Part shown: positions 1-64,000 of the stretch, one piece after another
How the letters are laid out: the number at the start of each line of letters is the position of its first letter
Numbering within the stretch: the first letter of the stretch is position 1
Origin: Microbacterium sp. zg-B185
Lineage (GTDB): Bacteria > Actinomycetota > Actinomycetes > Actinomycetales > Microbacteriaceae
Assembly: GCF_030246885.1 (NCBI RefSeq)
Contig: NZ_CP126739.1
Span: 1,984,001 to 2,048,000, forward strand
Reading direction: 5' to 3'
DNA: 64,000 nt
The notes under the pieces: generated by a model
Database searches by the model: none
The model's input: only the letters and a program-made list of their open reading frames with translations
Told to the model about the DNA's origin: nothing
Position numbers and translations under genes: made by a program

Positions 1-1
1 C

Positions 2-148
2 GGCCCGGCAGCCGTCGGTCCGTACGAGACGACGCCGCCGCCCTCAGTGGCCGAGCGGGCCGACCGGGCGTGCCCCCTGTGCGGTCACCCGATGACGGCC
101 CACACGTTCGACCGATCCGGTCCCAAGCCGCTGATGCACTGCCCGTGA
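2..148 (+). CDS. C-terminal end of a small Cys-containing protein (5' truncated by window)
   Basis: An open frame with no start in the window runs to a TGA at 146-148. The visible 48 residues are Pro/Ala-rich and end in CPLCGHPM, a spacer, then HCP at the very C-terminus. A CxxCxH...HC arrangement suggests a small zinc-binding knuckle. It lies tail to tail with uvrB, 13 bases apart. I recall short proteins with this tail next to uvrB in Microbacteriaceae, but assign no function. The N-terminus is outside the window. Confidence 0.55.
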   Translation, partial: GPAAVGPYETTPPPSVAERADRACPLCGHPMTAHTFDRSGPKPLMHCP

Positions 149-161
149 CCGCCGGGCGCGC

Positions 162-2243
162 TCACGCATGCCCGGCGCGCTCCATGGCGCGCAGCTCCTT
201 CTTCATGTCCTGCACCTCGTCGCGCAGACGCGCCGCCAGTTCGAACTTCAGTTCGCCGGCGGCGACCAGCATCTGGTTGGACAGATCCGCGATCGTGGCC
301 TCGAGCTGATCGGCGCCCTCCGCGGCGATCCCCTCTCGGCGCAGGCGCGGCGTCGGGGACTTGCCCTTGCCGGACTTGGACATCGCGGCGTGCCGCCGAG
401 AGAGCATGTCGGCGGTGTCGGCGCCCTCCCGGGCCAGCACCTCGGTGATGTCGGCGATCCGCTTTCGCAGCGGTGTCGGATCGATGCCGTGCTCGAGGTT
501 GTACGCGACCTGCTTCTCGCGGCGCCGATCGGTCTCTCCGATCGCGGCCTTCATCGAGTCGGTGATGGTGTCGGCGTACATGTGCACCTCGCCGGAGACG
601 TTTCGAGCTGCCCGGCCGATGGTCTGGATCAGCGAGGTCCCGGAACGGAGGAATCCCTCTTTGTCGGCATCCAGGATCGCCACGAGGGAGACCTCCGGCA
701 GGTCCAGCCCCTCGCGGAGCAGATTGATCCCGACCAGCACGTCGTACACCCCGGCGCGCAGCTCGGTCAGCAGCTCAACGCGGCGCAGCGTGTCGACGTC
801 GGAGTGCAGATAGCGGACCCGGACTCCGTGCTCGCTGAGGAAGTCGGTCAGCTCCTCGGCCATCTTCTTGGTCAGCGTCGTGACCAGCACCCGCTCATCG
901 CGTTCGGCCCGCACGCGGATCTCCTCGAGCAGATCGTCGATCTGGCCCTTGGACGGCTTGACCACGATCTGCGGATCGACCAGCCCGGTCGGGCGGATGA
1001 TCTGCTCGACCACGCCGTCGGCGATGCCCATCTCGTACCGGCCCGGTGTCGCCGACAGGTACACGGTCTGACCGACGCGATTTTTGAACTCGTCCCAGCG
1101 CAGCGGCCGGTTGTCCATCGCACTGGGCAGGCGGAAACCGTGTTCGACGAGCGTGCGCTTGCGCGAGGCGTCGCCTTCGTACATGGCCCCGATCTGCGGG
1201 ACGGTGGCGTGCGATTCGTCGATCACGACGAGGAAGTCCTCGGGGAAGAAGTCCAGCAGGCAATGCGGCGCCTCGCCGGGTGCGCGTCCGTCGAGATGGC
1301 GCGAGTAGTTCTCGATGCCGGAGCAGAATCCGAGCTGCTGGAGCATCTCGAGGTCGAATGTGGTGCGCATGCGCAGGCGCTGCGCCTCGAGGAGCTTGCC
1401 CTGCGACTCCAGCTCCTTCAGACGGATGGCCAGCTCCGCTTCGATGGTGCCGATCGCCCGTTGCACGGTGTCGGTGCCGGCGACATAGTGCGAGGCCGGG
1501 AAGATCGGCACGGAGTCCAGCTTCTGCACGACGTCGCCGGTCAGCGGGTGCAGCATGTACAGCGCTTCGATCTCGTCGCCGAAGAGCTCGATTCGGATCG
1601 CATACTCCTCGTACACCGGGATGATCTCGATCGTGTCGCCGCGGACACGGAAGTTGCCGCGGGAGAAGTCGACGTCGTTGCGGTTGTACTGCATCGCGAT
1701 GAACTTGCGGATCAGGGCGTCGCGGTCGTACTGCTCCCCCACCTGCAGCGCGACCATCGCACGCAGATACTCCTCGGGCGCGCCGAGGCCGTAGATGCAC
1801 GAGACGGTGGAGACCACCACGACGTCCCGGCGGCTCAGCAGGGAGTTCGTGGTCGAGTGACGCAGGCGTTCGACTTCGGCGTTGACCGAGGAGTCCTTCT
1901 CGATGAAGGTGTCCGTCTGCGGCACGTACGCCTCGGGCTGGTAGTAGTCGTAGTACGAAACGAAGTACTCCACCGCGTTGTTGGGCATGAGGTCGCGGAA
2001 CTCATTGGCCAGCTGGGCCGCGAGGGTCTTGTTGTGCGCCAGCACCAGGGTGGGTCGCTGCACCTGTTCGATGAGCCAGGCCGTGGTCGCCGACTTGCCC
2101 GTTCCGGTGGCACCGAGCAGCACCACGTCCGTCTCACCCGCGTTGATACGGGCTGTCAGTTCGGCGATCGCCTGCGGCTGATCCCCCGAGGGGACGTATT
2201 CGCTGACGACCTCGAATGGCCGCACGGATCGTGTCGTCTGCAT
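162..2243 (-). CDS. uvrB: Excinuclease ABC subunit UvrB
   Basis: UvrB is the DNA-damage verification helicase of nucleotide excision repair; it is loaded by UvrA and recruits UvrC for incision. The 693 residues carry a Walker A motif GATGTGKS at about 44-51, the Tyr-rich beta-hairpin ([10 protein letters not shown], about 97-106) that clamps DNA, the DESHAT Walker B box, and a C-terminal UVR domain (about 648-690) for UvrC binding. Length is normal for the family. The ATG at 2243 has no Shine-Dalgarno but sits 6 bases after a TAGCCT -10 hexamer, so the transcript is probably leaderless. No LexA box was recognised. Confidence 0.98.
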
Positions 2244-2249
2244 CAGTCC

Positions 2250-2255
2250 AGGCTA
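2250..2255 (-). promoter_or_regulatory. -10 box of uvrB (leaderless)
   Basis: TAGCCT on the minus strand followed by exactly 6 bases and the uvrB ATG. Transcription would begin at or next to the A of the start codon. Confidence 0.5.
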
Positions 2256-2290
2256 AACGCGTCCTCGGACATCACGGCGGACGTTCGCCG

Positions 2291-2953
2291 TCAGCCGAAG
2301 CCGCCGCCCCCGTCGAAGCCGCCGCCGAACCCTCCGGCGTCGAAGCCGCCGGAGTAGCCGCCGCCGTCGTAGCCGCCGCCGTATCCGCCGCCGTCGAATC
2401 CGCCGTGCCCGGCTGCGTCGATTCCCCCCGCGCCGGGACTGACCATCTCACCCAGCCAGCCGGGCTGGTCGCCGAGGATCAGCGAACCGGCGCCGACCGT
2501 GAAGTACGTCATCACCGACGTCGCCCCGACGAACTGGTACGCGACCAGGGCCATGACACCGGTCTGCATCATCACTTCACGCGGGTCGACGTACTCCCTG
2601 CGATCGGCGACCGCGGTCCTGGCCCTGACCGCGTCCTCGGCCGCGGCATCCGGTGCGCCGCCGGCTGCCGCGTGGCCCATGCGCCGTTCCTCGGCTCGTC
2701 TGACCAGCTTCGCCAGGATCGAGGGGTCCTCCGGCGAAGCGTTCTGCTCGGCCGCCGACATGAAGGGGCGCAGCTGCTCGAACATCTCGCGCCGACGTGC
2801 CACCGGCACGTCGGCGAACGCGGAGGCATGGGCGCTTTCGATGACGCTCGCGGGAAGGGTGTTCAGCAGGTACACGTAGCGCGAGATCTGCTCTTCCTCG
2901 CTGACCGCCGTGTAGGGGCTCCTGCGTCTGCGGAACCTCGACAGAATGCCCAT
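2291..2953 (-). CDS. Hypothetical protein with a Gly-rich tail
   Basis: A 220-residue protein of unknown function. The start is set by GGAGGT five bases before the ATG at 2953; longer readings into coaE are not supported. The N-terminal half is charged and helical (FRRRRSPYT, then a segment with many Glu/Arg/Ala). Around residues 125-155 lies a hydrophobic stretch (MMQTGVMALVAYQFVG) that could be one membrane segment. The last ~50 residues are a low-complexity tail of GGFDGGGY/GGYDGGGYS repeats, as in many actinobacterial envelope proteins. It sits 29 bases downstream of coaE on the same strand, so it is probably co-transcribed with it. Confidence 0.75.
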   Translation of the reverse strand: MGILSRFRRRRSPYTAVSEEEQISRYVYLLNTLPASVIESAHASAFADVPVARRREMFEQLRPFMSAAEQNASPEDPSILAKLVRRAEERRMGHAAAGGAPDAAAEDAVRARTAVADRREYVDPREVMMQTGVMALVAYQFVGATSVMTYFTVGAGSLILGDQPGWLGEMVSPGAGGIDAAGHGGFDGGGYGGGYDGGGYSGGFDAGGFGGGFDGGGGFG

Positions 2954-2982
2954 GGCGCACCTCCGTTGCTGCGGGTTCCAGG

Positions 2983-3594
2983 CTACTCGCGAGAGGTCTG
3001 CTGAGACAGCCTCATCCAGAGCTCGTCGGTCTGGCGCACGGTGTCTTCGAGCGATCCGGCGGTGTCGATCACGACGTCGGCGATCGCCAACCGCTCCCTG
3101 TCGGAGACCTGCGATGCGATGCGGGCCGCGGCCTCCTGCTCGGACAGCCCTCGCAGCTCCACCAGGCGACGTCGGCGCACGTCGGCCGGCGCATGCGCCA
3201 CGACGATCAGGTCCCACGGGTCGCCCAGGCGCGCTTCGGCCAGCAGCGGCACGTCATAGACGACGACTGCGTCGGGGTCGGCCGCGAACGCGGCCGCGAA
3301 CTGCCGCTGCGACTCGACCCGCACGGCGGGGTGCACGATCGCGTTCAGCCGCGAGACGGCGGCGGGGTCGCCGAAGACGCGCGCGCCCAGCGCAGCGCGG
3401 TCGAGCGAGCCGTCGGGGCGCAGCATCACCTCGCCGAACTCGCCGGAGATGGCCGCGAGCACCGGGGAACCGGGCTCTTGGACGCTGCGCACGACCAGGT
3501 CGGCGTCCACGACCACGGCTCCGTGCTGGGCGAGGTGCCGTGCGATGGTGGACTTTCCGGACGCGATGCCTCCGGTGAGGGCGACGAGTGGCAT
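2983..3594 (-). CDS. coaE: Dephospho-CoA kinase
   Basis: CoaE phosphorylates the 3'-hydroxyl of dephospho-CoA with ATP, the last step of CoA synthesis in the cytoplasm. The 203-residue protein opens with the P-loop GGIASGKST (residues 8-16). It keeps the family's D-A-D-x-V-V-R segment after the first strand (DADLVVR), the conserved HP box (NAIVHPAVR) and the DVPLLAE motif of the CoA-binding region. Length is typical of single-domain actinobacterial CoaE without the extra UPF0157 domain. No Shine-Dalgarno is visible at the ATG, and the upstream CATCCT is only a weak -10. Confidence 0.97.
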   Translation of the reverse strand: MPLVALTGGIASGKSTIARHLAQHGAVVVDADLVVRSVQEPGSPVLAAISGEFGEVMLRPDGSLDRAALGARVFGDPAAVSRLNAIVHPAVRVESQRQFAAAFAADPDAVVVYDVPLLAEARLGDPWDLIVVAHAPADVRRRRLVELRGLSEQEAAARIASQVSDRERLAIADVVIDTAGSLEDTVRQTDELWMRLSQQTSRE

Positions 3595-3978
3595 GCATCG
3601 AGGATGCCATGCTCAGAACTTTGGGGAGTCCTGAGGAGCTCCTGAGCCGGAATTGAGTCCGGCCGCGTATCGTCGGTTGCACCCGAAGGAAGCAGATCCT
3701 GGGACGGCCTCTGGGGGAGGATATGCGATGACAGGCGGACGCGATCGTGCGACGCCTGGATCTCGCGCCGTCCGTCCGCGTCACGCAGCGCAGCTGCGAC
3801 GTGCAGGATCTGGTTTCGGTACGGCGGGATGGCGATCGTGGGGGCGATCGCCATCCCACACCGTTCCTCTGGCGCCGTGATGAGCGACCCGGACAGGAAG
3901 TTTCAGGCCGCCTTCTGGGATATCATTACCGACGTTCAGGCGCCGGCCATCGAGTCGTCCGCGCCGGAGGGTGCGAAA
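3595..3978. other. 384-base intergenic region between coaE and the response regulator
   Basis: This is the divergent spacer between coaE (minus) and the response regulator (plus). It contains a 10-base palindrome AGGAGCTCCT (3634-3643) and a strong Shine-Dalgarno (GGGGGAGG) before an ATG at 3728. From there a 50-codon frame ends at 3880 and overlaps an ATG in the regulator frame. Third-position GC falls just before 3979, which favours non-coding DNA or a leader there. I see no convincing -35/-10 pair. Confidence 0.4.
3728..3880 (+). CDS. Possible 50-codon leader peptide ahead of the response regulator
   Basis: The frame begins at an ATG preceded by GGGGGAGG, a strong ribosome site. It runs 50 codons and stops at 3878-3880, whose last A starts an in-frame ATG of the response regulator. 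That arrangement would allow translational coupling. The peptide is Arg/Gly/Ser-rich without a recognisable motif, so it may not be a real protein. I list it because the ribosome site is better than that of the ATG at 3880. Confidence 0.2.
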   Translation: MTGGRDRATPGSRAVRPRHAAQLRRAGSGFGTAGWRSWGRSPSHTVPLAP

Positions 3979-4725
3979 GTGGACGAAGCACGCGTCGCGG
4001 TGGTGATCGAGGATGAAGAAGACATCCGGTCGCTGCTGTCTGCCGTCCTGTCGCAGGCAGGATTCGCCGTGCACGCGGGTGCCACCGGCGAGGAGGGTCT
4101 GACGCTGGTCCGCACGCACTCGCCGCTGGTGACGACCCTGGACGTCAACATGCCCGGCATGGACGGCTTCGAGACGGCGAAGCGGATCCGCGCGATCAGC
4201 ACCACCTACATCGTCATGCTCAGCGCGCGCACCGAGGAGATCGATGCGCTGCAGGGCTTGGAAGCCGGTGCGGACGACTACGTGGCCAAACCGTTCCGCC
4301 CCCGTGAGTTGCGCGCGCGGATCGACGCGATGCTGCGGCGGCCGCGACACCACCTCGCGACCGGATCCTCCCCCGCCCCCGACAACGTGGACGCCTCCCC
4401 GGTGGGCTGGCTGGAGCACCAGGGCGTGCGGCTGAACCCGCAGACCCGCGTCGTGACGCTCGAGGGGACAGGCCTGGACCTCACCCGCAGCGAGTTCGAC
4501 ATTCTCGCGGAGCTTCTGCGCTCCGGCCGTCGCGTGCGCGCCAAGTCCGACCTGGCCACGATGCTGCGCGGCGAGCAGGTCACCGGCACCGAGTTCTTCA
4601 GCGACAGCGATGCGCGCGCGATCGAGGTGCACGTGGCGAACCTGCGTCGCAAGCTCGGCGAGTCGCCCGCGAGTCCCCGCTGGATCGAGACGGTCCGCGG
4701 AGTCGGCTACCGCCTGACGGCCTGA
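3979..4725 (+). CDS. OmpR/PhoB-type response regulator
   Basis: A DNA-binding response regulator of about 248 residues. The receiver domain has the acidic pair IEDEED (about 10-15), phosphoacceptor Asp55 in TLDVNMPGMDG and Lys104 in YVAKPF. The C-terminal winged helix (about 150-248) ends in the typical VHVANLRRKLGE...IETVRGVGYRL pattern. I chose GTG 3979 because GGAGGG lies 8 bases upstream and it begins just before the receiver. An in-frame ATG at 3880 would add 33 residues of unlike composition. The gene ends 3 bases from the convergent membrane/GGDEF-like gene that follows the histidine kinase, so that kinase is the likely partner even though the two are on opposite strands. Confidence 0.93.
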   Translation: MDEARVAVVIEDEEDIRSLLSAVLSQAGFAVHAGATGEEGLTLVRTHSPLVTTLDVNMPGMDGFETAKRIRAISTTYIVMLSARTEEIDALQGLEAGADDYVAKPFRPRELRARIDAMLRRPRHHLATGSSPAPDNVDASPVGWLEHQGVRLNPQTRVVTLEGTGLDLTRSEFDILAELLRSGRRVRAKSDLATMLRGEQVTGTEFFSDSDARAIEVHVANLRRKLGESPASPRWIETVRGVGYRLTA

Positions 4726-4728
4726 GCC

Positions 4729-5913
4729 CTACTCGGCCTCGCCGACGAGGATCGAGGTGTCCACGCTGGTCGCGGCGCGCCGCGCCGCGCCGCGCGCGAC
4801 GGCGGACAGCGCCTGCGGGTCGTAGCCGGTCGTGTCGCTCAGCGCGACGCCCACCCCGACGACCGGTATCACCGCGCCCAGGGCGCCGTCGGCGCCGACG
4901 GCGCCCAGATCATCGAACAGCCCGCGGTAGATGGCCCCGGCTTGACGGCGCGCTTCCCGGGGGGATTCCATCAGGCCTCCGACCAGAAGTCCACCCGGCC
5001 CGTCCTCGGCGACGAAGGCGTTCGAGGGCGCGTGGCGGCGCACACCGGCGCGCCAGGTCTCGGTCACGGTGCGGGCCACATCGCTGCCGAAGGCCGTGGA
5101 GATCTGCTCGAGGTCGTCGATGCGCACCGCGATGACCCCGATCAGTTCCGACCGGTGGCCAGCCCGCTCGGCGAGGTCCTCCAGCGCGCCGAGGAACACG
5201 TCCTGCGCCAGAATGCCGTCACGGGTGCCGAACCCGGGGGGGCGGAGGTGAGCGCGCATCGGCGCGCGGGGGGCGCGCAGGACGGAGGTGGCGACGACCG
5301 CGACGATGGAAAGGGTCACCGTGACGAAGCTGGCCGCCACCGTGCCGAACGCATTCTGGAACAGGTCGCTGTCCACTCCGGATGTGAAGTAGACGATCGT
5401 CCTGCCGAGGAAGAACAGCGACTGGACGCCGAACACCGCCGACAGCGCCCAGGCGGTGCGCGAGGAGCCCAGTTCCCCGCGCACGCACTCCCACGACGCG
5501 GCGCCGGCGAGCACCATCAGCGGGATGAACATCCACAGCGCCCCGGCCCAATCGCCTCCGTCCGGGCCTGCCACGTAGACCGAGCCGGCCGCGGCCACGC
5601 TGGTGGCGGCCACCACGACCGCGGGCCAGTCGGTGCGGTGATCGTTGAAGCGACGGCATCCGAGCCACATGCAGCCGGTGCCGGCCACGAAGGCGCCGTT
5701 CCCGACGGCCACGGCCCACCAGGCCTCCGGAGACCGAGCCCAGATGAGGTACGCCAGCGTCGTGAGCATCGCGGCGAGGAAGCCGAGGGCCCAGAGGCGC
5801 CCGGCGCCTTCATCGCGACGCAGCAGCGTGCCGACGATGAAGAGGAGGCCACTGACGTTGACCACCAGCGCGCTCATCACCAGCACGCTGGCGAGGTCGA
5901 GGGCGAGGTTCAT
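4729..5913 (-). CDS. Membrane protein with degenerate GGDEF-like domain
   Basis: The 394-residue protein starts with about seven hydrophobic helices (residues 8-220), the first being LASVLVMSALVVNVSGLLFIV. A cytoplasmic domain of about 150 residues follows. The latter has the fold signature of diguanylate cyclases (AVRIDDLEQISTAFGSD, then paired strands), but where GGDEF should be it reads EDGPGGLLVGG. Cyclase activity is therefore unlikely, and a sensory or c-di-GMP-related role is only inference. The ATG at 5911-5913 overlaps the kinase stop codon (ATGA), so the two are translationally coupled and probably form one signalling unit. Confidence 0.75.
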   Translation of the reverse strand: MNLALDLASVLVMSALVVNVSGLLFIVGTLLRRDEGAGRLWALGFLAAMLTTLAYLIWARSPEAWWAVAVGNGAFVAGTGCMWLGCRRFNDHRTDWPAVVVAATSVAAAGSVYVAGPDGGDWAGALWMFIPLMVLAGAASWECVRGELGSSRTAWALSAVFGVQSLFFLGRTIVYFTSGVDSDLFQNAFGTVAASFVTVTLSIVAVVATSVLRAPRAPMRAHLRPPGFGTRDGILAQDVFLGALEDLAERAGHRSELIGVIAVRIDDLEQISTAFGSDVARTVTETWRAGVRRHAPSNAFVAEDGPGGLLVGGLMESPREARRQAGAIYRGLFDDLGAVGADGALGAVIPVVGVGVALSDTTGYDPQALSAVARGAARRAATSVDTSILVGEAE

Positions 5914-7589
5914 GCGGGGGTCCCTTCCGGGGCTGTTGCGGGGAGTTTGACGATGAAGGTCGTACCGACGCCGGGCGCGCTGTGCAGGCCGAGCTCGCCG
6001 CCGTGCGCGCGCACGATGTCCCTGCTGATCGCAAGACCCAGCCCGGTGCCCGCACGCCGCGACGGTCCAGCCTTGTAGAAGCGCTGGAACAGGCGGGCGC
6101 GCTCGGACTCGGTCAGGCCGGTGCCCGTGTCGCGGACCAGGATCCAGCTGGAGACCCCGTCGCCGGTGGTGCCGAGGAAGACCGTCCCGCCCTCGCGGTT
6201 GTAGGTGATCGCGTTGGAGAGGAGATTGTCCACGACCTGGCGGATGCGCAGCGGATCGGCCCAGAGGATGGCCTCCTCCAGGCCGCTCGTGTCGATGGTG
6301 ATCGATCTGCCTGCCGCGCGCGGGGCCAGCGCCTCCGCCGACGCCCGGACGATGTCGCGCGCGTCCGTGGGCACGGGCGAGAGGGACGCCGCGACCGACG
6401 TGGACGTGCTCGAGGCCGCCAGGATGTCGGCGATGATCCGCAGCAGGCGTTCCGCGTTGCGCTCGGCGATGTCCAGGTTCGACCGCACGTGGTCGGGAAG
6501 CTCCGGATCCTCGATGGCGAGGTCCAGGTAGCCCAGTATCGAGGTCAGCGGGGTGCGCAGCTCGTGCGAGACCGAGGCGACCAGGTCCTCCCTGGCCCGC
6601 AGTGCGTTCAGCTCCGCGGTCACGTCGCGCGAGACCAGGACGGCTCCGGCATCCTGCCCGGACGAATCGGTCAGGCGGCGTGCGGTGATGCTGAGCGCCT
6701 GCCGCGGCCCCGGCTCCCCGCCGAACCACACGATCTGGCCGTCGAACGCCTCGCCGCGCAGCGCGCGCTCGAGCGGCAGCTCCTCCCGCGGCAGAGCGGT
6801 GCGCCCGTCGTCGCGGAACGCGGGGACATCGCCGGCGGCGTCCTCCACCGGAAGGACGATCTGCTGCAGTCGGCCGTGTGCCTCGTTCGTCACGGCGACC
6901 TGGCCGTCCGGCGCGATGCGGATCACGCCGAAGTCGACGGCATCCAGCACCTCCGTCAGCTCCTGCTCTTGTCGGCGGGTGCGCTCCAGCAGCCGCCGCA
7001 GCAGGTGCGACTGCTTGGCCAGCAGCATCCGCTGGGCATCCGAGCGGCGTGCGGACAGGTGGCTGGTGGTGGCCACCGCGATCAGCACCAGCGGCAGCAG
7101 CAGCGTCGCATACGTGAAGTGCTGGTTCAGGGCCGTCAGCAGCGCGGCGATGCCGACCCCTGCCACGACCACCGCGATCAGCCCGAACAGTCCGAACCCG
7201 GCTGCCAGCCACGTGGTCGGAAAGATCCAGAGCAGTCCGAGCGCGGATCCCGGAGCCGACACCTGGATCAGCGTGATGGCGACGATGTCCACGGCCGGCA
7301 CCAGTGCCACCCAGCCGGGGGCCACTCGGTTCCACGGGATCACCAGCGTCGCACCGGTGACGACGGCGATGACGACCACCCCGGTGAAGAACAGCACCAC
7401 ATCGCCCGCGAACGGCCCGAACGCGATCATGAAGGCGAGCGCGAAGACGACCGACCCCAGCAGGAGCTGGTTCAGCGTCGCAGCCCGGGCACGGGTGCGG
7501 TCGACGAAGTCCTCCTGCAGCCACGTCAAGCGGCGGGCGCGCGGATGGGGCACCGGCTCCTCCGGGACGGTCTGGGTTGCAACGGCCAT
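5910..7589 (-). CDS. Membrane sensor histidine kinase with PAS domain
   Basis: A 559-residue sensor kinase. About six hydrophobic helices fill residues 40-190, then come a linker coiled coil (LLRRLLERTRRQEQELTEV) and a PAS-like region (about 215-335). The dimerisation box SVSHELRTPLTSILGY carries the phospho-His, and the HATPase domain has N box NLLSNAITYN, G1 DTGTGL and G2 GTGLGLAIS. It should sense a membrane or cytoplasmic cue and phosphorylate the regulator at 3979-4725. The ATG at 7589 was chosen because TACCGT lies 6 bases upstream (leaderless), and upstream residues are low-quality Arg/Gly sequence. Confidence 0.95.
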   Translation of the reverse strand: MAVATQTVPEEPVPHPRARRLTWLQEDFVDRTRARAATLNQLLLGSVVFALAFMIAFGPFAGDVVLFFTGVVVIAVVTGATLVIPWNRVAPGWVALVPAVDIVAITLIQVSAPGSALGLLWIFPTTWLAAGFGLFGLIAVVVAGVGIAALLTALNQHFTYATLLLPLVLIAVATTSHLSARRSDAQRMLLAKQSHLLRRLLERTRRQEQELTEVLDAVDFGVIRIAPDGQVAVTNEAHGRLQQIVLPVEDAAGDVPAFRDDGRTALPREELPLERALRGEAFDGQIVWFGGEPGPRQALSITARRLTDSSGQDAGAVLVSRDVTAELNALRAREDLVASVSHELRTPLTSILGYLDLAIEDPELPDHVRSNLDIAERNAERLLRIIADILAASSTSTSVAASLSPVPTDARDIVRASAEALAPRAAGRSITIDTSGLEEAILWADPLRIRQVVDNLLSNAITYNREGGTVFLGTTGDGVSSWILVRDTGTGLTESERARLFQRFYKAGPSRRAGTGLGLAISRDIVRAHGGELGLHSAPGVGTTFIVKLPATAPEGTPA

Positions 7590-7595
7590 ACCGCG

Positions 7596-7601
7596 ACGGT
7601 A
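7596..7601 (-). promoter_or_regulatory. -10 box of the histidine kinase operon (leaderless)
   Basis: TACCGT on the minus strand, 6 bases before the ATG at 7589. No ribosome site is present. Confidence 0.5.
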
Positions 7602-7636
7602 ACGGATGCCGCCGCCCCTGCGCCCCGGAAACGGCG

Positions 7637-8185
7637 TCAGCCCCGGAGCGCCGCAGCCTCGCTGAGCCATCGCGCGTAGAGATCCCAGGGATCCTGCGCC
7701 CCACATCGCACCGTCTCGATGTGCGCGCGCAGCCGGTCCGACAGGCGGAACCACTCCGTGCGATCGAATCGTTCGTCCAGGAACTGCGCGTGTCGGCGAT
7801 GCTCGAGGCGACGGTCGCCACGCTCGAATCCGAGCAGGTCGTCATGGCGGATGGCGGCCAGCCGTTGCCGCGGGTTGCCGCTGGTGCCGATCTTCACCCG
7901 ATCCTCGAACCGGAGGTAGTACACCACGTCCACGCGCGGCGGCGGCAGCTCGGCGTCGACCAGCTCGCCGTGCGTCCACTCGCACACGGCGCAGAGCCAG
8001 CCGGAGGGGAAGCGGACTCCGAGGCGCGAGCCGCACAGACGGCACGGAGCCGGCAGGAGGTCAGGGGCGCCGAGTTCGCGGCTCGCCCATTCCGCCGCCA
8101 CGACGAGGTGAGGCTCGCACAGATCGAGCGGGGCATCCGGCGGCGCGGGGCTGCGGCAGCCGTCGATCACGCAGCAGGTGGGCAC
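7637..8185 (-). CDS. Zinc-ribbon plus GIY-YIG/T5orf172-type protein
   Basis: A 182-residue protein with an N-terminal Cys-rich part (C4, C5, C10, C23, then C48xxC51 and C65xxC68), which looks like two small zinc sites. It is followed by VVYYLRFEDRVKIGTSGNP...RLAAI (about 87-112), the signature of the T5orf172/MUG113 branch of the GIY-YIG nuclease fold. The downstream E-x-x-x-H-x-x-F region and the EWFRLSDRLRAHI helix fit the same family. Function is unknown; it could bind or nick nucleic acid. The start is GTG 8185, 6 bases after TAGCAT, with no Shine-Dalgarno. Confidence 0.85.
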   Translation of the reverse strand: MPTCCVIDGCRSPAPPDAPLDLCEPHLVVAAEWASRELGAPDLLPAPCRLCGSRLGVRFPSGWLCAVCEWTHGELVDAELPPPRVDVVYYLRFEDRVKIGTSGNPRQRLAAIRHDDLLGFERGDRRLEHRRHAQFLDERFDRTEWFRLSDRLRAHIETVRCGAQDPWDLYARWLSEAAALRG

Positions 8186-8191
8186 GTCCGC

Positions 8192-8197
8192 ATGCTA
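8192..8197 (-). promoter_or_regulatory. -10 box of the GIY-YIG-type gene (leaderless)
   Basis: TAGCAT on the minus strand followed by 6 bases and the GTG start at 8185. Confidence 0.45.
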
Positions 8198-8238
8198 CGC
8201 GGGAGGCCGGACACCGCTTGCCGACCACGGCGGCAACG

Positions 8239-8272
8239 GCGAAGGCCGCCACCCGGGGGTGACGGCCTTCGC
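8239..8272 (-). terminator. Hairpin terminator after rpsA
   Basis: A perfect 10-base stem (GCGAAGGCCG / CGGCCTTCGC) with a 14-base loop begins 19 bases after the rpsA stop. There is no T-run, as is usual in GC-rich actinobacteria. It also separates rpsA from the next gene on the same strand. Confidence 0.7.
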
Positions 8273-8291
8273 TGTGTGCAACTGCTGAGGA

Positions 8292-9746
8292 TCAGCGACC
8301 CGAGAGCTTCTCACGGAGCGCGGCGAGCGCCTCGTCGTCGGCCAGGGTGCCGCTGTTGCCGTTGTCCGACGCGAACGAGCTCGACGCGGAGCTGGTCTCG
8401 GTCGGAGCCGCGGCCTCGGCCTCGATGGCCTTGGCGACGGCAGCCTTGTGCTGCTCCCAGCGCGCCTGGGCGGCTGCGTACTCGAGCTCCCACTTCTCGC
8501 GCTCGGCGTCGGAGCCTTCCTTCCACGCCTGAGTCTCGACGTCGAATCCCTCGGGGTACTTGTACTCCCCGTTCTCGTCGTACTCGGTGACCATGCCGTA
8601 CAGGGCCGGGTCGAACTCGGTGCCGTTGGGGTCGACCGACTCGTTCGCCTGCTTCAGCGACAGCGAGATACGACGACGCTCCAGGTCGATGTCGATGACC
8701 TTGACGAAGACCTCTTCGCCGACCGAGACGACCTGCTCCGCGAGCTCGACGTGCTTGCCGGAGAGCTCCGAGATGTGCACCAGGCCCTCGATGCCGTCCG
8801 CGACGCGAACGAACGCGCCGAACGGGACCAGCTTGGTGACCTTACCCGGCGTGACCTGACCGATCGCGTGGGTGCGGGCGAAGACCTGCCACGGGTCCTC
8901 CTGCGTCGCCTTCAGCGACAGCGAGACGCGCTCGCGGTCCAGATCGACCTCGAGGATCTCGACGGTGACTTCCTGGCCCACCTCGACGACCTCGGAGGCG
9001 TGCTCGATGTGCTTCCAGGAGAGCTCGGAGACGTGCACCAGGCCGTCCACGCCACCCAGGTCGACGAACGCACCGAAGTTGACGATGGACGAGACCGTGC
9101 CCTTGCGGACCTGGCCCTTGTGCAGGTTGTTCAGGAACGACGTGCGCGACTCGGACTGCGTCTGCTCGAGCAGTGCACGACGCGACAGCACCACGTTGTT
9201 GCGGTTCTTGTCCAGCTCGAGGATCTTCGCCTCGATCTCCTGGCCGAGGTACGGCGTCAGGTCGCGGACCCGGCGCAGTTCGATCAGCGAGGCGGGCAGG
9301 AAGCCGCGCAGGCCGATGTCGACGATGAGCCCGCCCTTGACGACCTCGATCACGGAGCCGGTGACGACACCGTCAGTCTCCTTGATCTTCTCGACGTCGC
9401 CCCACGCACGCTCGTACTGCGCGCGCTTCTTGGACAGGATGAGGCGACCTTCCTTGTCCTCCTTCTGGAGAACCAGCGCCTCGACGGTGTCGCCGACCTT
9501 GACGACCTCGTTGGGGTCGACGTCGTGCTTGATGGAAAGCTCACGCGAGGGGATGACGCCCTCGGTCTTGTACCCGACGTCGAGGAGGACCTCGTCGCGG
9601 TCGATCTTCACAACGGTTCCTTCGATGAGGTCGCCGTCGTTGAAGAACTTCAGAGTCAGTTCGACCGCGGCCAGAAAGTCCTCAGCAGATCCGATGTCGT
9701 TGATGGCGACCTGCTTGGTGGCCGGGGCGGTCGTTGCGATAGTCAT
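8292..9746 (-). CDS. rpsA: 30S ribosomal protein S1
   Basis: S1 binds mRNA on the 30S subunit. The 484-residue protein has four S1/OB repeats (about 35-105, 120-190, 205-275 and 290-360). Each ends in a variant of V-x-V-x-x-x-D-x-x-x-x-x-x-S-L-S, for example DLDRERVSLSLKATQEDPW. The actinobacterial form has four repeats rather than the six of E. coli. An acidic/Ala-rich tail follows (residues ~400-484). The ATG at 9746 has AAGGAC about 11 bases upstream; an alternative upstream in-frame start lacks support. Confidence 0.98.
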   Translation of the reverse strand: MTIATTAPATKQVAINDIGSAEDFLAAVELTLKFFNDGDLIEGTVVKIDRDEVLLDVGYKTEGVIPSRELSIKHDVDPNEVVKVGDTVEALVLQKEDKEGRLILSKKRAQYERAWGDVEKIKETDGVVTGSVIEVVKGGLIVDIGLRGFLPASLIELRRVRDLTPYLGQEIEAKILELDKNRNNVVLSRRALLEQTQSESRTSFLNNLHKGQVRKGTVSSIVNFGAFVDLGGVDGLVHVSELSWKHIEHASEVVEVGQEVTVEILEVDLDRERVSLSLKATQEDPWQVFARTHAIGQVTPGKVTKLVPFGAFVRVADGIEGLVHISELSGKHVELAEQVVSVGEEVFVKVIDIDLERRRISLSLKQANESVDPNGTEFDPALYGMVTEYDENGEYKYPEGFDVETQAWKEGSDAEREKWELEYAAAQARWEQHKAAVAKAIEAEAAAPTETSSASSSFASDNGNSGTLADDEALAALREKLSGR

Positions 9747-9933
9747 GTAGTGGGTTGTCCTTGTTGGGTTGGGTATCGGGCTGGGACGCACGGGCAGACA
9801 GCTGCCTGCGGCCTCAGCGGGGTGGATTGGATTGCGAATGTCACGCACGCATGGCAATGAAGCCACGAGGGTGACGTTTCACAGTACCAGAACGCTGCTG
9901 TGGCCCGCATTATTTCGCGCTGCGGCCATCGGT
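9747..9933 (-). promoter_or_regulatory. rpsA 5' leader with probable promoter
   Basis: This 187-base spacer lies between rpsA and the TetR gene. A TACTGT hexamer (plus positions 9881-9886) could be the -10 box, giving a leader of roughly 125 bases. No good -35 was seen. The CA-rich tract before the ATG (ACCCAACAAGGACAACCC) contains the ribosome site. I see no stable hairpin suggesting autoregulation. Confidence 0.35.
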
Positions 9934-10461
9934 TCAGCGCGCCCCCAGTGCTGCCGTCAGCCGCTCGAGTCCGTACGCGAAGGCCTGCTCCACGTCTCCC
10001 CCGAGCCGGAATGATCCCGACAGCTCCATGTTCACGAAGCCGGTCGCCCACGCCGTGAGCAGGCGCGCGGCATCGAGCGCGGCATCCGCCCCCACGAGTT
10101 CGCCGGTGGCCCGAAGCACCGGCACGGCGGCACGGGCCATCGCCGCCTCGGCGCCGTCCGCGGTGAAGAGCAGACGGAATCCCTGCGGATACCGGTGCGC
10201 GAACGAGCGGTACGTGCGCGCCAGCCCCCCGATCGAGCCGTCCGATGCCTCCAGCTGACGCGCCAGGTCGTTCGCCGTCTCCTCTGCCACCAGTGTCAGC
10301 AGCGCGTCGCGGTCGCGCACCCGCTTGTAGAGCGACGGCGCGCGGACCCCCACCTGCTCGGCGACCGCATGCATCGTGAGCTTGGCGGGACCGGCCGATT
10401 CCAGGATGCTGCGTCCCGCGGCCACGATCTCGGCGAGCGATGTGCGTTCCGGCGTAGGCAT
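9934..10461 (-). CDS. TetR/AcrR-family repressor
   Basis: A 175-residue one-domain regulator. The N-terminal helix-turn-helix (about 10-55) reads LTMHAVAEQVGVRAPSLYKRVRDRDAL, the TetR pattern. The C-terminal ligand domain contains the GFRLLFTADG and LLTAWATGFVNMEL helices typical of the WHG subgroup. It starts at ATG 10461 with GGAG 7 bases upstream. It is divergent from the MBL-fold hydrolase at 10558, across a 96-base region with strong palindromes, so it most likely represses itself and that hydrolase. Confidence 0.93.
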   Translation of the reverse strand: MPTPERTSLAEIVAAGRSILESAGPAKLTMHAVAEQVGVRAPSLYKRVRDRDALLTLVAEETANDLARQLEASDGSIGGLARTYRSFAHRYPQGFRLLFTADGAEAAMARAAVPVLRATGELVGADAALDAARLLTAWATGFVNMELSGSFRLGGDVEQAFAYGLERLTAALGAR

Positions 10462-10486
10462 GAGCGGGCTCCAGACGATGGTGACG

Positions 10487-10529
10487 ATGGCTATTGACCA
10501 AAGCTATCATAGCTATGTACCATAGCCAT
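10487..10529. promoter_or_regulatory. Palindromic operator/promoter region between tetR and MBL hydrolase
   Basis: This AT-rich island in a GC-rich genome holds ATGGCTAT (10487-10494) and ATAGCCAT (10522-10529) as outer inverted arms. Centred between them is AGCTATCATAGCT (10502-10514), a 6-base inverted repeat around one base. A minus-strand promoter TTGATG-15-TATGAT and a weaker plus-strand TTGACC...TATGTA overlap it. It is the likely binding site of the adjacent TetR repressor. Confidence 0.6.
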
Positions 10530-10557
10530 CAATACCCGCACCCACCGAGGAGAACGC

Positions 10558-11274
10558 ATGCAACTCGCACCGCACCTGCACCGGATCGGCAACGACGTCG
10601 TCGCGGCCTACCTGGTCGACGCACCGGAGGGCATCACGCTGATCGACGCCGGCCTGCCGGGACACTGGCGTAACCTACGGGCCGAGTTGACGGCGATGGG
10701 GAGGTCCATCGAGGAGGTCCGCGGCGTCGTGCTCACGCACGGAGACAGCGACCACATCGGTTTCGCCGAGCGGCTCCGCGAGGCGCACGGCGTTCCGGTC
10801 TACGTGCACGCCGCGGACGCCGATCGCGCCCGGGGCGGTGACAAGCCGAAGCTGACGATGGGGCCGATGCGCCTCGGCGCCACGGTGCGGTTCTTCGCCT
10901 ATGCGCTGCGCAAGGGCGGAATGCGGACGCATTACCTGACCGAGGTGGTGGAGGTGAACGACGGAGAGGTCCTACCGCTGCCCGGCGCGCCGGTCGTGAT
11001 CGGGCTGCCTGGTCACTCCCCCGGCAGCATCGCCGTGCACGTGCCGTTCGCAGATGCGCTCTTCGTCGGCGACGCGTTGACGACACGGCACGTCCTGACC
11101 GGACGGACGGGCATGCAGCCCGCGCCGTTCACCGACGAACCGTCGCGCGCGCTGGAATCGCTCGGACGCCTGGCGACGGTGGCGGCCGGCTGGGTGCTGC
11201 CCGGTCACGGCGCCCCATGGCAGGGGCGGCCTGCGGATGTGGCGGCTGCCGTGCGCGAGGGCATCAGCCCTTGA
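10558..11274 (+). CDS. MBL-fold metallohydrolase
   Basis: A 238-residue metallo-beta-lactamase-fold hydrolase. The metal motif THGDSDHIG (about 60-68) is HxDxDH rather than the usual HxHxDH, followed by GLPGHSPGS (second His), FVGDALT (bridging Asp) and VLPGHGAPW (last His). The substrate is unknown; relatives act on lactones, thioesters or glyoxalase substrates. The ATG at 10558 has GAGGAGAA upstream. It is controlled by the divergent TetR. Its last 11 bases overlap the convergent BFN-domain gene. Confidence 0.9.
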   Translation: MQLAPHLHRIGNDVVAAYLVDAPEGITLIDAGLPGHWRNLRAELTAMGRSIEEVRGVVLTHGDSDHIGFAERLREAHGVPVYVHAADADRARGGDKPKLTMGPMRLGATVRFFAYALRKGGMRTHYLTEVVEVNDGEVLPLPGAPVVIGLPGHSPGSIAVHVPFADALFVGDALTTRHVLTGRTGMQPAPFTDEPSRALESLGRLATVAAGWVLPGHGAPWQGRPADVAAAVREGISP

Positions 11275-11821
11275 AATCGTCCGGATCGACGTCGTCCAGA
11301 AATCGCTTGAACTCGTCGAGCCGCTGCTCGGCCTCGATCGCCGTCTCGGCACCGCTCTCCAGCTGGCTCTCCAGCTCCGCCTCGAGCTCGGTTTCGATGT
11401 CGCTCTCGGTGACCGTGTCCGGCACGCCGGCATCATCCATGACCGCGTCGGCCACCCAGATCGGCGCGCCGACCCGCGAAGCCAGGGCAACGGCATCCGA
11501 TGGCCGAGCGTCCACGACACGCTGCCCCAGACTGCTGGAGAGCGTGACCTCCGCGTAGAAGGTGCCCTCCTCGATGCGGGTCACCGCGACCCCGGTCACC
11601 GACGCGTCCAGCGAGTCCAGCAGCGATCGCATCAGGTCATGGGCGAGGGGACGCGGCACCGCAGCCCCCTCGACCGCGACCAGGATGGAGGTCGCTTCCA
11701 TCTGACCGATCCAGATCGGGAGGATGCGACCCTCACCGGCGATCTCGTCCAGCGGTTTGAGCAGGATGACGTGCTGGCCTGTGGGGTCGAGCGCGACTCC
11801 GGCGACGCGAACCTGGATCAT
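11264..11821 (-). CDS. Bifunctional nuclease (DUF151/BFN) domain protein
   Basis: A 185-residue protein with a BFN domain over residues 1-135 (LPIWIGQMEATSIL and DARPSDAVALASRVGAPIWVA are the conserved boxes). A highly acidic helical tail follows (ETELEAELESQLESGAETAIEAEQRLDEF). Plant and bacterial members have been reported with DNase/RNase activity. In actinobacteria the gene is widely conserved next to MerR regulators, which are absent here. GGAGGG precedes the ATG at 11821. It overlaps the convergent hydrolase by 11 bases. Confidence 0.9.
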   Translation of the reverse strand: MIQVRVAGVALDPTGQHVILLKPLDEIAGEGRILPIWIGQMEATSILVAVEGAAVPRPLAHDLMRSLLDSLDASVTGVAVTRIEEGTFYAEVTLSSSLGQRVVDARPSDAVALASRVGAPIWVADAVMDDAGVPDTVTESDIETELEAELESQLESGAETAIEAEQRLDEFKRFLDDVDPDDFKG

Positions 11822-11889
11822 CGGCCCTCCTGCCTCATGGGCGCGTGTGTCCCATCGTAGGCTCCTGCTGCGCGCCGGCCAGAAGAGGA

Positions 11890-12642
11890 TCAGGACCGCG
11901 CTGCACCGGCCGCGGCAGGTTCGTCGGGCAGGACCAGCGCAAGCTCGCGCGTGTCATCCCACGGTTCGGTCCAGCCCAGGCGAGTGAACAGCCCGTCCAG
12001 CAGCATGCCGGTGAACCCCCAGACGAGGTGAGCGTCCTCACCCTGACCCACCAGGAAGCCGGGTCCGCGCCACTCCTGGCCGTCGCGCCGGATGACCGTC
12101 ACGCCGCGGTTCGCGGGGTCGACCAGGTCGGCGACGGGTGCCCGGAAGACATCGGCCGACTCGGCGTGGTCCACCGCGTGCACGGGTGACGGATGCCGCC
12201 ACCACGCCAACACGGGAGTCACCAGATGCCGGGAGTACGCCAGCGGCAGATCCTCCAGTGTGCCGAGCACCTCGACCCCGGCCGGGTCGAGCCCGGTCTC
12301 CTCGCGAGCCTCGCGCACGGCAGCGGCGATGGGTGAGTCATCCTCCGGATCCACGCGGCCGCCGGGAAGTGCCACCTGCCCCGGGTGCGATCGCAGCGTC
12401 GTCGCACGCGAGAGCAGAAGCAGGTCGAGATCGCGGGAGAGCGCGTCGGACTGCGCCTGGTGCTCGCTGGAGAGCGAGTCGAGGATGCCGAACAGCACCA
12501 GCACCGCCGCACGACGCGGGTTCTCCCCCAGCGGTACGCGGGAGAGCACGTCGAACTCCGCTCCGCCCAGGCCGGCTGCGGCGGCCTTCGCGACGCTGAT
12601 GAGCTGCGCACGGGCACGCTGGGGGGCGGAGTCGGATGGCAT
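11890..12642 (-). CDS. Nudix hydrolase (CoA pyrophosphatase-like)
   Basis: A 250-residue Nudix protein. The Nudix box spans about 94-117: GGRVDPEDD, then REAREETGLD carrying the metal-binding Glu residues. The preceding HPGQVALPGGRVD matches the NudL/CoAse subgroup consensus, which cleaves CoA to 4'-phosphopantetheine and 3',5'-ADP; that assignment is inference from the motif. It begins 4 bases after the true end of the upstream cyclase-like gene. A TAGCCT box within the last codons of that gene, 6 bases before ATG 12642, could drive its own leaderless transcript. Confidence 0.9.
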   Translation of the reverse strand: MPSDSAPQRARAQLISVAKAAAAGLGGAEFDVLSRVPLGENPRRAAVLVLFGILDSLSSEHQAQSDALSRDLDLLLLSRATTLRSHPGQVALPGGRVDPEDDSPIAAAVREAREETGLDPAGVEVLGTLEDLPLAYSRHLVTPVLAWWRHPSPVHAVDHAESADVFRAPVADLVDPANRGVTVIRRDGQEWRGPGFLVGQGEDAHLVWGFTGMLLDGLFTRLGWTEPWDDTRELALVLPDEPAAAGAARS

Positions 12643-12646
12643 CCGT

Positions 12647-13619
12647 TCAGGCTACGCCGGAAGGCTCGGCGCGCAGACGGTCGGTCGCCGTCTCGTCCAG
12701 AGCGCGCAGCGCGAGGAACGTGATCCACTTTCGACGGATGCCCCGGCGGCACATCGAGCGGGAACCACATGCGGCCGGGGATGTCGTCCTCCTGCAGCCA
12801 CGTGCCATCACGCCGACGCCGTGATCGGACGAGCTCGAGGCTCTCCGCCGCACGCGGATCGAGCGGCTCGCGGTCGTGACGCGCCGCACGGGTGACGTAG
12901 TCGACCGCCTTCAACGCCGTGAACGGCGCGCGGAAGGGATAGAGGATCGTGCTCGCCCACGAGCCGACCTCCTCGCCGGTGGTCAGCCGGTAGCGCAGGC
13001 GCCGCTCCAGCAGGTACTCCTCTCCCCGCTTGCGTGCCGCCCGCAGCTGCGCGGTCCCGCCGGTCCGCTGCTCATACTCGAGCAGCGCGACGAGGGCGTT
13101 GATGGTGGAGTGGAACGAGGACCTGGTGGAGCCGTCCACCCAATCGCAGTTCCATCCGCCGTCGGCGAGCTGATGATCGGGGAACCATTGAGCCAGCCCG
13201 GCGACATCCGCGCCGAGCCAGGCGCCGTTGGCCAGCGTCATGGCGTTGATGCACACGTCCACCTCACCGTCCCAGTACGGCGAGTCGTCGTACTCCCACC
13301 GGGAGTTGCGGGCCAGCTTTTCGGCCGTGCCGGCCAGGGCGGCGGCATCCAGTCCCCACTCGCGCAGCGTCGTCAGCGTCCATGTCGTCGCCGTCCAGGG
13401 CTGACCGGCTTCGTCGTCGCTTCGGTCCGCGGGGAAGAACGCCCCGCCCGCCCATTGCCCGTCCGGGTCCTGATGTGCCAGCAGGGCCGCACCGTGCCCC
13501 TCGGTCGCGATGCGCGCACGGGTGGCCTGCCAGGTCTCGGCCGGGGCGTCGAGCAGGTCGCGCTCGACCTGCCACCGCAGCACAGGATCGGAGTCAAGCA
13601 GCCAGGAAGTCACGTCCAT
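12647..13619 (-). pseudogene. Squalene-cyclase/prenyltransferase-fold protein, single-base frameshift
   Basis: Residues 1-290 form repeated helices with QW-like motifs (HQDPDGQWAGG, LADGGWNCDW, RRRDGTWLQED) of the alpha/alpha-toroid terpenoid cyclase fold. After LDVPPGHPSK the frame slips. Removing one A from the AAA at plus positions 12729-12731 restores ...PSKWITFLALRALDETATDRLRAEP..., which stops at 12647, four bases before the Nudix start. Without the correction the frame runs on through the Nudix gene as nonsense. Either the gene is newly inactivated or the base call is wrong. ATG 13619 lies 6 bases after TACCGT (leaderless). The substrate is unknown; it is not an obvious hopanoid cyclase. 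Confidence 0.8.
12649..12654 (-). promoter_or_regulatory. -10 box of the Nudix gene (leaderless)
   Basis: TAGCCT on the minus strand followed by 6 bases and ATG 12642. It is embedded in the final codons of the upstream cyclase-like gene. Confidence 0.4.
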
Positions 13620-13625
13620 GCCCAC

Positions 13626-13631
13626 ACGGTA
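13626..13631 (-). promoter_or_regulatory. -10 box of the cyclase-like gene (leaderless)
   Basis: TACCGT on the minus strand, 6 bases before ATG 13619. It is the same hexamer and spacing as the histidine kinase promoter. Confidence 0.5.
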
Positions 13632-13711
13632 GGACGTGGTGCCGACGTGCGCCAAGGGCGGAGGAACACGGGCTGCCCGAACCTGCGGTGGCCACGGCTG
13701 CGGCAGGCATC

Positions 13712-13717
13712 TACCCT
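13712..13717 (+). promoter_or_regulatory. -10 box of the DUF2510 gene (leaderless)
   Basis: TACCCT followed by 6 bases and ATG 13724. No ribosome site is present. Confidence 0.5.
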
Positions 13718-13723
13718 CGATGC

Positions 13724-14305
13724 ATGGCGAGCGGAGCCGAAGCGGGCTGGTACGACGACGGCAGCGGAAAGCAGCGCTGGTGGGACGGCACACGCTGGAG
13801 CGCGCACTACGTCGACCTGAGTGAACCCGCCATCGAACTGCGGGCCGACGCAGGACCCGCGATCAGCGGTTCGGCAGAAGAGGGCTGGTACGACGACGGG
13901 CGCGGCCGTCAGCGGTGGTGGAACGGGACGCGATGGACGGATGCCGCCAGGTTCACCGGCCAGGAGCGATCGTTCGCCGGAGTCGTGGTCGACGGCCGCT
14001 GGCTCCACTTCGGGGCGCTGAGCGAGCCGGCGGCCGGTGCGCGAGCCTCCGCCGAGACAGGGGCGCTGCTGCTCAAACGCGGGCTCCTCGGAAAGCCGGC
14101 GACCACGCGCACCCTGTTCGGCCCCGGCGGGCCGATCACCCCCCGGCTGCTGCCCCGTGCCGTGCGGGCGGACACGACGTACCTGTTCGTCCAGGTGGCC
14201 GGGCAGGTCTGGCTCGCGCCCGTTGCGACCGGCCAGGACCGCGAAGCCGAACAGTTCGCGACGTGGATCAACACCGTGTCCGACCACTACCGCTACCGCC
14301 CCTGA
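13724..14305 (+). CDS. Protein with two DUF2510 repeats
   Basis: A 193-residue protein. Two copies of the short actinobacterial DUF2510 module are visible at about 8-30 and 51-73 (AGWYDDGSGKQRWWDGTRW and EGWYDDGRGRQRWWNGTRW). A beta-rich domain of about 110 residues follows with no recognised family. There is no signal peptide or membrane segment. DUF2510 is common at the N-terminus of actinobacterial envelope-associated proteins, and its ligand is unknown. It is divergent from the frameshifted cyclase-like gene. Confidence 0.85.
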   Translation: MASGAEAGWYDDGSGKQRWWDGTRWSAHYVDLSEPAIELRADAGPAISGSAEEGWYDDGRGRQRWWNGTRWTDAARFTGQERSFAGVVVDGRWLHFGALSEPAAGARASAETGALLLKRGLLGKPATTRTLFGPGGPITPRLLPRAVRADTTYLFVQVAGQVWLAPVATGQDREAEQFATWINTVSDHYRYRP

Positions 14306-14394
14306 TCCGTCTGAGCCTGCCACGCCCGGCGCCTGACACACGGTGATCGCGGTGCGTCGGGGTCTGCACTCGAGCGAGGATTGAGCGGTCCGCG

Positions 14395-14739
14395 TCAGGG
14401 CGCGCGGAGAACCTTGTACATCGCCTTGCCGCGCGCGAGTTCGTCGACCAGCTTGTCGAGATACCGGATCTGCCGCATCAGCGGATCTTCGATGTCCTGC
14501 ACCCGGACACCGCAGACCACGCCGGTGATGAGCGAGGCATCGGGGTTCAGCCGGGCGTCGGCGAAGAACTCCGTGACGGTGGCGCCGTCGGCCAGATGCC
14601 GGCTGAGCTCGGCTTCGTCGAAGCCGGTCAGCCACCGGATGACTTCGTCGACTTCCTCCTTGGTACGGCCCTTCCGCTCGGCTTTGGCCACGTAGAGGGG
14701 GTAGACCGCCGCGAAGCTGGTCCGGAAGATCCTGCTCAT
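14395..14739 (-). CDS. DUF2200-family protein
   Basis: A 114-residue single-domain cytoplasmic protein of the DUF2200 family, recognised by FAAVYPLYVAKAERKGRTKEEVDEVI, then RWLTGFDE, and a C-terminal half ending GVRVQDIEDPLMRQIRYLDKLVDEL. Members occur across bacteria as uncharacterised proteins of about this length. The start ATG 14739 is preceded by TACACT with a 6-base gap. No partner is suggested by context: neighbours are divergent or convergent. Confidence 0.88.
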   Translation of the reverse strand: MSRIFRTSFAAVYPLYVAKAERKGRTKEEVDEVIRWLTGFDEAELSRHLADGATVTEFFADARLNPDASLITGVVCGVRVQDIEDPLMRQIRYLDKLVDELARGKAMYKVLRAP

Positions 14740-14745
14740 GCCAGG

Positions 14746-14751
14746 AGTGTA
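14746..14751 (-). promoter_or_regulatory. -10 box of the DUF2200 gene (leaderless)
   Basis: TACACT on the minus strand followed by 6 bases and ATG 14739. Confidence 0.45.
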
Positions 14752-14915
14752 ATGCGACCCTCTGACCGCGCGTGGATGAGCGCCTCCTCGAAGGCGGGTG
14801 CGCGATCGCGTCCCGCCCACGCGGCGACCCCCTTGCGGACAATACCCCAGTCCACGATGCTATTCGCCAAGAATCACCCGTTTCTTTTCGTCGAGCAATG
14901 TGCTGGGGGTCCATC

Positions 14916-16043
14916 ATGAGTCATCCGTCCGCGCGCAGGAACCGCAGAGCCGCGGTCGCGCTTCTGACCGCGTTCGCCGCCGCGATCTCGGTCGCGTCCG
15001 CCGGCGCGACGGCGGCGTCGGCCGACACGCCGCAGTCCTGGGTGGTCGCAACCGGCTTGGACAATCCGCGTCAGCTCTCCATCGGCGCCGGTGGAGCGAT
15101 CTACGTCGCCGAGGCGGGCACGGGCGGCGACGGGGTCTGCGTGCCCGACCCCGAAGACCCCACCGCCAGCGAGTGCCTGGGCGACACCGGCGCTGTGACC
15201 GAGATACGGCGCGGCACCCAGACCCGGATCGTCACCGGTCTGGCCTCTCTGGCCGGCCCGGATGGCTCTGGCGCCACCGGCCCCTCCGCCGTGAGCGTGC
15301 GGGGCAACACCATCGCCGTGCTGATGGGCTTGGGGGGCGACCTCGACAAGCGCGCCGTCCTCGGAGCGGGCGGTGCTGCGCTGGGCACCGTGCTGACCGG
15401 CCGTATCGGCGGGGCGCTGAGCGTCGCAGCGGATGTGACCGCCTACGAGGCGGCAGCCAACCCCGACGGCGGGGAGGTCGATTCCAACCCCAGCGGATTC
15501 GTCGATGTCAACAGCAAGCGCTGGGCGGTGGCGGATGCCGGAGCGAACGCGGTCATCAGCGTGGGTGGCAACCTGCCCGACACGACGCTCGCCGTGCTCC
15601 CGCCGGTGCTCGCCGTTCCGCCGTGGGGAGGGGACCCGATTCCCGCCCAGTCGGTGCCGACGCAGGTGGTCACCGGCCCCGACGGCGCGTACTACGTCTC
15701 AGAGCTGCTCGGATTCCCCTTCCCTGCCGGGGAGTCCCGGATCTGGCGGGTCGTTCCCGGTCAGCAGCCGACGGTCTACGCAACCGGTCTGAGCAACGTG
15801 ACGAGCCTCGTCTGGCAGCACCAGACGCTGTACGCCGTGCAATTCAGCGACGGCAGCCTGCTGAGCGAGGAGCCGCCGATCGGCTCGCTGCGCGAAGTCG
15901 TGCCGGGAGCCGAGGAGCACCCCGCCGTCCTTGCCGGGCTGCTCGCTCCCTATGGTGTGGCCGTTCACGGCAAGACCGCGTACGTCAGCGTCGGTGCCAT
16001 CCTGCCCGGCGCGGGTGAGGTGCACGCGGTCGACCTCGGCTGA
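14916..16043 (+). CDS. Secreted ScyD/ScyE-family beta-propeller protein
   Basis: A 375-residue exported protein. A Sec signal peptide occupies residues 1-37 (RRNRRAAVALL, hydrophobic core, then ATAASA before DTPQ). The mature part has repeated strands of beta-propeller type: GLDNPRQLSIGAGGAIYVAEAG, then PSAVSVRGN, VVTGPDGAYYVSEL and GVAVHGKTAYVS. This is the ScyD/ScyE family, named for proteins accompanying scytonemin synthesis in cyanobacteria; in actinobacteria the role is unknown and none of that pathway is here. An AT-rich tract (CCCGTTTCTTTTCG) and a G-run precede the ATG. Confidence 0.88.
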   Translation: MSHPSARRNRRAAVALLTAFAAAISVASAGATAASADTPQSWVVATGLDNPRQLSIGAGGAIYVAEAGTGGDGVCVPDPEDPTASECLGDTGAVTEIRRGTQTRIVTGLASLAGPDGSGATGPSAVSVRGNTIAVLMGLGGDLDKRAVLGAGGAALGTVLTGRIGGALSVAADVTAYEAAANPDGGEVDSNPSGFVDVNSKRWAVADAGANAVISVGGNLPDTTLAVLPPVLAVPPWGGDPIPAQSVPTQVVTGPDGAYYVSELLGFPFPAGESRIWRVVPGQQPTVYATGLSNVTSLVWQHQTLYAVQFSDGSLLSEEPPIGSLREVVPGAEEHPAVLAGLLAPYGVAVHGKTAYVSVGAILPGAGEVHAVDLG

Positions 16044-16127
16044 GCCCGGCTCACGGGCGCGGCCAGTCCCGCGCCCGTGAGCCGCTGCACCGAGGCGTAC
16101 GGTCCCGGACGGCCTCGGCGGGGCGCC

Positions 16128-16133
16128 GATAAT
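16128..16133 (+). promoter_or_regulatory. -10 box of the SnoaL-like gene (leaderless)
   Basis: GATAAT followed by 6 bases and GTG 16140. Confidence 0.4.
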
Positions 16134-16139
16134 GAAGGG

Positions 16140-16532
16140 GTGGAGCCCTGGGAGATGCGCGAGTGGTACGCCGAGTACCTCGACGCATGCAACCGGCATG
16201 ACCTGGACGCCGTCCGAGAGTTGGTCGATCCTTCGGTTCGGCGTGCGCACCTGCCCGGTGGGGCGGAAGCGTGGATCTCGGACATGGCCGAGCTCTTCCA
16301 CGCATTCCCCGACTGGCGGTGGCGCCGCATCCAGCTCATCGTGGAGGACGATCGTCTCGCCGCGCATCTGCGCGCAAGCGGCACGCATCTCGGCGCATTC
16401 CGAGGCATTCCGCCGACACGACGTCACGCCAATGTGGCGGAGTTCGCGATCTACCGCGTCGCGAACCGACGCGTCGTGGAATTCTCCGGCACGACCGGCG
16501 ATTTCGAACTGCTCGCCCAGCTGAGAGGCTGA
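16140..16532 (+). CDS. SnoaL-like / NTF2-fold protein
   Basis: A 130-residue single-domain protein of the SnoaL-like (NTF2) fold. The helix MREWYAEYLDACNRHDLDAVRELVDPSV opens the fold, then MAELFHAFPDWRWRRIQLIVEDDRLAAHLRASGTH and the closing strand RVVEFSGTTGDFELLAQL. These are typical of the ester-cyclase-like subgroup. The catalytic role is unknown. I prefer GTG 16140 over an upstream ATG at 16077, because GATAAT sits 6 bases before it and the upstream residues are low-quality Arg/Gly sequence. Confidence 0.8.
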   Translation: MEPWEMREWYAEYLDACNRHDLDAVRELVDPSVRRAHLPGGAEAWISDMAELFHAFPDWRWRRIQLIVEDDRLAAHLRASGTHLGAFRGIPPTRRHANVAEFAIYRVANRRVVEFSGTTGDFELLAQLRG

Positions 16533-16645
16533 GCCGCTCGCTCTTGCGTCGTGGGCTGTCGGCATGCTCCGGACCCGACGCTCGGTCTGAGTCCGGTACG
16601 CCCTGCCGGCGCCCGGCGGCCGGGGCGCGCAGCCGCGCACCCCAT

Positions 16646-16659
16646 GGGACTAAAGTCCC
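16646..16659. promoter_or_regulatory. DosR/DevR-type box 1, upstream of response regulator 1
   Basis: GGGACTAAAGTCCC: two 6-base arms around AA, a perfect match to the 14-base core (GGGACTWWAGTCCC) of the mycobacterial DosR/DevR site as I recall it. Its centre is 92 bases before ATG 16745. Confidence 0.75.
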
Positions 16660-16744
16660 GCCGTTATGGCGGGCGAGACGAAATCACTCTTGATTGCCGC
16701 GTCGTCCGTGCTTAGCTATTCGCACCCGGATTGGAGCGGCGGGA

Positions 16745-17443
16745 ATGAGTGATGACGCGGTGACGCGTGCCGGCTCAGCGGACGACAATGACGTCCCTGA
16801 CTCGGATGTAAGAGTGTTCGTCATCAATCACCGGGACATCGTCCGACGGGGCTTGCGGGCCGTGCTGGAAGACGCCGATGATCTCGTCGTCGTCGGGGAA
16901 TCAGCCGGCGTCGAATCGTGCGTGCCCGAGGTGGAGAGGGCCGAGCCCGACGTCGCCATCATCGACGGGACCGGCGCGCCCACCGAAGCCGTAGAAGCCG
17001 TGCGGACCCTGCGAGATGAACGTGACGATGTCCAGTTAGTGATCCTCGGCCATGCCGACGTCGAACGCACCCGACGGACCGCGATAGACGCGGGCGCGGA
17101 CGGCTATCTGCTCGATGACGCGGTGGCCGGCGATGTGCACGACGCGGTCCGTCACGCGGCACGCGGAGACCGGATGCCGGGCACGCCGGCCGGGGCCGGC
17201 GGGGCAGTTGCCGATCAGAACGAGATCGTTCCCGATCTGACCCTCCGCGAGAGACAGGTGCTGAGCCTGATCGCCGCCGGCATGACCAACCGCCAGATCG
17301 GCGAGCGGCTGGGTCTGGCGGAGAAGACCGTCAAGAACTACACCTCTGCGGTCCTGGCGAAGCTGCATGTGCAACGCCGCACGCAGGCGGCGATCTACAG
17401 CATGACCCACGCCGAGAACCCCGCTCCTCGCAGCCGAAACTAG
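16745..17443 (+). CDS. NarL/DevR-type response regulator with degenerate receiver
   Basis: A 232-residue regulator. Its LuxR-type helix-turn-helix is close to DevR/DosR (LTLRERQVLSLIAAGMTNRQIGERLGLAEKTVKNYTSAVLAKL...RRTQAAIY). The receiver keeps a phosphoacceptor-like Asp74 (AIIDG), but the acidic pair is NHRD (VFVINHRD), the switch Thr/Ser is replaced by LGH, and the conserved Lys is Asp124 (GYLLDDA). Phosphorylation is therefore doubtful. A perfect DosR-like box lies upstream, which suggests autoregulation or control by the intact paralogue at 20055. No sensor kinase adjoins it. Confidence 0.92.
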   Translation: MSDDAVTRAGSADDNDVPDSDVRVFVINHRDIVRRGLRAVLEDADDLVVVGESAGVESCVPEVERAEPDVAIIDGTGAPTEAVEAVRTLRDERDDVQLVILGHADVERTRRTAIDAGADGYLLDDAVAGDVHDAVRHAARGDRMPGTPAGAGGAVADQNEIVPDLTLRERQVLSLIAAGMTNRQIGERLGLAEKTVKNYTSAVLAKLHVQRRTQAAIYSMTHAENPAPRSRN

Positions 17444-17495
17444 TCGCCGCGCACCCAGCCGTGCCCCGCTCCGCCGCAGCCGGCTGAGCGTGAGT

Positions 17496-17520
17496 CGGCC
17501 CGGCCCGGCCCGGCCCGGCT
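17496..17520 (+). repeat. Short CGGCC tandem repeat
   Basis: Four perfect CGGCC units and a fifth CGGCT, lying between response regulator 1 and box 2. It could be slippage-prone or form part of a terminator, but nothing shows that. Confidence 0.5.
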
Positions 17521-17530
17521 GGCCCGCCGG

Positions 17531-17544
17531 AGGACCAATGGCAC
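17531..17544. promoter_or_regulatory. DosR/DevR-type box 2, upstream of small gene 1
   Basis: AGGACCAATGGCAC shares 13 of 14 bases with box 3 and then continues alike (CTTCC versus CTGCC). It matches 9 of 14 positions of the DosR core. Its centre is 106 bases before ATG 17644. Confidence 0.5.
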
Positions 17545-17643
17545 TTCCACCGACGCGGGGTTCTGACGGAATGTGGTGGTGCCGGCACTTCGCGGCGGCG
17601 ACGCCGAAACGCGTCGACGTCCGCTCAACAGGAAGGAGAGCCG

Positions 17644-17799
17644 ATGGATCGCTACCGGTTCTGCTCCGCGGCCTTGTCCTCGCTTCACGGGCACACCTTC
17701 CACGGCATCCATCCCTCTCATCGCAGCGAGCCGCCCGGTCGGGTCCATGGCGCGGACTCCGCCGGATCGCCGCTCGTTGGAGCGCAACTGCGCGGCTGA
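17644..17799 (+). CDS. Unrecognised 51-residue small protein (DosR-like island)
   Basis: This short frame is preceded by GGAAGGAGAG, a very strong ribosome site, 5 bases before the ATG. The peptide begins MDRYRFCSAALSSLHG and is rich in His, Ser and Gly (six His). It has no membrane segment and no family I recognise. Third-position GC is high, as in real genes here. It starts about 100 bases after DosR-like box 2, the same distance as the other three boxed genes, so it is probably induced with them. I cannot assign a function. Confidence 0.5.
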   Translation: MDRYRFCSAALSSLHGHTFHGIHPSHRSEPPGRVHGADSAGSPLVGAQLRG

Positions 17800-17832
17800 C
17801 CCCGCCCAACGACCGTTGCCCGGCCGCCTGCG

Positions 17833-17865
17833 ACGTCATCTGCGCGCACGCGGCGCAGATGACGT
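17833..17865 (+). terminator. 13-base perfect hairpin between the two small genes
   Basis: Arms ACGTCATCTGCGC and GCGCAGATGACGT pair perfectly around a 7-base loop, starting 33 bases after the first small gene. No T-run follows. It may be a terminator, a processing or stability element, or a protein site. Confidence 0.5.
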
Positions 17866-17870
17866 GTGGA

Positions 17871-17906
17871 GTCGGCTCTGTGCGACCACTCAGCCACACA
17901 GCCGAC
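17871..17906 (+). other. Second hairpin in the leader of small gene 2
   Basis: Arms GTCGGCTCTGTG and CACACAGCCGAC pair with one mismatch around a 12-base loop. The hairpin ends 34 bases before ATG 17941. Together with the previous hairpin it makes a strongly structured RNA leader. Confidence 0.45.
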
Positions 17907-17940
17907 TTCGCCCACCCCTTCGGCACCCACAAGGAGCGAC

Positions 17941-18093
17941 ATGAACGACTACACCTGGAACCGTCAGCCATCGGCCGGCGCACGCCCGATCACGCCCAGT
18001 GACATCCACCTGCCCCCGACTCAGCCCATCGACGTGTCCGCACTCATCGCTGCAGAGCTGCTACAGCGCGCTGTGAAGGGCCCGCCGGGTTAG
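17941..18093 (+). CDS. Unrecognised 50-residue small protein (DosR-like island)
   Basis: A 50-residue frame with the ribosome site AAGGAG placed 5 bases before the ATG. The sequence opens MNDYTWNRQPSAGARPITP, has a Pro-rich middle (HLPPTQPIDV) and ends with an amphipathic helix (SALIAAELLQRAVK). It is soluble and has no Cys. I know no family for it. It follows two hairpins and ends 7 bases before the convergent hydrolase. Its promoter may be the one at box 2 (if the hairpin is read through) or one within 17866-17940. Confidence 0.65.
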   Translation: MNDYTWNRQPSAGARPITPSDIHLPPTQPIDVSALIAAELLQRAVKGPPG

Positions 18094-18100
18094 ACCGCGA

Positions 18101-18982
18101 TCAGCGGGAGAGTGAATCGACCGCGGCGGCCACGACGCGCGCCATCCGCTTGCGGATGAGGTGGTCTCCGCCGTCGATCTTCTGCACCGCGACGTGGCGC
18201 ATCCGTTCCACGATCCGCAGTGCACCCGGCACGAGGAACGGGTCGAGCGTCCCGTACACGACCTGGATGCCGGTGTCCACGGCTGCGATGTCCGTGATCG
18301 CGGTCTGGGACTCGATCGAGTTCTCCAGCGAGAGGACGAAGGCCGTCCAGTTGGTCTCATCCACGACGAGCGCGTTCTTGATCGGCGACAGACGCGCCAC
18401 GAAGGCGGCATTGCGGATGGTGAATGCCGGGTTTCCCCGCAGGAAGTCGTAGACCTGCCGGTAGATCTTCATCGCGGCGCGGTCGATCGGATCCCCGACG
18501 ACATCCGGCGGCAGGTAGATCGGCGGGCTCACCAGCACCAGTCCGGATAGGTGCGTGGAGCGCCGCGCGCCGTACCGTGCCGCGATCAATGCGCCCATCG
18601 AATGCCCCACGAGCACGAATGGTCGTCGCAGCTCAAGCCGCCGGAGCGTCCGCTCCAGGTAATCGACGTGTTCTTCCAGTGTGAACGTCGAGCCCTCCGG
18701 AGCGGGCGAGCCCCCGAACCCGAGCAGATCGATGGCCACCACACGGTGGGTGGAGCGGATCAGCGGCACGACATTCTCGAATGTCACCGAGGAGGACGCG
18801 ATGCCGTGCACCAGGACGACGACCGGTCCGGTCCCCTCATCCAACGCCACGTGCAGCGACGGCCGGTTCCGGCGCTCCCGCAGCTTCGCCAGCGCTCCGG
18901 TCAGAACGCCCCGTGCGCTCCCATCGGCGCCGGTGCGGTCATCCCGCGGGCCTTCACCTACGCTGTCCCGCTCTGTCTCCAC
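18101..18982 (-). CDS. Alpha/beta-fold hydrolase
   Basis: A 293-residue hydrolase. VVLVHGIASSS is the oxyanion strand, VLVGHSMGAL holds the nucleophile Ser, GTLDPF holds the acid, and GGDHLIRK holds the catalytic His. All the triad is present, so it should be an active esterase or related enzyme of unknown substrate. GTG 18982 is the best in-frame start, with an alternative GTG at 19033; neither has a good ribosome site. It is divergent from hsp20, with DosR-like box 3 between them. Since such boxes are palindromic, it may be co-regulated. Confidence 0.88.
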   Translation of the reverse strand: METERDSVGEGPRDDRTGADGSARGVLTGALAKLRERRNRPSLHVALDEGTGPVVVLVHGIASSSVTFENVVPLIRSTHRVVAIDLLGFGGSPAPEGSTFTLEEHVDYLERTLRRLELRRPFVLVGHSMGALIAARYGARRSTHLSGLVLVSPPIYLPPDVVGDPIDRAAMKIYRQVYDFLRGNPAFTIRNAAFVARLSPIKNALVVDETNWTAFVLSLENSIESQTAITDIAAVDTGIQVVYGTLDPFLVPGALRIVERMRHVAVQKIDGGDHLIRKRMARVVAAAVDSLSR

Positions 18983-19132
18983 GGCGCATTCCGATCGTGG
19001 CGGCGAACGGCCGGTTGCGCCGCACTCTGTCACCGAACACCGATCCGACGACAGACGCCAGGGCCAGAGGTCCCCGCGCGGAGAGCACGGGGACCGGCAC
19101 GCGCGCCGGCGCGTCCGGGGTGCGGCGTCCAC

Positions 19133-19146
19133 GGGACCAATGGCAC
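19133..19146. promoter_or_regulatory. DosR/DevR-type box 3, upstream of hsp20
   Basis: GGGACCAATGGCAC, a 10 of 14 match to the DosR core and nearly identical to box 2. Its centre is 99 bases before the hsp20 ATG, and it lies between hsp20 and the divergent hydrolase. Confidence 0.6.
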
Positions 19147-19238
19147 TGCCCCTATGTGCGGCCGGTAGCAGAGGGTGGCCATACGCATCCGGCGTCTGCT
19201 CGGATGCGTCACTGTTCTGCTGTATGAGAGGAAAGATC

Positions 19239-19736
19239 ATGGCTCGCAATCTCGTGCGATTCGACCCGTTCATGGGACTGGAAGTGCTGCGCCACGACCT
19301 GTTGAACGACACCTTCCTCAGGGGAAGCCGCGGCAAGCTTCCGACCACCGACGTGTACACCGAAGGCGACGACGCGCTCGTCGTCGAGGCACATCTGCCC
19401 AATTTCGACGAGAAGGACGTCTCGGTGACCGTGGACCGCGGCGCTCTGGTGATCCAGGCCGAGCGGCACGAGAAGCAGGAGGACAAGGGCAAGAACTACG
19501 TGCTGCGCGAGAGCAGCAGCAGCTTCTACCGCAGCATCGCGCTACCGGAGCAGGCAGAAGACGGCAAGATCTCCGCGTCGTTCGAGAAGGGCGTGCTGAA
19601 GGTCACCGTCCCGCTCAGCGGCGGGACGTCTCCGCGCAAGATCAGCATCGGCTCCGCGCAGGGCGAGATCGGCGGCGCGGGAAAGGCCGCGCCGGCAAGC
19701 GGCGCAGCTTCGGAAGGATCGGGACCCTCGCAGTGA
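19239..19736 (+). CDS. Hsp20 / alpha-crystallin small heat-shock protein
   Basis: A 165-residue ATP-independent holdase chaperone. The alpha-crystallin domain covers about 35-140: LPTTDVYTEGDDALVVEAHLPNFDEKDVSVTV through to the conserved FEKGVLKVTVPL, which holds the GxLxxxxP-type motif. A Gly/Ala/Ser-rich tail closes the protein. AGAGGAAAG precedes the ATG. In Mycobacterium tuberculosis the related HspX is the most strongly DosR-induced protein. A DosR-like box about 100 bases upstream here makes the same logic plausible. No CIRCE or HAIR element was seen. Confidence 0.95.
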   Translation: MARNLVRFDPFMGLEVLRHDLLNDTFLRGSRGKLPTTDVYTEGDDALVVEAHLPNFDEKDVSVTVDRGALVIQAERHEKQEDKGKNYVLRESSSSFYRSIALPEQAEDGKISASFEKGVLKVTVPLSGGTSPRKISIGSAQGEIGGAGKAAPASGAASEGSGPSQ

Positions 19737-19850
19737 TGCGTCGAGCCACCACTTCCCACGTGCGTCAGCGGGCGCGACCCGGCACGCGCGGGCTAGCTCT
19801 CAGCACGTATCGCCTCCCCATTCGCGGGGTGAACTCGGACTGAGAACGCT

Positions 19851-19898
19851 GCCGGGTTCCCTCCTCGTCTGTTGGTGCTTGCGGGGAGGGGACCCGGC
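19851..19898 (+). terminator. Hairpin downstream of hsp20
   Basis: A 14-base stem with one G-T wobble (GCCGGGTTCCCTCC / GGAGGGGACCCGGC) and a 20-base loop, 114 bases after the hsp20 stop. It sits in the 318-base spacer before response regulator 2. It could end the hsp20 transcript. Confidence 0.45.
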
Positions 19899-19957
19899 TT
19901 CGTATGCGCGGCGTCGCCCTCGGGCGCCGGCGCGCGTCGCGCCCGCCCTCGGCGGGC

Positions 19958-19971
19958 GGGACTTTGGACAC
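19958..19971. promoter_or_regulatory. DosR/DevR-type box 4, upstream of response regulator 2
   Basis: GGGACTTTGGACAC, an 11 of 14 match to the DosR core. Its centre is 90 bases before ATG 20055. A CATGAT hexamer follows at 19995-20000 as a possible -10. Confidence 0.55.
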
Positions 19972-20054
19972 TATTGCGGTCTAGCGCTGCGGCGCATGAT
20001 GAAATCGGCGGCGGAATGACAGAACCACCTGCCCGGCCGCGCTGGAGAAGTGCG

Positions 20055-20771
20055 ATGATCCGGGTATTCCTCGTCGACGAGAGTGAGATCCTGCGGCTGG
20101 GCATCACGACGCTGATCCAGTCGCAACCGGGGTTCCGAGTGGTCGGCGAGTGCAAGTCGGTGCTGCAGGCGCCGGCACGCATCGCGGCCGCCGCGGTCGA
20201 TGTGGTGGTTCTGGATGCCCATCTGCAGGATGGCAGCGGGATCGAACTGTGCCAGGTGGTGCGCTTGATGCGCCCGATGCCGCGCTGCCTCGTCTTCACC
20301 GCAGACTCGGCGCGGGCCACACTCATCGCCGCCACGCTGGCCGGAGCATCCGCGTACGTCCTGAAGGGCGCGCCGCCGTCCAGCTTCGTGGAGGCACTGG
20401 TGCGGGTCTCGGACGGTGAGCAGCTGCTCCTGGCGCCGGACGGCGCGACCGGGACATCCCGCGCCGCGGTGCCGGCGACCGCCCGCGCGGATCCTGATCT
20501 CTCCCTCCGTGAACTCCAGGTGTTGCGGCTGATCACCGAGGGGATGACGAACAAGCAGATCGCGCACGTTCTGGACCTGGCAGAGAAGACCGTGAAGAAC
20601 TACGTCTCGGGACTCCTCGTGAAACTCGGCCTGGAACGGCGCACCCAGGCCGCTGTCTACGGAGTCGTCCACGGCGTGCGGCGGCCGGAGCCGGCGATGC
20701 CCGCCGTGGCACCGCGTGCGACCGACCCCGCCACGATCACGGAGCCGGTGCGTCATCCGCTCGAACCCTGA
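20055..20771 (+). CDS. NarL/DevR-type response regulator, intact receiver
   Basis: A 238-residue regulator with a complete receiver: VDES acidic pocket, Asp54 in VVLDAHLQDGSG, Thr82 (VFTADS) and Lys104 (YVLKGA). The LuxR-type helix-turn-helix is DevR-like (LSLRELQVLRLITEGMTNKQIAHVLDLAEKTVKNYVSGLLVKLGLERRTQAA). I chose ATG 20055 with GGAGAAG upstream; ATG 20016 would add 13 residues. The paralogue at 16745 has the same output domain but a degraded receiver. This intact copy is the likely master regulator of the boxed genes. Its kinase is outside the window. Confidence 0.95.
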   Translation: MIRVFLVDESEILRLGITTLIQSQPGFRVVGECKSVLQAPARIAAAAVDVVVLDAHLQDGSGIELCQVVRLMRPMPRCLVFTADSARATLIAATLAGASAYVLKGAPPSSFVEALVRVSDGEQLLLAPDGATGTSRAAVPATARADPDLSLRELQVLRLITEGMTNKQIAHVLDLAEKTVKNYVSGLLVKLGLERRTQAAVYGVVHGVRRPEPAMPAVAPRATDPATITEPVRHPLEP

Positions 20772-20785
20772 TGGTCCGGCCGGGC

Positions 20786-20844
20786 CCACGGCGCAACAGC
20801 GATCGACCCCGCGCCCGGGAGCGCGGGGTCGATCGCTGCCGTGG
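20786..20844. terminator. Strong bidirectional terminator
   Basis: An 18-base perfect stem (20797-20814 with 20821-20838, loop CCGGGA) is extended by an outer CCACGG/CCGTGG pairing. It lies between response regulator 2 and the convergent methyltransferase and should stop both. Confidence 0.85.
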
Positions 20845-20846
20845 TC

Positions 20847-21692
20847 CTAACGACGGGTGGCGGTGACGATGAGGTACTCCCACGGCATGACACCGTCCCG
20901 GAAGAACCGATCCCCGAGCGCCGCCATGTCGGCGTCGAGAGCGGCGACCTTCTCGGGGTCGTCGGCGATGAACCGGTACACCGCGATCGTCGGACCGTAA
21001 TTGGCCTTGAAGAAGTCACGCAGTTCCTCGCCCGTGGCGAACCGGTCGACCAGGAGCGCCTGCTGGTGGGCAACCACGCCCTCGACGCGGTCGCCCAGAA
21101 GCATCCGGACATGCTCGACGCTCCCCCACAGCGGAGCGGGCGAAGAGCCGGGCGGCGGCGGCGGCGCGTACGGCTTCATCGTCGCGAAGAGCTGCCCCAC
21201 GAAGCCGTTCGGCGTCCAGCTCAGGATGCCGATCCGCCCGCCGGGGCGGGTTACCCGGACCAGTTCATCCGTGGCGAGCTCGTGGTGCGGTGCGAACATC
21301 ACGCCGATGCTCGAGAGCACGACGTCGAATTCGGCGTCGCCGAACGGGAGGGATTCGGCATCCGCGGTCTGCCAGGTCAGGTCGATCCCTTCGGTCTCGG
21401 CGGCGGCGCGTCCGACGGCGAGGAGCTCCGGAGTCAGGTCCGTGGCGATGACGGCGGCACCGCGCCGAGCGGACGGGATCGCGGACGTGCCGGTGCCGGC
21501 AGCGACGTCCAGGACGCGCTGGCCGGGCTGCACATCGACCGCTTCCACAAGGATGCCGCCGAGGGGGCGGACCACCTCGTCCACGACGACGGGGTAGTTT
21601 CCACTGGCCCACATCGCGGCGTGCTTGGCCTTGAGCGCCCTGTCCTCGGGGGTACCCGTCACGGTGCCGGTGGTGCTGGTAGAGGTCGACAT
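20847..21692 (-). CDS. Class I SAM-dependent methyltransferase (UbiE-like)
   Basis: A 281-residue methyltransferase. Motif I is VLDVAAGTGTSAIPSA, the acidic end of strand 2 is ATDLTPELL, motif II is QTADAESLPFGDAEFDVVLSSIGVMF, and the post-I to VI order is that of UbiE-type small-molecule methyltransferases. AGGAGGAATCAG precedes ATG 21692, so earlier in-frame starts are not needed. The substrate is unknown and the neighbours give no pathway. A shared terminator lies just past its stop. Confidence 0.92.
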   Translation of the reverse strand: MSTSTSTTGTVTGTPEDRALKAKHAAMWASGNYPVVVDEVVRPLGGILVEAVDVQPGQRVLDVAAGTGTSAIPSARRGAAVIATDLTPELLAVGRAAAETEGIDLTWQTADAESLPFGDAEFDVVLSSIGVMFAPHHELATDELVRVTRPGGRIGILSWTPNGFVGQLFATMKPYAPPPPPGSSPAPLWGSVEHVRMLLGDRVEGVVAHQQALLVDRFATGEELRDFFKANYGPTIAVYRFIADDPEKVAALDADMAALGDRFFRDGVMPWEYLIVTATRR

Positions 21693-21813
21693 CTGATTCC
21701 TCCTGTTGTGGTTGGTGCCACCACGGTAGGAATGCCGGGTCGTTGCGCGCATCGGCGCCGACGCGCAGGATCCGCCCCCCGGCGCAGGCGGGCTGGCGGC
21801 CGGCGCGTACGCG

Positions 21814-22902
21814 CTACGTGGCGGACAGAAGTCGTGCGACCGCGGCAGTGCGGGCTGTGCGCCCGCTCAGCCCGAGCTTCGCGTACACGTTCTGCAGATG
21901 CCGCTCGACGGTGCGCACGGACAGGAACAGCTCGGCGGCGATGGCATCGTTGTCGTACCCGGCTGCGGCACGACGCAGTATCTCGAGCTCCCGCGGAGAG
22001 ATCAGCGCCGCGACGTCGTCGGGGCGGACGTCGGTGGCCGCACGCCGGTCCGGCTCGAGGAATTCCGTGATCTCGTGCAGGAAAGCCGGCCAGGCGGGCT
22101 CGTCGGCCAGCACGATGTGATTGTGACTGTCCAGACCGACGAGACGGGCACCGCGAATGCCGGCCGCGAGGTGCCGGGCATGATGGAACTCGTTCATCTG
22201 ATCGCCTCGACTGTGGATGACCAGGGTGGGAAGATCCAGTTCGGGCAGGCGCCACGACGAGTCGGTGACCTGGCGCTGGGCGCGGGAGGTGACCGCTGTC
22301 TCGGTGTCGCATGCCCGCCGCTGCAGGTCGTCGAGCCACCGCATCTGATCCTCGGTCCCACCGGGGATCATCATGCTGCTGAAGACCCGACGGAACTCGG
22401 ACGTCGGCCGAGCCCATCCCACCCGGATCAGCGCCTCGAAGGCCGCCAACAGCTCCAGCTCCTCCGCAGTCGCCGCTGCCTGCGCCCCCGAATAGCTGCC
22501 GTAGAACACCAGGCGGGTGAGGCGGTCGGGATGCCGCGCGGCGTACTCGATCGCGACCGGACCACCCTGCGCCATGGCCATGAGCGCGAACCGGTCGAGC
22601 CCCGCGTCCGCGACGACGGCCTCCAGATCGGCGACGCGGGCGTCCAGGCTGTGGTCGGTGACTCCCCGGTCCGAGAGCCCGTGCCCACGCTCGTCGTAGC
22701 GGATGACGGTCGCGATCCTGCCCAGTTCGACCAGGTAATGGCGCCACACCGGGCTCTCCCAGTCGAACTGCAGGTGGCTGAGCCAGCAGGCATCGATCAG
22801 CAGCGGCGGCCCGGATCCGTGCACGGCGTACGCGATGCCGACCCCATCGGCCGACCGGGCGAACCGGATGTCCTGGACGACATCGGCCTTGCGCGTCTCC
22901 AC
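21814..22902 (-). CDS. Alpha/beta-hydrolase-like sensor fused to LuxR helix-turn-helix
   Basis: A 362-residue fusion. Residues 10-285 have the alpha/beta-hydrolase fold (YAVHGSGPPLLI, YDERGHGLSD, HSRGDQMNEF). Residues 295-362 are a LuxR-type DNA-binding domain (ISPRELEILRRAAAGYDNDAIAAELFLSVRTVERHLQNVYAKLGLSGRT). The nucleophile elbow, normally GxSxGG, reads AMAQGG, so the catalytic Ser is Ala111. This suggests a ligand-sensing pseudo-enzyme that switches transcription. GTG 22902 lies 6 bases after TATGAT (leaderless); an in-frame ATG at 22974 is the alternative. Its targets are unknown. Confidence 0.9.
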   Translation of the reverse strand: METRKADVVQDIRFARSADGVGIAYAVHGSGPPLLIDACWLSHLQFDWESPVWRHYLVELGRIATVIRYDERGHGLSDRGVTDHSLDARVADLEAVVADAGLDRFALMAMAQGGPVAIEYAARHPDRLTRLVFYGSYSGAQAAATAEELELLAAFEALIRVGWARPTSEFRRVFSSMMIPGGTEDQMRWLDDLQRRACDTETAVTSRAQRQVTDSSWRLPELDLPTLVIHSRGDQMNEFHHARHLAAGIRGARLVGLDSHNHIVLADEPAWPAFLHEITEFLEPDRRAATDVRPDDVAALISPRELEILRRAAAGYDNDAIAAELFLSVRTVERHLQNVYAKLGLSGRTARTAAVARLLSAT

Positions 22903-22908
22903 GCCGAC

Positions 22909-22914
22909 ATCATA
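22909..22914 (-). promoter_or_regulatory. -10 box of the hydrolase-LuxR gene (leaderless)
   Basis: TATGAT on the minus strand followed by 6 bases and GTG 22902. Confidence 0.45.
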
Positions 22915-23044
22915 GAAGGACCGCGTCCTGAGCACACCGGGGTCGGCGAGCGCGGGCATCGGGCGGCCTCGCATCCCCTGCGCCTACTGTGGGCAGGAGA
23001 CTGCGCCGCACAGCGCCGGCGGCGCCGCACGACGAAAGGCTTCT

Positions 23045-23392
23045 GTGAACATCACCCTGCTCTCACGATTCGTGGCGGCGGCCGAAGAACTGCACTTCCC
23101 TCGGGCAGCACAGGCCCTCGATATTCCGCTCGCCTCGCTGTACTCCTCGATCGAGAAGCTGGAGCACGAGGTCGGTCATGCCCTGTTCACCCGCGATCAG
23201 GGCCGGATTCGACTGACCCCGGCCGGTGCTCGTCTTCTGGCCGATGCCAAGAGCCGGATCGCTGCAGCACCGCCGGCAGCGGAAAGGCCCGCCGTCCCGG
23301 CCGGGGGCAAGGCCAAGGCGTCGAAGGGCAAGGGGCGCACCCCCGCCGTCAAGGGCCAGCCGAAGCCGTTCAAGAAGCGTCAGGGCCGATAA
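23045..23392 (+). CDS. LysR-type DNA-binding domain with basic Lys/Arg tail, no effector domain
   Basis: Only 115 residues. Residues 1-62 are a LysR winged helix (LLSRFVAAAEELHFPRAAQALDIPLASLYSSIEKLEHEVGHALFTRDQGRIRLTPAG). The usual ~200-residue ligand domain is absent. Instead an Ala/Pro linker leads to a basic tail (KAKASKGKGRTPAVKGQPKPFKKRQGR). The reading frame is clean with no trace of a lost effector domain downstream, so this looks like a stable short form. It could act as a DNA-binding or nucleoid protein without a ligand. It uses a GTG start with GAAAGG upstream. Confidence 0.85.
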   Translation: MNITLLSRFVAAAEELHFPRAAQALDIPLASLYSSIEKLEHEVGHALFTRDQGRIRLTPAGARLLADAKSRIAAAPPAAERPAVPAGGKAKASKGKGRTPAVKGQPKPFKKRQGR

Positions 23393-23431
23393 CCGGCGGA
23401 CGCCGCCGAGCGGCGCATGCCGTGTCGGCGC

Positions 23432-23902
23432 CTAACGCGGGTCCAGGGCGTCGCTGAGCTCGGCGAGGAACCTGGCGATCACCGTCAGCTCGGCAGCGTC
23501 GTACTTCTCGGCGACCCCGCGCATCACGCGGAGTCGCTCGCCGAAATGGCGGAAGAAGGCGCTGCGCGATTCGTCCGTGAGAACGACGATCCGGGCACGC
23601 CCGTCGCTGGGGTGGGGTCGCCGTTCGATGTGACCCGATCGGGCGAGGCGGTCCAGGAGCTTGGTGGTGGAAGCGGTGGAGATGCGCAGGTGACGCGCCA
23701 CCTCGTGGGGACTGACCGTCTCTCCGCGGCCTTCTCGGACGATGAGCATGCGCAGGGCGGCGAGGTCGCTGGAGTTCATCTCCATGTCGCCCTTCATCCC
23801 GCCGTGCATGCGATCCATGGCGTCACTGAGCGCCCGGACGCCCTGCAAGACGTCGGTGACGACGCGGTCGTTCGATCCTTCAGCCGGCCGGGGCTGCGAC
23901 AT
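23432..23902 (-). CDS. crtR: MarR-family repressor of the carotenoid operon (CrtR-like)
   Basis: A 156-residue MarR winged-helix protein (about 50-125: SSDLAALRMLIVREGRGETVSPHEVARHLRISTASTTKLLDRLARSGHIERRPHPSDGRARIVVLT). ATG 23902 has GGGAG seven bases upstream; an ATG 30 bases earlier is less likely. It is divergent from idi-crtE across a 78-base spacer holding a palindrome. In Corynebacterium glutamicum the MarR protein CrtR sits divergent from crtE, represses the crt operon and responds to GGPP. The same layout supports the same job here, but the symbol rests on context and family only. Confidence 0.85.
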   Translation of the reverse strand: MSQPRPAEGSNDRVVTDVLQGVRALSDAMDRMHGGMKGDMEMNSSDLAALRMLIVREGRGETVSPHEVARHLRISTASTTKLLDRLARSGHIERRPHPSDGRARIVVLTDESRSAFFRHFGERLRVMRGVAEKYDAAELTVIARFLAELSDALDPR

Positions 23903-23946
23903 GTGGACACTCCCTCCCTCCCCTTGTATCATCAGCGGAAAGCTTA

Positions 23947-23965
23947 TCGCTAGCTAAACTAGCGA
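23947..23965. promoter_or_regulatory. Palindromic operator between crtR-like gene and idi
   Basis: TCGCTAG-CTAAA-CTAGCGA, two perfect 7-base arms. It overlaps TAAACT (23955-23960), a likely -10 for idi, and ends 15 bases before the idi ATG. It is the probable site of the adjacent MarR repressor, which would block the operon promoter. Confidence 0.7.
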
Positions 23966-23980
23966 AAATGAGGAGGGTCC

Positions 23981-24538
23981 ATGATCGATGCTGACCACGT
24001 GGTCCTTCTCGATGAGGAGGGTCGAGCGATCGGCACCGCTCCGAAGAGCAGTGTGCACGGGACCGACACCGCCTTGCACCTCGCATTCTCCTGCCACGTG
24101 ATGAACGACGCCGGGCACGTGCTGGTGACACGTCGAGCCCTCGACAAGACCACCTGGCCGGGCGTGTGGAGCAACTCGTTCTGCGGGCATCCCCGTCCCG
24201 CCGAGCCGGTGCTCGCCGCCGTGCATCGCCGCGCAGAGTACGAGCTGGGCCTCGCGCTCGCCGACATCGAACTGGCACTGCCCCTGTTCCGCTACCGCGC
24301 CGTCGACGCGAGCGGCATCGTCGAGCACGAGGTGTGTCCGGTGTACATCGCCCGGACGAGCACCGAGCCGGTCCTGAACCCGTTGGAGGTCAGTGAGGCC
24401 AAGTGGGTCGACCCGCACGATCTGGGCACATCTCTGACCGCGACCCCGTGGGCGTTCAGTCCGTGGCTGGTCCTTCAGGCGGAGCAGCTGCACCTGTTCG
24501 ACTCCGAACCTGCGCTCCCCCGACGACGCGCGTCATGA
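23981..24538 (+). CDS. idi: Isopentenyl-diphosphate delta-isomerase, type I
   Basis: Converts IPP to DMAPP, the starter for prenyl chains. The 185-residue Nudix-fold protein shows TWPGVWSNSFCGHPRP, with the catalytic Cys in NSFCGHP, a Nudix-like AVHRRAEYELGL, and the catalytic Glu region VEHEVCPVY. Length is normal. GGAGGG lies 5 bases before the ATG. It is the first gene of the crt operon and its last codon overlaps the crtE start (ATGA). Placing idi in the operon links precursor supply to pigment output. Confidence 0.97.
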   Translation: MIDADHVVLLDEEGRAIGTAPKSSVHGTDTALHLAFSCHVMNDAGHVLVTRRALDKTTWPGVWSNSFCGHPRPAEPVLAAVHRRAEYELGLALADIELALPLFRYRAVDASGIVEHEVCPVYIARTSTEPVLNPLEVSEAKWVDPHDLGTSLTATPWAFSPWLVLQAEQLHLFDSEPALPRRRAS

Positions 24539-25590
24539 TCTCCTCCGCCACACGTGCGGCCATCGACGACGCGATCGATGGCTCGCTGAGCAGGCTGCGA
24601 CGGCGCGCGGCCGACCTCGGCGACGGATTCGAACAGCTCGCAGAGGCGATCGGCCGCGCCACGGCCGGTGGCAAGCGCACGCGGCCGGCGCTGGTGGCTG
24701 CCTCGTACACGGCCTTCGGCGGCGACTCGTCCGCGTCCCCCGCGCTGTGCTCCATCGCGGCGGCGTTCGAACTCCTGCACACGGCGTTCGTCGTGCACGA
24801 CGACGTCATCGACCACGACACGGTGCGTCGCGGCATCCCCAACGTCGCCGGCGAGTTCCGCGCGCGCGCCCGGGCGCGAGGGGCCGATGCCGACGATGCC
24901 GCGCTCGTCGGGGACGCCGCGGCGATCCTGGCCGGCGACCTGCTGCTTCACGAAGCGTCCCGCCTGGTGGCTCTCGCGGACGTGTCCGCCGACGTCCGCG
25001 CCCGCTTGTACGCACTGCTGGACGAAGCGATGTACGTCTCCGCCGCCGGCGAACTCGCCGATGTCGAGAACGCCGTGATGCCGGACTACGCCGAAGCGGA
25101 AGCCATCTTCGACGCGACCTTCAACAAGACCGCCGTGTACTCGTTCAGCGCCCCCCTCTGCGCCGGCGCCCTGCTGGCCGGGGCGCCGGCGGATGCGCTG
25201 GCCGCACTGGAGACCCAGGGCGGTCGGCTCGGACTCGCCTTCCAGCTCGTGGACGACCTCATCGGCGCGTTCGGCTCGGCCGAGCAGGCGGGGCGCGACG
25301 AGGGCGGTGATCTGCGTGAGTCAAAGCGCACTCCGCTGATCGAGCTGGCGCGCCAGAGCCCATCCTGGTCGCGGGTGAACGACGCGCTGGCGCTGGCCTA
25401 CACGGGACCGATCGCCGTCCGGGAGGCTCAGCTGGCGCTCGAGGAGAGCGGCGCCCGGTGGAGTGTGCGCACGCTGATCGTGGACACGCTCGGCGAGGTC
25501 CGCGCAGCCGTGGAGGCTCCGGCGTTTCCGCCCGCGGCCCGAACACTGCTGCGCGACATCGCGGACCGCGTCCAGGAGCGCATTCCGTGA
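24535..25590 (+). CDS. crtE: Geranylgeranyl diphosphate synthase
   Basis: A 351-residue trans-prenyl synthase that extends DMAPP/FPP with IPP to GGPP. The first Asp-rich motif is VHDDVIDHD (about 87-95), with GGKRTRP (residues 45-51) binding the diphosphate. The second Asp-rich region is QLVDDLIGAFG (about 237-247), of the DDxxG form rather than DDxxD. GGPP rather than another chain length is inferred from the crt context. It starts at ATG 24535 overlapping idi and ends overlapping the crtB GTG. Confidence 0.95.
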   Translation: MISSATRAAIDDAIDGSLSRLRRRAADLGDGFEQLAEAIGRATAGGKRTRPALVAASYTAFGGDSSASPALCSIAAAFELLHTAFVVHDDVIDHDTVRRGIPNVAGEFRARARARGADADDAALVGDAAAILAGDLLLHEASRLVALADVSADVRARLYALLDEAMYVSAAGELADVENAVMPDYAEAEAIFDATFNKTAVYSFSAPLCAGALLAGAPADALAALETQGGRLGLAFQLVDDLIGAFGSAEQAGRDEGGDLRESKRTPLIELARQSPSWSRVNDALALAYTGPIAVREAQLALEESGARWSVRTLIVDTLGEVRAAVEAPAFPPAARTLLRDIADRVQERIP

Positions 25591-26468
25591 GTCACAAGCC
25601 GACCGGGCTGGCCCTGTACGACAAAACGGCCGAGGATGCCGCGGCCGCAGTGATCTCCTCCTACTCCACATCGTTCGGCCTGGCCGCGCGCCTGCTCGGT
25701 CCGCGACCCAGGCCGCACGTGCGCAACGTCTATGCGCTGGTGCGGATCGCCGATGAGATCGTAGACGGACCCGCCACCGCGGCGGGATTGGATTCGACCG
25801 CGGCGCGCGCAGTGCTGGATGAACTCGAGGCCGAGACGGTCGCGGCGATCGGACGCGGCTTCAGCTCTAATCTGGTCGTACACGCGTTCGCCCGCACGGC
25901 GCGGGAGTGCGGAATCGGCGAAGACCTCATCGCGCCGTTCTTCCGCTCGATGCGCACCGATCTGCTCACCACCCGGCACGACGAGACCTCTCACCACGAG
26001 TACGTGTACGGGTCGGCGGAGGTGGTCGGCCTGATGTGCCTTCAGGTCTTCGTCAATGCCGGCGCGCGGCATCCCACCGCCCCCGATGATGACCTCACCG
26101 ACGGCGCCCAGCGCCTCGGTGCGGCCTTCCAGGACGTGAACTTCCTGCGCGATCAGCATCACGACGAAGACGCGCTCGGCCGCGACTACCTCGGTCTGTC
26201 AACCGGCGCATCGACCCGCGCCGAGATTCTGGATCGCATCGACGCGGACCTCGCCGCCGCGGCAGCGGTGATCCCGCGCCTGCCCGTCGACTGCCGGCGC
26301 GCGGTCACCGCCGCCCACGACCTGTTCGCGTCGCTGTCCGCCCGGCTGCGCCGGGAATCGGCATCCAGCGCGCGTGTGCGCGTTCCCAACCCCGTGAAGG
26401 CGGCCCTCGCCGCCCGCGCCTGGCTCGGCTTCGCACCGCGCCGGAGCACCCCGCGAGCACCAGCATGA
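25587..26468 (+). CDS. crtB: Phytoene synthase
   Basis: A 293-residue squalene/phytoene synthase-fold enzyme that condenses two GGPP to phytoene. SYSTSFGLAARLL marks the N-terminus, YALVRIADEIVDG contains the first Asp-rich motif (DEIVD), and GAAFQDVNFLRDQHHDEDALGRDYL contains the second. The GTG start overlaps the crtE stop (GTGA), and its own stop overlaps the crtI ATG, so translation is coupled throughout. Confidence 0.97.
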   Translation: MSHKPTGLALYDKTAEDAAAAVISSYSTSFGLAARLLGPRPRPHVRNVYALVRIADEIVDGPATAAGLDSTAARAVLDELEAETVAAIGRGFSSNLVVHAFARTARECGIGEDLIAPFFRSMRTDLLTTRHDETSHHEYVYGSAEVVGLMCLQVFVNAGARHPTAPDDDLTDGAQRLGAAFQDVNFLRDQHHDEDALGRDYLGLSTGASTRAEILDRIDADLAAAAAVIPRLPVDCRRAVTAAHDLFASLSARLRRESASSARVRVPNPVKAALAARAWLGFAPRRSTPRAPA

Positions 26469-28069
26469 CCACGAGCGAATCGACGACGGAGGATCAGCAC
26501 ATGCCCGAGGATGACAGCGGCGCCGCCATCGTGATCGGCGCCGGGATCGCGGGGCTCGCCACGGCCGCGCTGCTCGGCGCAGAGGGATGGCAGGTGACCG
26601 TCCTGGAAGCTCGGGACGAGGCCGGCGGCCGCGCCGGCTCGTGGGAGCACGAGGGCTTCCGTTTCGACACCGGACCCAGCTGGTACCTCATGCCCGAGGT
26701 CTTCGACCACTTCTTCCGCCTGCTGGGCACCTCCGCCGAACGGGAGCTGGACCTGGTGCCTCTCGACCCGGCCTACCGGGTGTACAGCCAGCCGTCGCCG
26801 CAGCACCGGCTGCCGCCCACGGACGTGCGGTCCGGGCGGGATGCCGCGACCGGCCTGTTCGAGCGGATCGAGCCCGGTGCCGGCGCCAAGCTCGATGCCT
26901 ACCTGGACTCGGCCGCGGACGCCTACGAGCTGTCCGTATCGCGGTTCCTCTACGACACGTATGAGACCACCGCGGGTCTGCGCGACCCCGTGCTGCTGCG
27001 GCGGGCCGGCCGGCTCGCTCCCCTGCTCACCCGTTCGCTGGCCAGCCATGTCGAGCGCCGGTTCACCGACCCCCGGCTGCGCCAGATCCTCGGCTATCCG
27101 GCGGTCTTCCTGGGCGGCTCGCCCTACAGCGTGCCGAGCCTGTATCACCTGATGAGCCACCTCGACCTCGACGACGGCGTCCTGTACCCCCGCGGCGGAT
27201 TCACCGAGGTGATCGCGGCCGTGCGCCGGCTCGCGATCGCCAACGGCGCGACGATCCGCACCGGCTGCGAGGTTGTCGAGATCACCACGACGGATGCCGC
27301 GGTCACGGGCGTCCGCCTCTCCGACGGTCGCGGCATCCCGGCGTCGCTGGTCGTCTCGACCGCCGACCTGCATCACACCGAGACGGCGCTTCTCCCCCCG
27401 CACCTGCAGAGCTATCCCGAGAAGTGGTGGGCGAAACGCACCCCCAGCCCCGGCGCGCTCCTGGTGCTGTTGGGGGTGGACGGAGAGCTGCCGCAACTGG
27501 CTCATCACACCCTCCTGTTCGCGGAGGACTGGCGGGCGAACTTCGACGACATCTTCCAGGAGCCCAGCCGGATCCCGGCGCCCGCCTCGCTGTACGTGTG
27601 CCGCCCCAGCGCCACCGACCCGCACGTGGCCCCATCGGGTCACGAGAACCTGTTCGTGCTGGTGCCGATCCCCGCCGACCCCGGCATCGGTCGCGGCGGG
27701 ATCGACGGCGACGGCGACGCGGCAGTCGAGACGGCTGCGGACCGCGTGATCCAGCAGATCTCGGACTGGTGCGGCATCCCGGATCTCTCCGATCGGATCG
27801 TGGTGCGGCGCACGATCGCCCCCGGTGATTTCGCCGCCGATCTGCACTCCTGGCGCGGGAACGCGCTCGGTCTGGCCCACACGCTGGGACAGAGCGCGAT
27901 GTTCCGCCCCCGCAACGCGTCCCGCAAGGTCCGCGGCCTGTCGTACGCCGGCGGGTCGGCGCTTCCCGGCATCGGACTGCCGATGTGCCTCATCTCAGCC
28001 GAGCTGGTGCTCAAGCGCCTCCGCGGCGATCGCACCCCCGGCCCCCTGCCCGAGCCGGCCAGGGTGTGA
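26465..28069 (+). CDS. crtI: Phytoene desaturase
   Basis: A 534-residue FAD-dependent CrtI-type desaturase that introduces four double bonds into phytoene to give lycopene. The N-terminal Rossmann motif is VIGAGIAGLATAALLG (about 22-37), followed by EARDEAGGRAGSWEHEGFRFDTGPSWYLMPEVF. The C-terminal carotenoid-dehydrogenase signature is SYAGGSALPGIGLPMCLISAELV. It overlaps crtB by 4 bases and ends 1 base before crtYe. An adjacent in-frame ATG, 12 codons on, may be an alternative start. Confidence 0.97.
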   Translation: MTTSESTTEDQHMPEDDSGAAIVIGAGIAGLATAALLGAEGWQVTVLEARDEAGGRAGSWEHEGFRFDTGPSWYLMPEVFDHFFRLLGTSAERELDLVPLDPAYRVYSQPSPQHRLPPTDVRSGRDAATGLFERIEPGAGAKLDAYLDSAADAYELSVSRFLYDTYETTAGLRDPVLLRRAGRLAPLLTRSLASHVERRFTDPRLRQILGYPAVFLGGSPYSVPSLYHLMSHLDLDDGVLYPRGGFTEVIAAVRRLAIANGATIRTGCEVVEITTTDAAVTGVRLSDGRGIPASLVVSTADLHHTETALLPPHLQSYPEKWWAKRTPSPGALLVLLGVDGELPQLAHHTLLFAEDWRANFDDIFQEPSRIPAPASLYVCRPSATDPHVAPSGHENLFVLVPIPADPGIGRGGIDGDGDAAVETAADRVIQQISDWCGIPDLSDRIVVRRTIAPGDFAADLHSWRGNALGLAHTLGQSAMFRPRNASRKVRGLSYAGGSALPGIGLPMCLISAELVLKRLRGDRTPGPLPEPARV

Positions 28070-28070
28070 C

Positions 28071-28418
28071 GTGCCCGGGGTCTATCTGATCGCGATTCTC
28101 GTCTCGGCCGCCGGCATCGCCGCGCTCGACGCGCGGTGGCGTCTGGCCGCCTGGGACTCGCCGGCGCGCACCGCCGTGGCGGTGCTGCTCGGCACGGCAT
28201 TCTTCCTCGCCTGGGACGCGGTGGGGATCGCGACCGGCGTGTTCGTGAAAGGTGACAGTCCGCTTCTGCTCGGAGTCGACCTGGCCCCCGAGCTGCCGGT
28301 CGAGGAACCGTTCTTCCTGGCGTTCCTGTGCTACCTGGCGCTCGTGGTCTGGTCCGCGGCCCGACGGCTGCCTCGGCTCAGTGCAGACCGGCGCAGCCTC
28401 GAGGGGACGCGCGAGTGA
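28071..28418 (+). CDS. crtYe: C50 carotenoid cyclase subunit (crtYe-type)
   Basis: A 115-residue membrane protein with three hydrophobic helices (YLIAILVSAAGIAALDA, TAVAVLLGTAFFLAWDAVGIA, FFLAFLCYLALVVWSAA). It carries the LPVEEPFFLAFLCYLALV box of the heterodimeric lycopene/C50 epsilon-cyclase family (CrtYc/Yd, CrtYe/Yf, LbtA/B). It needs its partner encoded next door. GTG 28071 is 1 base after the crtI stop. The Ye (rather than Yc or LbtA) label is inferred from the downstream lycopene elongase. Confidence 0.9.
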   Translation: MPGVYLIAILVSAAGIAALDARWRLAAWDSPARTAVAVLLGTAFFLAWDAVGIATGVFVKGDSPLLLGVDLAPELPVEEPFFLAFLCYLALVVWSAARRLPRLSADRRSLEGTRE

Positions 28419-28732
28419 CCTACCTGCTCATCGTGGTGCCGTTCGTCCTGGCCACCGCGGTCGTGACCCTCGCCACTGTCCGGCGTCCGTGGTTCGCCCG
28501 TCGGATGGGTGCGTCGGGCATCGCCGCCCTCGTCCTGGTGTGCCTCACTGCGGTGTTCGACAACCTGATGATCGCCGTCGGGCTCTTCACCTACCCGCCG
28601 GAGCACCTGAGTGGCGTGCGGATCGGACTGGCGCCCGTGGAGGACTTCGCCTATCCCCTCTGCGCGGCGTTCCTGGTGCCCGCCGTACTCACCCTCCTGA
28701 CCCGGCCGGCGCCGGTCGAGGCGACCGCATGA
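28415..28732 (+). CDS. crtYf: C50 carotenoid cyclase subunit (crtYf-type)
   Basis: A 105-residue membrane protein with three helices. It has the second-subunit signature FDNLMIAVGLFTYPPEHLSGVRIGLAPVEDFAYPLCAAFLVP, including the PVEDF box that pairs with PVEEP of the first subunit. GTG 28415 overlaps the crtYe stop, and its stop overlaps the crtEb ATG. Together the two small subunits should cyclise the ends of flavuxanthin-type C50 intermediates, or lycopene if used alone. Confidence 0.9.
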   Translation: MTYLLIVVPFVLATAVVTLATVRRPWFARRMGASGIAALVLVCLTAVFDNLMIAVGLFTYPPEHLSGVRIGLAPVEDFAYPLCAAFLVPAVLTLLTRPAPVEATA

Positions 28733-29622
28733 GCGACCGGCAGGCGCTGCGGCCCGGCGCCGTGATCCGGCAGCTGTTCATCGCCTCACGTCCGGTCAGC
28801 TGGATCAACACGGCCTACCCGTTCGCCGCGGCGTACCTGATGACCACGCGCGAGATCGACGTGACGCTGGTCGTCGGCACGCTGTTCTTCCTCGTGCCCT
28901 ACAACCTCGCGATGTACGGGATCAACGACGTGTTCGACTACGAGTCCGACCTGCGCAACCCGCGCAAAGGAGGCACGCACGGGGCGGTCCTGGACCGGCG
29001 CATGCACGCCGTCACCCTCTGGGCGGCGGTGCTGGCCTGCCTGCCGTTCGTGATCTTCCTGGTGCTCGTCGGCGATCCCTGGTCCTGGCTGGTCCTGGGC
29101 GTGAGCCTGTTCTTCGTGGTGTTCTACAGTGCGCCGCCGCTCCGGCTGAAGGAGGTGCCGTTCGCGGACTCGGTGACCTCCAGCATCCACTTCTTCTCCC
29201 CCGCCGTGTACGCGCTGGTGCTCGCCGGGGCGACCTCGAGCTGGCAGCTGACTGCGGTGATCGTCGCATTCGCGCTGTGGGGCGTGGCTTCGCACGCGTT
29301 CGGCGCCGTCCAGGACGTGGTGGCCGACCGCGAGGCAGGCATATCGTCCATCGCAACGGCCCGCGGCGCCCGATGGACGGTCTGGTTCTCGCTGGCCTGC
29401 TATCTCGCCGCGGGTGTGGTGATGCTCGTCACACCGTGGCCCGGTCCGCTCGCGGCGCTGGTGGCCGTTCCGTACCTGGCCACGGTGTGGCCCTTCCGGC
29501 GCATCACCGACGCGACCGCCGAGCGGGCGACGGCCGGCTGGCGGCGGTTCCTGTGGCTCAACCAGATCGCAGGCTTCGCCGTGACGGTGCTGCTGATCTG
29601 GGTGTGGCTGCTCACCGACTGA
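28729..29622 (+). CDS. crtEb: Lycopene elongase (UbiA-family prenyltransferase)
   Basis: A 297-residue membrane prenyltransferase that adds two DMAPP units to lycopene, giving C45/C50 carotenoids. About eight helices are visible. The first Asp-rich motif is NDVFDYESDLRNPRKGG (N-D-x-x-D-x-x-x-D) and the second is DVVADREAGISSIAT. PRKGGTHGAVL matches the CrtEb/LbtBC subgroup rather than quinone-type UbiA. It is the last gene of the operon and is followed by a strong terminator. Confidence 0.95.
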   Translation: MSDRQALRPGAVIRQLFIASRPVSWINTAYPFAAAYLMTTREIDVTLVVGTLFFLVPYNLAMYGINDVFDYESDLRNPRKGGTHGAVLDRRMHAVTLWAAVLACLPFVIFLVLVGDPWSWLVLGVSLFFVVFYSAPPLRLKEVPFADSVTSSIHFFSPAVYALVLAGATSSWQLTAVIVAFALWGVASHAFGAVQDVVADREAGISSIATARGARWTVWFSLACYLAAGVVMLVTPWPGPLAALVAVPYLATVWPFRRITDATAERATAGWRRFLWLNQIAGFAVTVLLIWVWLLTD

Positions 29623-29657
29623 GCCGCTCGGCCGGCGGCATGGTGCCCGCCCGAAAA

Positions 29658-29691
29658 GCGGAAACGCACCCCCGAAGGAGTGCGTTTCCGC
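29658..29691. terminator. Bidirectional terminator after the crt operon
   Basis: A perfect 12-base stem (GCGGAAACGCAC / GTGCGTTTCCGC) with a 10-base loop, 36 bases after crtEb and just before the stop of the convergent UPF0182 gene. Confidence 0.8.
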
Positions 29692-29711
29692 GTGACCTGC
29701 GCCGGCCGCTG

Positions 29712-32624
29712 CTAGTCGCCGAGCTCGATGAGCTGCTCGATGGCGGTGGTGAGCCGCTCATCGGCCGCCCCGTACGCCGCCCAGTCACCGGCCTGAAGCG
29801 CCGCCTGACGGTCCAGCAGGGCCTGCTGGGCCTCCTGCAGAGCAGCCTGGTAGGTGTCCGCAGGCGGCGTGGCGGGTGCGCTCGGATCCGGTGTCGGCTC
29901 CCCGGGCGTCGGCGTCGGCGTCGGCGTCGGGCCGGGTGTCGGAGTGACATCCGCGTCGCCGGTGTCGACCCCGGAGTCTCCGCCGAACAGTGCGTCGAGC
30001 GCCTCGTTGAGCGTGTCCTCGAACGCCACCTCGTTGCCGAAGGCGACCAGCACCTTCTGCAGCTGCGGCAGCTGGGTGCCGCTGGAGGCCTGGACGAACA
30101 CGGGCTGCACGTACAGCAGCCCGCCGCCGACGGGGAGGGTCAGCAGGTTGCCGTTGATGACCTCGGACTGTCCCTGTTTGAGCAGGTTGATCTGAGAGGA
30201 AATCAGCGGATCCGAGTTGAACGTGTTCTGCACCTGGCCGGGACCGGGCACAGTGGTGTCCGCGTCGACCACCAGCATTCGGAGCTTGCCGTAGTCGGCG
30301 TTCTTCACGCCGGTCTCGCTGCCCGCGTTGGAATCGACGGCGAGATACCCCATCAGGACGTTGCGTGACGCGGTCCCCTCCGAGGCCGGGATGAAGCTGG
30401 TGAACATCGAGTAGGTCGGAGCGTCCTGGCCGGGCATCTGCATCGTCAGGTAGTACGGAGGCTGCAGAACGGTGTCCAGCTGCGGGTCGTTCGGCGTCTG
30501 CCAGGCGTTGTCGCGCTGGTAGAAGGACTGCGCGTCATCGACGTGGTACACGCCCAGTGCGTAACGCTGCACCTTGAACAGGTCCGTCGGGTACCGCACG
30601 TGGGCCATCAGATCGCCCGACATCTCGCTGATCGGCTTGACCGTGGAGGGGTACACGTTCTGCCACGCCTGGAGCAGGGGGTCTTCGTCATCCCAGGCAT
30701 AGAGCGTGACCGAGCCGTCGTATGCGTCGACGGTGGCCTTGACCGAGTTGCGGATGTAGTTGATGTCATCCAGCGCGAACCGCTGCGCGGTCGTGTTGGA
30801 GTCCGAGATCGCCTGCTGGAGGCTCACGGTCGTCGAGTACGGGTAGTTCGCGCTGAGGGTGTAGCCGTCCACGATCCACACGATGCGCCCGTCGACCACG
30901 CTGGGGTACGGGTCGCTGTCGAGGGTCAGGTACGGTGCAGCTTTCTGGACGCGCACCCGCGGATCGCGATCGTAGAGGATCTGCGAGTCCTCGTTGACGT
31001 AGTCCGAGAAGAGGATCTGCTCCGACTGGAACTTCAGCGCGAAGATCAGCCGGTTGAAGACGCTGCCGATGCTCGGACCGCCGTCTCCGGTGAACGTCGT
31101 CTTCGTCTCGGACGCGCCGTCCGCGCCGGACGGGTAGTCCAGCTCGACCGGGTCGGTGCCCTCGGGCGCGCCCACGATCGAGTACGGCGGCGAGTACTCG
31201 CCGAAGTACACCCGCGGCTCGAAGTCCTCCTGATCGGAGAGGAAGCCGGCGGCCGGGATGCCGCGCTCGAGGAAGACCGGGTCGCCGTCCGTGGTGCGGT
31301 CGTTGCCCTTGGCCGCGACGACACCGTAGCCGTGCGTGTAGACCAGCGACGTGTTCTGCCACGACGCGGCGGCGCCGAGCTGGTCCATGTTCAGCTCGCG
31401 GACGGACACGACCGTGTCCTGGGAGACGCCGTCGATCTCGTAGCGGTCGACATCGAGCGGGTCGGCGAACTGGTAGTAGCCGCGGAACTGCTCGAGCTGT
31501 CGCACCGTCGGGCTGATGACGGTGGGGTCCATGATGCGGATCTGCGCGGTGGTGGCCGCGTCTTCACGCAGCTGATTGGGTCCGACGTCGGTGACGGCTT
31601 CGAAGTTGGTCTTCTCGAGCCCATCGATGCCGTACGCGGCTTGCGTCATGTCGATGCCGCGCTGGTAGTACTCCCGCTCCAGCGCCAGCTGGTTCGGGCG
31701 CACCTGGAAGGTGTTGACCACCCACGGGTAGCCGACACCGACGACGATCGCCGAGACCACCAAAAGCGCGGTGGCGATCAGCGGGTACCGCCAGCGGCCG
31801 ATGATCGCGGTGACGAAGAACAGGATCGCGACGATCACGGCGACGACCGCGAGGATCGTCTGCCCGGGGATGACGGCATGCACACCGGTGTACCCGGGAC
31901 CGGTGATGCGATCGCCCGGCTCGACGAGGGTCTTGTAACGGTCCAGCCACAGACTGGCTCCCTGAGCCAGGAGATACAGCCCGGCGATCACGGCGAGCTG
32001 GATGCGCGCCGCCTTGGAGATCCGAAGCTCACGCTGGCCGATCCGCACCGACCCGTACAGGTAGGACACGAGGGCGGTCACGAGCAGGCACACCAGGAGC
32101 ACCGCCGAGACGAACCCGAGCAGCGCGCTGTAGAACGGCATCGCGAACAGGTAGAAGCCCGTGTCCAGGTTGAACTGAGGGTCGGTCATGTCCGTGGCGA
32201 CGCCGTTGAACCACAGCCACGTGGTCTCCCACTGCGCGGATGCCGCGAAGCCGGAGAAGAACCCGAAGAAGATCGGGATGCCCCACATCGCCAGGCGGCG
32301 CAGCGGTTCGACGACCTCCTGGTAGCGGTCCAGCTGCGAGCTGAGCCGCGCGTACACCGGGCGCAGGCGGTAGGCGAGCTGGATGGCGAGCCATACCGGG
32401 ACGGCCATGCCGATGAACCCGATGACGAACATCACCACGCGGGCGGTCCACTGCGTCACCAGGACGGAGTCGAAGCCGAGCTGCGCGTACCACTGCCAGT
32501 CCGCGTACAGATTGGCGAACACGAAGAAGGCCACGACGAGGGCGGCGATGATGGCGAGGGAGATCGCGATGATCCGGCGGGAGCGAGAGGGCGTGGCCGG
32601 GGCCGGCGCTGAGGTCGTGGTCAC
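29712..32624 (-). CDS. UPF0182-family large membrane protein
   Basis: A 970-residue protein found in nearly all actinobacteria (Rv3193c type). About seven membrane helices lie in residues 20-320. A large probably extracytoplasmic domain follows, with VYTHGYGVVAA, YLTMQMPGQDAPTYSMFTSF and VLMGYLAVDSNAG as typical family boxes. A Pro/Thr repeat linker (TPTPTPGEPTPDP) precedes a C-terminal coiled segment (YQAALQEAQQALLDRQAAL). Function is unknown. GTG 32624 is 6 bases after TAGGAT. It lies downstream of the PDZ protease on the same strand. Confidence 0.95.
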   Translation of the reverse strand: MTTTSAPAPATPSRSRRIIAISLAIIAALVVAFFVFANLYADWQWYAQLGFDSVLVTQWTARVVMFVIGFIGMAVPVWLAIQLAYRLRPVYARLSSQLDRYQEVVEPLRRLAMWGIPIFFGFFSGFAASAQWETTWLWFNGVATDMTDPQFNLDTGFYLFAMPFYSALLGFVSAVLLVCLLVTALVSYLYGSVRIGQRELRISKAARIQLAVIAGLYLLAQGASLWLDRYKTLVEPGDRITGPGYTGVHAVIPGQTILAVVAVIVAILFFVTAIIGRWRYPLIATALLVVSAIVVGVGYPWVVNTFQVRPNQLALEREYYQRGIDMTQAAYGIDGLEKTNFEAVTDVGPNQLREDAATTAQIRIMDPTVISPTVRQLEQFRGYYQFADPLDVDRYEIDGVSQDTVVSVRELNMDQLGAAASWQNTSLVYTHGYGVVAAKGNDRTTDGDPVFLERGIPAAGFLSDQEDFEPRVYFGEYSPPYSIVGAPEGTDPVELDYPSGADGASETKTTFTGDGGPSIGSVFNRLIFALKFQSEQILFSDYVNEDSQILYDRDPRVRVQKAAPYLTLDSDPYPSVVDGRIVWIVDGYTLSANYPYSTTVSLQQAISDSNTTAQRFALDDINYIRNSVKATVDAYDGSVTLYAWDDEDPLLQAWQNVYPSTVKPISEMSGDLMAHVRYPTDLFKVQRYALGVYHVDDAQSFYQRDNAWQTPNDPQLDTVLQPPYYLTMQMPGQDAPTYSMFTSFIPASEGTASRNVLMGYLAVDSNAGSETGVKNADYGKLRMLVVDADTTVPGPGQVQNTFNSDPLISSQINLLKQGQSEVINGNLLTLPVGGGLLYVQPVFVQASSGTQLPQLQKVLVAFGNEVAFEDTLNEALDALFGGDSGVDTGDADVTPTPGPTPTPTPTPGEPTPDPSAPATPPADTYQAALQEAQQALLDRQAALQAGDWAAYGAADERLTTAIEQLIELGD

Positions 32625-32630
32625 AGGTCC

Positions 32631-32636
32631 ATCCTA
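32631..32636 (-). promoter_or_regulatory. -10 box of the UPF0182 gene (leaderless)
   Basis: TAGGAT on the minus strand followed by 6 bases and GTG 32624. Confidence 0.5.
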
Positions 32637-32712
32637 GGTGCGCGGGTCTGGGGGGCCGTCGAGTCCGCCCTGGGCGAACTCCCGGAGAATCCGGCCGGCG
32701 GCATGAGCATGC

Positions 32713-33837
32713 TCAGCCGACGCCGCAGGTCGGCAGGTCGGCGACATCGCCGTCCTCGCTCACGGCGTCCAGCACGGCGAGCGCATCGTCGAGCTCCGCG
32801 ACGGAGAACACCTGCAGGCCGTCCGGAACGTGCCCGACGACCTCTTCGCAATTGGCTTCGGGCGCCAGGAACCACTGCGCACCGGCATCGACCGCCGCCC
32901 ACATCTTCTGGCGGATACCCCCGATCGGGCCGACGACGCCGTCCGCGGTGATCGTGCCGGTGCCCGCGACGGTCTTTCCGCCGTTGAGCTCGCCCGGTGT
33001 GAGAGTGTCGATGATGCCGAGCGCGAACATCATGCCCGCGCTGGGGCCGCCGACGTTGTTCAGCTGGATCGTCACGTCGATCGGGAAGTCGTAGGCGGTG
33101 GTCAGCGTGACGCCGATCAGCCAGACCGTCTCACCGTCGACCTCGGACGGGCGCGGCGTGATCGACACCGACTGCTGCTGGCCGTCCCGTTCGATGCGGA
33201 GCTCGATCGGCGCTCCTTCGCCCTCGTTGACGAGCCCGCGCAACTCGTCGACGTCGGTCACCGGCATCCCGTCGGCCTCGAGGATCACATCGCCCTCCTC
33301 GAGGGCATCCTGGGATGCCGAGTCCGGGGTGAACGAGTACACGCTCAGCTGCGGATCGACGTCGTAGCCCAGTTCGGTCAGGGCGGCGGCGGTGGCGTCC
33401 TGCTGCGAGTCGACCATCATCGCCGCGCTCTCCTCCTCGCGCTCCTGCGTGGTCTGGTCCTGCGGGAAGACCGCGTCGATCGGCAGCACGGCACGGCTCG
33501 GATCGAACCAGGCGGTGGCCAATTCGAACCAGGAGGGGGTCCGATCACGGTTGCCGACCACCTGGACGGTCAGCAGGTCCAGGGCACCGTCGGTGGGGAA
33601 GGTCTCCGCGCCCTCGACCGAGATCAGCGGGACCTGAGTGCCGTCTGCGGCCGATGCCGTGCCGAGGGTGTTGTAGACCGGCCCGGGACGCTGGATGACG
33701 TACGAGGTGGGCAGGAACGTGATAATCAGCAGCACCGCGAGCGCGATGGCGAGCGCCCAGACACCCGCGAGCATGTTCCGCGACATGCGGCGTACGGGGG
33801 CGGGCGTGATGGTGACGTTCTCGTCGAACAGCGCCAC
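32713..33837 (-). CDS. Membrane-anchored PDZ / Lon-like serine protease (YlbL type)
   Basis: A 374-residue protein. One membrane anchor lies near residues 20-45 (MLAGVWALAIALAVLLIITFLP), then SYVIQRPGPVYNTLG, a PDZ domain (about 175-260, EEGDVILEADGMPVTDVDELRGLV), and a C-terminal Lon-type domain with Ser in GGPSAGMMFALG and Lys in LNGGKTVAGTGTI, forming the Ser-Lys dyad. It should cleave proteins outside the membrane. I prefer GTG 33837 (VALFDENV) to the ATG at 33945, because the extra residues look like leader sequence. It is divergent from the DUF2342 gene. Confidence 0.93.
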   Translation of the reverse strand: MALFDENVTITPAPVRRMSRNMLAGVWALAIALAVLLIITFLPTSYVIQRPGPVYNTLGTASAADGTQVPLISVEGAETFPTDGALDLLTVQVVGNRDRTPSWFELATAWFDPSRAVLPIDAVFPQDQTTQEREEESAAMMVDSQQDATAAALTELGYDVDPQLSVYSFTPDSASQDALEEGDVILEADGMPVTDVDELRGLVNEGEGAPIELRIERDGQQQSVSITPRPSEVDGETVWLIGVTLTTAYDFPIDVTIQLNNVGGPSAGMMFALGIIDTLTPGELNGGKTVAGTGTITADGVVGPIGGIRQKMWAAVDAGAQWFLAPEANCEEVVGHVPDGLQVFSVAELDDALAVLDAVSEDGDVADLPTCGVG

Positions 33838-33968
33838 GGCGGGTGGACCTTTCTCTGCCTGGTCGTTCGCGACCGGCGTAAGGGCGGAAAGGTCCGTGCC
33901 GGGTGGTGCGATGATCCGTGCGACTAGCGTAGAGCGCGAGTTCATGACCCGGCTGAAAGGCGGCTGAA

Positions 33969-35429
33969 GTGCCAGACTCCAATCCCGAGGACGACCAGAC
34001 CCCGGAGGAGCAGTTCCAAGAGCTGATCCGGCAGCTGTTCGGCGGCGCGGGCGGACAGGTCGATCCTGAGCAGCTTGCGCGGCTGTCGGGCATGGGAATC
34101 GACCCCGCGATGATGCAGACGGTGATGCGGCACCTTCAGGGTGCCTTCTCCGGCGGCGGCGACGAGGGGATCTCGTGGGATCTCGCCAAGCGACAGGCGC
34201 TGCACATCGCCAACCAGGACGGCCTGGTCGTCACGGACGGTCAGCGAACCGACCTGGACCAGGCCTTCGCACTGGCCGCGCTGTGGTTGAGCGAGGCCAC
34301 CACCATCTCGGAGCTGGCCACCCCGCCCCGGTCGTTGACGCGCGGCGGGTGGGTGGAGGCGACGCTTCCGGTGTGGCAGGAGCTGGCTGAGCCGGTCGCC
34401 ACGAGCATCGCCGACGCTCTCACCGAGGCGCTGCGCGATCAGGCTCCCGAGGAGATGCAGGGCCTCATCCAAGGCGCGGGCCGCCTCATGCGCACCGTCG
34501 GCGGATCGCTGTTCGCCTCGCAGCTGGGTCAGGTCGTGGGCAACCTGTCCAAGGAGGTCGTCAGCGGCGGCGACGTCGGCATCCCGCTCATGCCCGACGG
34601 CGATGCGGTGATCCTGCCTCAGAACTTCGCCGACTTCGGCCGCGATCTGGAGATCCCGGACGACCAGCTGGCGCTGTACATCGCCACGCGCGAACTGGCT
34701 CACGCCCGCCTGTTCCGCCACGCCCGCTGGCTGCGGCTGCATGTCATCGCGCAGATCACCGACTTCGCCCGCGGCATCCACGTCGACACCGACGCGCTGG
34801 AGGAGCTCGCCTCGCGGTTCAACCCGTCCGAGCCGGAGGAGCTGCGGCGCGCGCTGGAGAGCGGCGCGCTGCTGCCCACGCGCTCCGAGGCGCAGAACGC
34901 GGCGCTGACGCGCCTGGAGAACCTCCTCGCCACGATCGAGGGCTGGGTGGATGTGGTCACCGACGCGGCGACCGCGCGTCTTCCCTCCGCCGACCGGATC
35001 GCCGAGGCGGTCCGGCGCCGCCGGGCGGTCGGCGGGCCGGCCGAGCAGGCGCTCAGTTCGCTGGTCGGCCTGGAGCTGCGCCCACGGCGCATGCGCGAGG
35101 CTGCGGCGATGTGGCGGGCGGTGACGGATGCTGTCGGCGTCGCGGGCCGGGATTCGCTGTGGGACTACCCGGACCTCATGCCGACGGCGGAGGACATCGA
35201 CGATCCCGCCGGTCTGGTGGCACGGCTGGAGGCGCGGGCGCGGGGCGAGGAGCCGGCTCCGGACGAGATGGATGACGCGCTGGCGAAGCTGCTGGCCGGC
35301 GAGGACATCGGCCAAGCGCCCGCCGAGGGCGGGGCAGCCGATGATTCCGGGGCGGATGCTTCGGACGCGGGTTCCGCGGCCTCCGACGAGGACGGCCCGG
35401 CCGGACCGGACGACCCGCGCCCGGTCTGA
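33969..35429 (+). CDS. DUF2342 zincin-like protein
   Basis: A 486-residue actinobacterial protein (Rv3195 type; TIGR03624/DUF2342). It has a Gln/Glu-rich N-terminus (EDDQTPEEQFQELIRQLFGGAGG), a helical core, and ATRELAHARLFRHARWLRLHV, where zincins would carry HExxH. Here the first His is Arg (RELAH), so peptidase activity is uncertain although databases call it a zinc-dependent metalloprotease. The Ala/Asp-rich tail is disordered. It starts at GTG 33969 with GAAAGGCGG upstream. It is divergent from the PDZ protease. Confidence 0.92.
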   Translation: MPDSNPEDDQTPEEQFQELIRQLFGGAGGQVDPEQLARLSGMGIDPAMMQTVMRHLQGAFSGGGDEGISWDLAKRQALHIANQDGLVVTDGQRTDLDQAFALAALWLSEATTISELATPPRSLTRGGWVEATLPVWQELAEPVATSIADALTEALRDQAPEEMQGLIQGAGRLMRTVGGSLFASQLGQVVGNLSKEVVSGGDVGIPLMPDGDAVILPQNFADFGRDLEIPDDQLALYIATRELAHARLFRHARWLRLHVIAQITDFARGIHVDTDALEELASRFNPSEPEELRRALESGALLPTRSEAQNAALTRLENLLATIEGWVDVVTDAATARLPSADRIAEAVRRRRAVGGPAEQALSSLVGLELRPRRMREAAAMWRAVTDAVGVAGRDSLWDYPDLMPTAEDIDDPAGLVARLEARARGEEPAPDEMDDALAKLLAGEDIGQAPAEGGAADDSGADASDAGSAASDEDGPAGPDDPRPV

Positions 35430-35538
35430 CCGGGCACCGGGCGCCACCGACTCCTCCCCAGCGCCGGCGTGACCGGGTTTCGCCGAGCGGACCTGTGGAC
35501 AACGCGGCCGCTCGTGGAGCGCGGTCCAGAATCGGGGC

Positions 35539-36405
35539 ATGCTGCGACTGGATCCGGGCCTTCCTCCGCTGTGGCGCACGCCGACCACGCTGCAGTTCGG
35601 CCTGGACGCGGTGGCGGTGATCGAAGACCCCGAACCTTGGCAGCAGCGGCTGGTCCGAGAGCTGGAGCGGGGCATCCCCGAGGCCGTGCTGGATCCCGTC
35701 GCGGTCGCATTCGGCGCCCCCGAGGGCGCTGCTGCCGGGTTCGTGCGGAGCATCGGACGGGCGCTGCTCGCGCCCCCGTCGCCGGGTCGTCGGGTCGTCG
35801 TGCAGGCACCGCAGGACGGCGGGGGCGGCATGGCGGACGCCGTGGTGGGCGCGCTCGAATCCGCCGGGGTCGACGTGACGCGGATGACCTGGTTCGGCGC
35901 CCCCGACGAAGCCGTGCCGGCCGATGCCGTCGTGGTCGTGCTCGCGCATCACCTGGTCGAGCCGCGCCGGACGGCCGCGCTCATGGGCGCGGACGTCCCG
36001 CACGTGCCGCTCGTGTTCTCCGGCTCCGGTGCCGAGATCGGGCCGTTCATCGTCCCGGGACGCACCGCGTGCCTGGCGTGCATCGCAGCGCACCGCCGGG
36101 ACGCGGATCCGGCGTGGCCGCACCTGGCCGCCCAGCTGCTCGGACGGCGCCCACCGGAGGTGGCGGAGGCGCTGGCCGTGGAGGCGGCCCTGCTCACCGC
36201 ACGGCTGATCAGCGCGGCCGAGCGGAGCCCGCAGCGGATCCGCTGCCGCTCGCTGACCTTGCGCGAGAACTCGCTGCACCGGTCGATGCGCGTGCACCGC
36301 CCGCACGCAGCGTGCCGCTGCCGATCTCTCGGAGGAACCGCGACGGCTGCCGTTCCCGCGTTCCCCTCGACCAGGACAGCGACAGCGTTCGCCCGGCCCG
36401 CGTGA
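35539..36405 (+). CDS. Orphan cyclodehydratase/ThiF-like zinc protein
   Basis: A 288-residue protein (Rv3196-like position). The N-terminus resembles the leader-peptide-binding part of TOMM cyclodehydratases. A Rossmann-like core (VVVQAPQDGGGG, DAVVVVLAHHLVEP) leads to PGRTACLACIAAHRRDADP...WPHLAAQLLG with CxxC, and a second Cys pair CRCR near residue 260 completes a probable zinc site. No YcaO, precursor peptide or dehydrogenase is nearby, so it is not a TOMM cluster. Its last 197 bases overlap the 3' end of the convergent uvrD2-like gene. Confidence 0.82.
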   Translation: MLRLDPGLPPLWRTPTTLQFGLDAVAVIEDPEPWQQRLVRELERGIPEAVLDPVAVAFGAPEGAAAGFVRSIGRALLAPPSPGRRVVVQAPQDGGGGMADAVVGALESAGVDVTRMTWFGAPDEAVPADAVVVVLAHHLVEPRRTAALMGADVPHVPLVFSGSGAEIGPFIVPGRTACLACIAAHRRDADPAWPHLAAQLLGRRPPEVAEALAVEAALLTARLISAAERSPQRIRCRSLTLRENSLHRSMRVHRPHAACRCRSLGGTATAAVPAFPSTRTATAFARPA

Positions 36406-37984
36406 TGCCCACGTACGCCAGCCGGCGCTCCTCGTCGACCTGCTCGAAGGTGGTGGCGTAGCTGATCGGAAGCAGCCCTTCCGCGAAGCCGAGCAGATGG
36501 ACGTGGTCCCATTCCAGCCCCTTGGCCGCGTGCAGAGTCGCCAGCGTGACCGTGCGCATCCCGGGTTCGTGCTGGGCCTTGGCCCGTGCCTGCAGTTCAT
36601 CGGTGAATCCGCGCAGGGTCGTCCCCGGAGGCGACTCCTCCGCCAGGCGCAGCAGCGCCGCGCGCGCCTCCCACGCATCGCGCAGCGCGCCTCCCGCCTG
36701 CGGCGGTTCGTTGGTCAGACCCAGCGAGCGCAGCACGTCACGCACGGCGTCCACGAAGTCGGTCTCCAACGGCGCGACCGAGGCCCCCCGCAGCGCCATG
36801 ACGGCCTGGCGCACTTCCGGCATGTCGAAGAATCTCCGACCGCCCAGGACGCTCGTGGCGATCTCGTGGCGCGCGAGGGCGCGCACCAGCTCGGCCGACT
36901 GGGAGTGCGCCCGGTAGAGGATCGCGATGCGGCGGGGATCGACGCCCGCCGCGATCCGCGCGGCGACCTGCGCCGCCACCCCTGCGGCCTCCGCGACGTC
37001 GTCCTCGTACGCCGTGACCACCGGGGTCTCCCGCGGCTCGACGTCCGCGGTGCCGGTTTCGGCCGCCGTGAGCTCCAGCGCTCCCGGCCGGCCACGCATG
37101 AGTTCGTTCGCGACCGCGAGGATGGCCGAATCCGATCGGTAGTTCCGCTCCAGGCGCACCACTCGCGCGTCCTCGTGCGCATCCGCGAAATCGAGCAGGT
37201 ATCGCGCGTCGGCGCCGGCGAACGAGTAGATCGTCTGGCTGGCGTCGCCGACCACGCAGATGTCGCGACGATCGCCCCGCCACAGCTCGAGCAGGCGGTA
37301 CTGCAGGGGCGAGACGTCCTGGAACTCGTCGACCGTGAAATGGCGATACTGCTCGTGCACGGATGCCGCGACGTGCGGCTCGGCCTCCAGCATCCCCGCG
37401 CAGGCCAGCAGCACGTCCTCGAAGTCGAGCTGGCGGCGCTGGTCCTTCACCTTCTCGTAGGCACGCTGCAGCTCGACCACCCGGCCGACCTCCAGCCTGC
37501 CCACCCCGTTCGGGCGCGCGGCGGCGTACTGGTCAATGCTGCGCATCGTCACCTTGCGCCACTCGATCTCGCTCGCCACGTCGCGCAGTGTCGCGACATC
37601 CGGCGAGATCCCCATGCCGTCGGCGGCGTGTGCCAGCAGGCGCACTTTGTTGTCCACGATGCCGGGGGCCGTGTCCCGCGCGACGGTGGGCCAGAAGAAG
37701 TTCAGCTGCGCCAGTGCGGCGGCGTGGAAGGTCCGCGCCGACACGCCCTCCACGCCCAGCGCACGCAGCCGTCCGCGCATCTCCCCCGCCGCCTTCGCCG
37801 TGAAGGTCACCGCCATCACCCGGCCAGGCGAATACGCCCCGGTGTCCACTCCGTGCGCGATCCGATGCGTGATCACCCGCGTCTTGCCGGTGCCGGCGCC
37901 GGCGAGCACGACCACTGGCCCGCGGAGGGTGGTGACCGCCTCGAGCTGGTGGTCATCCAGACCGGAGAGTGCGGGATCGGTCAC
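36209..37984 (-). CDS. UvrD-like superfamily 1 helicase (UvrD2 type)
   Basis: A 591-residue 3'-5' DNA helicase. Motif I is GAGTGKTRVI, Ia is AVTFTAKAA, II is FTVDEFQDVSP, III is VVGDASQTIYSFAGA, IV is LERNYRSD, V is TLHAAKGLEWDHVHL and VI is YVGITRAG. It lacks the HRDC and tetra-Cys C-terminal domains of mycobacterial UvrD2, ending in a Gly/Ala/Ser/Arg tail. GTG 37984 overlaps the nudC stop (GTGA). The gene order nudC-uvrD2 is the same as in mycobacteria. Confidence 0.95.
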   Translation of the reverse strand: MTDPALSGLDDHQLEAVTTLRGPVVVLAGAGTGKTRVITHRIAHGVDTGAYSPGRVMAVTFTAKAAGEMRGRLRALGVEGVSARTFHAAALAQLNFFWPTVARDTAPGIVDNKVRLLAHAADGMGISPDVATLRDVASEIEWRKVTMRSIDQYAAARPNGVGRLEVGRVVELQRAYEKVKDQRRQLDFEDVLLACAGMLEAEPHVAASVHEQYRHFTVDEFQDVSPLQYRLLELWRGDRRDICVVGDASQTIYSFAGADARYLLDFADAHEDARVVRLERNYRSDSAILAVANELMRGRPGALELTAAETGTADVEPRETPVVTAYEDDVAEAAGVAAQVAARIAAGVDPRRIAILYRAHSQSAELVRALARHEIATSVLGGRRFFDMPEVRQAVMALRGASVAPLETDFVDAVRDVLRSLGLTNEPPQAGGALRDAWEARAALLRLAEESPPGTTLRGFTDELQARAKAQHEPGMRTVTLATLHAAKGLEWDHVHLLGFAEGLLPISYATTFEQVDEERRLAYVGITRAGRTLSLSWSRGTRERQPSRFLREIGSGTLRAGGARASTGAASSRARSASGSGSAAGSARPR

Positions 37985-38895
37985 GGCGCGCTCGCGTACC
38001 ACTCGCTGATCAGCTGATGGGCGATCGAGGCGGACCCGGGCAGGATCAGGTCGCCCTCGCCCCGCAGGCTTGCGCCGATCTCTGCGCGCTCGAACCAGCG
38101 CACCGCGAGGATCTCCTCGCCGTCCGCTTCGGCGGCGGCGTCGTCGGCGGCGACCGCGAGGAACCCCAGCATGAGTGAACGCGGGTAGGGCCAGGCCTGC
38201 GAGCTGCGGTACTGCACGTCGACCAGGTCCACTCCCGCCTCTTCCCGCACCTCCCGTACCACGGCCGACTCGAGCGACTCCCCCGCCTCGACGAAACCGG
38301 CGAAGCACGAGAACCGGTTCTGCGCCCACAGCGCGTTCGAGCCGAGCAGGAGGCGATCCGGGTGGGTCGCGCTGGTCACCGCCACGATCACCGCCGGGTC
38401 CGTCCGAGGGAAGTGCTCGCGTCCGCATGAGGGGCAGTGCCTCGACCAGCCGCTGCTGCGCGTCTGCGTCCGCGCACCGCACGCCGGGCAGAACGGAGCC
38501 TCCAACAGCCAGCGACCCAGGCTCAGCGCTTCGACGAAGGCACCGGCATCCGAGGCCGTCAACGAGCCGCCGACCACGCGCAGCGGCGCCCAGCCGGCCG
38601 GCGCCGCAAGAAGATCCTCTTCGCCGCGGGCGAAGACGGCCACCAGCGCCGCCGCCCCGGTGGCGGTCCGACCCAGGAACGCCCACTCCGCACCGGAGGG
38701 GACCGCTGCGGGGGCGACCCAGTGCAGCGAGTCCGGCGCGGCCAGCGGCGCGGTGTCGCCGTTCAGCACCAGCACACGAGTCGCATCGTCCAGGCGCGCC
38801 GATTCCAGCAGATCGGGGTCCGCCCGCTCGTGCGCCGCGCGATCGAATCCGGGGCGTGCCAGCGGGGCGGAGCGTGTGCTGTCGGGGGCAGTCAT
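37981..38895 (-). CDS. nudC: NAD+ diphosphatase
   Basis: A 304-residue Nudix enzyme that hydrolyses NADH/NAD+ and, in studied bacteria, removes NAD caps from RNA 5' ends. The zinc ribbon is CPACGARTQ...HCPSCGREHFPR. The Nudix box is GFVEAGESLESAVVREVREEAG, and the NudC-specific SQxWPxPxS follows as SQAWPYPRSLMLGF. ATG 38895 has GAGAGG upstream. It overlaps the helicase start by 4 bases. A decapping enzyme may be of extra interest in a genome with many leaderless mRNAs, but that is only a thought. Confidence 0.96.
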   Translation of the reverse strand: MTAPDSTRSAPLARPGFDRAAHERADPDLLESARLDDATRVLVLNGDTAPLAAPDSLHWVAPAAVPSGAEWAFLGRTATGAAALVAVFARGEEDLLAAPAGWAPLRVVGGSLTASDAGAFVEALSLGRWLLEAPFCPACGARTQTRSSGWSRHCPSCGREHFPRTDPAVIVAVTSATHPDRLLLGSNALWAQNRFSCFAGFVEAGESLESAVVREVREEAGVDLVDVQYRSSQAWPYPRSLMLGFLAVAADDAAAEADGEEILAVRWFERAEIGASLRGEGDLILPGSASIAHQLISEWYASAP

Positions 38896-38961
38896 CGAGA
38901 CCTCTCTGCCGCTGGTCGACAAGCCGGGCGTGGCGCGGGGGCGCAAGAGCGCACCCGGACC

Positions 38962-38967
38962 TACCCT
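38962..38967 (+). promoter_or_regulatory. -10 box of the APH-like gene (leaderless)
   Basis: TACCCT followed by 6 bases and ATG 38974; the same hexamer and spacing as at 13712. Confidence 0.5.
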
Positions 38968-38973
38968 GGGCAC

Positions 38974-40272
38974 ATGGCACGCTCACCCCTCACTCTAGCC
39001 GCGTCGGTCACCTCGGCTCTGCCCCGGGTCGGCGTCGTAGGGGTCGGCATCCTCACCGAGGGCGCAGCCGGACGCTACGACTCCGCGCTCGCCGAACTGG
39101 ACGACGGGCGACGCGTCGTGGTGCGCGCTCCGGTGGATGCCGAGGCGGCGCCCGAGCTCGCCGCCGAAGCACGCGCCCTGCGTGCCCTGACCCCCGGCGT
39201 GCGCGGGCTCCTCCCGTTCCGCGCACCGGAGCTGCTGGGCGAGACCGCGCTGGGCGATGCCCGCGCGGTGGTCGTGGACTTCCTGCCCGGCTACCGCGTC
39301 GATGCCGCTCACCTGCCACCCGGCCGCGGCGCCGCCAGCTCGATCGGCGAGGCGCTGGCCGCACTGCATGCCCTGCCGCTGTCGATCGTCCGCACCGAGG
39401 GCCTCCCGTTCCGCACCCCCGCCCAGGTGCGCGAGGACGTGTCACGTCTGCTGGATCGTGTCGAGTCGACGCGATCGGCACCCCACCGGCTGCTCGAACG
39501 CTGGCGCCGCGCCGTCCAGACCGACGAATTGTGGCGCTTCGAGTCCGCGGTCGTGCTCGGCGGGGCCGGTGCCGCATCCTTCCTCTTCGAGGATGAGGAT
39601 GCCGTGCCCGTCGTGACCGGCGTGCTCGAGTGGCACGGCCTGTCGGTCGGTGACCCCGCCACGGACCTGCAGTGGCTGGCCTCCGCCCCCGCCGCCGCAG
39701 AGGACGTCTACCTGGCCTACGTCTCCCACAGTGGGCGCGCGCCGGACGCCCTGGTGCGTGAGCGGGCGCGGCTGTACGCCGAACTCGAGTTCGCCAAGTG
39801 GCTGGTGCACGGAGCCGAAGCCGGGCGCGAGGACATCCGGGAGGATGCGGTCGCACTCCTGGAGTCGCTGGCTGCCGGAGTGCGCGACGATGACATCGTC
39901 CCGGATGCCGCGCTCGGCGTCGATGACGCGATCGCACTTCTGGACCGGGTGCCCGACGCCCAGTCCACTCCCGTGGACACCTCGATGCACACGGACGCAT
40001 ACGACCCGGAGGAGTTGGCCCTGTGGCTCTCCGCCGACGAGGACGACATCGCCGGAGACGGCCCAGGCGAGGACGCTGACGCTGCACCCGCGAACGCGCC
40101 GCGCAGACAGCACGACGATGTCTCCACGGCGCCGGTCGACATCTCGATGTGGGCGCAACGGCCTCAGCCCGCCGCGCAGGCGAACGGCACGACCGGCGCC
40201 GAGACCGGCGACGCGCAGGCGGACGCGGAGCGCTCCTCCGACGCGGCGCTGCGGCGGTGGCTCTCGGACTGA
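38974..40272 (+). CDS. APH-fold phosphotransferase-like protein, probable pseudokinase
   Basis: A 432-residue protein of the aminoglycoside/macrolide phosphotransferase fold (about 20-290). The C-lobe pattern is VVTGVLEWHGLSVGDPATDLQWL. Where active enzymes carry HGDxxxxN it reads LGGAGAASF (about 195-203), and the metal-binding Asp of the DFG-like box is Glu (VLEW). Catalysis therefore seems lost. The last 130 residues are acidic, Ala-rich and disordered, with two short repeats (STPVDTSMHT / TAPVDISMWA). It sits between nudC and the adnB-like gene, as in related actinobacteria. A scaffold or binding role is possible. Confidence 0.85.
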   Translation: MARSPLTLAASVTSALPRVGVVGVGILTEGAAGRYDSALAELDDGRRVVVRAPVDAEAAPELAAEARALRALTPGVRGLLPFRAPELLGETALGDARAVVVDFLPGYRVDAAHLPPGRGAASSIGEALAALHALPLSIVRTEGLPFRTPAQVREDVSRLLDRVESTRSAPHRLLERWRRAVQTDELWRFESAVVLGGAGAASFLFEDEDAVPVVTGVLEWHGLSVGDPATDLQWLASAPAAAEDVYLAYVSHSGRAPDALVRERARLYAELEFAKWLVHGAEAGREDIREDAVALLESLAAGVRDDDIVPDAALGVDDAIALLDRVPDAQSTPVDTSMHTDAYDPEELALWLSADEDDIAGDGPGEDADAAPANAPRRQHDDVSTAPVDISMWAQRPQPAAQANGTTGAETGDAQADAERSSDAALRRWLSD

Positions 40273-40286
40273 CCGGGGCGCGCGCC

Positions 40287-43200
40287 TCAGCCGCGCAGCA
40301 CCAGGTCCGCGGCGACGTAGTACAGCGCCACGTCGATCTCCTCCAGAGGCACACCGTGCATCGCGTGGTAGGCGTGCCGATACAGCTGCAGCTGCAGCAT
40401 CCGCTCGTCGCGCTCCGCGTCGGTCCGCGGCGGCGCGCCGGTCTTCCAGTCCACGATCTCGATCCGCCCGCCCCGGTCGCTGCGCCGGTAGACGGCATCC
40501 AGCTTGCAGATGATGACGTGCGGTCGTGCGTCCAGGCCGATCCCCGGCTCGTCCGTGACGGTGAAATCGATCTCCGTCTCGACTTCGATCGGGCTCAGCG
40601 CTCCCCATTCGGAGGAGGCGAAGTTCGCCTGCAGCGTGGCGAGCACGGCGGCATCCTCGGCGGAGGCGGTCGTATCCGGTGCGTCCTCGTCCAGTTCCCA
40701 CAGAGCGTCGTCGAGGGACCCGGCCGTGCCGACGCGACCCGAGCGCTGCTCCACCCAGGCGTGGAAGAGGGTCCCCAGCCGGGTCTGACGGAACGGTCGC
40801 TCCGGCAGCGGTCGCGCGATGCGTCCGACGGTGCCGGCGTAGTCGGACACGAACTCCTTGTAGCGCGACGCGGCGATGCGTGTCGGCGCACTCTCGGTGG
40901 GGGGACGCTGTCGCTCGTCGCGTTCCGCGAGCAGCAGCGCGACGTCGCGATCGGGTGCGACCCGAGGGCGGGCGATCGCCGCCTCGACCGCCGCCGCCGC
41001 TCGTTCGACGACCTCGCGCCGTGCACCCAGCGGGTCGATCGGCCACTGCAGCATGCGTCGCTCCCCCAGGTACGGGTTCTCGCCGGGGACGTCGTCGGGC
41101 AGTTCGACGCGCAGCGCCGCCGCGATCTCGTTCAGGAACACGCTGCGCTCGCGCGGCCGCTTGGTCCCTGACCAGCTCGCGCCGGTCAGCAGCAGGTGAT
41201 CGCGGGCGCGGGTGACCGCGACATACGCCAGCCGGCGATCCTCCTCGAGCTGTCGGGCGCGGTTGGCCGCCACGAACGACTCGAACGCGGCCTTCAGGTC
41301 CTGCTGCGTCGGTGCCGCGTCCCGTTCCCACTGCAGCGCCGGCAGCCACCGCGCATCGCCGCGGAAGGAGTACGGCAGGACCCCGAAGCCGAGCCACCCC
41401 TTCGTGTCCCGCGGCGCACTCGGCAACTCGTCCTTGACCAGACGCACCACCGCCACCGCATCCCACTCCAGCCCCTTCGAGCCGTGGATCGTGAGCAGCT
41501 GCACGACATCGTCCTCGGGCGGCTCGGTCCGCGGCGCGAACTCGTCCAGCTGCTCCGCGTGGTCCAGCCAGGCCAGCAGACTCGAGATCGACCCCGACTC
41601 GTCGGCGGCCAGGAACGCGTGCAGCTCGTCGACGAACGCGCGCAGCTGCGCCGAGGCGATCCGAGCCGGTCCGCGCGACTCGTTCGCCGCCAGTTCCACA
41701 TCCAGGCGCAGCTCCAGCTCGATCAGGCGCACGAGGTCGGGCATCGGCATCCCCACCGCCCTGCGCAGGCCCGCGAAGACCGCGCCCGCCTCGCGCAGCC
41801 GCTCCCTGGCCTCGGGAGTGAATGCGCTCAGCCAGCCGTGATCGGCCCTGTGACGCAGCACGAAATCGAGCGCGTCCACCAGCGAGCCCTCGTCGTCCCC
41901 GGCGCTGCCGCGGATGCGTTCCACGACCTCGGGTGCCAGCGGCTGCAGCGCCGCGTCGTGCCGCGCGATGCGCCGGGCCAGCGCGGCGAGCTCACGAAGG
42001 TCGGGAAGCCCGATCGCCCAGCGCGGCCCGGCCAGCAGGCGGATCAACGCGGAGCCGGCGGCAGGATCGCTCAGCACGCGCAGGGCGCACACCACGTCGA
42101 CGACTTCCGGTGTGGACAGCAGTCCGCCCAGTCCCAGGATGCGATGCGGGATGCCGCGGCGGCCGAGGGCGTCGCCGAAACGCACCATGTGCTTCTTGCT
42201 GCGGAAAAGGACCGCGCCGGTGCTCGATCTGCCGGCCGCGGCGCGCTCGTCCCGCACCCGCGCAAACCACGCCGCGACGCGGTCCGCCTCGGTGTCCAGG
42301 TCGGCTTCGAAGACCAGGTCGACGGCACCGGCCGGGGCGCCGGGACGCGCGCGCAGCTCCTCCACGACGACGGCGGCGCGAGTGGCCAGCGGCGCGAGCA
42401 CCGCGTTCGCGGCGCTCAGCACGCCGGCGCTGTTGCGCCAGCTCGTCAGCAGCGAGAACTGTGCGCACTCCCGCCCCGGCGAGAACGACCCGGCGAAGCC
42501 GCCCAGGTTCCCGGCGCTGGCACCGCGCCATCCGTAGATGGCCTGGTTCGGGTCACCGACCGCCATCACGGCGGTACCTGCGAACAGCTCGGCCAGCAGG
42601 TCGGTCTGCACGACGGAGGTGTCCTGGTACTCGTCCAGCAGGACCACGCGGAAGCGCTCCTGGAGCTCTTCGGCCACGACCGGGTGCGTGCGGACCACTT
42701 CCAGTGCTCCGGCGACCTGGTCGGAGAAATCCAGCACGCCGATCCGGCGCTTCTCGGCGGCGTAGGCGCGGGCCAGGTCCGCGAGCAGGCCGAGGGCGCC
42801 GACCTTCTCCGCGGCGTCGGCGACATCGCTGTAGACGACCGTGCCTTTGCGGACCGAGGGCCGCTCGAGCACGTCATCGAATCGCTCCGGGAACGCGGCG
42901 AGCTCTTCGAACGAGACGAGGTTGTCGACACCGTCCCGTGCGATCCGCAACGCCGCATCGACGATGCTGCGTACCGCCTCGCCGCGGGTCTCCAGTCGCG
43001 GGTCGTCGGAGCCGAAGACCACCCGGCGCATGAGCAGCCAGGCCGCGGACTCCGAGAGGATGACCGCCTCCGGGTCGCGGCCGATCCGGACGGCGTGCTC
43101 GCGGACGATCTGATCGGCGAAGCTGTTGTAGGTCGCGACCGTCGGACGGTGCAGGAGCGCGTCGTCGTCGGGAGCCTCGCCGACCGCGCCGACCTCGGCA

Positions 43201-43631
43201 GCCAGCGCGTCCATCGCCGCCGCGCGGGCCGAGGATGCCTTCACGCCGTCGCCGCCGCCGCGTTCCAGCTCGCCGAACACGTCCAGGCGGCCTTCGGCGT
43301 GCAGGACGGGAAGCGCAGCGAGAAGTCCGCGGCGCTCGAACTCGGCCAGCCGCTGCAGACGGCGCTGGATCCGCTCCGCGAGTTCGCCGGCGGCCTTGCG
43401 GGTGAAGGTCAGCCCCAACACCTCGTCACGGCGCACGATCCGGTTCGCCACGAGCCAGACCACCCGGGCGGCCATGGTCTCGGTCTTGCCGCTTCCGGCC
43501 CCGGCGACCACGAGCGCGGGCTCCAGCGGCGCCTCGATCACCTCGGTCTGCTCGCCGGTCGGGGGGAACTGACCCAGCGCTGCGGCGATGACCTCCGCCG
43601 AGAGCGTGGCCACCGAAAGCGATGCCGTCAC
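40287..43631 (-). CDS. Helicase-nuclease subunit (AdnB-like, UvrD motor plus RecB nuclease)
   Basis: A 1114-residue subunit of the double-strand-break resection machine. The motor is complete: VVAGAGSGKTETM, FTRKAAGELAERI, VVLLDEYQDTSVVQ, GDPNQAIYGWRGA, TIHGSKGLEWDAV and YVAVTRARDHLLL. The C-terminal RecB-family nuclease has EIVDWKTGAPP followed by QLQLYRHA. Mycobacterial AdnAB is built from two such subunits encoded in tandem. GTG 43631 overlaps the stop of the partner gene (GTGA), so they are made in equal amounts. No Cys cluster for an iron-sulfur site is present in this subunit. Confidence 0.93.
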   Translation of the reverse strand: MTASLSVATLSAEVIAAALGQFPPTGEQTEVIEAPLEPALVVAGAGSGKTETMAARVVWLVANRIVRRDEVLGLTFTRKAAGELAERIQRRLQRLAEFERRGLLAALPVLHAEGRLDVFGELERGGGDGVKASSARAAAMDALAAEVGAVGEAPDDDALLHRPTVATYNSFADQIVREHAVRIGRDPEAVILSESAAWLLMRRVVFGSDDPRLETRGEAVRSIVDAALRIARDGVDNLVSFEELAAFPERFDDVLERPSVRKGTVVYSDVADAAEKVGALGLLADLARAYAAEKRRIGVLDFSDQVAGALEVVRTHPVVAEELQERFRVVLLDEYQDTSVVQTDLLAELFAGTAVMAVGDPNQAIYGWRGASAGNLGGFAGSFSPGRECAQFSLLTSWRNSAGVLSAANAVLAPLATRAAVVVEELRARPGAPAGAVDLVFEADLDTEADRVAAWFARVRDERAAAGRSSTGAVLFRSKKHMVRFGDALGRRGIPHRILGLGGLLSTPEVVDVVCALRVLSDPAAGSALIRLLAGPRWAIGLPDLRELAALARRIARHDAALQPLAPEVVERIRGSAGDDEGSLVDALDFVLRHRADHGWLSAFTPEARERLREAGAVFAGLRRAVGMPMPDLVRLIELELRLDVELAANESRGPARIASAQLRAFVDELHAFLAADESGSISSLLAWLDHAEQLDEFAPRTEPPEDDVVQLLTIHGSKGLEWDAVAVVRLVKDELPSAPRDTKGWLGFGVLPYSFRGDARWLPALQWERDAAPTQQDLKAAFESFVAANRARQLEEDRRLAYVAVTRARDHLLLTGASWSGTKRPRERSVFLNEIAAALRVELPDDVPGENPYLGERRMLQWPIDPLGARREVVERAAAAVEAAIARPRVAPDRDVALLLAERDERQRPPTESAPTRIAASRYKEFVSDYAGTVGRIARPLPERPFRQTRLGTLFHAWVEQRSGRVGTAGSLDDALWELDEDAPDTTASAEDAAVLATLQANFASSEWGALSPIEVETEIDFTVTDEPGIGLDARPHVIICKLDAVYRRSDRGGRIEIVDWKTGAPPRTDAERDERMLQLQLYRHAYHAMHGVPLEEIDVALYYVAADLVLRG

Positions 43632-46600
43632 GATGCGCTCACCGCGCCGATCGTGTGGATCCGGCACAGTCCGTACGAGAACTCGTCGCGGCAGTGGTCT
43701 TCGTACGGTGCCGCGAACGTGGTGCCCCGCATCACCGCCACCGCCGACCGGACCCGGTCCAGGAACAGCTCGCGGCGTTCGTCGTCGAACGGCGGCTGCC
43801 ACGGGGTGGCGTAGTCCGCTCGCGACGCCGTCGGCCGCAGCACAAGCAGCTTGGCTCCCCCGGCCGGCAGACCGGCGGCGGCAGGGATGGCCCCGGACTC
43901 GAAAGCAAGCTGGTACGCGCCCAGCTGCGGGTTGTCCACGACCTTGGGATCGGTCTGCGGTTCTCGCTTGCCGGTCTTCAGATCCATGATCACGACCGTT
44001 CCCTCCGGGGTGAGCTCGACCCGGTCGATGTAGCCGGAGAGGATCGCACCGTGCTCGAACGCGTCGGCGTCATCCAGCGGGATCGCGACCTCGAAGTGCG
44101 GTTCGGCGCCGATCAGCGCACCGCCGGCGTCCTCGAACCGTCGCAGATACAGGTGCAGCCGTCGCACCAGATCGCGCGCGCGGGTTCGCTCCGCGCGGTC
44201 GCGCCATTCCGCCTCGAAGCTCAGCTCGCCCCAGCGCGATTCGACCTCGGCCCACAGACTGGCCTCGTCCGAGCCCGCCGAGTGCTCCAGCGCCGCGTGG
44301 ATGATGGTGCCCAGCCCGGCGGTCGCGCCGCCCGGGTCGCCGCCCAGGTCTCCGATCACCCAGTTCAGCTCGCATTCCTCGAGCGTGTGCAGCCGCGACG
44401 GCGAGACCCGCACGTCCTCGCGGGACAGATCCCGCAGCGGGCCGGTCGAGGTGGGCGGTGCGACGCCGAACCACTCGCCCGGTACGGAGCCGGGGACCAG
44501 CGCGTCGGCCAGCAGAGCGAGCTGCTGTGCTGCGCGCGCGGCGCGCTCGCCGCCCCTCGCCCGCGAGGACGGGTCGGTCAGGGCACGCCGGTGCTGCGCG
44601 ACCAGGCCGCGCAGCGACAGCGGATGCTCGACGGCGTGCCGTTCCGGGTCGGGCAGGAACTCGAAGAACACACTGGGACCGGTGTCATCGTCATCGACCG
44701 CGGTCACGATCACCCGATCGGTGGCCCGCGAGAGAGCGCGGGCCAGCAGCCGCAGCTCGTCGTGCATCGCAGCGCGTCGTCGGTCGAGGGTGGAGGCGGC
44801 CCCCGCGTCGGCCCTGGTCGCGGCATCCGCCAACCGCCAGGTGTCCAGCAACGATCCGCGCAGCCGCGTGTTCGGCCAGACGCCGTCCTGTACGCCTGCC
44901 ACCACGACGGTGTCGAACTCGGTGCCCAGCGCCCCGGCAGGGGTGAGGATGCGCACCGCCTCGCCGCCGGCCGGAGCATCCAGACGGTCTTCGGCGACGT
45001 CGCTGTCCAGGATGCCGCGGACGAACACCCGCGGGTCGGCGTCCAGGGATCGTTCGACGAAGCGCTTCGCCGCCTGGAACAGTGCCACCACGGCATCCAG
45101 ATCCCGGTTGGCCTGATCCGCCAGCGGACCGTGCCCGCGGGCCGACTCGGACCACGCGCGCTGCAGGCCGCTGCGCTCCCACGCGGTCCACAGCAGCTCA
45201 TGGGCGGTGGCGCCGCGAGCCAGTTCGTCTCGAAGCACTCCCAGCGTCCGCGCCACGACGGCTGCCCGTCGCGCCTCTCGGGTGTCGATCAGGTCCAACT
45301 CCAGCGGCTGCAGCATCGCCGACACGATCAGCTCGCGGCCGGACCGTTCGCCGCCGGCTGCGAGCTCGCCGTGGCGCAGCGCCGATCGCAGCCGCCGCAG
45401 TTCGATGGCGTCCAGCCGGCCGCCCGTGCTCAGCAGCGCCTCCGCGGCATCCTCGAACGTCCACTCGTCCCGGGCGGCGAGTTCGATCAGCCGGAGCAGG
45501 TCACGCACCGGTGGCAGGGTTCCGAGCGGGCGCCCTGGACCGCTCGAGCGGGTCGGCACCTCCCGCGCCGCAAGCTCTGCCTCGAGGGCGGCGACCTGCC
45601 TCGTGTCGTGCGCGATCACGGCGCAGGAGGACCACCGGATGCCGTCATGGACGTGCCGCTCGCGCAGCAGCCGCGCGATCGCATCGAACTCCTCGGCGGG
45701 CGAGCGCAGCGTCAGAGCCCGCACCGAGCCGTCCGAGACGACGGCGTCCCCCTCGGCGGAGGGTCGTACGCGGTGCGCGACCAGACCGACCGCCCCGATG
45801 CGCTGCGTCACCTGGCGGACGATCTCGTTCTGCCAGCCGGTCCCCCGGTGCGCGGCAGCCAGCACCGAGACGCTGCCGAGACTGCGCGCCAGGCGCGCGA
45901 AGTTCTCCGGGGTGGCGCCGCGGAACGCTCCGGAGCCGACATCCGGGTCGCCGAACGCCAGCACCGCGATCCCGCGCTGCCGGCATGCCTCGAGCAGCTC
46001 GACACCGCCCAGCGTCAGCTCCTGCGCGTCGTCGACGAGGATCATTGCGAGGCGTTCGATGACCTCCGCGCCGGGCGCGCCGGTGCGCAGCACTCCCACC
46101 GCCTCACGCACGAGCCCGGCTGCATCCCGGTGCGCGCCGCGCATGTCTGCGCGCACCTGCAGGTACTCGGCGAAAAAGGATGCCATCGCCTGCCACGCCG
46201 GGATCGAGTGGGTCTGCCCCAGCGCGTGCAGCCGGTCGGGCTCGATGCCGAGCGTCGTGCATTCGGCGAGGAAAGTGCGCACCTCGGTGCGGAAACCCTT
46301 GGTGGACCGGACCTCGCGCCCCAGCCAGTCCGGCCAGCGGCCGACGCCGGCCCGCTCGTCCTCCGCATCGCCCTCCAGCAGGTCCTGGATCAGCTGGTCC
46401 TCGTCCCCGCCGGTGAGCAGCTGCGGGGGCTCCTCACCCGCCGCGACTGCGCTCGCACGCACGAGCTGGTAGGCGAAGGAGGCGACGGAGCGCGCGATCG
46501 GACCCGATGTCGCACGACCCACTGCGAGGGCGAGCCGATCACGCAGGGCGGTGGCCGTCTGCCGGGAGGGGGTGAGCACGACCAGCGCGTCCGGGTCCGC

Positions 46601-46762
46601 GCCGGCTGCGACCAGTGCCGCGACACGTGCCACCAGCGCGGTGGTCTTGCCGCTTCCCGGCGCGCCGACGACGACGCCGGATGCCGCGGCCGGCAGCGCG
46701 ATGACGGCGCTCTGGTGCCCGTCGAGCACGGGTGCCACGCCCGAGCCGTCCGCGGAGTCCAT
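43628..46762 (-). CDS. Helicase-nuclease subunit (AdnA-like) with degenerate motor
   Basis: A 1044-residue partner of the AdnB-like protein. The Walker A VVVGAPGSGKTTALVARV is intact, but motif II reads ILVDDAQELT (DDAQ for DExQ). The C-terminal nuclease keeps VVIMDLKTGKREPQ. One Cys precedes it (HTLEECELNW) and C-RD-E-FSYGL-C follows, matching the AddB/AdnA iron-sulfur spacing C-x2-C-x5-C with the middle Cys replaced by Glu. ATG 46762 lies 7 bases after TACCGT (leaderless); an in-frame ATG at 46792 is the alternative. Confidence 0.92.
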   Translation of the reverse strand: MDSADGSGVAPVLDGHQSAVIALPAAASGVVVGAPGSGKTTALVARVAALVAAGADPDALVVLTPSRQTATALRDRLALAVGRATSGPIARSVASFAYQLVRASAVAAGEEPPQLLTGGDEDQLIQDLLEGDAEDERAGVGRWPDWLGREVRSTKGFRTEVRTFLAECTTLGIEPDRLHALGQTHSIPAWQAMASFFAEYLQVRADMRGAHRDAAGLVREAVGVLRTGAPGAEVIERLAMILVDDAQELTLGGVELLEACRQRGIAVLAFGDPDVGSGAFRGATPENFARLARSLGSVSVLAAAHRGTGWQNEIVRQVTQRIGAVGLVAHRVRPSAEGDAVVSDGSVRALTLRSPAEEFDAIARLLRERHVHDGIRWSSCAVIAHDTRQVAALEAELAAREVPTRSSGPGRPLGTLPPVRDLLRLIELAARDEWTFEDAAEALLSTGGRLDAIELRRLRSALRHGELAAGGERSGRELIVSAMLQPLELDLIDTREARRAAVVARTLGVLRDELARGATAHELLWTAWERSGLQRAWSESARGHGPLADQANRDLDAVVALFQAAKRFVERSLDADPRVFVRGILDSDVAEDRLDAPAGGEAVRILTPAGALGTEFDTVVVAGVQDGVWPNTRLRGSLLDTWRLADAATRADAGAASTLDRRRAAMHDELRLLARALSRATDRVIVTAVDDDDTGPSVFFEFLPDPERHAVEHPLSLRGLVAQHRRALTDPSSRARGGERAARAAQQLALLADALVPGSVPGEWFGVAPPTSTGPLRDLSREDVRVSPSRLHTLEECELNWVIGDLGGDPGGATAGLGTIIHAALEHSAGSDEASLWAEVESRWGELSFEAEWRDRAERTRARDLVRRLHLYLRRFEDAGGALIGAEPHFEVAIPLDDADAFEHGAILSGYIDRVELTPEGTVVIMDLKTGKREPQTDPKVVDNPQLGAYQLAFESGAIPAAAGLPAGGAKLLVLRPTASRADYATPWQPPFDDERRELFLDRVRSAVAVMRGTTFAAPYEDHCRDEFSYGLCRIHTIGAVSAS

Positions 46763-46769
46763 GGCTTCG

Positions 46770-46775
46770 ACGGTA
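46770..46775 (-). promoter_or_regulatory. -10 box of the adnA-adnB-like operon (leaderless)
   Basis: TACCGT on the minus strand followed by 7 bases and ATG 46762. Confidence 0.45.
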
Positions 46776-46942
46776 CCTCCACGTGCGGACATGCGGCCGC
46801 TGCCGGGCCGCCGGTCCGGCGTTCGCCGAGAGCGTGCAGCCGACGGGCGGGGCCCTTCCACCGGTGTCGTAGAGTTGCCATGCGCGCCGGGCGTACCGGC
46901 GCAGAGGCCCCGGGACTCGATCCCGCCGCAGGAGGTATTTCC

Positions 46943-47167
46943 GTGGAGATCCGCATCGGCATCACGAACACCGGCCGTGAGCTCAACTTCGAGACCAACG
47001 AGCCCGTGGCGGACGTGAAGCAGTCCGTCACCAGCGCACTGGACGCGGGCGCGACCCACGTGAGCTTCACGGATGCGAAGGGCACCAGCTACATCGTCCC
47101 GACGGCGAGCCTGGCGTACATCGAGTTCGGTACCGAAGAGTCCCGTCGCGTGGGCTTCGTCGCCTGA
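46943..47167 (+). CDS. DUF3107 family small protein (Rv3208A/TB9.4 type)
   Basis: A 74-residue conserved actinobacterial protein: VEIRIGITNTGRELNFETNEPVADV, then TSALDAGATHVSFTDAKGTSYIVPTASLAYIEFG. A beta-rich fold is likely; function unknown. GTG 46943 is fixed by GGAGGT six bases upstream. A TAGAGT at 46870-46875 may be its -10, giving a leader of about 60 bases. It keeps the place it has in mycobacteria, divergent from the adnA-like gene. Confidence 0.92.
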   Translation: MEIRIGITNTGRELNFETNEPVADVKQSVTSALDAGATHVSFTDAKGTSYIVPTASLAYIEFGTEESRRVGFVA

Positions 47168-47180
47168 CATCAGCCCGTCC

Positions 47181-47471
47181 GTGCAGATCCTCCTCGCCCT
47201 GCTCATCGGCGCCGTGATCGGCGCCGCCCTGCACTTCCTCGCGCCCGCGCGCGGCACGCGCGGCGTGGTCCTGGCCCCGGTACTCGGCGCGTTGATGTCC
47301 GGGTTGCTCTGGATGATCCTCACGTGGGCCGGTCAGGGGCTGGACAGCCCGTGGCTGTGGCTGTCGGCGTTCCTCGCTCCGATCGCCGTGGTCTACCCGG
47401 CGCTCGTGATCCTGGCGCGTACCCGCACCGCGCACGATGCCCAGGAGCGGGCCCGTCTCAAGATCGGCTGA
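47181..47471 (+). CDS. Small membrane protein
   Basis: A 96-residue protein with three hydrophobic segments: VQILLALLIGAVIGAALHFL, GVVLAPVLGALMSGLLWMILTWA and LWLSAFLAPIAVVYPALVILA. A short charged tail (RTRTAHDAQERARLKIG) follows. GTG 47181 is 13 bases after the DUF3107 stop, and the longer frame upstream is only its shadow. No family is recognised. It is probably co-transcribed with DUF3107. Confidence 0.75.
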   Translation: MQILLALLIGAVIGAALHFLAPARGTRGVVLAPVLGALMSGLLWMILTWAGQGLDSPWLWLSAFLAPIAVVYPALVILARTRTAHDAQERARLKIG

Positions 47472-47522
47472 GTGCGGCCCGGTCTGCCGCGCACCATCGG
47501 AGGGGAGCGGGAGGTGGCCGGT

Positions 47523-48236
47523 CTAGGCCGCCAGCCCCATGGCGTCCATGCGCTTGGAGTGCGCGCCCATCAGCTCGGTGAACACCGGCTCGACCTTGCG
47601 CTCGTCTGCGACCTGCAGCGTGCTCGGCCGCAGGGCCGCGCGCGCGATGAGCAAGGTGTCGCCGACCAGTCGACGCCCCCACATCGCCAGCAGCGACCTC
47701 CACTCGGGGTCGCTCGCGATCGTCGCGCCGATGATGTCCACGATCGCCTCCCGGTCGTCATCGGCCCGGAGGATCCGCTCCACGCGACGTCCGGTATCGC
47801 CGTAGCTGGAGGCGAGCGCGAGGTAGAAGTCGTCCAGCATCCCCGCGGTGATGTGCACCGAGAGCATGGTCTCCTGCGACCTCACGCCGTGCGTCGCGCG
47901 GCGGAAGGCGTCCAGCGGCTCGCGGAACGGCAGCATCAGGCTGGTGGGGTCGTCCCCGCGCTCGCGGATCAGCGCGACCAGCTCCTCGTGCTTGCGCAGC
48001 GCGGCACCGGCGGCGCGGGAGAGCGACTCCTTCTGCGCCAGCTCGGGGGTGGAGGCGATCAGCTCCGACAGGGTTTCGAAGAAGCCCAGCTGCAGATACG
48101 CGGCCTGGCCGAGGAACGTGTCGATGTCGGGCGCGAGCGCCTCGAAGTCGACGCGTTGAGCATCGCTCGCGTCACCGCGCGAACGCAGCTGGAGCTTTCG
48201 TCCCTGCGGGCGCTGCTGCCAGAACCACTTCACCAC
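47523..48236 (-). CDS. Ferritin-like fold protein
   Basis: A 237-residue all-helical protein of the actinobacterial ferritin-like (MiaE-like) group that adjoins rhlE. Helices with possible di-iron ligands are visible (AAYLQLGFFETLSELI, AALRKHEELVALIRERG, SVHITAGMLDDFYLALASSYGD, FTELMGAHSKRMDAMGLAA), but I cannot place all the Glu/His ligands with confidence. Function unknown. GTG 48236 lies 6 bases after TATGCT (leaderless); a second GTG follows directly. Confidence 0.85.
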   Translation of the reverse strand: MVKWFWQQRPQGRKLQLRSRGDASDAQRVDFEALAPDIDTFLGQAAYLQLGFFETLSELIASTPELAQKESLSRAAGAALRKHEELVALIRERGDDPTSLMLPFREPLDAFRRATHGVRSQETMLSVHITAGMLDDFYLALASSYGDTGRRVERILRADDDREAIVDIIGATIASDPEWRSLLAMWGRRLVGDTLLIARAALRPSTLQVADERKVEPVFTELMGAHSKRMDAMGLAA

Positions 48237-48242
48237 GACCTC

Positions 48243-48248
48243 AGCATA
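48243..48248 (-). promoter_or_regulatory. -10 box of the ferritin-like gene (leaderless)
   Basis: TATGCT on the minus strand followed by 6 bases and GTG 48236. Confidence 0.5.
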
Positions 48249-48287
48249 GGCGGGGCGTGTCGTGACGCGGAGGGCGGCGGTGCCGCC

Positions 48288-48475
48288 ACATCCTGGAGGA
48301 GGATGTCTCCACTCCCAGCCCGAACCGTTATCCTGGAGGGGTCCCCGGTTTCGGATCGGGGCTCCCCGCGCCTGTGGCAGAGAAAGGGCGTGGATCCCAC
48401 CCCGCCCGCGCGGCGATATCGCACAGCGCCAGGGCACCCACGAGGCAGCATCTCACTGCCGGACAGGCACACATC
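48288..48475 (+). promoter_or_regulatory. Promoter and structured 5' leader of rhlE
   Basis: An inverted repeat ACATCCT-GGAGG-AGGATGT (48288-48306) precedes a TATCCT -10 (48329-48334). Transcription from about 48341 would give a 135-base leader. It would begin with a GC-rich hairpin GGGGTCCCCG...CGGGGCTCCCC (48338-48367, one bulged base). Long folded leaders are common for cold-responsive DEAD-box helicases. Confidence 0.4.
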
Positions 48476-49960
<1,485 letters not shown>

Positions 49961-49985
49961 CCCGCGGCAGCCGCAGCTGATCGTT

Positions 49986-50042
49986 CAGATGCGCCGGCAG
50001 CAGGAGGATTCAGGCGAATCCACACTATCGCCGGCGCATCTG
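49986..50042. repeat. Nested inverted repeat downstream of rhlE
   Basis: Outer arms CAGATGCGCCGGC and GCCGGCGCATCTG are a perfect 13-base pair. Their 31-base interior contains a second palindrome, GGATTC-AGGC-GAATCC (50006-50021). It starts 26 bases after rhlE. There is no T-run. It may be a terminator, an RNA-stabilising end or a protein site. Confidence 0.55.
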
Positions 50043-50161
50043 CCGCTTCGATCGTGGCCGCGCCCGGTCCACCCGCCGGGACCGTGACGCGCTGAGCGGT
50101 GCGCGCTAGTGTGAGCGGCACGGCGAGTCTCGCCGGAACCGTCGCTCACGAAAGGGCAGCC

Positions 50162-50575
50162 ATGAGATACCTCGACGCGGTGGAGTATCAGGGATTCTGG
50201 GGGTCGTTCTGGGACCTCATCTGGTGGTTCCTGATGGCCTTTGTCTTCGTGTCCTACCTCTTCGCGCTGTTCGCCGTGATCGCGGACCTGTTCCGCGACC
50301 ACAAGCTCAGTGGGTGGGCCAAGGCCCTGTGGTTCATCTTCCTGATCGTCTTCCCCATCCTCTCCGTGCTGATCTACCTGATCGTCCGCGGCAGAGGCAT
50401 GGCCCAGCGCAGCGCCGCCGAGGCGAAGGAGCTGCGCTCCGCGCAGGACGAGTACATCCGGTCGGTGGCGGGTGCCAGCCCGTCGGAGGAGATCGCCAAG
50501 GCCAAGACGCTGCTGGATTCCGGCGTGATCACCCAGGACGAATTCGACCACATCAAATCCCGTGCGCTGAGCTGA
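50162..50575 (+). CDS. Small membrane protein with PLDc_N-like helices and SHOCT tail
   Basis: A 137-residue protein. Two membrane helices (LIWWFLMAFVFVSYLFALFAVIADLF and WAKALWFIFLIVFPILSVLIYLI) match the phospholipase-D N-terminal membrane module often seen alone. The C-terminal helix pair PSEEIAKAKTLLDSGVITQDEFDHIKSRAL is a SHOCT domain. Such proteins are common stress-associated membrane proteins in actinobacteria. GAAAGGG precedes the ATG. Function unknown. Confidence 0.88.
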   Translation: MRYLDAVEYQGFWGSFWDLIWWFLMAFVFVSYLFALFAVIADLFRDHKLSGWAKALWFIFLIVFPILSVLIYLIVRGRGMAQRSAAEAKELRSAQDEYIRSVAGASPSEEIAKAKTLLDSGVITQDEFDHIKSRALS

Positions 50576-50605
50576 CCCCCTCCCGCGCCACGGGTTCGCG
50601 CCTGC

Positions 50606-51469
50606 TCAGGGGTAGACCGGGTCGGTTCCCGTGCCCCGCTCGATGATGCGTGCCACCATGTCGTCGCTGGTCGTGTTCTCGCCGGGCTGGTTCGGCTTGC
50701 CGAGTCCGTGGTAGTCGCTCGAGCCGGTCACGATCAGGTCGAGCTTCTGGCAGATGCGACGCAGGGTGCGGATGCCGGCCTCGAGGTTCTCGCGGTGCCC
50801 CAGCTCGAATCCCGCCAGCCCGGCATCCAGCATCCGCTCCAGCAGGGGCATGGGCAGCAGCCCCGCCCGGCCGGCGGGGTGCGCGATGATCGGCACCCCG
50901 CCCGCGCCGACGACCAGTTCCACGGCCAGCACCGGATCCGGCGCGTACAGCGCGACGTAGTAGTCGCCGGAAGGGCTCAGGATCCGGGAGAACGCCTCGG
51001 TGCGGTCGCGCACGTGACCCTTCGCGACCAGGGCGTCGGCGATGTGCGGTCGCCCGACGGTGGCACCGTCCGAGGTCTGCGCGAGGATGTCGCCCCAGTG
51101 CAGATCGAAGTCGCGTCCGATCCGGTCGGCCATCGTCCGCGCCCGCTCCAGCCGCGATCGCCGGATCCGGTCGGTCATCTCCCGCAGGCTCGGGTCGTCG
51201 GGATCGACCAGGTATGCCAGCACGTGCACACTGCGCCACTGATATCTCGCGGACAGCTCCATCCCCGGGATGAACGTCATTCCCAGGGATGCCGTGGCCT
51301 CGGCCGCCTCGGCCCAGCCCGAGGTGGTGTCGTGATCCGTGAGCGCGGCCGTGCGCAGGCCGTGCCGGTGCGCGGCTGCCATCACCTGCGCGGCGGATTC
51401 GGTGCCGTCGGAGTGCACCGAATGCAGGTGCAGGTCGCTCGGCCCCCTGAAACGACGTGTGTCCGGCAT
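50606..51469 (-). CDS. PHP-domain metal-dependent phosphoesterase
   Basis: A 287-residue PHP protein. Metal-binding motifs are DLHLHSVHSDG (about 12-22), LTDHDT, GMELSA, IIAHPAG and GSSDYHG. This order is typical of the YciV/Rnm-like group that removes 3'-phosphate of pAp or trims nucleotides from RNA 5' ends; the substrate is not certain here. ATG 51469 lies 6 bases after TACGCT (leaderless). It is divergent from the EEP-family gene, whose promoter has the same architecture. Confidence 0.93.
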   Translation of the reverse strand: MPDTRRFRGPSDLHLHSVHSDGTESAAQVMAAAHRHGLRTAALTDHDTTSGWAEAAEATASLGMTFIPGMELSARYQWRSVHVLAYLVDPDDPSLREMTDRIRRSRLERARTMADRIGRDFDLHWGDILAQTSDGATVGRPHIADALVAKGHVRDRTEAFSRILSPSGDYYVALYAPDPVLAVELVVGAGGVPIIAHPAGRAGLLPMPLLERMLDAGLAGFELGHRENLEAGIRTLRRICQKLDLIVTGSSDYHGLGKPNQPGENTTSDDMVARIIERGTGTDPVYP

Positions 51470-51475
51470 CCGTCG

Positions 51476-51481
51476 AGCGTA
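51476..51481 (-). promoter_or_regulatory. -10 box of the PHP gene (leaderless)
   Basis: TACGCT on the minus strand followed by 6 bases and ATG 51469. Confidence 0.5.
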
Positions 51482-51554
51482 TCGCGCAGCCTTCGGCGCC
51501 CGGTCCACGCACGCTGTCGCCGAAGCCCCGGACCGATCTCCCAGACTGCTGACA

Positions 51555-51560
51555 TAGAGT
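51555..51560 (+). promoter_or_regulatory. -10 box of the EEP gene (leaderless)
   Basis: TAGAGT followed by 6 bases and GTG 51567. Confidence 0.5.
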
Positions 51561-51566
51561 CGCGGC

Positions 51567-52586
51567 GTGCTTCGCCTGCTGGGGGTTTTCGGGACCGTGA
51601 TCTGCGCGATCGCGGCCGCCGTACTCACGTGGCCGGCGTTCTTCCGGCTGGAGCAGGTCTTTCCGATCGCGCAGATCATCTCGTTCCGCGGTCCGCTCGC
51701 GGTGGCCTTCGCCGTCCTGATGGTGGTTGCGCTTCTCTTCGCGATCGCGCGTCCCCTGCGCGCGTTCGCGTCCGCGATCGCCGTGATCGCCGCCGTGGCG
51801 ATGCTCGCGAACGCGGCCGTCGTGGCGACTCGTGGCATCGGGACCGAGACGCTCCCCGCCAAGACGGAAAGCAGCATCCGGGTGATGACGTGGAACACCG
51901 CCGGGGCCGCGACCGCGCCCGAGACCGTCGCGCAGATCGCCGTGGCGATGGACGCGGACATCGTCACGCTGCCCGAGACCACCATCGAGACCGGCGAGAA
52001 GGTCGCGGTGGCGATGCGCGATCTCGGCCATCGCATGTGGGCGCACCACGCCGAGTACGGCACGGACGGATGGGATGCACGATCCACCACGCTGCTGATC
52101 TCGCCGGACCTGGGCGATTATTCGGTGATCGAGTCCTCGCAGGACGGCACGAGCAACACCTCGACGGTGCCCAGCGCCGTGGCGATGCCGATCACCGGCG
52201 ACGGACCCATCGTGGTGGCCGCCCACGCCGTCGCCCCGCGTCAGAGCTACATGCAGCACTGGCGCGACGACCTGACGTGGCTGGCGGACCAGTGCGCGGA
52301 TGCGAACGTCATCATGGCGGGCGATTTCAACGCCACCATCGATCACATGGCGAACCTGGGGGTCGACGGCGGGACGCTGGGACGCTGCCACGACGGCGCC
52401 GTCGAGACCGGAACCGGCGGGATCGGCACCTGGTCGGCCGAGATGAACGCCATGCTCGGCGCCCCGATCGACCACGTGATGGCCTCCAGCCATTGGAAGC
52501 CGACCGGGTCCCTCGTGCTCACCTCGATGGACGGCTCCGGAAGCGATCACCGACCCTTGATCGTGCAGTTCGAGCCCGTCGACTGA
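51567..52586 (+). CDS. Membrane-anchored endonuclease/exonuclease/phosphatase-family protein
   Basis: A 339-residue protein. Three N-terminal membrane helices (about 3-95) are followed by an EEP domain outside the membrane. The motifs are VMTWNTAG, LPETTIETG, AGDFNATIDHM and SSHWKPTG...GSDHRPLIVQF, which supply the metal ligands and catalytic His. The substrate could be a phospholipid, sugar phosphate or nucleic acid. GTG 51567 is leaderless by position. It is divergent from the PHP gene. Confidence 0.9.
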   Translation: MLRLLGVFGTVICAIAAAVLTWPAFFRLEQVFPIAQIISFRGPLAVAFAVLMVVALLFAIARPLRAFASAIAVIAAVAMLANAAVVATRGIGTETLPAKTESSIRVMTWNTAGAATAPETVAQIAVAMDADIVTLPETTIETGEKVAVAMRDLGHRMWAHHAEYGTDGWDARSTTLLISPDLGDYSVIESSQDGTSNTSTVPSAVAMPITGDGPIVVAAHAVAPRQSYMQHWRDDLTWLADQCADANVIMAGDFNATIDHMANLGVDGGTLGRCHDGAVETGTGGIGTWSAEMNAMLGAPIDHVMASSHWKPTGSLVLTSMDGSGSDHRPLIVQFEPVD

Positions 52587-52591
52587 AAACC

Positions 52592-52605
52592 CCGCTTCGG
52601 AGCGG
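52592..52605 (+). terminator. Short hairpin between the EEP gene and pepP
   Basis: CCGCT-TCGG-AGCGG begins 6 bases after the EEP stop, right after AAAACC. The stem is only 5 bases, so termination is uncertain. Confidence 0.3.
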
Positions 52606-52678
52606 TGCGTGCACCGCCGACCCTCCGGTCCCCTCTGCACACATATGGCTTTGCGGTGCGCAGTGCGAGACTTGTCCC

Positions 52679-54124
52679 ATGAGCACCTCAGGCGACAGCG
52701 ACACGATCGGCAGCACCGAGCTGGCCCCCGAAGCCGCACCGACCGAGATCCCGGCGAACAGCTCGGTGAACCGGCGGCAGGGATTCGGCCAGGGATTCCT
52801 CGACACGATCTCGACCGGGTGGGCCGACCGCCCCGAGCTGCTGCCGCCCGCGCGTGAGCAGGCGCCGTACGCCGCCCGTCGGCGGGATGCGGTCTCTGCG
52901 GCCTTCCCGGGCCGACGGCTGGTCATCCCGGCCGGTCCGTACCAGGTCCGCAGCAACGACACGGACTACCCGTTCCGCGCCCACTCGGCCTTCTCGCACC
53001 TGACCGGCTGGGCCGCGGACTCGGTGCCGGACTCGGTGCTCGTCTTCGAGCCGACCGGCGAGCGTGGCCACGACGTCACGCTGTACTTCCGCGAGCGGGC
53101 CGACCGCGCGACGCCGGAGTTCTACGCCAACCCGTCGATCGGCGAGTTCTGGATCGGGCCGCGGCCCGCGCTGGCGGGAGTCGCCTCGGACCTGGGCGTG
53201 GCGACCGCGCACATCGACTCGTTCCAGCCGACGGAGACGGACCTCGTCCTGGACGAGGATGCCGACCTCACTCGCTTCGTCTCCGAGCTGCGACTGCACA
53301 AGGACGACTACGAGCTCGCCCAGCTGCAGCTGGCGGTGGACGTCACCGCGGACGGCTTCGACGACATCGTCGCGAACCTGCCTCGGATCATCGACCATCC
53401 CCGCGGCGAACGCGTCGTGGAGGGCGTTTTCCATCAGCGTGCGCGCAGCGACGGCAACTGGGAGGGGTACGACACCATCGCCGCCGCCGGCCCGCACGCG
53501 TGCTACCTGCACTGGACCCGCAACGACGGTCAGGTGGCACCCGGCGACCTGATCCTGGTCGACGCCGGCGTCGAGGTTGACAGCCTGTACACGGCCGACA
53601 TCACGCGCACGATCCCGGTCAGCGGGCGGTTCAGCCAGGTCCAGCGTCGAGTGTACGAGGCGGTCCTCGACGCCGCGGACGCGGCCTTCGCCGCGGCGCG
53701 ACCCGGCGCGAAGTTCAGCGACCTGAACGCCGCGGCCTGGAACGTCATCGCCCACCGCCTCGAGGAGTGGGGGGTGCTTCCGGTGACGGCCGCGCAGTCG
53801 CTGGATCCCGAGACCGGGCACCACCATCGGCGGTACATGGTGCACGGCACCAGCCATCATCTCGGCATCGACGTGCACGACTGCGCACAGGCGCGCCGGG
53901 AACTCTACGCGGGCGGCACGCTCGAGCCGGGGATGGTCTTCACGATCGAGCCGGGACTGTACTTCCAGATCGACGACCTGACCGTACCCGAGGAGTACCG
54001 GGGCATCGGCGTGCGCATCGAGGACGACATCTTCATGACCCCGGACGGACCGGTCAGCCTCTCCGCGGCGATCCCCCGCACCGCCGACGAGGTCGAGGCC
54101 TGGGTGGATCGCCTGAATCCGTGA
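52679..54124 (+). CDS. pepP: Xaa-Pro aminopeptidase (aminopeptidase P)
   Basis: A 481-residue M24 metallopeptidase that removes an N-terminal residue preceding proline. The first ~225 residues are the aminopeptidase-P N domain. The pita-bread domain has the metal ligands Asp (LVDAGVEVDSLYTADITRT, two Asp), His (GTSHHLGIDVHD), Glu (FTIEPGLYF) and Glu (GVRIEDDIF), all present. The first ~35 residues are a disordered Ser/Glu-rich extension. ATG 52679 has no clear ribosome site. Its stop overlaps the ggt GTG (GTGA), hinting at joint peptide or glutathione-type turnover. Confidence 0.95.
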   Translation: MSTSGDSDTIGSTELAPEAAPTEIPANSSVNRRQGFGQGFLDTISTGWADRPELLPPAREQAPYAARRRDAVSAAFPGRRLVIPAGPYQVRSNDTDYPFRAHSAFSHLTGWAADSVPDSVLVFEPTGERGHDVTLYFRERADRATPEFYANPSIGEFWIGPRPALAGVASDLGVATAHIDSFQPTETDLVLDEDADLTRFVSELRLHKDDYELAQLQLAVDVTADGFDDIVANLPRIIDHPRGERVVEGVFHQRARSDGNWEGYDTIAAAGPHACYLHWTRNDGQVAPGDLILVDAGVEVDSLYTADITRTIPVSGRFSQVQRRVYEAVLDAADAAFAAARPGAKFSDLNAAAWNVIAHRLEEWGVLPVTAAQSLDPETGHHHRRYMVHGTSHHLGIDVHDCAQARRELYAGGTLEPGMVFTIEPGLYFQIDDLTVPEEYRGIGVRIEDDIFMTPDGPVSLSAAIPRTADEVEAWVDRLNP

Positions 54125-55917
54125 CCTTCACCCCGCCGCCGGCCTTCACCACGCGCCCGACGCTGACGGGCACGTTCGGGATGACGGCATCCACCCATTG
54201 GCTGGCCACCGCCAGCGCGCAGGCGGTCCTCGAGCGCGGAGGCAACGCGTTCGATGCCGTCGTCGCCGGGGGTTTCGTCCTGCATGTCGTCGAGCCGCAC
54301 CTGAACGGGCCGGGTGGCGACCTGGTCGGCATCTTCGCGACCGCCGCCGACCCGGCCGCGCCCGTCGTGCTGATGGGTCAGGGGCCGGCTCCGGCCGGTG
54401 CGAGCATCGAGCACTACCGCGAGCAGGGACTGGACCTGGTTCCGGGGGCAGGGGGCCTCGCGGCCGCGGTGCCCGCAGCGGTGGACGCCTGGCTCACGCT
54501 GCTGCGGGACCACGGGACGTGCGAGCTCGGTGATGTCCTCTCCGCCGCGATCGGCTACGCCCGCGACGGTCATCCGCTGCTGGCGCAGGCCAGCGCGACC
54601 ATCGGCCGGGTCGCACCGCTGTTCCGCGAGCATTGGCCGTCATCGGCAGCGCTGTGGCTGCCCGAGGGACGCGTTCCCCCGGCGGGGACCATGGTGCGCA
54701 ACCCCGCGTACGCCGACGTCCTGGAGTCGCTCGTGGCGGCCGGTCGCGGGATCCGGGATGAGGGCCCGGTCGGCCGCGCGGCGCGGATCGACGCGGCCCG
54801 CGGGGAATGGAAGAGCGGGCGCGTCGCCCAGGCGGCGTCGGCGTTCCTCGCGGTCCCGCACCGCCACTCGGACGGGCGTGATCATCGCGGGGTGATCACG
54901 GCGAGCGACTTCGCCCGGTTCGACGCGGGGTACGAAGCACCGGTCAGCATCCCGTTCCGCGGTCACACGATCGCCAAAGCGGGCGCGTGGACGCAGGGAC
55001 CGGCGCTGCTGCAGACGCTGCGGATCCTCGAGGGGCATGCCGAGGCCGACCCGTCCACAGAGGCGGGCGCGCACGCCGTGCTGGAGGCGCTCAAGCTCGC
55101 CCTGGCGGACCGGGACGCGTACTACGGCGACGGCGATGTGCCGCTGGACGTGCTGCTTTCCGAGGAGTACGCGAGCGTCCGCCGCGCGCAGATCGGGCAG
55201 AGCGCGTCCCACGAATGGCGCCCAGGGCGCATACCGGGTCGGGAGCCCTTCCGTCCGCCGCTGCGGACGGCCGCCGCGGAGGGAGCCAGCGGCGGGGGCG
55301 AGCCGACGATCGACCGCTCCGGCCAGACCCGTGGGGACACGTGCCACATCGACGTCGTGGACCGCTGGGGCAACATGATCGCCGTCACACCCTCCGGCGG
55401 GTGGCTGCAGTCATCCCCGACCATCCCCGAGCTGGGCTTCTGCCTCGGCACCCGTCTGCAGATGACCTGGCTGGACGAGTCTTCGCCGGCGGCCCTGCGG
55501 CCGGGCGCGCGGCCACGGACCACGCTGACCCCGACGCTGGTGCTGCGGGCGGGTCAGCCGATCATGGCGCTCGGAACGCCCGGCGGCGACCAGCAGGAGC
55601 AATGGCAGGTGCCGGTGCTGCTGCGCATGCTCGCGGGCGGATACTCCGCGCAGGAGGCGATCGACGCGCCGTCGCTGCACACCACCGCACTGGTGGACTC
55701 CTTCTGGCCTCGCGGGTGGGATCCCGCGGGCGCCGTGGTGGAGGACCGCATCGGCGAGCCGGTCATCGCGGGCCTGGAACGCCGCGGACACACGGTCACG
55801 CGCGCCGGAGACTGGTCTCTCGGGCGGGTGTCCGCAGTGGGGCGGGATGCCGCGACCGGCGTGGTGTGGGCGGCGGCGAACCCCCGGGGCATGCAGGGCT
55901 ACGCCGCCGGGCGCTGA
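54121..55917 (+). CDS. Gamma-glutamyltransferase family protein
   Basis: A 598-residue Ntn-hydrolase of the GGT family. The N-terminal half begins with the GGNAFDAVVAGGFVLHVVEPHLNGPGGD region that shapes the active site. The autoprocessing site is GQTRGDTCHIDVVDRWGNMIAVTPSGG, with the nucleophile Thr preceded by Asp. The C-terminal half carries the GGDQQEQWQVP-type oxyanion region. There is no signal peptide, so it is cytoplasmic, unlike E. coli GGT. The substrate could be glutathione-like, cephalosporin-like or another amide. It is translationally coupled to pepP. Confidence 0.92.
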   Translation: MTFTPPPAFTTRPTLTGTFGMTASTHWLATASAQAVLERGGNAFDAVVAGGFVLHVVEPHLNGPGGDLVGIFATAADPAAPVVLMGQGPAPAGASIEHYREQGLDLVPGAGGLAAAVPAAVDAWLTLLRDHGTCELGDVLSAAIGYARDGHPLLAQASATIGRVAPLFREHWPSSAALWLPEGRVPPAGTMVRNPAYADVLESLVAAGRGIRDEGPVGRAARIDAARGEWKSGRVAQAASAFLAVPHRHSDGRDHRGVITASDFARFDAGYEAPVSIPFRGHTIAKAGAWTQGPALLQTLRILEGHAEADPSTEAGAHAVLEALKLALADRDAYYGDGDVPLDVLLSEEYASVRRAQIGQSASHEWRPGRIPGREPFRPPLRTAAAEGASGGGEPTIDRSGQTRGDTCHIDVVDRWGNMIAVTPSGGWLQSSPTIPELGFCLGTRLQMTWLDESSPAALRPGARPRTTLTPTLVLRAGQPIMALGTPGGDQQEQWQVPVLLRMLAGGYSAQEAIDAPSLHTTALVDSFWPRGWDPAGAVVEDRIGEPVIAGLERRGHTVTRAGDWSLGRVSAVGRDAATGVVWAAANPRGMQGYAAGR

Positions 55918-55932
55918 GCCGCCCCGGCTCGC

Positions 55933-56619
55933 TCAGCCCGCGACCGAACCGCGCATCCAGCTCGCTGTCAGTGCGGCCAGGTCCGCGCCGATTTCATCGG
56001 CGGGGCGCTTGCGTCCCTTGACCTCGAAGGAGTGGCCGCCGCCGTCGATCCACGCGATCGATGCGCTCCGGCACGAGGCCACCGCGTCCTCCAGCTGCGC
56101 GTGCGGGTCGACGAACGGGTCGTTGGTCCCCTCGACGAACAGCTGCGGCTGCGGCACCGCCGGCAGGTGCGCGACGCGCGCCTTGGCCGGATCGCCCGGG
56201 GGATGCAGCGGATAGCCGAGATAGATCAGCCCCGCCGGCTGGATGACGCCCTCTGCCGCAGCCATCGAGGCCATCCGTCCCCCATACGACTTGCCCGATG
56301 CCCAGACCGGGCCGCCGTCCGCCCGCTCCGTGGCCACCGACATCGCGGCCGTCCAGGCGAGGACCGAATGCGCGGCAGGCCCCGGCATCCTTCGCCCCAG
56401 CTGGACGTAGGGGAAGTTGAAGCGGAGCGTCGCAAGGCCTTCCGCCCGCATCGCGCGGGCGAAACCGACCAAGAAGGGATGCGCGTAGCCGGCGCCCGCG
56501 CCGTGGGCGATCACGATGGTCCCCCACGCGCGGTCGGGGCGGCCGTACGCCGCGTCGACCTGCACCGGGCCGGACGCAAGCGCAACGGCGAAGCTCGTCT
56601 CGGCCTCATCCGCCGTCAT
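55933..56619 (-). CDS. KANL3/Tex30-like alpha/beta hydrolase
   Basis: A 228-residue small hydrolase. IVIAHGAGAGYAHPFL is the oxyanion loop typical of the KANL3/Tex30-like group, LRFNFPYVQLGRRMPG follows, WASGKSYGGRMAS holds the nucleophile Ser, GTNDPFVDP the acid and GGGHSFE the His. The triad is complete; the substrate is unknown. ATG 56619 overlaps the stop of the upstream stress-type membrane gene (ATGA), so both come from one transcript. Confidence 0.9.
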   Translation of the reverse strand: MTADEAETSFAVALASGPVQVDAAYGRPDRAWGTIVIAHGAGAGYAHPFLVGFARAMRAEGLATLRFNFPYVQLGRRMPGPAAHSVLAWTAAMSVATERADGGPVWASGKSYGGRMASMAAAEGVIQPAGLIYLGYPLHPPGDPAKARVAHLPAVPQPQLFVEGTNDPFVDPHAQLEDAVASCRSASIAWIDGGGHSFEVKGRKRPADEIGADLAALTASWMRGSVAG

Positions 56620-57326
56620 CGCGAAGGCTGCGGATCCGCTCCGCCCTCGTCGGCAGCGGCTCCGTCTTCGGGCCGTGTCGGCTCGTCCGGCCCGGGCCGG
56701 CCCGAAGCGCGCGGTTCCGCCGGATCGTCGGCGGCCGGTGCGACCCGCTCGCCGTACCGCGGCGGCTCGGCCGCGGCGTCCCCCTGCGGCGGCGCGGGAG
56801 GCGGGATCGGGGGTGGTGTCGCGGCAGCGGGGGCGACCGGCGGCCGTTCTCGGGGAGGCGCCTGTCCGCCCAGCACCTGGCGCGCCCGCTGCACGCTGCC
56901 GGCGGCGACGGTGACCTCGTAGTGTTCCGCGATGACCTGCATGACGGAGGCGAAGTCGCGGCGGCGCCGCACGAAGGAGTACGTGATGAGGCTCATCAGC
57001 ATCCCGATCGCGATGCCGACGAAGAGCACTCCCACGAACGCCTGGATCGGCACCGAGGGCGTGCCGATCACGAGGATGGCGGAGAAGAGCAGACCCAGCA
57101 GCACGCCGTTCATGGCGCCGGAGCGCGCTGCGGTGGCGTAGCCCAGGCGACCCGTCACCCGCTCGACGGAACGGAGGTCCTGTCCGACGATCGCGATGTC
57201 GCGCGCGGGCACCTCCGCTGCGATCAGCGTCGAGACCGCCTTCTGGGCGGCCTCGTACGTCGGGAAGCTCGCGATGCTCTGCCCGATGTCGTCAGGGCTC
57301 TGCGGGAACCTCCCGTTGATGCTCAC
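56616..57326 (-). CDS. General-stress-protein-17M-like membrane protein
   Basis: A 236-residue protein. Residues 15-60 resemble the general stress protein 17M-like domain (SIASFPTYEAAQKAVSTLIAAEVPARDIAIVGQDLRSVERVTGRLGYA). Two membrane helices follow (GVLLGLLFSAILVIGT, AFVGVLFVGIAIGMLMSLI), then VMQVIAEHYEVTV, and a long Pro-rich disordered tail (APAAATPPPIPPPAPPQ onward). GTG 57326 has GGGAGG directly upstream, and GATGAT 6 bases before. Function unknown, possibly an envelope stress protein. Confidence 0.85.
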   Translation of the reverse strand: MSINGRFPQSPDDIGQSIASFPTYEAAQKAVSTLIAAEVPARDIAIVGQDLRSVERVTGRLGYATAARSGAMNGVLLGLLFSAILVIGTPSVPIQAFVGVLFVGIAIGMLMSLITYSFVRRRRDFASVMQVIAEHYEVTVAAGSVQRARQVLGGQAPPRERPPVAPAAATPPPIPPPAPPQGDAAAEPPRYGERVAPAADDPAEPRASGRPGPDEPTRPEDGAAADEGGADPQPSR

Positions 57327-57376
57327 CCTCCCATCATCCCACGGCTTCACCTGCCGCCCTCTCCAGCACACCGGGC

Positions 57377-57382
57377 TACGCT
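57377..57382 (+). promoter_or_regulatory. -10 box of the MgtE-N/CBS gene (leaderless)
   Basis: TACGCT followed by 7 bases and GTG 57390. Confidence 0.4.
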
Positions 57383-57389
57383 GGAGCGC

Positions 57390-58706
57390 GTGAGCATGCA
57401 GAGGGTCTTCGTGGCACGCCTGTCGGGGTGCTCCGTCTTCGACCCCGCCGGCGACCGGCTCGGCAAGGTGCGCGACGTGGTCGTCATCTACCGCAAGGAC
57501 GACCCGCCGCGGGTGGTGGGCCTGGTCGTGGAGATCCCCGGCCGCCGCCACGTCTTCGTCTCGATCGGGCGGGTGACCTCCATCGCGACCGGCCAGGTCA
57601 TCACGACCGGCCTGATCAACGTGCGACGCTTCCAGCAGCGCGGCGGCGAGGTGCGCGTCATGGCCGAGCTGCTCGGCCGGCGCGTGACGCTCACCGACGG
57701 CAGCGGGACGGCGGTCATCGAGGACGTCGCGATCGAACGCAACCGGCTCGGCGAGTGGGACGTGGGTCAGTTGTTCCTGCGGCGCCCGCGCACCAGCGCC
57801 TCCCCCTTCGCCAAGGGGCCGACGACGTTCGCGACCTGGAACGAGGTGCGCGAGGGCCACCCGGGCGAAGCGCAGTCGGCCGAGCAGCTGGTCGCCTCGT
57901 TCGCCGATCTGAAACCCGCGGACCTGGCCAACACGCTGCTGGACCTTCCGGACGAGCGCATGCTGGAGGTCGCCGAGGAGCTCTCCGACGAGCGGCTCGC
58001 CGACGCCCTGGAGGAGATGCCCGAAGACGAGCAGGTGCATATTCTCGAGCGGCTGGGCGACGAGCGCGCGGCGGACATCCTCGACGCGATGGAACCCGAT
58101 GACGCGGCCGACCTGCTCGGGCAGCTTCCGGACGCCCGTTCCGAGCAGCTTCTGGACCTGATGGAGCCCGAAGAGGCCGAGGACGTGCGCGCACTGCTGC
58201 AGTACGGGCCGGACACCGCCGGCGGGCTCATGACGAGCGAGCCGATCGTGCTGTCCGCGGACGCCACCGTGGCCGAGGCCCTGGCGCTGATCCGCCGGCA
58301 CGAGCTGCACCCGGCCCTGGCCGCCGCCGTCTTCGTGACCCTCCCGCCGTACGAGACGCCCACGGGCCGGCTGCTGGGCACCGTGCACTTCCAGCGCATG
58401 CTCCGCTATCCCCCGCATGAGCGCCTGGGTGCGATCATCGACGACACCCTGGACCCGGTGCCGGCCACGGCGTCCGCCGCGGAGGTGGCTCGCATGCTGG
58501 CCAGCTACGACCTGGTGTCGCTGCCCGTGGTCGACAAGGCCCGGCGCCTGGTGGGGGCGGTCAGCGTCGACGACGTTCTGGACTATCTGCTGCCGGACGA
58601 CTGGCGCTCCGCGGGCGGTGACGACGAGCAGCACCCGTCGGCGCCGGCCGGAACGACCCCGGCCGCGGCGTCCGCCGGGAGCACCCGGGCCGGGAGACGA
58701 CGCTGA
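57390..58706 (+). CDS. MgtE N-domain plus CBS-pair protein without transporter domain
   Basis: A 438-residue soluble protein. Residues 1-140 are two PRC-barrel-like units (FVARLSGCSVFDPAGDRLGKVRDVVVI and LLGRRVTLTDGSGTAVIEDVAI). Residues 170-280 are the MgtE N superhelix (LPDERMLEVAEELSDERLADALEEMPEDEQ repeats), then a CBS pair (TSEPIVLSADATVAEALALI and DPVPATASAAEVARML...DDVLDYLLPDDW). The five-helix Mg2+ channel of MgtE is absent, so it cannot transport by itself; a Mg2+-sensing role is inference. GTG 57390 looks leaderless, with ATG 57396 as alternative. It starts a run of coupled genes with DUF1003 and mrp. Confidence 0.92.
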   Translation: MSMQRVFVARLSGCSVFDPAGDRLGKVRDVVVIYRKDDPPRVVGLVVEIPGRRHVFVSIGRVTSIATGQVITTGLINVRRFQQRGGEVRVMAELLGRRVTLTDGSGTAVIEDVAIERNRLGEWDVGQLFLRRPRTSASPFAKGPTTFATWNEVREGHPGEAQSAEQLVASFADLKPADLANTLLDLPDERMLEVAEELSDERLADALEEMPEDEQVHILERLGDERAADILDAMEPDDAADLLGQLPDARSEQLLDLMEPEEAEDVRALLQYGPDTAGGLMTSEPIVLSADATVAEALALIRRHELHPALAAAVFVTLPPYETPTGRLLGTVHFQRMLRYPPHERLGAIIDDTLDPVPATASAAEVARMLASYDLVSLPVVDKARRLVGAVSVDDVLDYLLPDDWRSAGGDDEQHPSAPAGTTPAAASAGSTRAGRRR

Positions 58707-59236
58707 TGGCACGTTTCCGGCAGCCCTCGCTCGACGCGCCCCGCGGCCGTTCCGGCATGCTGAGTCGCAACCCGCAGCCCTCCAGCGACCGGTTCGGCCG
58801 GTTCTCCGAGGCGTTCGCCCGGGGAATGGGAACCTCCGGGTTCCTCATCGGGATAACCGTCTTCGTGACCGTGTGGCTGCTGTGGAACTCCCTGGCGCCT
58901 GTCGAACTGCAGTTCGACCCGAGGGCGACGAACTTCACGCTGCTGACGCTGATCCTCTCCCTGCAGGCGTCGTACGCGGCCCCGCTCATCCTGCTCGCGC
59001 AGAACCGGCAGGATGACCGTGACCGTGTTCAGATCGAGCAGGACCGTCAGCGTGCCGAACGCAACCTCGCCGACACGGAGTACCTCGCGCGCGAGGTGGT
59101 CGCGTTGCGCATGGTGGTCACCGATGTCTCCGAGGACGTGGTCACCCGAGACGTGCTGCGTGCCGAGCTGAAGGCGCTGCTGGAGCAGCTGCAGGACCGT
59201 GGAGCGACGGCGCCCAGGGGTGGCGCCGAGCGGTGA
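58706..59236 (+). CDS. DUF1003 membrane protein
   Basis: A 176-residue protein with two membrane helices (about 48-64, FLIGITVFVTVWLLWN, and about 80-105, LLTLILSLQASYAAPLILLAQNRQ). The DUF1003 hallmark is the AAPLILLAQNRQDDRDR sequence. A C-terminal helical coiled coil follows (REVVALRMVVTDVSEDVVTRDVLRAELKALLEQLQ). Function unknown. The ATG overlaps the MgtE-N gene stop (TGATG), and its own stop overlaps mrp. Confidence 0.93.
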   Translation: MARFRQPSLDAPRGRSGMLSRNPQPSSDRFGRFSEAFARGMGTSGFLIGITVFVTVWLLWNSLAPVELQFDPRATNFTLLTLILSLQASYAAPLILLAQNRQDDRDRVQIEQDRQRAERNLADTEYLAREVVALRMVVTDVSEDVVTRDVLRAELKALLEQLQDRGATAPRGGAER

Positions 59237-60381
59237 GCCCCGACGATGCCGTGCGGCGTGCGGTCGGCGCGGTGATCGATCCCGAACTGCGGCGCCCGAT
59301 CGCCGAACTGGACATGGTCCGCGACATCGCCGTGGCCGATGGTGTCGCATCCGTCGGCATCGTGCTGACCATCGTCGGCTGCCCTGCCGCCGATCGGATC
59401 TCGGCGGACGTGCGCGCCGCCGCGGCCTCCGTGCCGGGTGTCACGAGCGTCTCGCTCGAGGTCGGCGTGATGTCGCCTTCGGAGCGGCGTGATCTGACCG
59501 AGCGGCTCAGGGGCGGGCGTCCCGCCCGCGAGATGCCGTTCGGTCCTGGCTCGCTCACGCGCGTGGTCGCCGTGACCAGCGGCAAGGGCGGAGTGGGAAA
59601 GTCGACCGTCACGGCGAACCTCGCCGTCGCCCTGGCCCGACGCGGCCTGGCGGTCGGACTGGTGGATGCCGACGTCCACGGCTTCTCGATCCCGGCGCTG
59701 CTCGGACTGGTCGATGCGCACGGGGACGTGGCCCAGCCCACCCGCATCGACGATCTGATGCTCCCGCCGGTCGCGTACGGGGTGAAGGTGATCTCGATCG
59801 GCATGTTCCTGCGCCGCACCCACGGCGACGCTCCGGTCGAGGCGGTCGCATGGCGCGGTCCGATGCTCCACCGGACCGTGCAGCAGTTCCTCACCGACGT
59901 CTACTTCGGCGATCTCGATGTCCTCCTTCTGGACATGCCGCCCGGCACGGGCGACATCGCGATCACCGTCGGTCAGCTGCTGCCCAACGCCGAGGTGGTC
60001 GTGGTGACCACGCCGCAGGCGGCGGCATCCGATGTGGCTGTCCGCAGCGGCATCGTGGCACGTCAGACCGGGCAGCGCGTGACCGGTGTGGTGGAGAACA
60101 TGTCCGGGATGGTGCTGCCCGACGGCACGACGTTCGAGCTGTTCGGATCCGGGGGTGGCGCGGCAGTGGCCGCCGCGCTGTCCGAGGGCACCGAGCCGGT
60201 CCGGCTGCTCGCCTCGATTCCGCTCAGCACGCTGCTGCGCGCGGACGGCGATGCCGGGACCCCTGTGGTCCTCGCCCACCCCGCCGATCCCGCCGCTGCC
60301 GCGATCGAGGCGCTCGCGCAGACCCTGGCCGCGGCTCCCCGCGGCCTGTCCGGACGCGCGCTGCCGCTGCGTGCGGGCTGA
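59233..60381 (+). CDS. mrp: Mrp/ApbC-family P-loop ATPase (Fe-S carrier type)
   Basis: A 382-residue protein. Residues 1-85 are a MIP18/DUF59 domain (AVIDPELRRPIAELDMV, VGCPAADRI). Residues 110-370 are a deviant Walker A ATPase (VTSGKGGVGKSTVTANLAVAL, DADVHGFSIPALLG, LLDMPPGTGDIAI). Mrp-type proteins carry Fe-S clusters through a C-terminal CxxC, but here the segment after VENMSG is MVLPDGTTFELFGSGGG with no Cys, as I recall for other actinobacterial Mrp. It is coupled to DUF1003 and convergent with tatB. Confidence 0.94.
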   Translation: MSPDDAVRRAVGAVIDPELRRPIAELDMVRDIAVADGVASVGIVLTIVGCPAADRISADVRAAAASVPGVTSVSLEVGVMSPSERRDLTERLRGGRPAREMPFGPGSLTRVVAVTSGKGGVGKSTVTANLAVALARRGLAVGLVDADVHGFSIPALLGLVDAHGDVAQPTRIDDLMLPPVAYGVKVISIGMFLRRTHGDAPVEAVAWRGPMLHRTVQQFLTDVYFGDLDVLLLDMPPGTGDIAITVGQLLPNAEVVVVTTPQAAASDVAVRSGIVARQTGQRVTGVVENMSGMVLPDGTTFELFGSGGGAAVAAALSEGTEPVRLLASIPLSTLLRADGDAGTPVVLAHPADPAAAAIEALAQTLAAAPRGLSGRALPLRAG

Positions 60382-60387
60382 ACCGGG

Positions 60388-60777
60388 TCAGGTCGCTTCG
60401 TTGTCGAACGGCGGCGGGTCGTCGTGGCTGAACGGTGCGGTCGCCCGCCCGGATTTCGTGAACGGGTTCGACGACGTCACGGCCGCCGCCGCGCTTGCGG
60501 CGCGCACCGTCGGGACGGGCGCATCATCCAGCAGCGCCTCGCGGATGATCCGGCGCGGGTCGTACTGGCGGGGATCGAGCGTGCGCCAGTCGACGTCGTC
60601 GAAGTCGGCGCCCATCTCGTCCTTCACGCGTGTCTTCGCCGTCGTGACGTACTCCTTGGCGCGCTTGGCGAACCGCGTCAGGTTCTCCGCATATCGCGGC
60701 AGCCGTTCGGGGCCGATGAGCAGCCCCGCGACCACACCGATCAGCAGGAGCTTCTCGATGGTCAGCCCGAAGAACAT
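60388..60777 (-). CDS. tatB: Twin-arginine translocation protein TatB
   Basis: A 129-residue protein. One N-terminal membrane helix (FFGLTIEKLLLIGVVAGLLI) is followed by the hinge GPERLPRYAENLTRF and an amphipathic helix. This is TatB with TatC in the receptor complex for folded, twin-arginine exported proteins. A disordered tail follows. Placement beside mrp and the O-methyltransferase matches the mycobacterial tatB (Rv1224) neighbourhood, which favours TatB over TatA. ATG 60777 lies 6 bases after TAACCT (leaderless). Confidence 0.88.
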   Translation of the reverse strand: MFFGLTIEKLLLIGVVAGLLIGPERLPRYAENLTRFAKRAKEYVTTAKTRVKDEMGADFDDVDWRTLDPRQYDPRRIIREALLDDAPVPTVRAASAAAAVTSSNPFTKSGRATAPFSHDDPPPFDNEAT

Positions 60778-60783
60778 GCATTC

Positions 60784-60789
60784 AGGTTA
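60784..60789 (-). promoter_or_regulatory. -10 box of tatB (leaderless)
   Basis: TAACCT on the minus strand followed by 6 bases and ATG 60777. Confidence 0.5.
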
Positions 60790-60849
60790 CCGCCGCGCCT
60801 GAGCGCCCGGCGCGACGTGGCCGCGTAGGCTGACCGGGAAGGAGCACCG

Positions 60850-61485
60850 ATGGGCGAGCAGGACGCGAACTACCGCTTCGCCGATGAGGCGACGATCGAA
60901 CCCGAGCACATCACGCGCGCCCGCGCACATGCTCTGGAACTCGGCGCCGCGCCGGTCAGCGCCGCCGTGGGCGCCCAGTGCGCCGTCCTGGCGGCAGCGT
61001 CGCAGGCGCTGAACATCGTCGAGATCGGCACCGGCGCCGGCGTGTCCGGGCTGTGGCTGCTCTACGGCTCGCCTAGGGCGACGCTGACGACGATCGACAG
61101 CGAGCCCGAGCACCTGGGCGCTGCGCGGCAGGCCTTCGCAGAAGCGAAGATCCCGCCCGCCCGCGCACGCTTCATCACCGGACGTGCGGCCGAGGTGCTG
61201 CCCCGCATGAACGAAGCCTCATACGACATCGTCCTGGTCGACGCCGACCCCGAGGGCGTCATCGAATACGTCGAGCACGGCCTGCGCCTGGTGCGAGCGG
61301 GCGGCACCGTGCTGGTCCCGCGGGTGCTGCGCAACGGCGCGGTCAGCGATCCGGTGCGCCGCGACGCGGTGACGGCCGCCTACCGCTCCCTGATCCACGA
61401 GACGCAGGCCTCGCCGGCTGTGATCGGGGCGCTCTCGATCGTCGGCGAAGGACTGCTGCAGCTGACCACCCGACCGGCCGGCTGA
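60850..61485 (+). CDS. O-methyltransferase family 3 protein
   Basis: A 211-residue SAM-dependent O-methyltransferase (Rv1220c type). The cofactor site is NIVEIGTGAGVSGLWLLYGS, the acidic strand end is LTTIDSEPEHL, and the metal-binding DADPEGVIEY follows, as in caffeoyl-CoA-type enzymes. The natural substrate is not known. AAGGAG lies 5 bases before ATG 60850, so this gene has a conventional leader. It is divergent from tatB. Confidence 0.93.
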   Translation: MGEQDANYRFADEATIEPEHITRARAHALELGAAPVSAAVGAQCAVLAAASQALNIVEIGTGAGVSGLWLLYGSPRATLTTIDSEPEHLGAARQAFAEAKIPPARARFITGRAAEVLPRMNEASYDIVLVDADPEGVIEYVEHGLRLVRAGGTVLVPRVLRNGAVSDPVRRDAVTAAYRSLIHETQASPAVIGALSIVGEGLLQLTTRPAG

Positions 61486-61521
61486 CGCGTACCGGACGCG
61501 TCGTCGCGGCGGGCACGCGAA

Positions 61522-61546
61522 ACGGCCGGTCCGCAGGACCGGCCGT
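61522..61546. terminator. Bidirectional terminator
   Basis: A perfect 11-base stem ACGGCCGGTCC / GGACCGGCCGT with a GCA loop, between the O-methyltransferase and the convergent DUF3117 gene. Confidence 0.8.
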
Positions 61547-61563
61547 CGGCGTCTGACGTGTGA

Positions 61564-61737
61564 TCAGGCGACGTTGACGACGCCACCGAGCACGTCGTAG
61601 AGCTCCTTGGCCTCAGCGTCGTTCACCGAGACAACGAGGCGTCCCCCGCCCTCGAGCGGCACGCGCACGATGATCAGGCGACCCTCCTTCACGGCCTCCA
61701 TCGGCCCGTCTCCGGTTCTCGGCTTCATGGCTGCCAT
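61564..61737 (-). CDS. DUF3117 protein
   Basis: A 57-residue protein nearly invariant across actinobacteria: MAAMKPRTGDGPMEAVKEGR, then LIIVRVPLEGGGRLVVSVNDAEAKELYDVL. Function unknown. Its conservation and size suggest a basic cellular role. ATG 61737 has AAAGGGAG upstream. A TAAACT about 35 bases upstream is the likely -10, giving a short leader. Confidence 0.93.
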   Translation of the reverse strand: MAAMKPRTGDGPMEAVKEGRLIIVRVPLEGGGRLVVSVNDAEAKELYDVLGGVVNVA

Positions 61738-61830
61738 CGTGGCTCCCTTTCGTCGTGGTCTGCGTGTCAAGTTTATCCCGACGCGCCCGGCAGGAGATAA
61801 TCCACCCTCTCGGCCGACCGCGAAATCCAC

Positions 61831-63078
61831 TCAGGGAATGGTCCAGTACGCCGTATTCGCCAGCGCGTACATGTTGTAGATCCACCACCACTGCCCCACC
61901 AGGCACGCGCCCAGCACCGCCACCCGGTACGCGGTCGAACGCGGCAGCGCGATCGCGCCCCACAGCGGGGAGACCGGGACCAGAAGGCGGAAGATGCTGG
62001 ACTGCGGGAAGAACACCGCGAGCAGGTACACCAGATAGCTGGCCGTCCACAGCCGGGTCTCGACGCCGAGCCGCCGGACGTGCGGTTCGAACAGCAGCAG
62101 CGCGGCGATGGCGAGAACGGATGCCGCGAGCACCACGTAGCCGGTCGCCTCCCCCAGGTTCCAGATCCGCCCGAACCACATGGCGGTGCCCTCGAGGAAC
62201 CCGCCGAAGGGGATGAAGCCCTCCGCGGAGACGGCGGTGCGTCGCCACGCCAATTCGGTGGCGAGGTACGCGTCCGCCCGCCCGGTCGCGATGGCGGCGA
62301 AGACCTGCCACGAGAAGCCGACGACGACTGCCAGCAGCCCGAGCGCCACGATATGCACCACCTGCCGCCTCGGCAGCGCGTCGTGCCGGCGCCGGAGCCA
62401 CCGCCAGATCCCGTACAGGCCGAGGAACAGCGCGAACGCGAGCACACCAGGCCGGGTGAATCCCATCAACGGAATGAGCAGGTACAGCCAGCCGAAACGC
62501 CGCTGCTGCACGAGCCACAGGGACAGGAACAGCCACAGCAGGAACAGCGACTCGGCATACCCCACATGAAACAGCGCCGCCAGCGGCCCGGCCGCGAAGA
62601 ACAGCGCCGCCCAGGTCGCGGCCGTCGCATCGATGCGCATGCGCAGCATCCGGTACAGCACCAGGCAGGCCAGATAGCCCGCGACGAGCGAGACGAAAAC
62701 CGCGCCCACGCCCCACCCCGGCGCACCGGTCCACGTCAGCGCCTCGAACGGCAGACCGACGATGCGCGCGAGGTACGGGTACACCGGCATGAATGCCCAC
62801 TGGTTCTCGGACACCACCCCGGACTCGGTCAGCGGGAGCTCGGTCGGGTAACCACTCACCGCGATGAGCCAGTACCACTGCGCATCCCAGCCGAGCAGAA
62901 AGCTGCCGATCGTGGCATTCGGTCCGAACCGTGAACCGGGCCCGGCCAGGGACGCGGCCAGGATCAGGAAGCCCGTCGTGACCGCGCGCGCGGCCAGGTA
63001 CAGGATGCCGATCCGCAGCGGCGCCGACAGGGTGGGCCAGCCGCGCGCACCCGCGCGCGTCAGGAGGCGCTCAACCAC
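61831..63078 (-). CDS. Membrane mannosyltransferase (PIG-V-like family)
   Basis: A 415-residue polytopic protein with ten or more hydrophobic helices. The first loop GWDAQWYWLIAVSGYPTELPLTESG carries the acidic catalytic residue region of the GPI-mannosyltransferase II (PIG-V)-like GT-C family. AFMPVYPYLARIVG and VGYAESLFLLWLFLSLWL follow. It probably adds a mannose from a polyprenyl-phosphate donor to an envelope glycan or glycoprotein. The start is uncertain: GTG 63078 is the best in-frame codon and overlaps dapE by 19 bases. Confidence 0.85.
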   Translation of the reverse strand: MVERLLTRAGARGWPTLSAPLRIGILYLAARAVTTGFLILAASLAGPGSRFGPNATIGSFLLGWDAQWYWLIAVSGYPTELPLTESGVVSENQWAFMPVYPYLARIVGLPFEALTWTGAPGWGVGAVFVSLVAGYLACLVLYRMLRMRIDATAATWAALFFAAGPLAALFHVGYAESLFLLWLFLSLWLVQQRRFGWLYLLIPLMGFTRPGVLAFALFLGLYGIWRWLRRRHDALPRRQVVHIVALGLLAVVVGFSWQVFAAIATGRADAYLATELAWRRTAVSAEGFIPFGGFLEGTAMWFGRIWNLGEATGYVVLAASVLAIAALLLFEPHVRRLGVETRLWTASYLVYLLAVFFPQSSIFRLLVPVSPLWGAIALPRSTAYRVAVLGACLVGQWWWIYNMYALANTAYWTIP

Positions 63079-64000
63079 GCCCGCAGTCCGCGTTCCACGT
63101 CCTCGATCTGCGCGTGGGAGACTCTCTCCTCGTCGTGATGAGCCAGCAGCGGGTCGCCCGGGCCGTAGTTGACCGCCGGAACGCCCAGTGCGGAGAACCG
63201 CGCGACATCGGTCCACCCGTACTTGGGACGCGCCTCGGCGCCCACCGCAGCCACGAACTCCTGGGCGAGGGGCGCGTCCAGTCCGGGGCGGGCGCCCACG
63301 GCGACGTCCACCACGTCCAGTTCGAAGCCGGCGAAGACGTCGCGCACGTGGCTTTCGGCCTCTGCGGCGGATCGGCTCGGTGCGAACCGGTAGTTCACCT
63401 CGATCTCGCACAGGTCCGGGATGACGTTGCCGGCGACACCGCCGCTGATCCGGACGGCGTTGAGCCCCTCGCGGTACACGAGGCCGTCCACGGGGACATC
63501 CCGCGGCGTGTACTCGGCCAGCCGGGCGAGCACGGGTGCGGCCCTGTGGATCGCGTTCTCACCGACCCACGCGCGCGCGCTGTGCGCGCGGACGCCGTGC
63601 GTACGCACGATCACCCGCATGTTGCCGTTGCACCCGCCCTCCACAGCCCCGTCGGACGGCTCGCCCAGGATCGCGAAGTCGCCCGCGAACAGATCCGGTC
63701 GGGTCCGGGCGAGGCGGGTCAGGCCGTTCAAATCCGCGTCGACCTCCTCGTGGTCGTACCACATCCAGGTGATGTCGACCCGGGGATCGGTCAGCTCGGC
63801 GGCGAGCTTCAGCTGCACCGCGACACCGGCCTTCATGTCGACCGTTCCGCGCCCCCACACGAAGGGTGCGCCGTCGATCGCCACGTCCCGTGTGGGCAGG
63901 TTCCGGTTGATCGGCACGGTATCGATGTGGCCGGCGATCACCACGCGCTGCGCACGGCCCAGCTGCGTGCGGGCGACGATGGTGTCGCCATCGCGGTACA
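63060..64000 (-). CDS. dapE: Succinyl-diaminopimelate desuccinylase (5' truncated by window)
   Basis: A di-zinc M20 peptidase-family enzyme that makes LL-diaminopimelate in the lysine and peptidoglycan pathway. About 313 residues are visible and the N-terminus lies beyond 64000. Zinc ligands are seen in IAGHIDTVPIN (His), GRGTVDMKAG (Asp), YDHEEVDAD (Glu pair), LGEPSDG (Glu) and LLAHHDEERV (His). The dimerisation domain occupies the middle (GNMRVIVRTHGVRAHSARAWVG). Actinobacterial DapE is the closest family I recognise; other M20 deacylases are possible but less likely. Confidence 0.9.
   Translation of the reverse strand, partial: YRDGDTIVARTQLGRAQRVVIAGHIDTVPINRNLPTRDVAIDGAPFVWGRGTVDMKAGVAVQLKLAAELTDPRVDITWMWYDHEEVDADLNGLTRLARTRPDLFAGDFAILGEPSDGAVEGGCNGNMRVIVRTHGVRAHSARAWVGENAIHRAAPVLARLAEYTPRDVPVDGLVYREGLNAVRISGGVAGNVIPDLCEIEVNYRFAPSRSAAEAESHVRDVFAGFELDVVDVAVGARPGLDAPLAQEFVAAVGAEARPKYGWTDVARFSALGVPAVNYGPGDPLLAHHDEERVSHAQIEDVERGLRAWLSAS

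Follow-up and report, generated by a model that had tools for sequence, protein, structure and literature searches.

Do the clustered GGGAC-type boxes, paired response regulators and hsp20 gene of Microbacterium sp. zg-B185 belong to a DosR-type regulon, and can the DosR DNA code function without a sensor? DosR is the classic example of a dormancy regulator controlled by oxygen/NO, and the original prediction, made on a stretch of 64,000 nucleotides (herein the window), proposed a self-contained regulon of this kind, with hypoxia, NO, or stasis as the putative signal. The positions of its four 14-mers were verified, and all lie on the + strand: Box 1 (16646..16659; GGGACTAAAGTCCC, a perfect palindrome) upstream of regulator 1 (RR1), Box 2 (17531..17544; AGGACCAATGGCAC) upstream of small ORF 1, Box 3 (19133..19146; GGGACCAATGGCAC) upstream of hsp20, and Box 4 (19958..19971; GGGACTTTGGACAC) upstream of regulator 2 (RR2). 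The spacing claimed for the box centers also holds (∼92 bases to the start at 16745, 106 to 17644, 99 to 19239, and 90 to 20055), and Box 1 agrees, as claimed, at 14 of 14 positions with the mycobacterial DosR box consensus GGGACTWWAGTCCC printed in PMC2275270. The locus probably represents the central part of a small DosR/OsdR-type regulon whose host lineage, unlike its sister species, lacks the DosS-like kinase; the basis for this reading is at the level of sequence and comprises the boxes, their conservation, the recognition helix, the missing kinase orthologue, and the decay of the RR1 receiver.

As predicted, two DevR-type regulators are encoded at the locus, and both are closest to DosR among solved structures. 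RR1 (16745..17443, + strand) has a LuxR/NarL-type HTH of the DosR type and RR2 (20055..20771, + strand) is a DosR-type response regulator, both by Pfam; the best PDB sequence match of each is DevR (3c3w; E = 1.1e-30 for RR1 and 2.5e-44 for RR2, for which VraR follows at 1.2e-27). The helix core AEKTVKNY is common to DosR, RR1, and RR2, and among ten zg-B185 regulators compared only RR1 and RR2 carry it in the recognition helix. RR2 has a canonical receiver (D-E, D, T, K) and sits on a long branch of the regulator tree, which together suggest that phosphorylation may still matter for this protein. The RR1 receiver is degenerate: NH replaces the acidic pair, Gly the Thr, and Asp the Lys, with the phospho-acceptor Asp kept. 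RR1-type regulators form one clade of 10 in the tree (support 100/99); the acidic pair, Thr, and Lys are missing in 10/10 members, the Asp is retained in 10/10, and the DNA-binding part is conserved across the 10 genomes. Atypical (phosphorylation-independent) response regulators are a known class. By its missing phosphorylation residues RR1 looks like a member of it, clade-wide and with the Asp itself kept; what RR1 shares with the class is an intact output domain beside a receiver without the acidic pair, Thr, and Lys. Among the titles listed for such regulators together with DevR, none concerns a DosR-family case.

For the DosS-like GAF kinase that the original prediction suggested seeking, no orthologue was found in zg-B185 at E ≤ 1e-40, with all candidates scored; the best match shows 29% identity, in the kinase part only. 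A survey of 366 genomes from the genus, which scored three candidates per genome, detected the kinase at this threshold in 107; among the 116 with a DosR-type regulator (E ≤ 1e-30; zg-B185 included) it is present in 104 and was not found in 12. All candidates were scored in zg-B185 and seven RR1-type relatives, whereas for G260, G219, G120, and G155 the result is that of the three-candidate survey. Most species of the genus that bear a DosR-type regulator retain the kinase, and the decayed-receiver clade was found only in kinase-less genomes; 15 of 65 regulator sequences have degenerate receivers, none of them among the 43 taken from genomes with the kinase. Kinase loss is not always accompanied by receiver decay: in G120, which has no such kinase by the survey, the regulator is canonical. 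The genus thereby offers a natural experiment for asking if the DosR code works uncoupled from its sensor.

A conventional two-component regulon, in which an unlinked kinase phosphorylates RR2 and RR1 serves as a minor modulator or heterodimer partner, would account for the complete set of receiver residues in RR2. One candidate is an 813-aa protein encoded near genome position 2302605, with two GAF domains, HisKA_3, and HATPase_c, and there is a precedent in Streptomyces, where the orphan regulator SCO3818 is a second cognate partner of kinase SCO0203 (PMC5069765). However, identity between the 813-aa kinase and the DosS-like one is 29% and confined to the kinase part, and a regulator gene lies next to the gene of the 813-aa kinase; moreover, all seven HisKA_3 matches in zg-B185 have a regulator-like gene nearby. 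We consider this arrangement unlikely, if by no means negligible.

The same kinase search is compatible with a decaying remnant, in which the kinase is gone, RR1 is being lost, and the boxes are relics. Universal stress proteins (Usp), which the original prediction proposed to look for, fit this as well: six matches were found in zg-B185, none of them boxed (match plus 1.5 kb on each side). What makes a remnant improbable is retention. RR1-type genes are kept as the single clade described above, and within 260 bases upstream of them (window included) the exact box pattern occurs in 5/10 and a box with ≤1 mismatch in 8/10, compared with 6.2% of random windows from the retrieved loci; G260 and G219 have no box in these 260 bases even with one mismatch. 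A box 3′ of RR1 precedes a thioester-domain (TED)-type gene in 6/6 relatives examined. The boxed hsp20 of the prediction (19239..19736, + strand; 165 aa, alpha-crystallin family, PF00011 E = 3e-19) is borne out, and all 10 congener orthologues (E ≤ 1e-30) have a box upstream: eight directly, at 69 to 145 bases, and two via a gene ending 13 to 14 bases ahead.

Genome-wide frequency gives a different picture from conservation. The pattern RGGACYWWNGNCMC, built after the boxes were known and covering all four, matches the 3.57 Mb genome 14 times, counting each strand separately, at 13 places, of which four fall within 3.3 kb; it is not enriched over its reversed control (20 hits). Widening the pattern to accept G at position 6 as well yields 34 hits vs 22 reversed in zg-B185 and 1085 vs 1054 in 59 genomes of the genus. 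The original prediction had named a background frequency of the 14-mer as evidence against itself; taken literally this is what we observed, since the pattern is not enriched genome-wide, and frequency fails as proof of a regulon. The case rests instead on box clustering and conservation between species. Around RR2 orthologues, 24 congener loci contain 85 distinct box positions, 73 of them in intergenic DNA, which makes up 11% of these loci by our own gene calls; the reversed pattern has 0 hits in each, and 20 further loci add 33 boxes and 0 reversed hits. The consensus in the genus is mostly GGGACCWWNGNCCC. Sites are thus kept in relatives, as the original prediction anticipated, and not by chance. 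That the boxes are chance matches in GC-rich DNA, as the lack of a clear excess over the reversed pattern might suggest, is extremely improbable given their clustering, intergenic placement, and conservation, the last of which speaks for Boxes 1 and 3, while Box 2 could be weak or idle.

A sequence model trained exclusively on congener sites places Boxes 1, 3, and 4 among the top five rows in the 64 kb window, with Box 2 weak at row ten (6.3 bits). The top row, a site at ∼56115 (56115/56117), lies within a predicted gene and was set aside as a regulon box. Searched against the whole zg-B185 genome, the same model gives no match that is significant alone (best E = 0.31). Sites 740476, 1563098, and 2471249 were discounted, as each falls within a predicted gene; site 1017999, flanked by genes for a pyridoxal-dependent decarboxylase and a CBAH, and sites 2903361 and 3008412 are intergenic candidates. 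The gene ahead of 3008412 begins like EF-Tu. Across 70 oriented sites only a weak A/T signal is seen, ∼37 to 42 bases from the box start, too weak for a promoter −10 element to be adopted.

Behind the congener boxes lie genes for Usp, the GAF-GAF-HisKA_3 kinase, XFP (phosphoketolase), PPDK, pyridoxamine oxidase-like proteins, Zn-ADH, flavodoxin, BON, and SDR; this gene set is DosR/OsdR-type. In zg-B185, a Zn-ADH gene has a box 60 bases ahead and its product shares 86% identity with a congener Zn-ADH whose gene is boxed, and the gene of a TED surface protein is boxed elsewhere in the genome. Pfam finds TED in this surface protein and TED plus DUF5979 in one member-like protein of the TED-type cluster. 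Both boxed genes sit away from the locus; the regulon is small and extends beyond the locus rather than being self-contained. A DosR-like regulon is upheld in its boxes, two regulators, boxed hsp20, and sister-species gene set, and not in its self-containment, kinase, or Usp.

Several features are shared with mycobacterial DosRS/DevRS: the box core GGGACTWWAGTCCC (PMC2275270), the helix core, and boxed genes for Hsp20 and for the regulator itself. Box 3 starts 106 bases ahead of hsp20, similar to the 20-base Rv2031c site, which starts at −106 in PMC2275270. Unlike DosRS, zg-B185 yielded no DosS-like kinase orthologue, has a second regulator with a degenerate receiver, shows few targets, and leaves its Usp loci unboxed. 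The likeness extends to OsdKR of Streptomyces coelicolor (PMC5069765): a DosR-type regulator in a nonmycobacterial actinobacterium with the same site type, a core regulon close to the regulator gene, and a target table with a zinc-containing dehydrogenase and a pyridoxamine 5′-phosphate oxidase-type gene, which resemble boxed genes of the genus. There the consensus is AGGGCCGATCGGCCCT vs mostly GGGACCWWNGNCCC here, and S. coelicolor, unlike zg-B185, has the kinase OsdK (PMC5069765). Of what characterizes DosRS/OsdKR-type systems, we thus found a regulator closest to DosR with its helix and conserved GGGAC palindromic boxes; a GAF-GAF-HisKA_3 sensor kinase orthologue as partner was not found in the zg-B185 genome.

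In the small DosR/OsdR-type regulon that we favor, RR1 and RR2 would bind the boxes 83 to 99 bases upstream of the start codons at the locus and activate hsp20, the two regulator genes themselves, and a few genes scattered elsewhere (Zn-ADH and the TED surface protein). RR1 would need no phosphorylation, and its abundance, through autoregulation, or another input would determine its output; any phosphate needed by RR2 could come from a noncognate kinase or acetyl phosphate. The output may be stress or stasis protection via Hsp20. More tentatively, and with somewhat less confidence than doubt, we propose a DosR-family branch uncoupled from its sensor: RR1-type phospho-switching lost after the loss of the kinase, the DosR DNA code kept, the regulon controlled by how much regulator is present or by a new ligand, proteins of a new LPPTxPID family (see below) as regulon partners of Hsp20, and the TED surface protein among the targets.

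Small ORF 1 (17644..17799, + strand; 51 aa), the "small gene 1" of the original prediction, is an open frame preceded by a ribosome-site-like AGGAAGGAG and a doubtful gene; no convincing relatives were found among the loci examined, and on these loci it was rejected as a conserved gene. A hairpin (17833..17865; 13-bp perfect arms, 7-base loop) separates it from small ORF 2 (17941..18093, + strand; 50 aa), for which Box 2 is a doubtful promoter because 396 bases and the hairpin intervene. Small ORF 2, whose codon-position bias was examined as coding evidence, has no Pfam or NCBIfam match; its AlphaFold model has one helix (33-46; mean pLDDT 80.9, pTM 0.37). It belongs to a family of 32- to 57-residue proteins with the core P-[SAT]-D-x-x-LPPT-[QEH]-P-I-D, and the results suggest that this family, previously undescribed, is linked to the regulon. 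A divergent alpha/beta hydrolase gene (18104..18979, − strand) separates the small ORFs from hsp20, with its start ∼150 bases from Box 3.

Four GGGAC-type 14-base boxes lie exactly where the original prediction placed them, at 16646, 17531, 19133 and 19958, and with the same sequences; 85, 99, 92 and 83 bases separate box end from start codon for boxes 1, 2, 3 and 4, respectively. The reading frames that follow are regulator 1 (RR1; 16745-17443), small ORF 1 (17644-17799), an hsp20 gene confirmed as such (19239-19736) and regulator 2 (RR2; 20055-20771). Both regulators are Response_reg + GerE proteins. Compared by sequence with solved structures, RR2 matches DevR/DosR best (3c3w, 2.5e-44; then VraR, 1.2e-27), as does RR1 (3c3w, 1.1e-30; then VraR, 5.6e-27). 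The two share AEKTVKNY, which is absent from eight other regulators of the same genome (the RR2 search gave 22 own-genome matches, ten of which entered this comparison); the helix reads AVKTVKNY in two of ten RR1-type sequences (G260 and G219).

The pattern RGGACYWWNGNCMC, defined after the four sites had been seen, gives 14 strand-hits at 13 places in the zg-B185 genome (3.57 Mb, one contig), against 20 for the reversed control; four of the 13 places fall within the 3.3-kb locus. A wider pattern, with G also at position 6, gives 34 against 22 reversed in this genome and 1085 against 1054 in 59 pooled genomes of the genus (494 against 433 in the 22 with a DosS-like kinase; 591 against 621 in the 37 without). 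There is therefore no clear genome-wide excess over background, and background frequency was one of the outcomes named as refuting the original prediction, but the sites do cluster in the 3.3 kb and in congener loci. Because the pattern was made post hoc from the four sites, greater weight is placed on other species.

The RR2 search matched all 59 genus genomes (own included), only some near 50% identity; 24 neighbourhoods of RR2 orthologues near that level were fetched. The pattern [AG]GGAC[CTG]WWNGNC[AC]C, its G at position 6 added after congener sites had been seen, marks 85 distinct positions there, 73 of them intergenic, with intergenic DNA making up 11% by our own gene calls; the reversed pattern has no match in any of the 24 loci, and 20 additional loci hold 33 boxes against none reversed, some fetched loci deriving from near-identical sister species. 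The expected conservation of such sites in close relatives was borne out. Boxes end a median of 79 bases before the start (70 sites with a single clear downstream gene). Among the boxed congener genes, named by Pfam on one representative per cluster, are those for universal stress proteins, a GAF-GAF-HisKA_3-HATPase kinase (cluster present in 23 loci), pyridoxamine oxidase-like proteins, Zn-ADH, flavodoxin, phosphoketolase, PPDK, and BON and SDR proteins. Eleven of the 366 genomes, zg-B185 among them, have an hsp20 orthologue at E<=1e-30, and the other ten orthologues all have a box: directly ahead at 69-145 bases in eight, and before a gene ending 13-14 bases upstream of hsp20 in two. At the G363 and G137 hsp20 loci the 14-mer is identical to box 2.

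The original prediction also suggested looking for a DosS-like GAF kinase, and no orthologue was found in zg-B185. With three candidates scored per genome, kinases of this type (GAF-GAF-HisKA_3) reach E<=1e-40 in 107 genomes out of 366, every one of which also belongs to the set of 142 whose regulator matches at E<=1e-25. Tightening the regulator cutoff to E<=1e-30 leaves 116 genomes, and 104 of these carry the kinase. The 12 that do not are G120, with a canonical regulator, G155, whose degenerate regulator is DoxD-linked, and the ten genomes of RR1 type. With all candidates scored, none was found in zg-B185 and seven RR1-type relatives (best E 2.6e-12); four control genomes scored in full gave 1e-123 or better. 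The zg-B185 genome has seven HisKA_3 matches, each near a regulator-like gene, and one is an 813-aa GAF kinase, so cross-talk is possible.

Receivers, read against reference D8, D9, D54, T82 and K104, are DE/D/T/K in RR2 and NH/D/G/D in RR1. Fifteen of 65 regulator sequences from fetched loci are degenerate (ten RR1-type, five beside a DoxD-like gene), and none of the 43 supplied by kinase-bearing genomes is. Genomes without the kinase contribute seven of the canonical sequences: RR2, a single regulator from G082, another from G120, and four that are more distantly related. The ten RR1-type sequences form a single clade (support 100/99), and RR2, on a long branch, clusters with a G082 regulator. 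The second degenerate DosR-like subgroup, adjoining the DoxD-like gene (L162, L163, L164, L257, L258), has a box nearby in four of five loci (L163 being the exception), and Gly replaces the phospho-acceptor Asp in four of five.

The boxes and the DosR-like regulon are real. In its regulation the regulon probably works as the DosR and OsdR systems do (DosR consensus, PMC2275270; OsdR, PMC5069765), but it lacks their kinase feature and is therefore classed as a kinase-less variant, not a plain member. We infer its kinase independence, the binding of its boxes and its signal. Searches for DosR with Microbacterium or Arthrobacter, judged by titles and abstract starts, found no paper on a DosR-type regulon in Microbacterium.

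A model was built without any zg-B185 site, using 129 of the 140 sites collected in congeners; it scores boxes 2, 3 and 4 at 6.3, 10.1 and 9.3 bits in the window. The top row there, GGGACCAACGACCC at 56117-56130, lies within a predicted gene. Genome-wide, where the scoring covered 150 of the 1297 first-look candidates, the model gives 14 rows at 10 places at E<=10, including box 1 and excluding boxes 2-4, none significant alone. One site lies 60 bases before a Zn-ADH gene whose product shares 86% identity with a Zn-ADH that is boxed in a congener; another is 136 bases ahead of a 71-aa ORF, followed by a thioester-domain gene. The gene after RR1 in six relatives, boxed 80-150 bases ahead, resembles the cluster of this thioester-domain gene, and the one of the six submitted to Pfam gave TED + DUF5979. 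Boxes before TED-type genes (L155-L158, L254, L256 and G000:C1:1148712) suggest that a surface protein may belong to the regulon.

Small ORF 2 (17941-18093) encodes an LPPTxPID protein of a 32-57 aa family; the window copy has no match in Pfam or NCBIfam, and the string LPPTQPID was not found in the papers searched. Relatives occur in 51 of 366 genomes (E<=0.01, own included), the weakest possibly by chance. Of 30 loci fetched, some identical, 29 were cleanly readable, with core LPPT (LPST in one); a box lies <=120 bases from the start in eight, three genes directly follow a boxed hsp20, and the remainder have neither, PAIDPAAIHLPPTEPID-type proteins exemplifying copies without a nearby box. 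A weak box, AGGACGAAGGCCCC, precedes a second zg-B185 copy (G000:C1:1014361-1014462) by 99 bases. Over nine sequences, differences at codon positions 1, 2 and 3 number 234, 159 and 501. A hairpin with 13-bp perfect arms and no T run lies between small ORFs 1 and 2 (17833-17865). Farther along, a gene run at about 23981-29622 resembles a carotenoid cluster, its members being what we take to be isopentenyl isomerase, prenyl transferase, phytoene synthase and phytoene desaturase.
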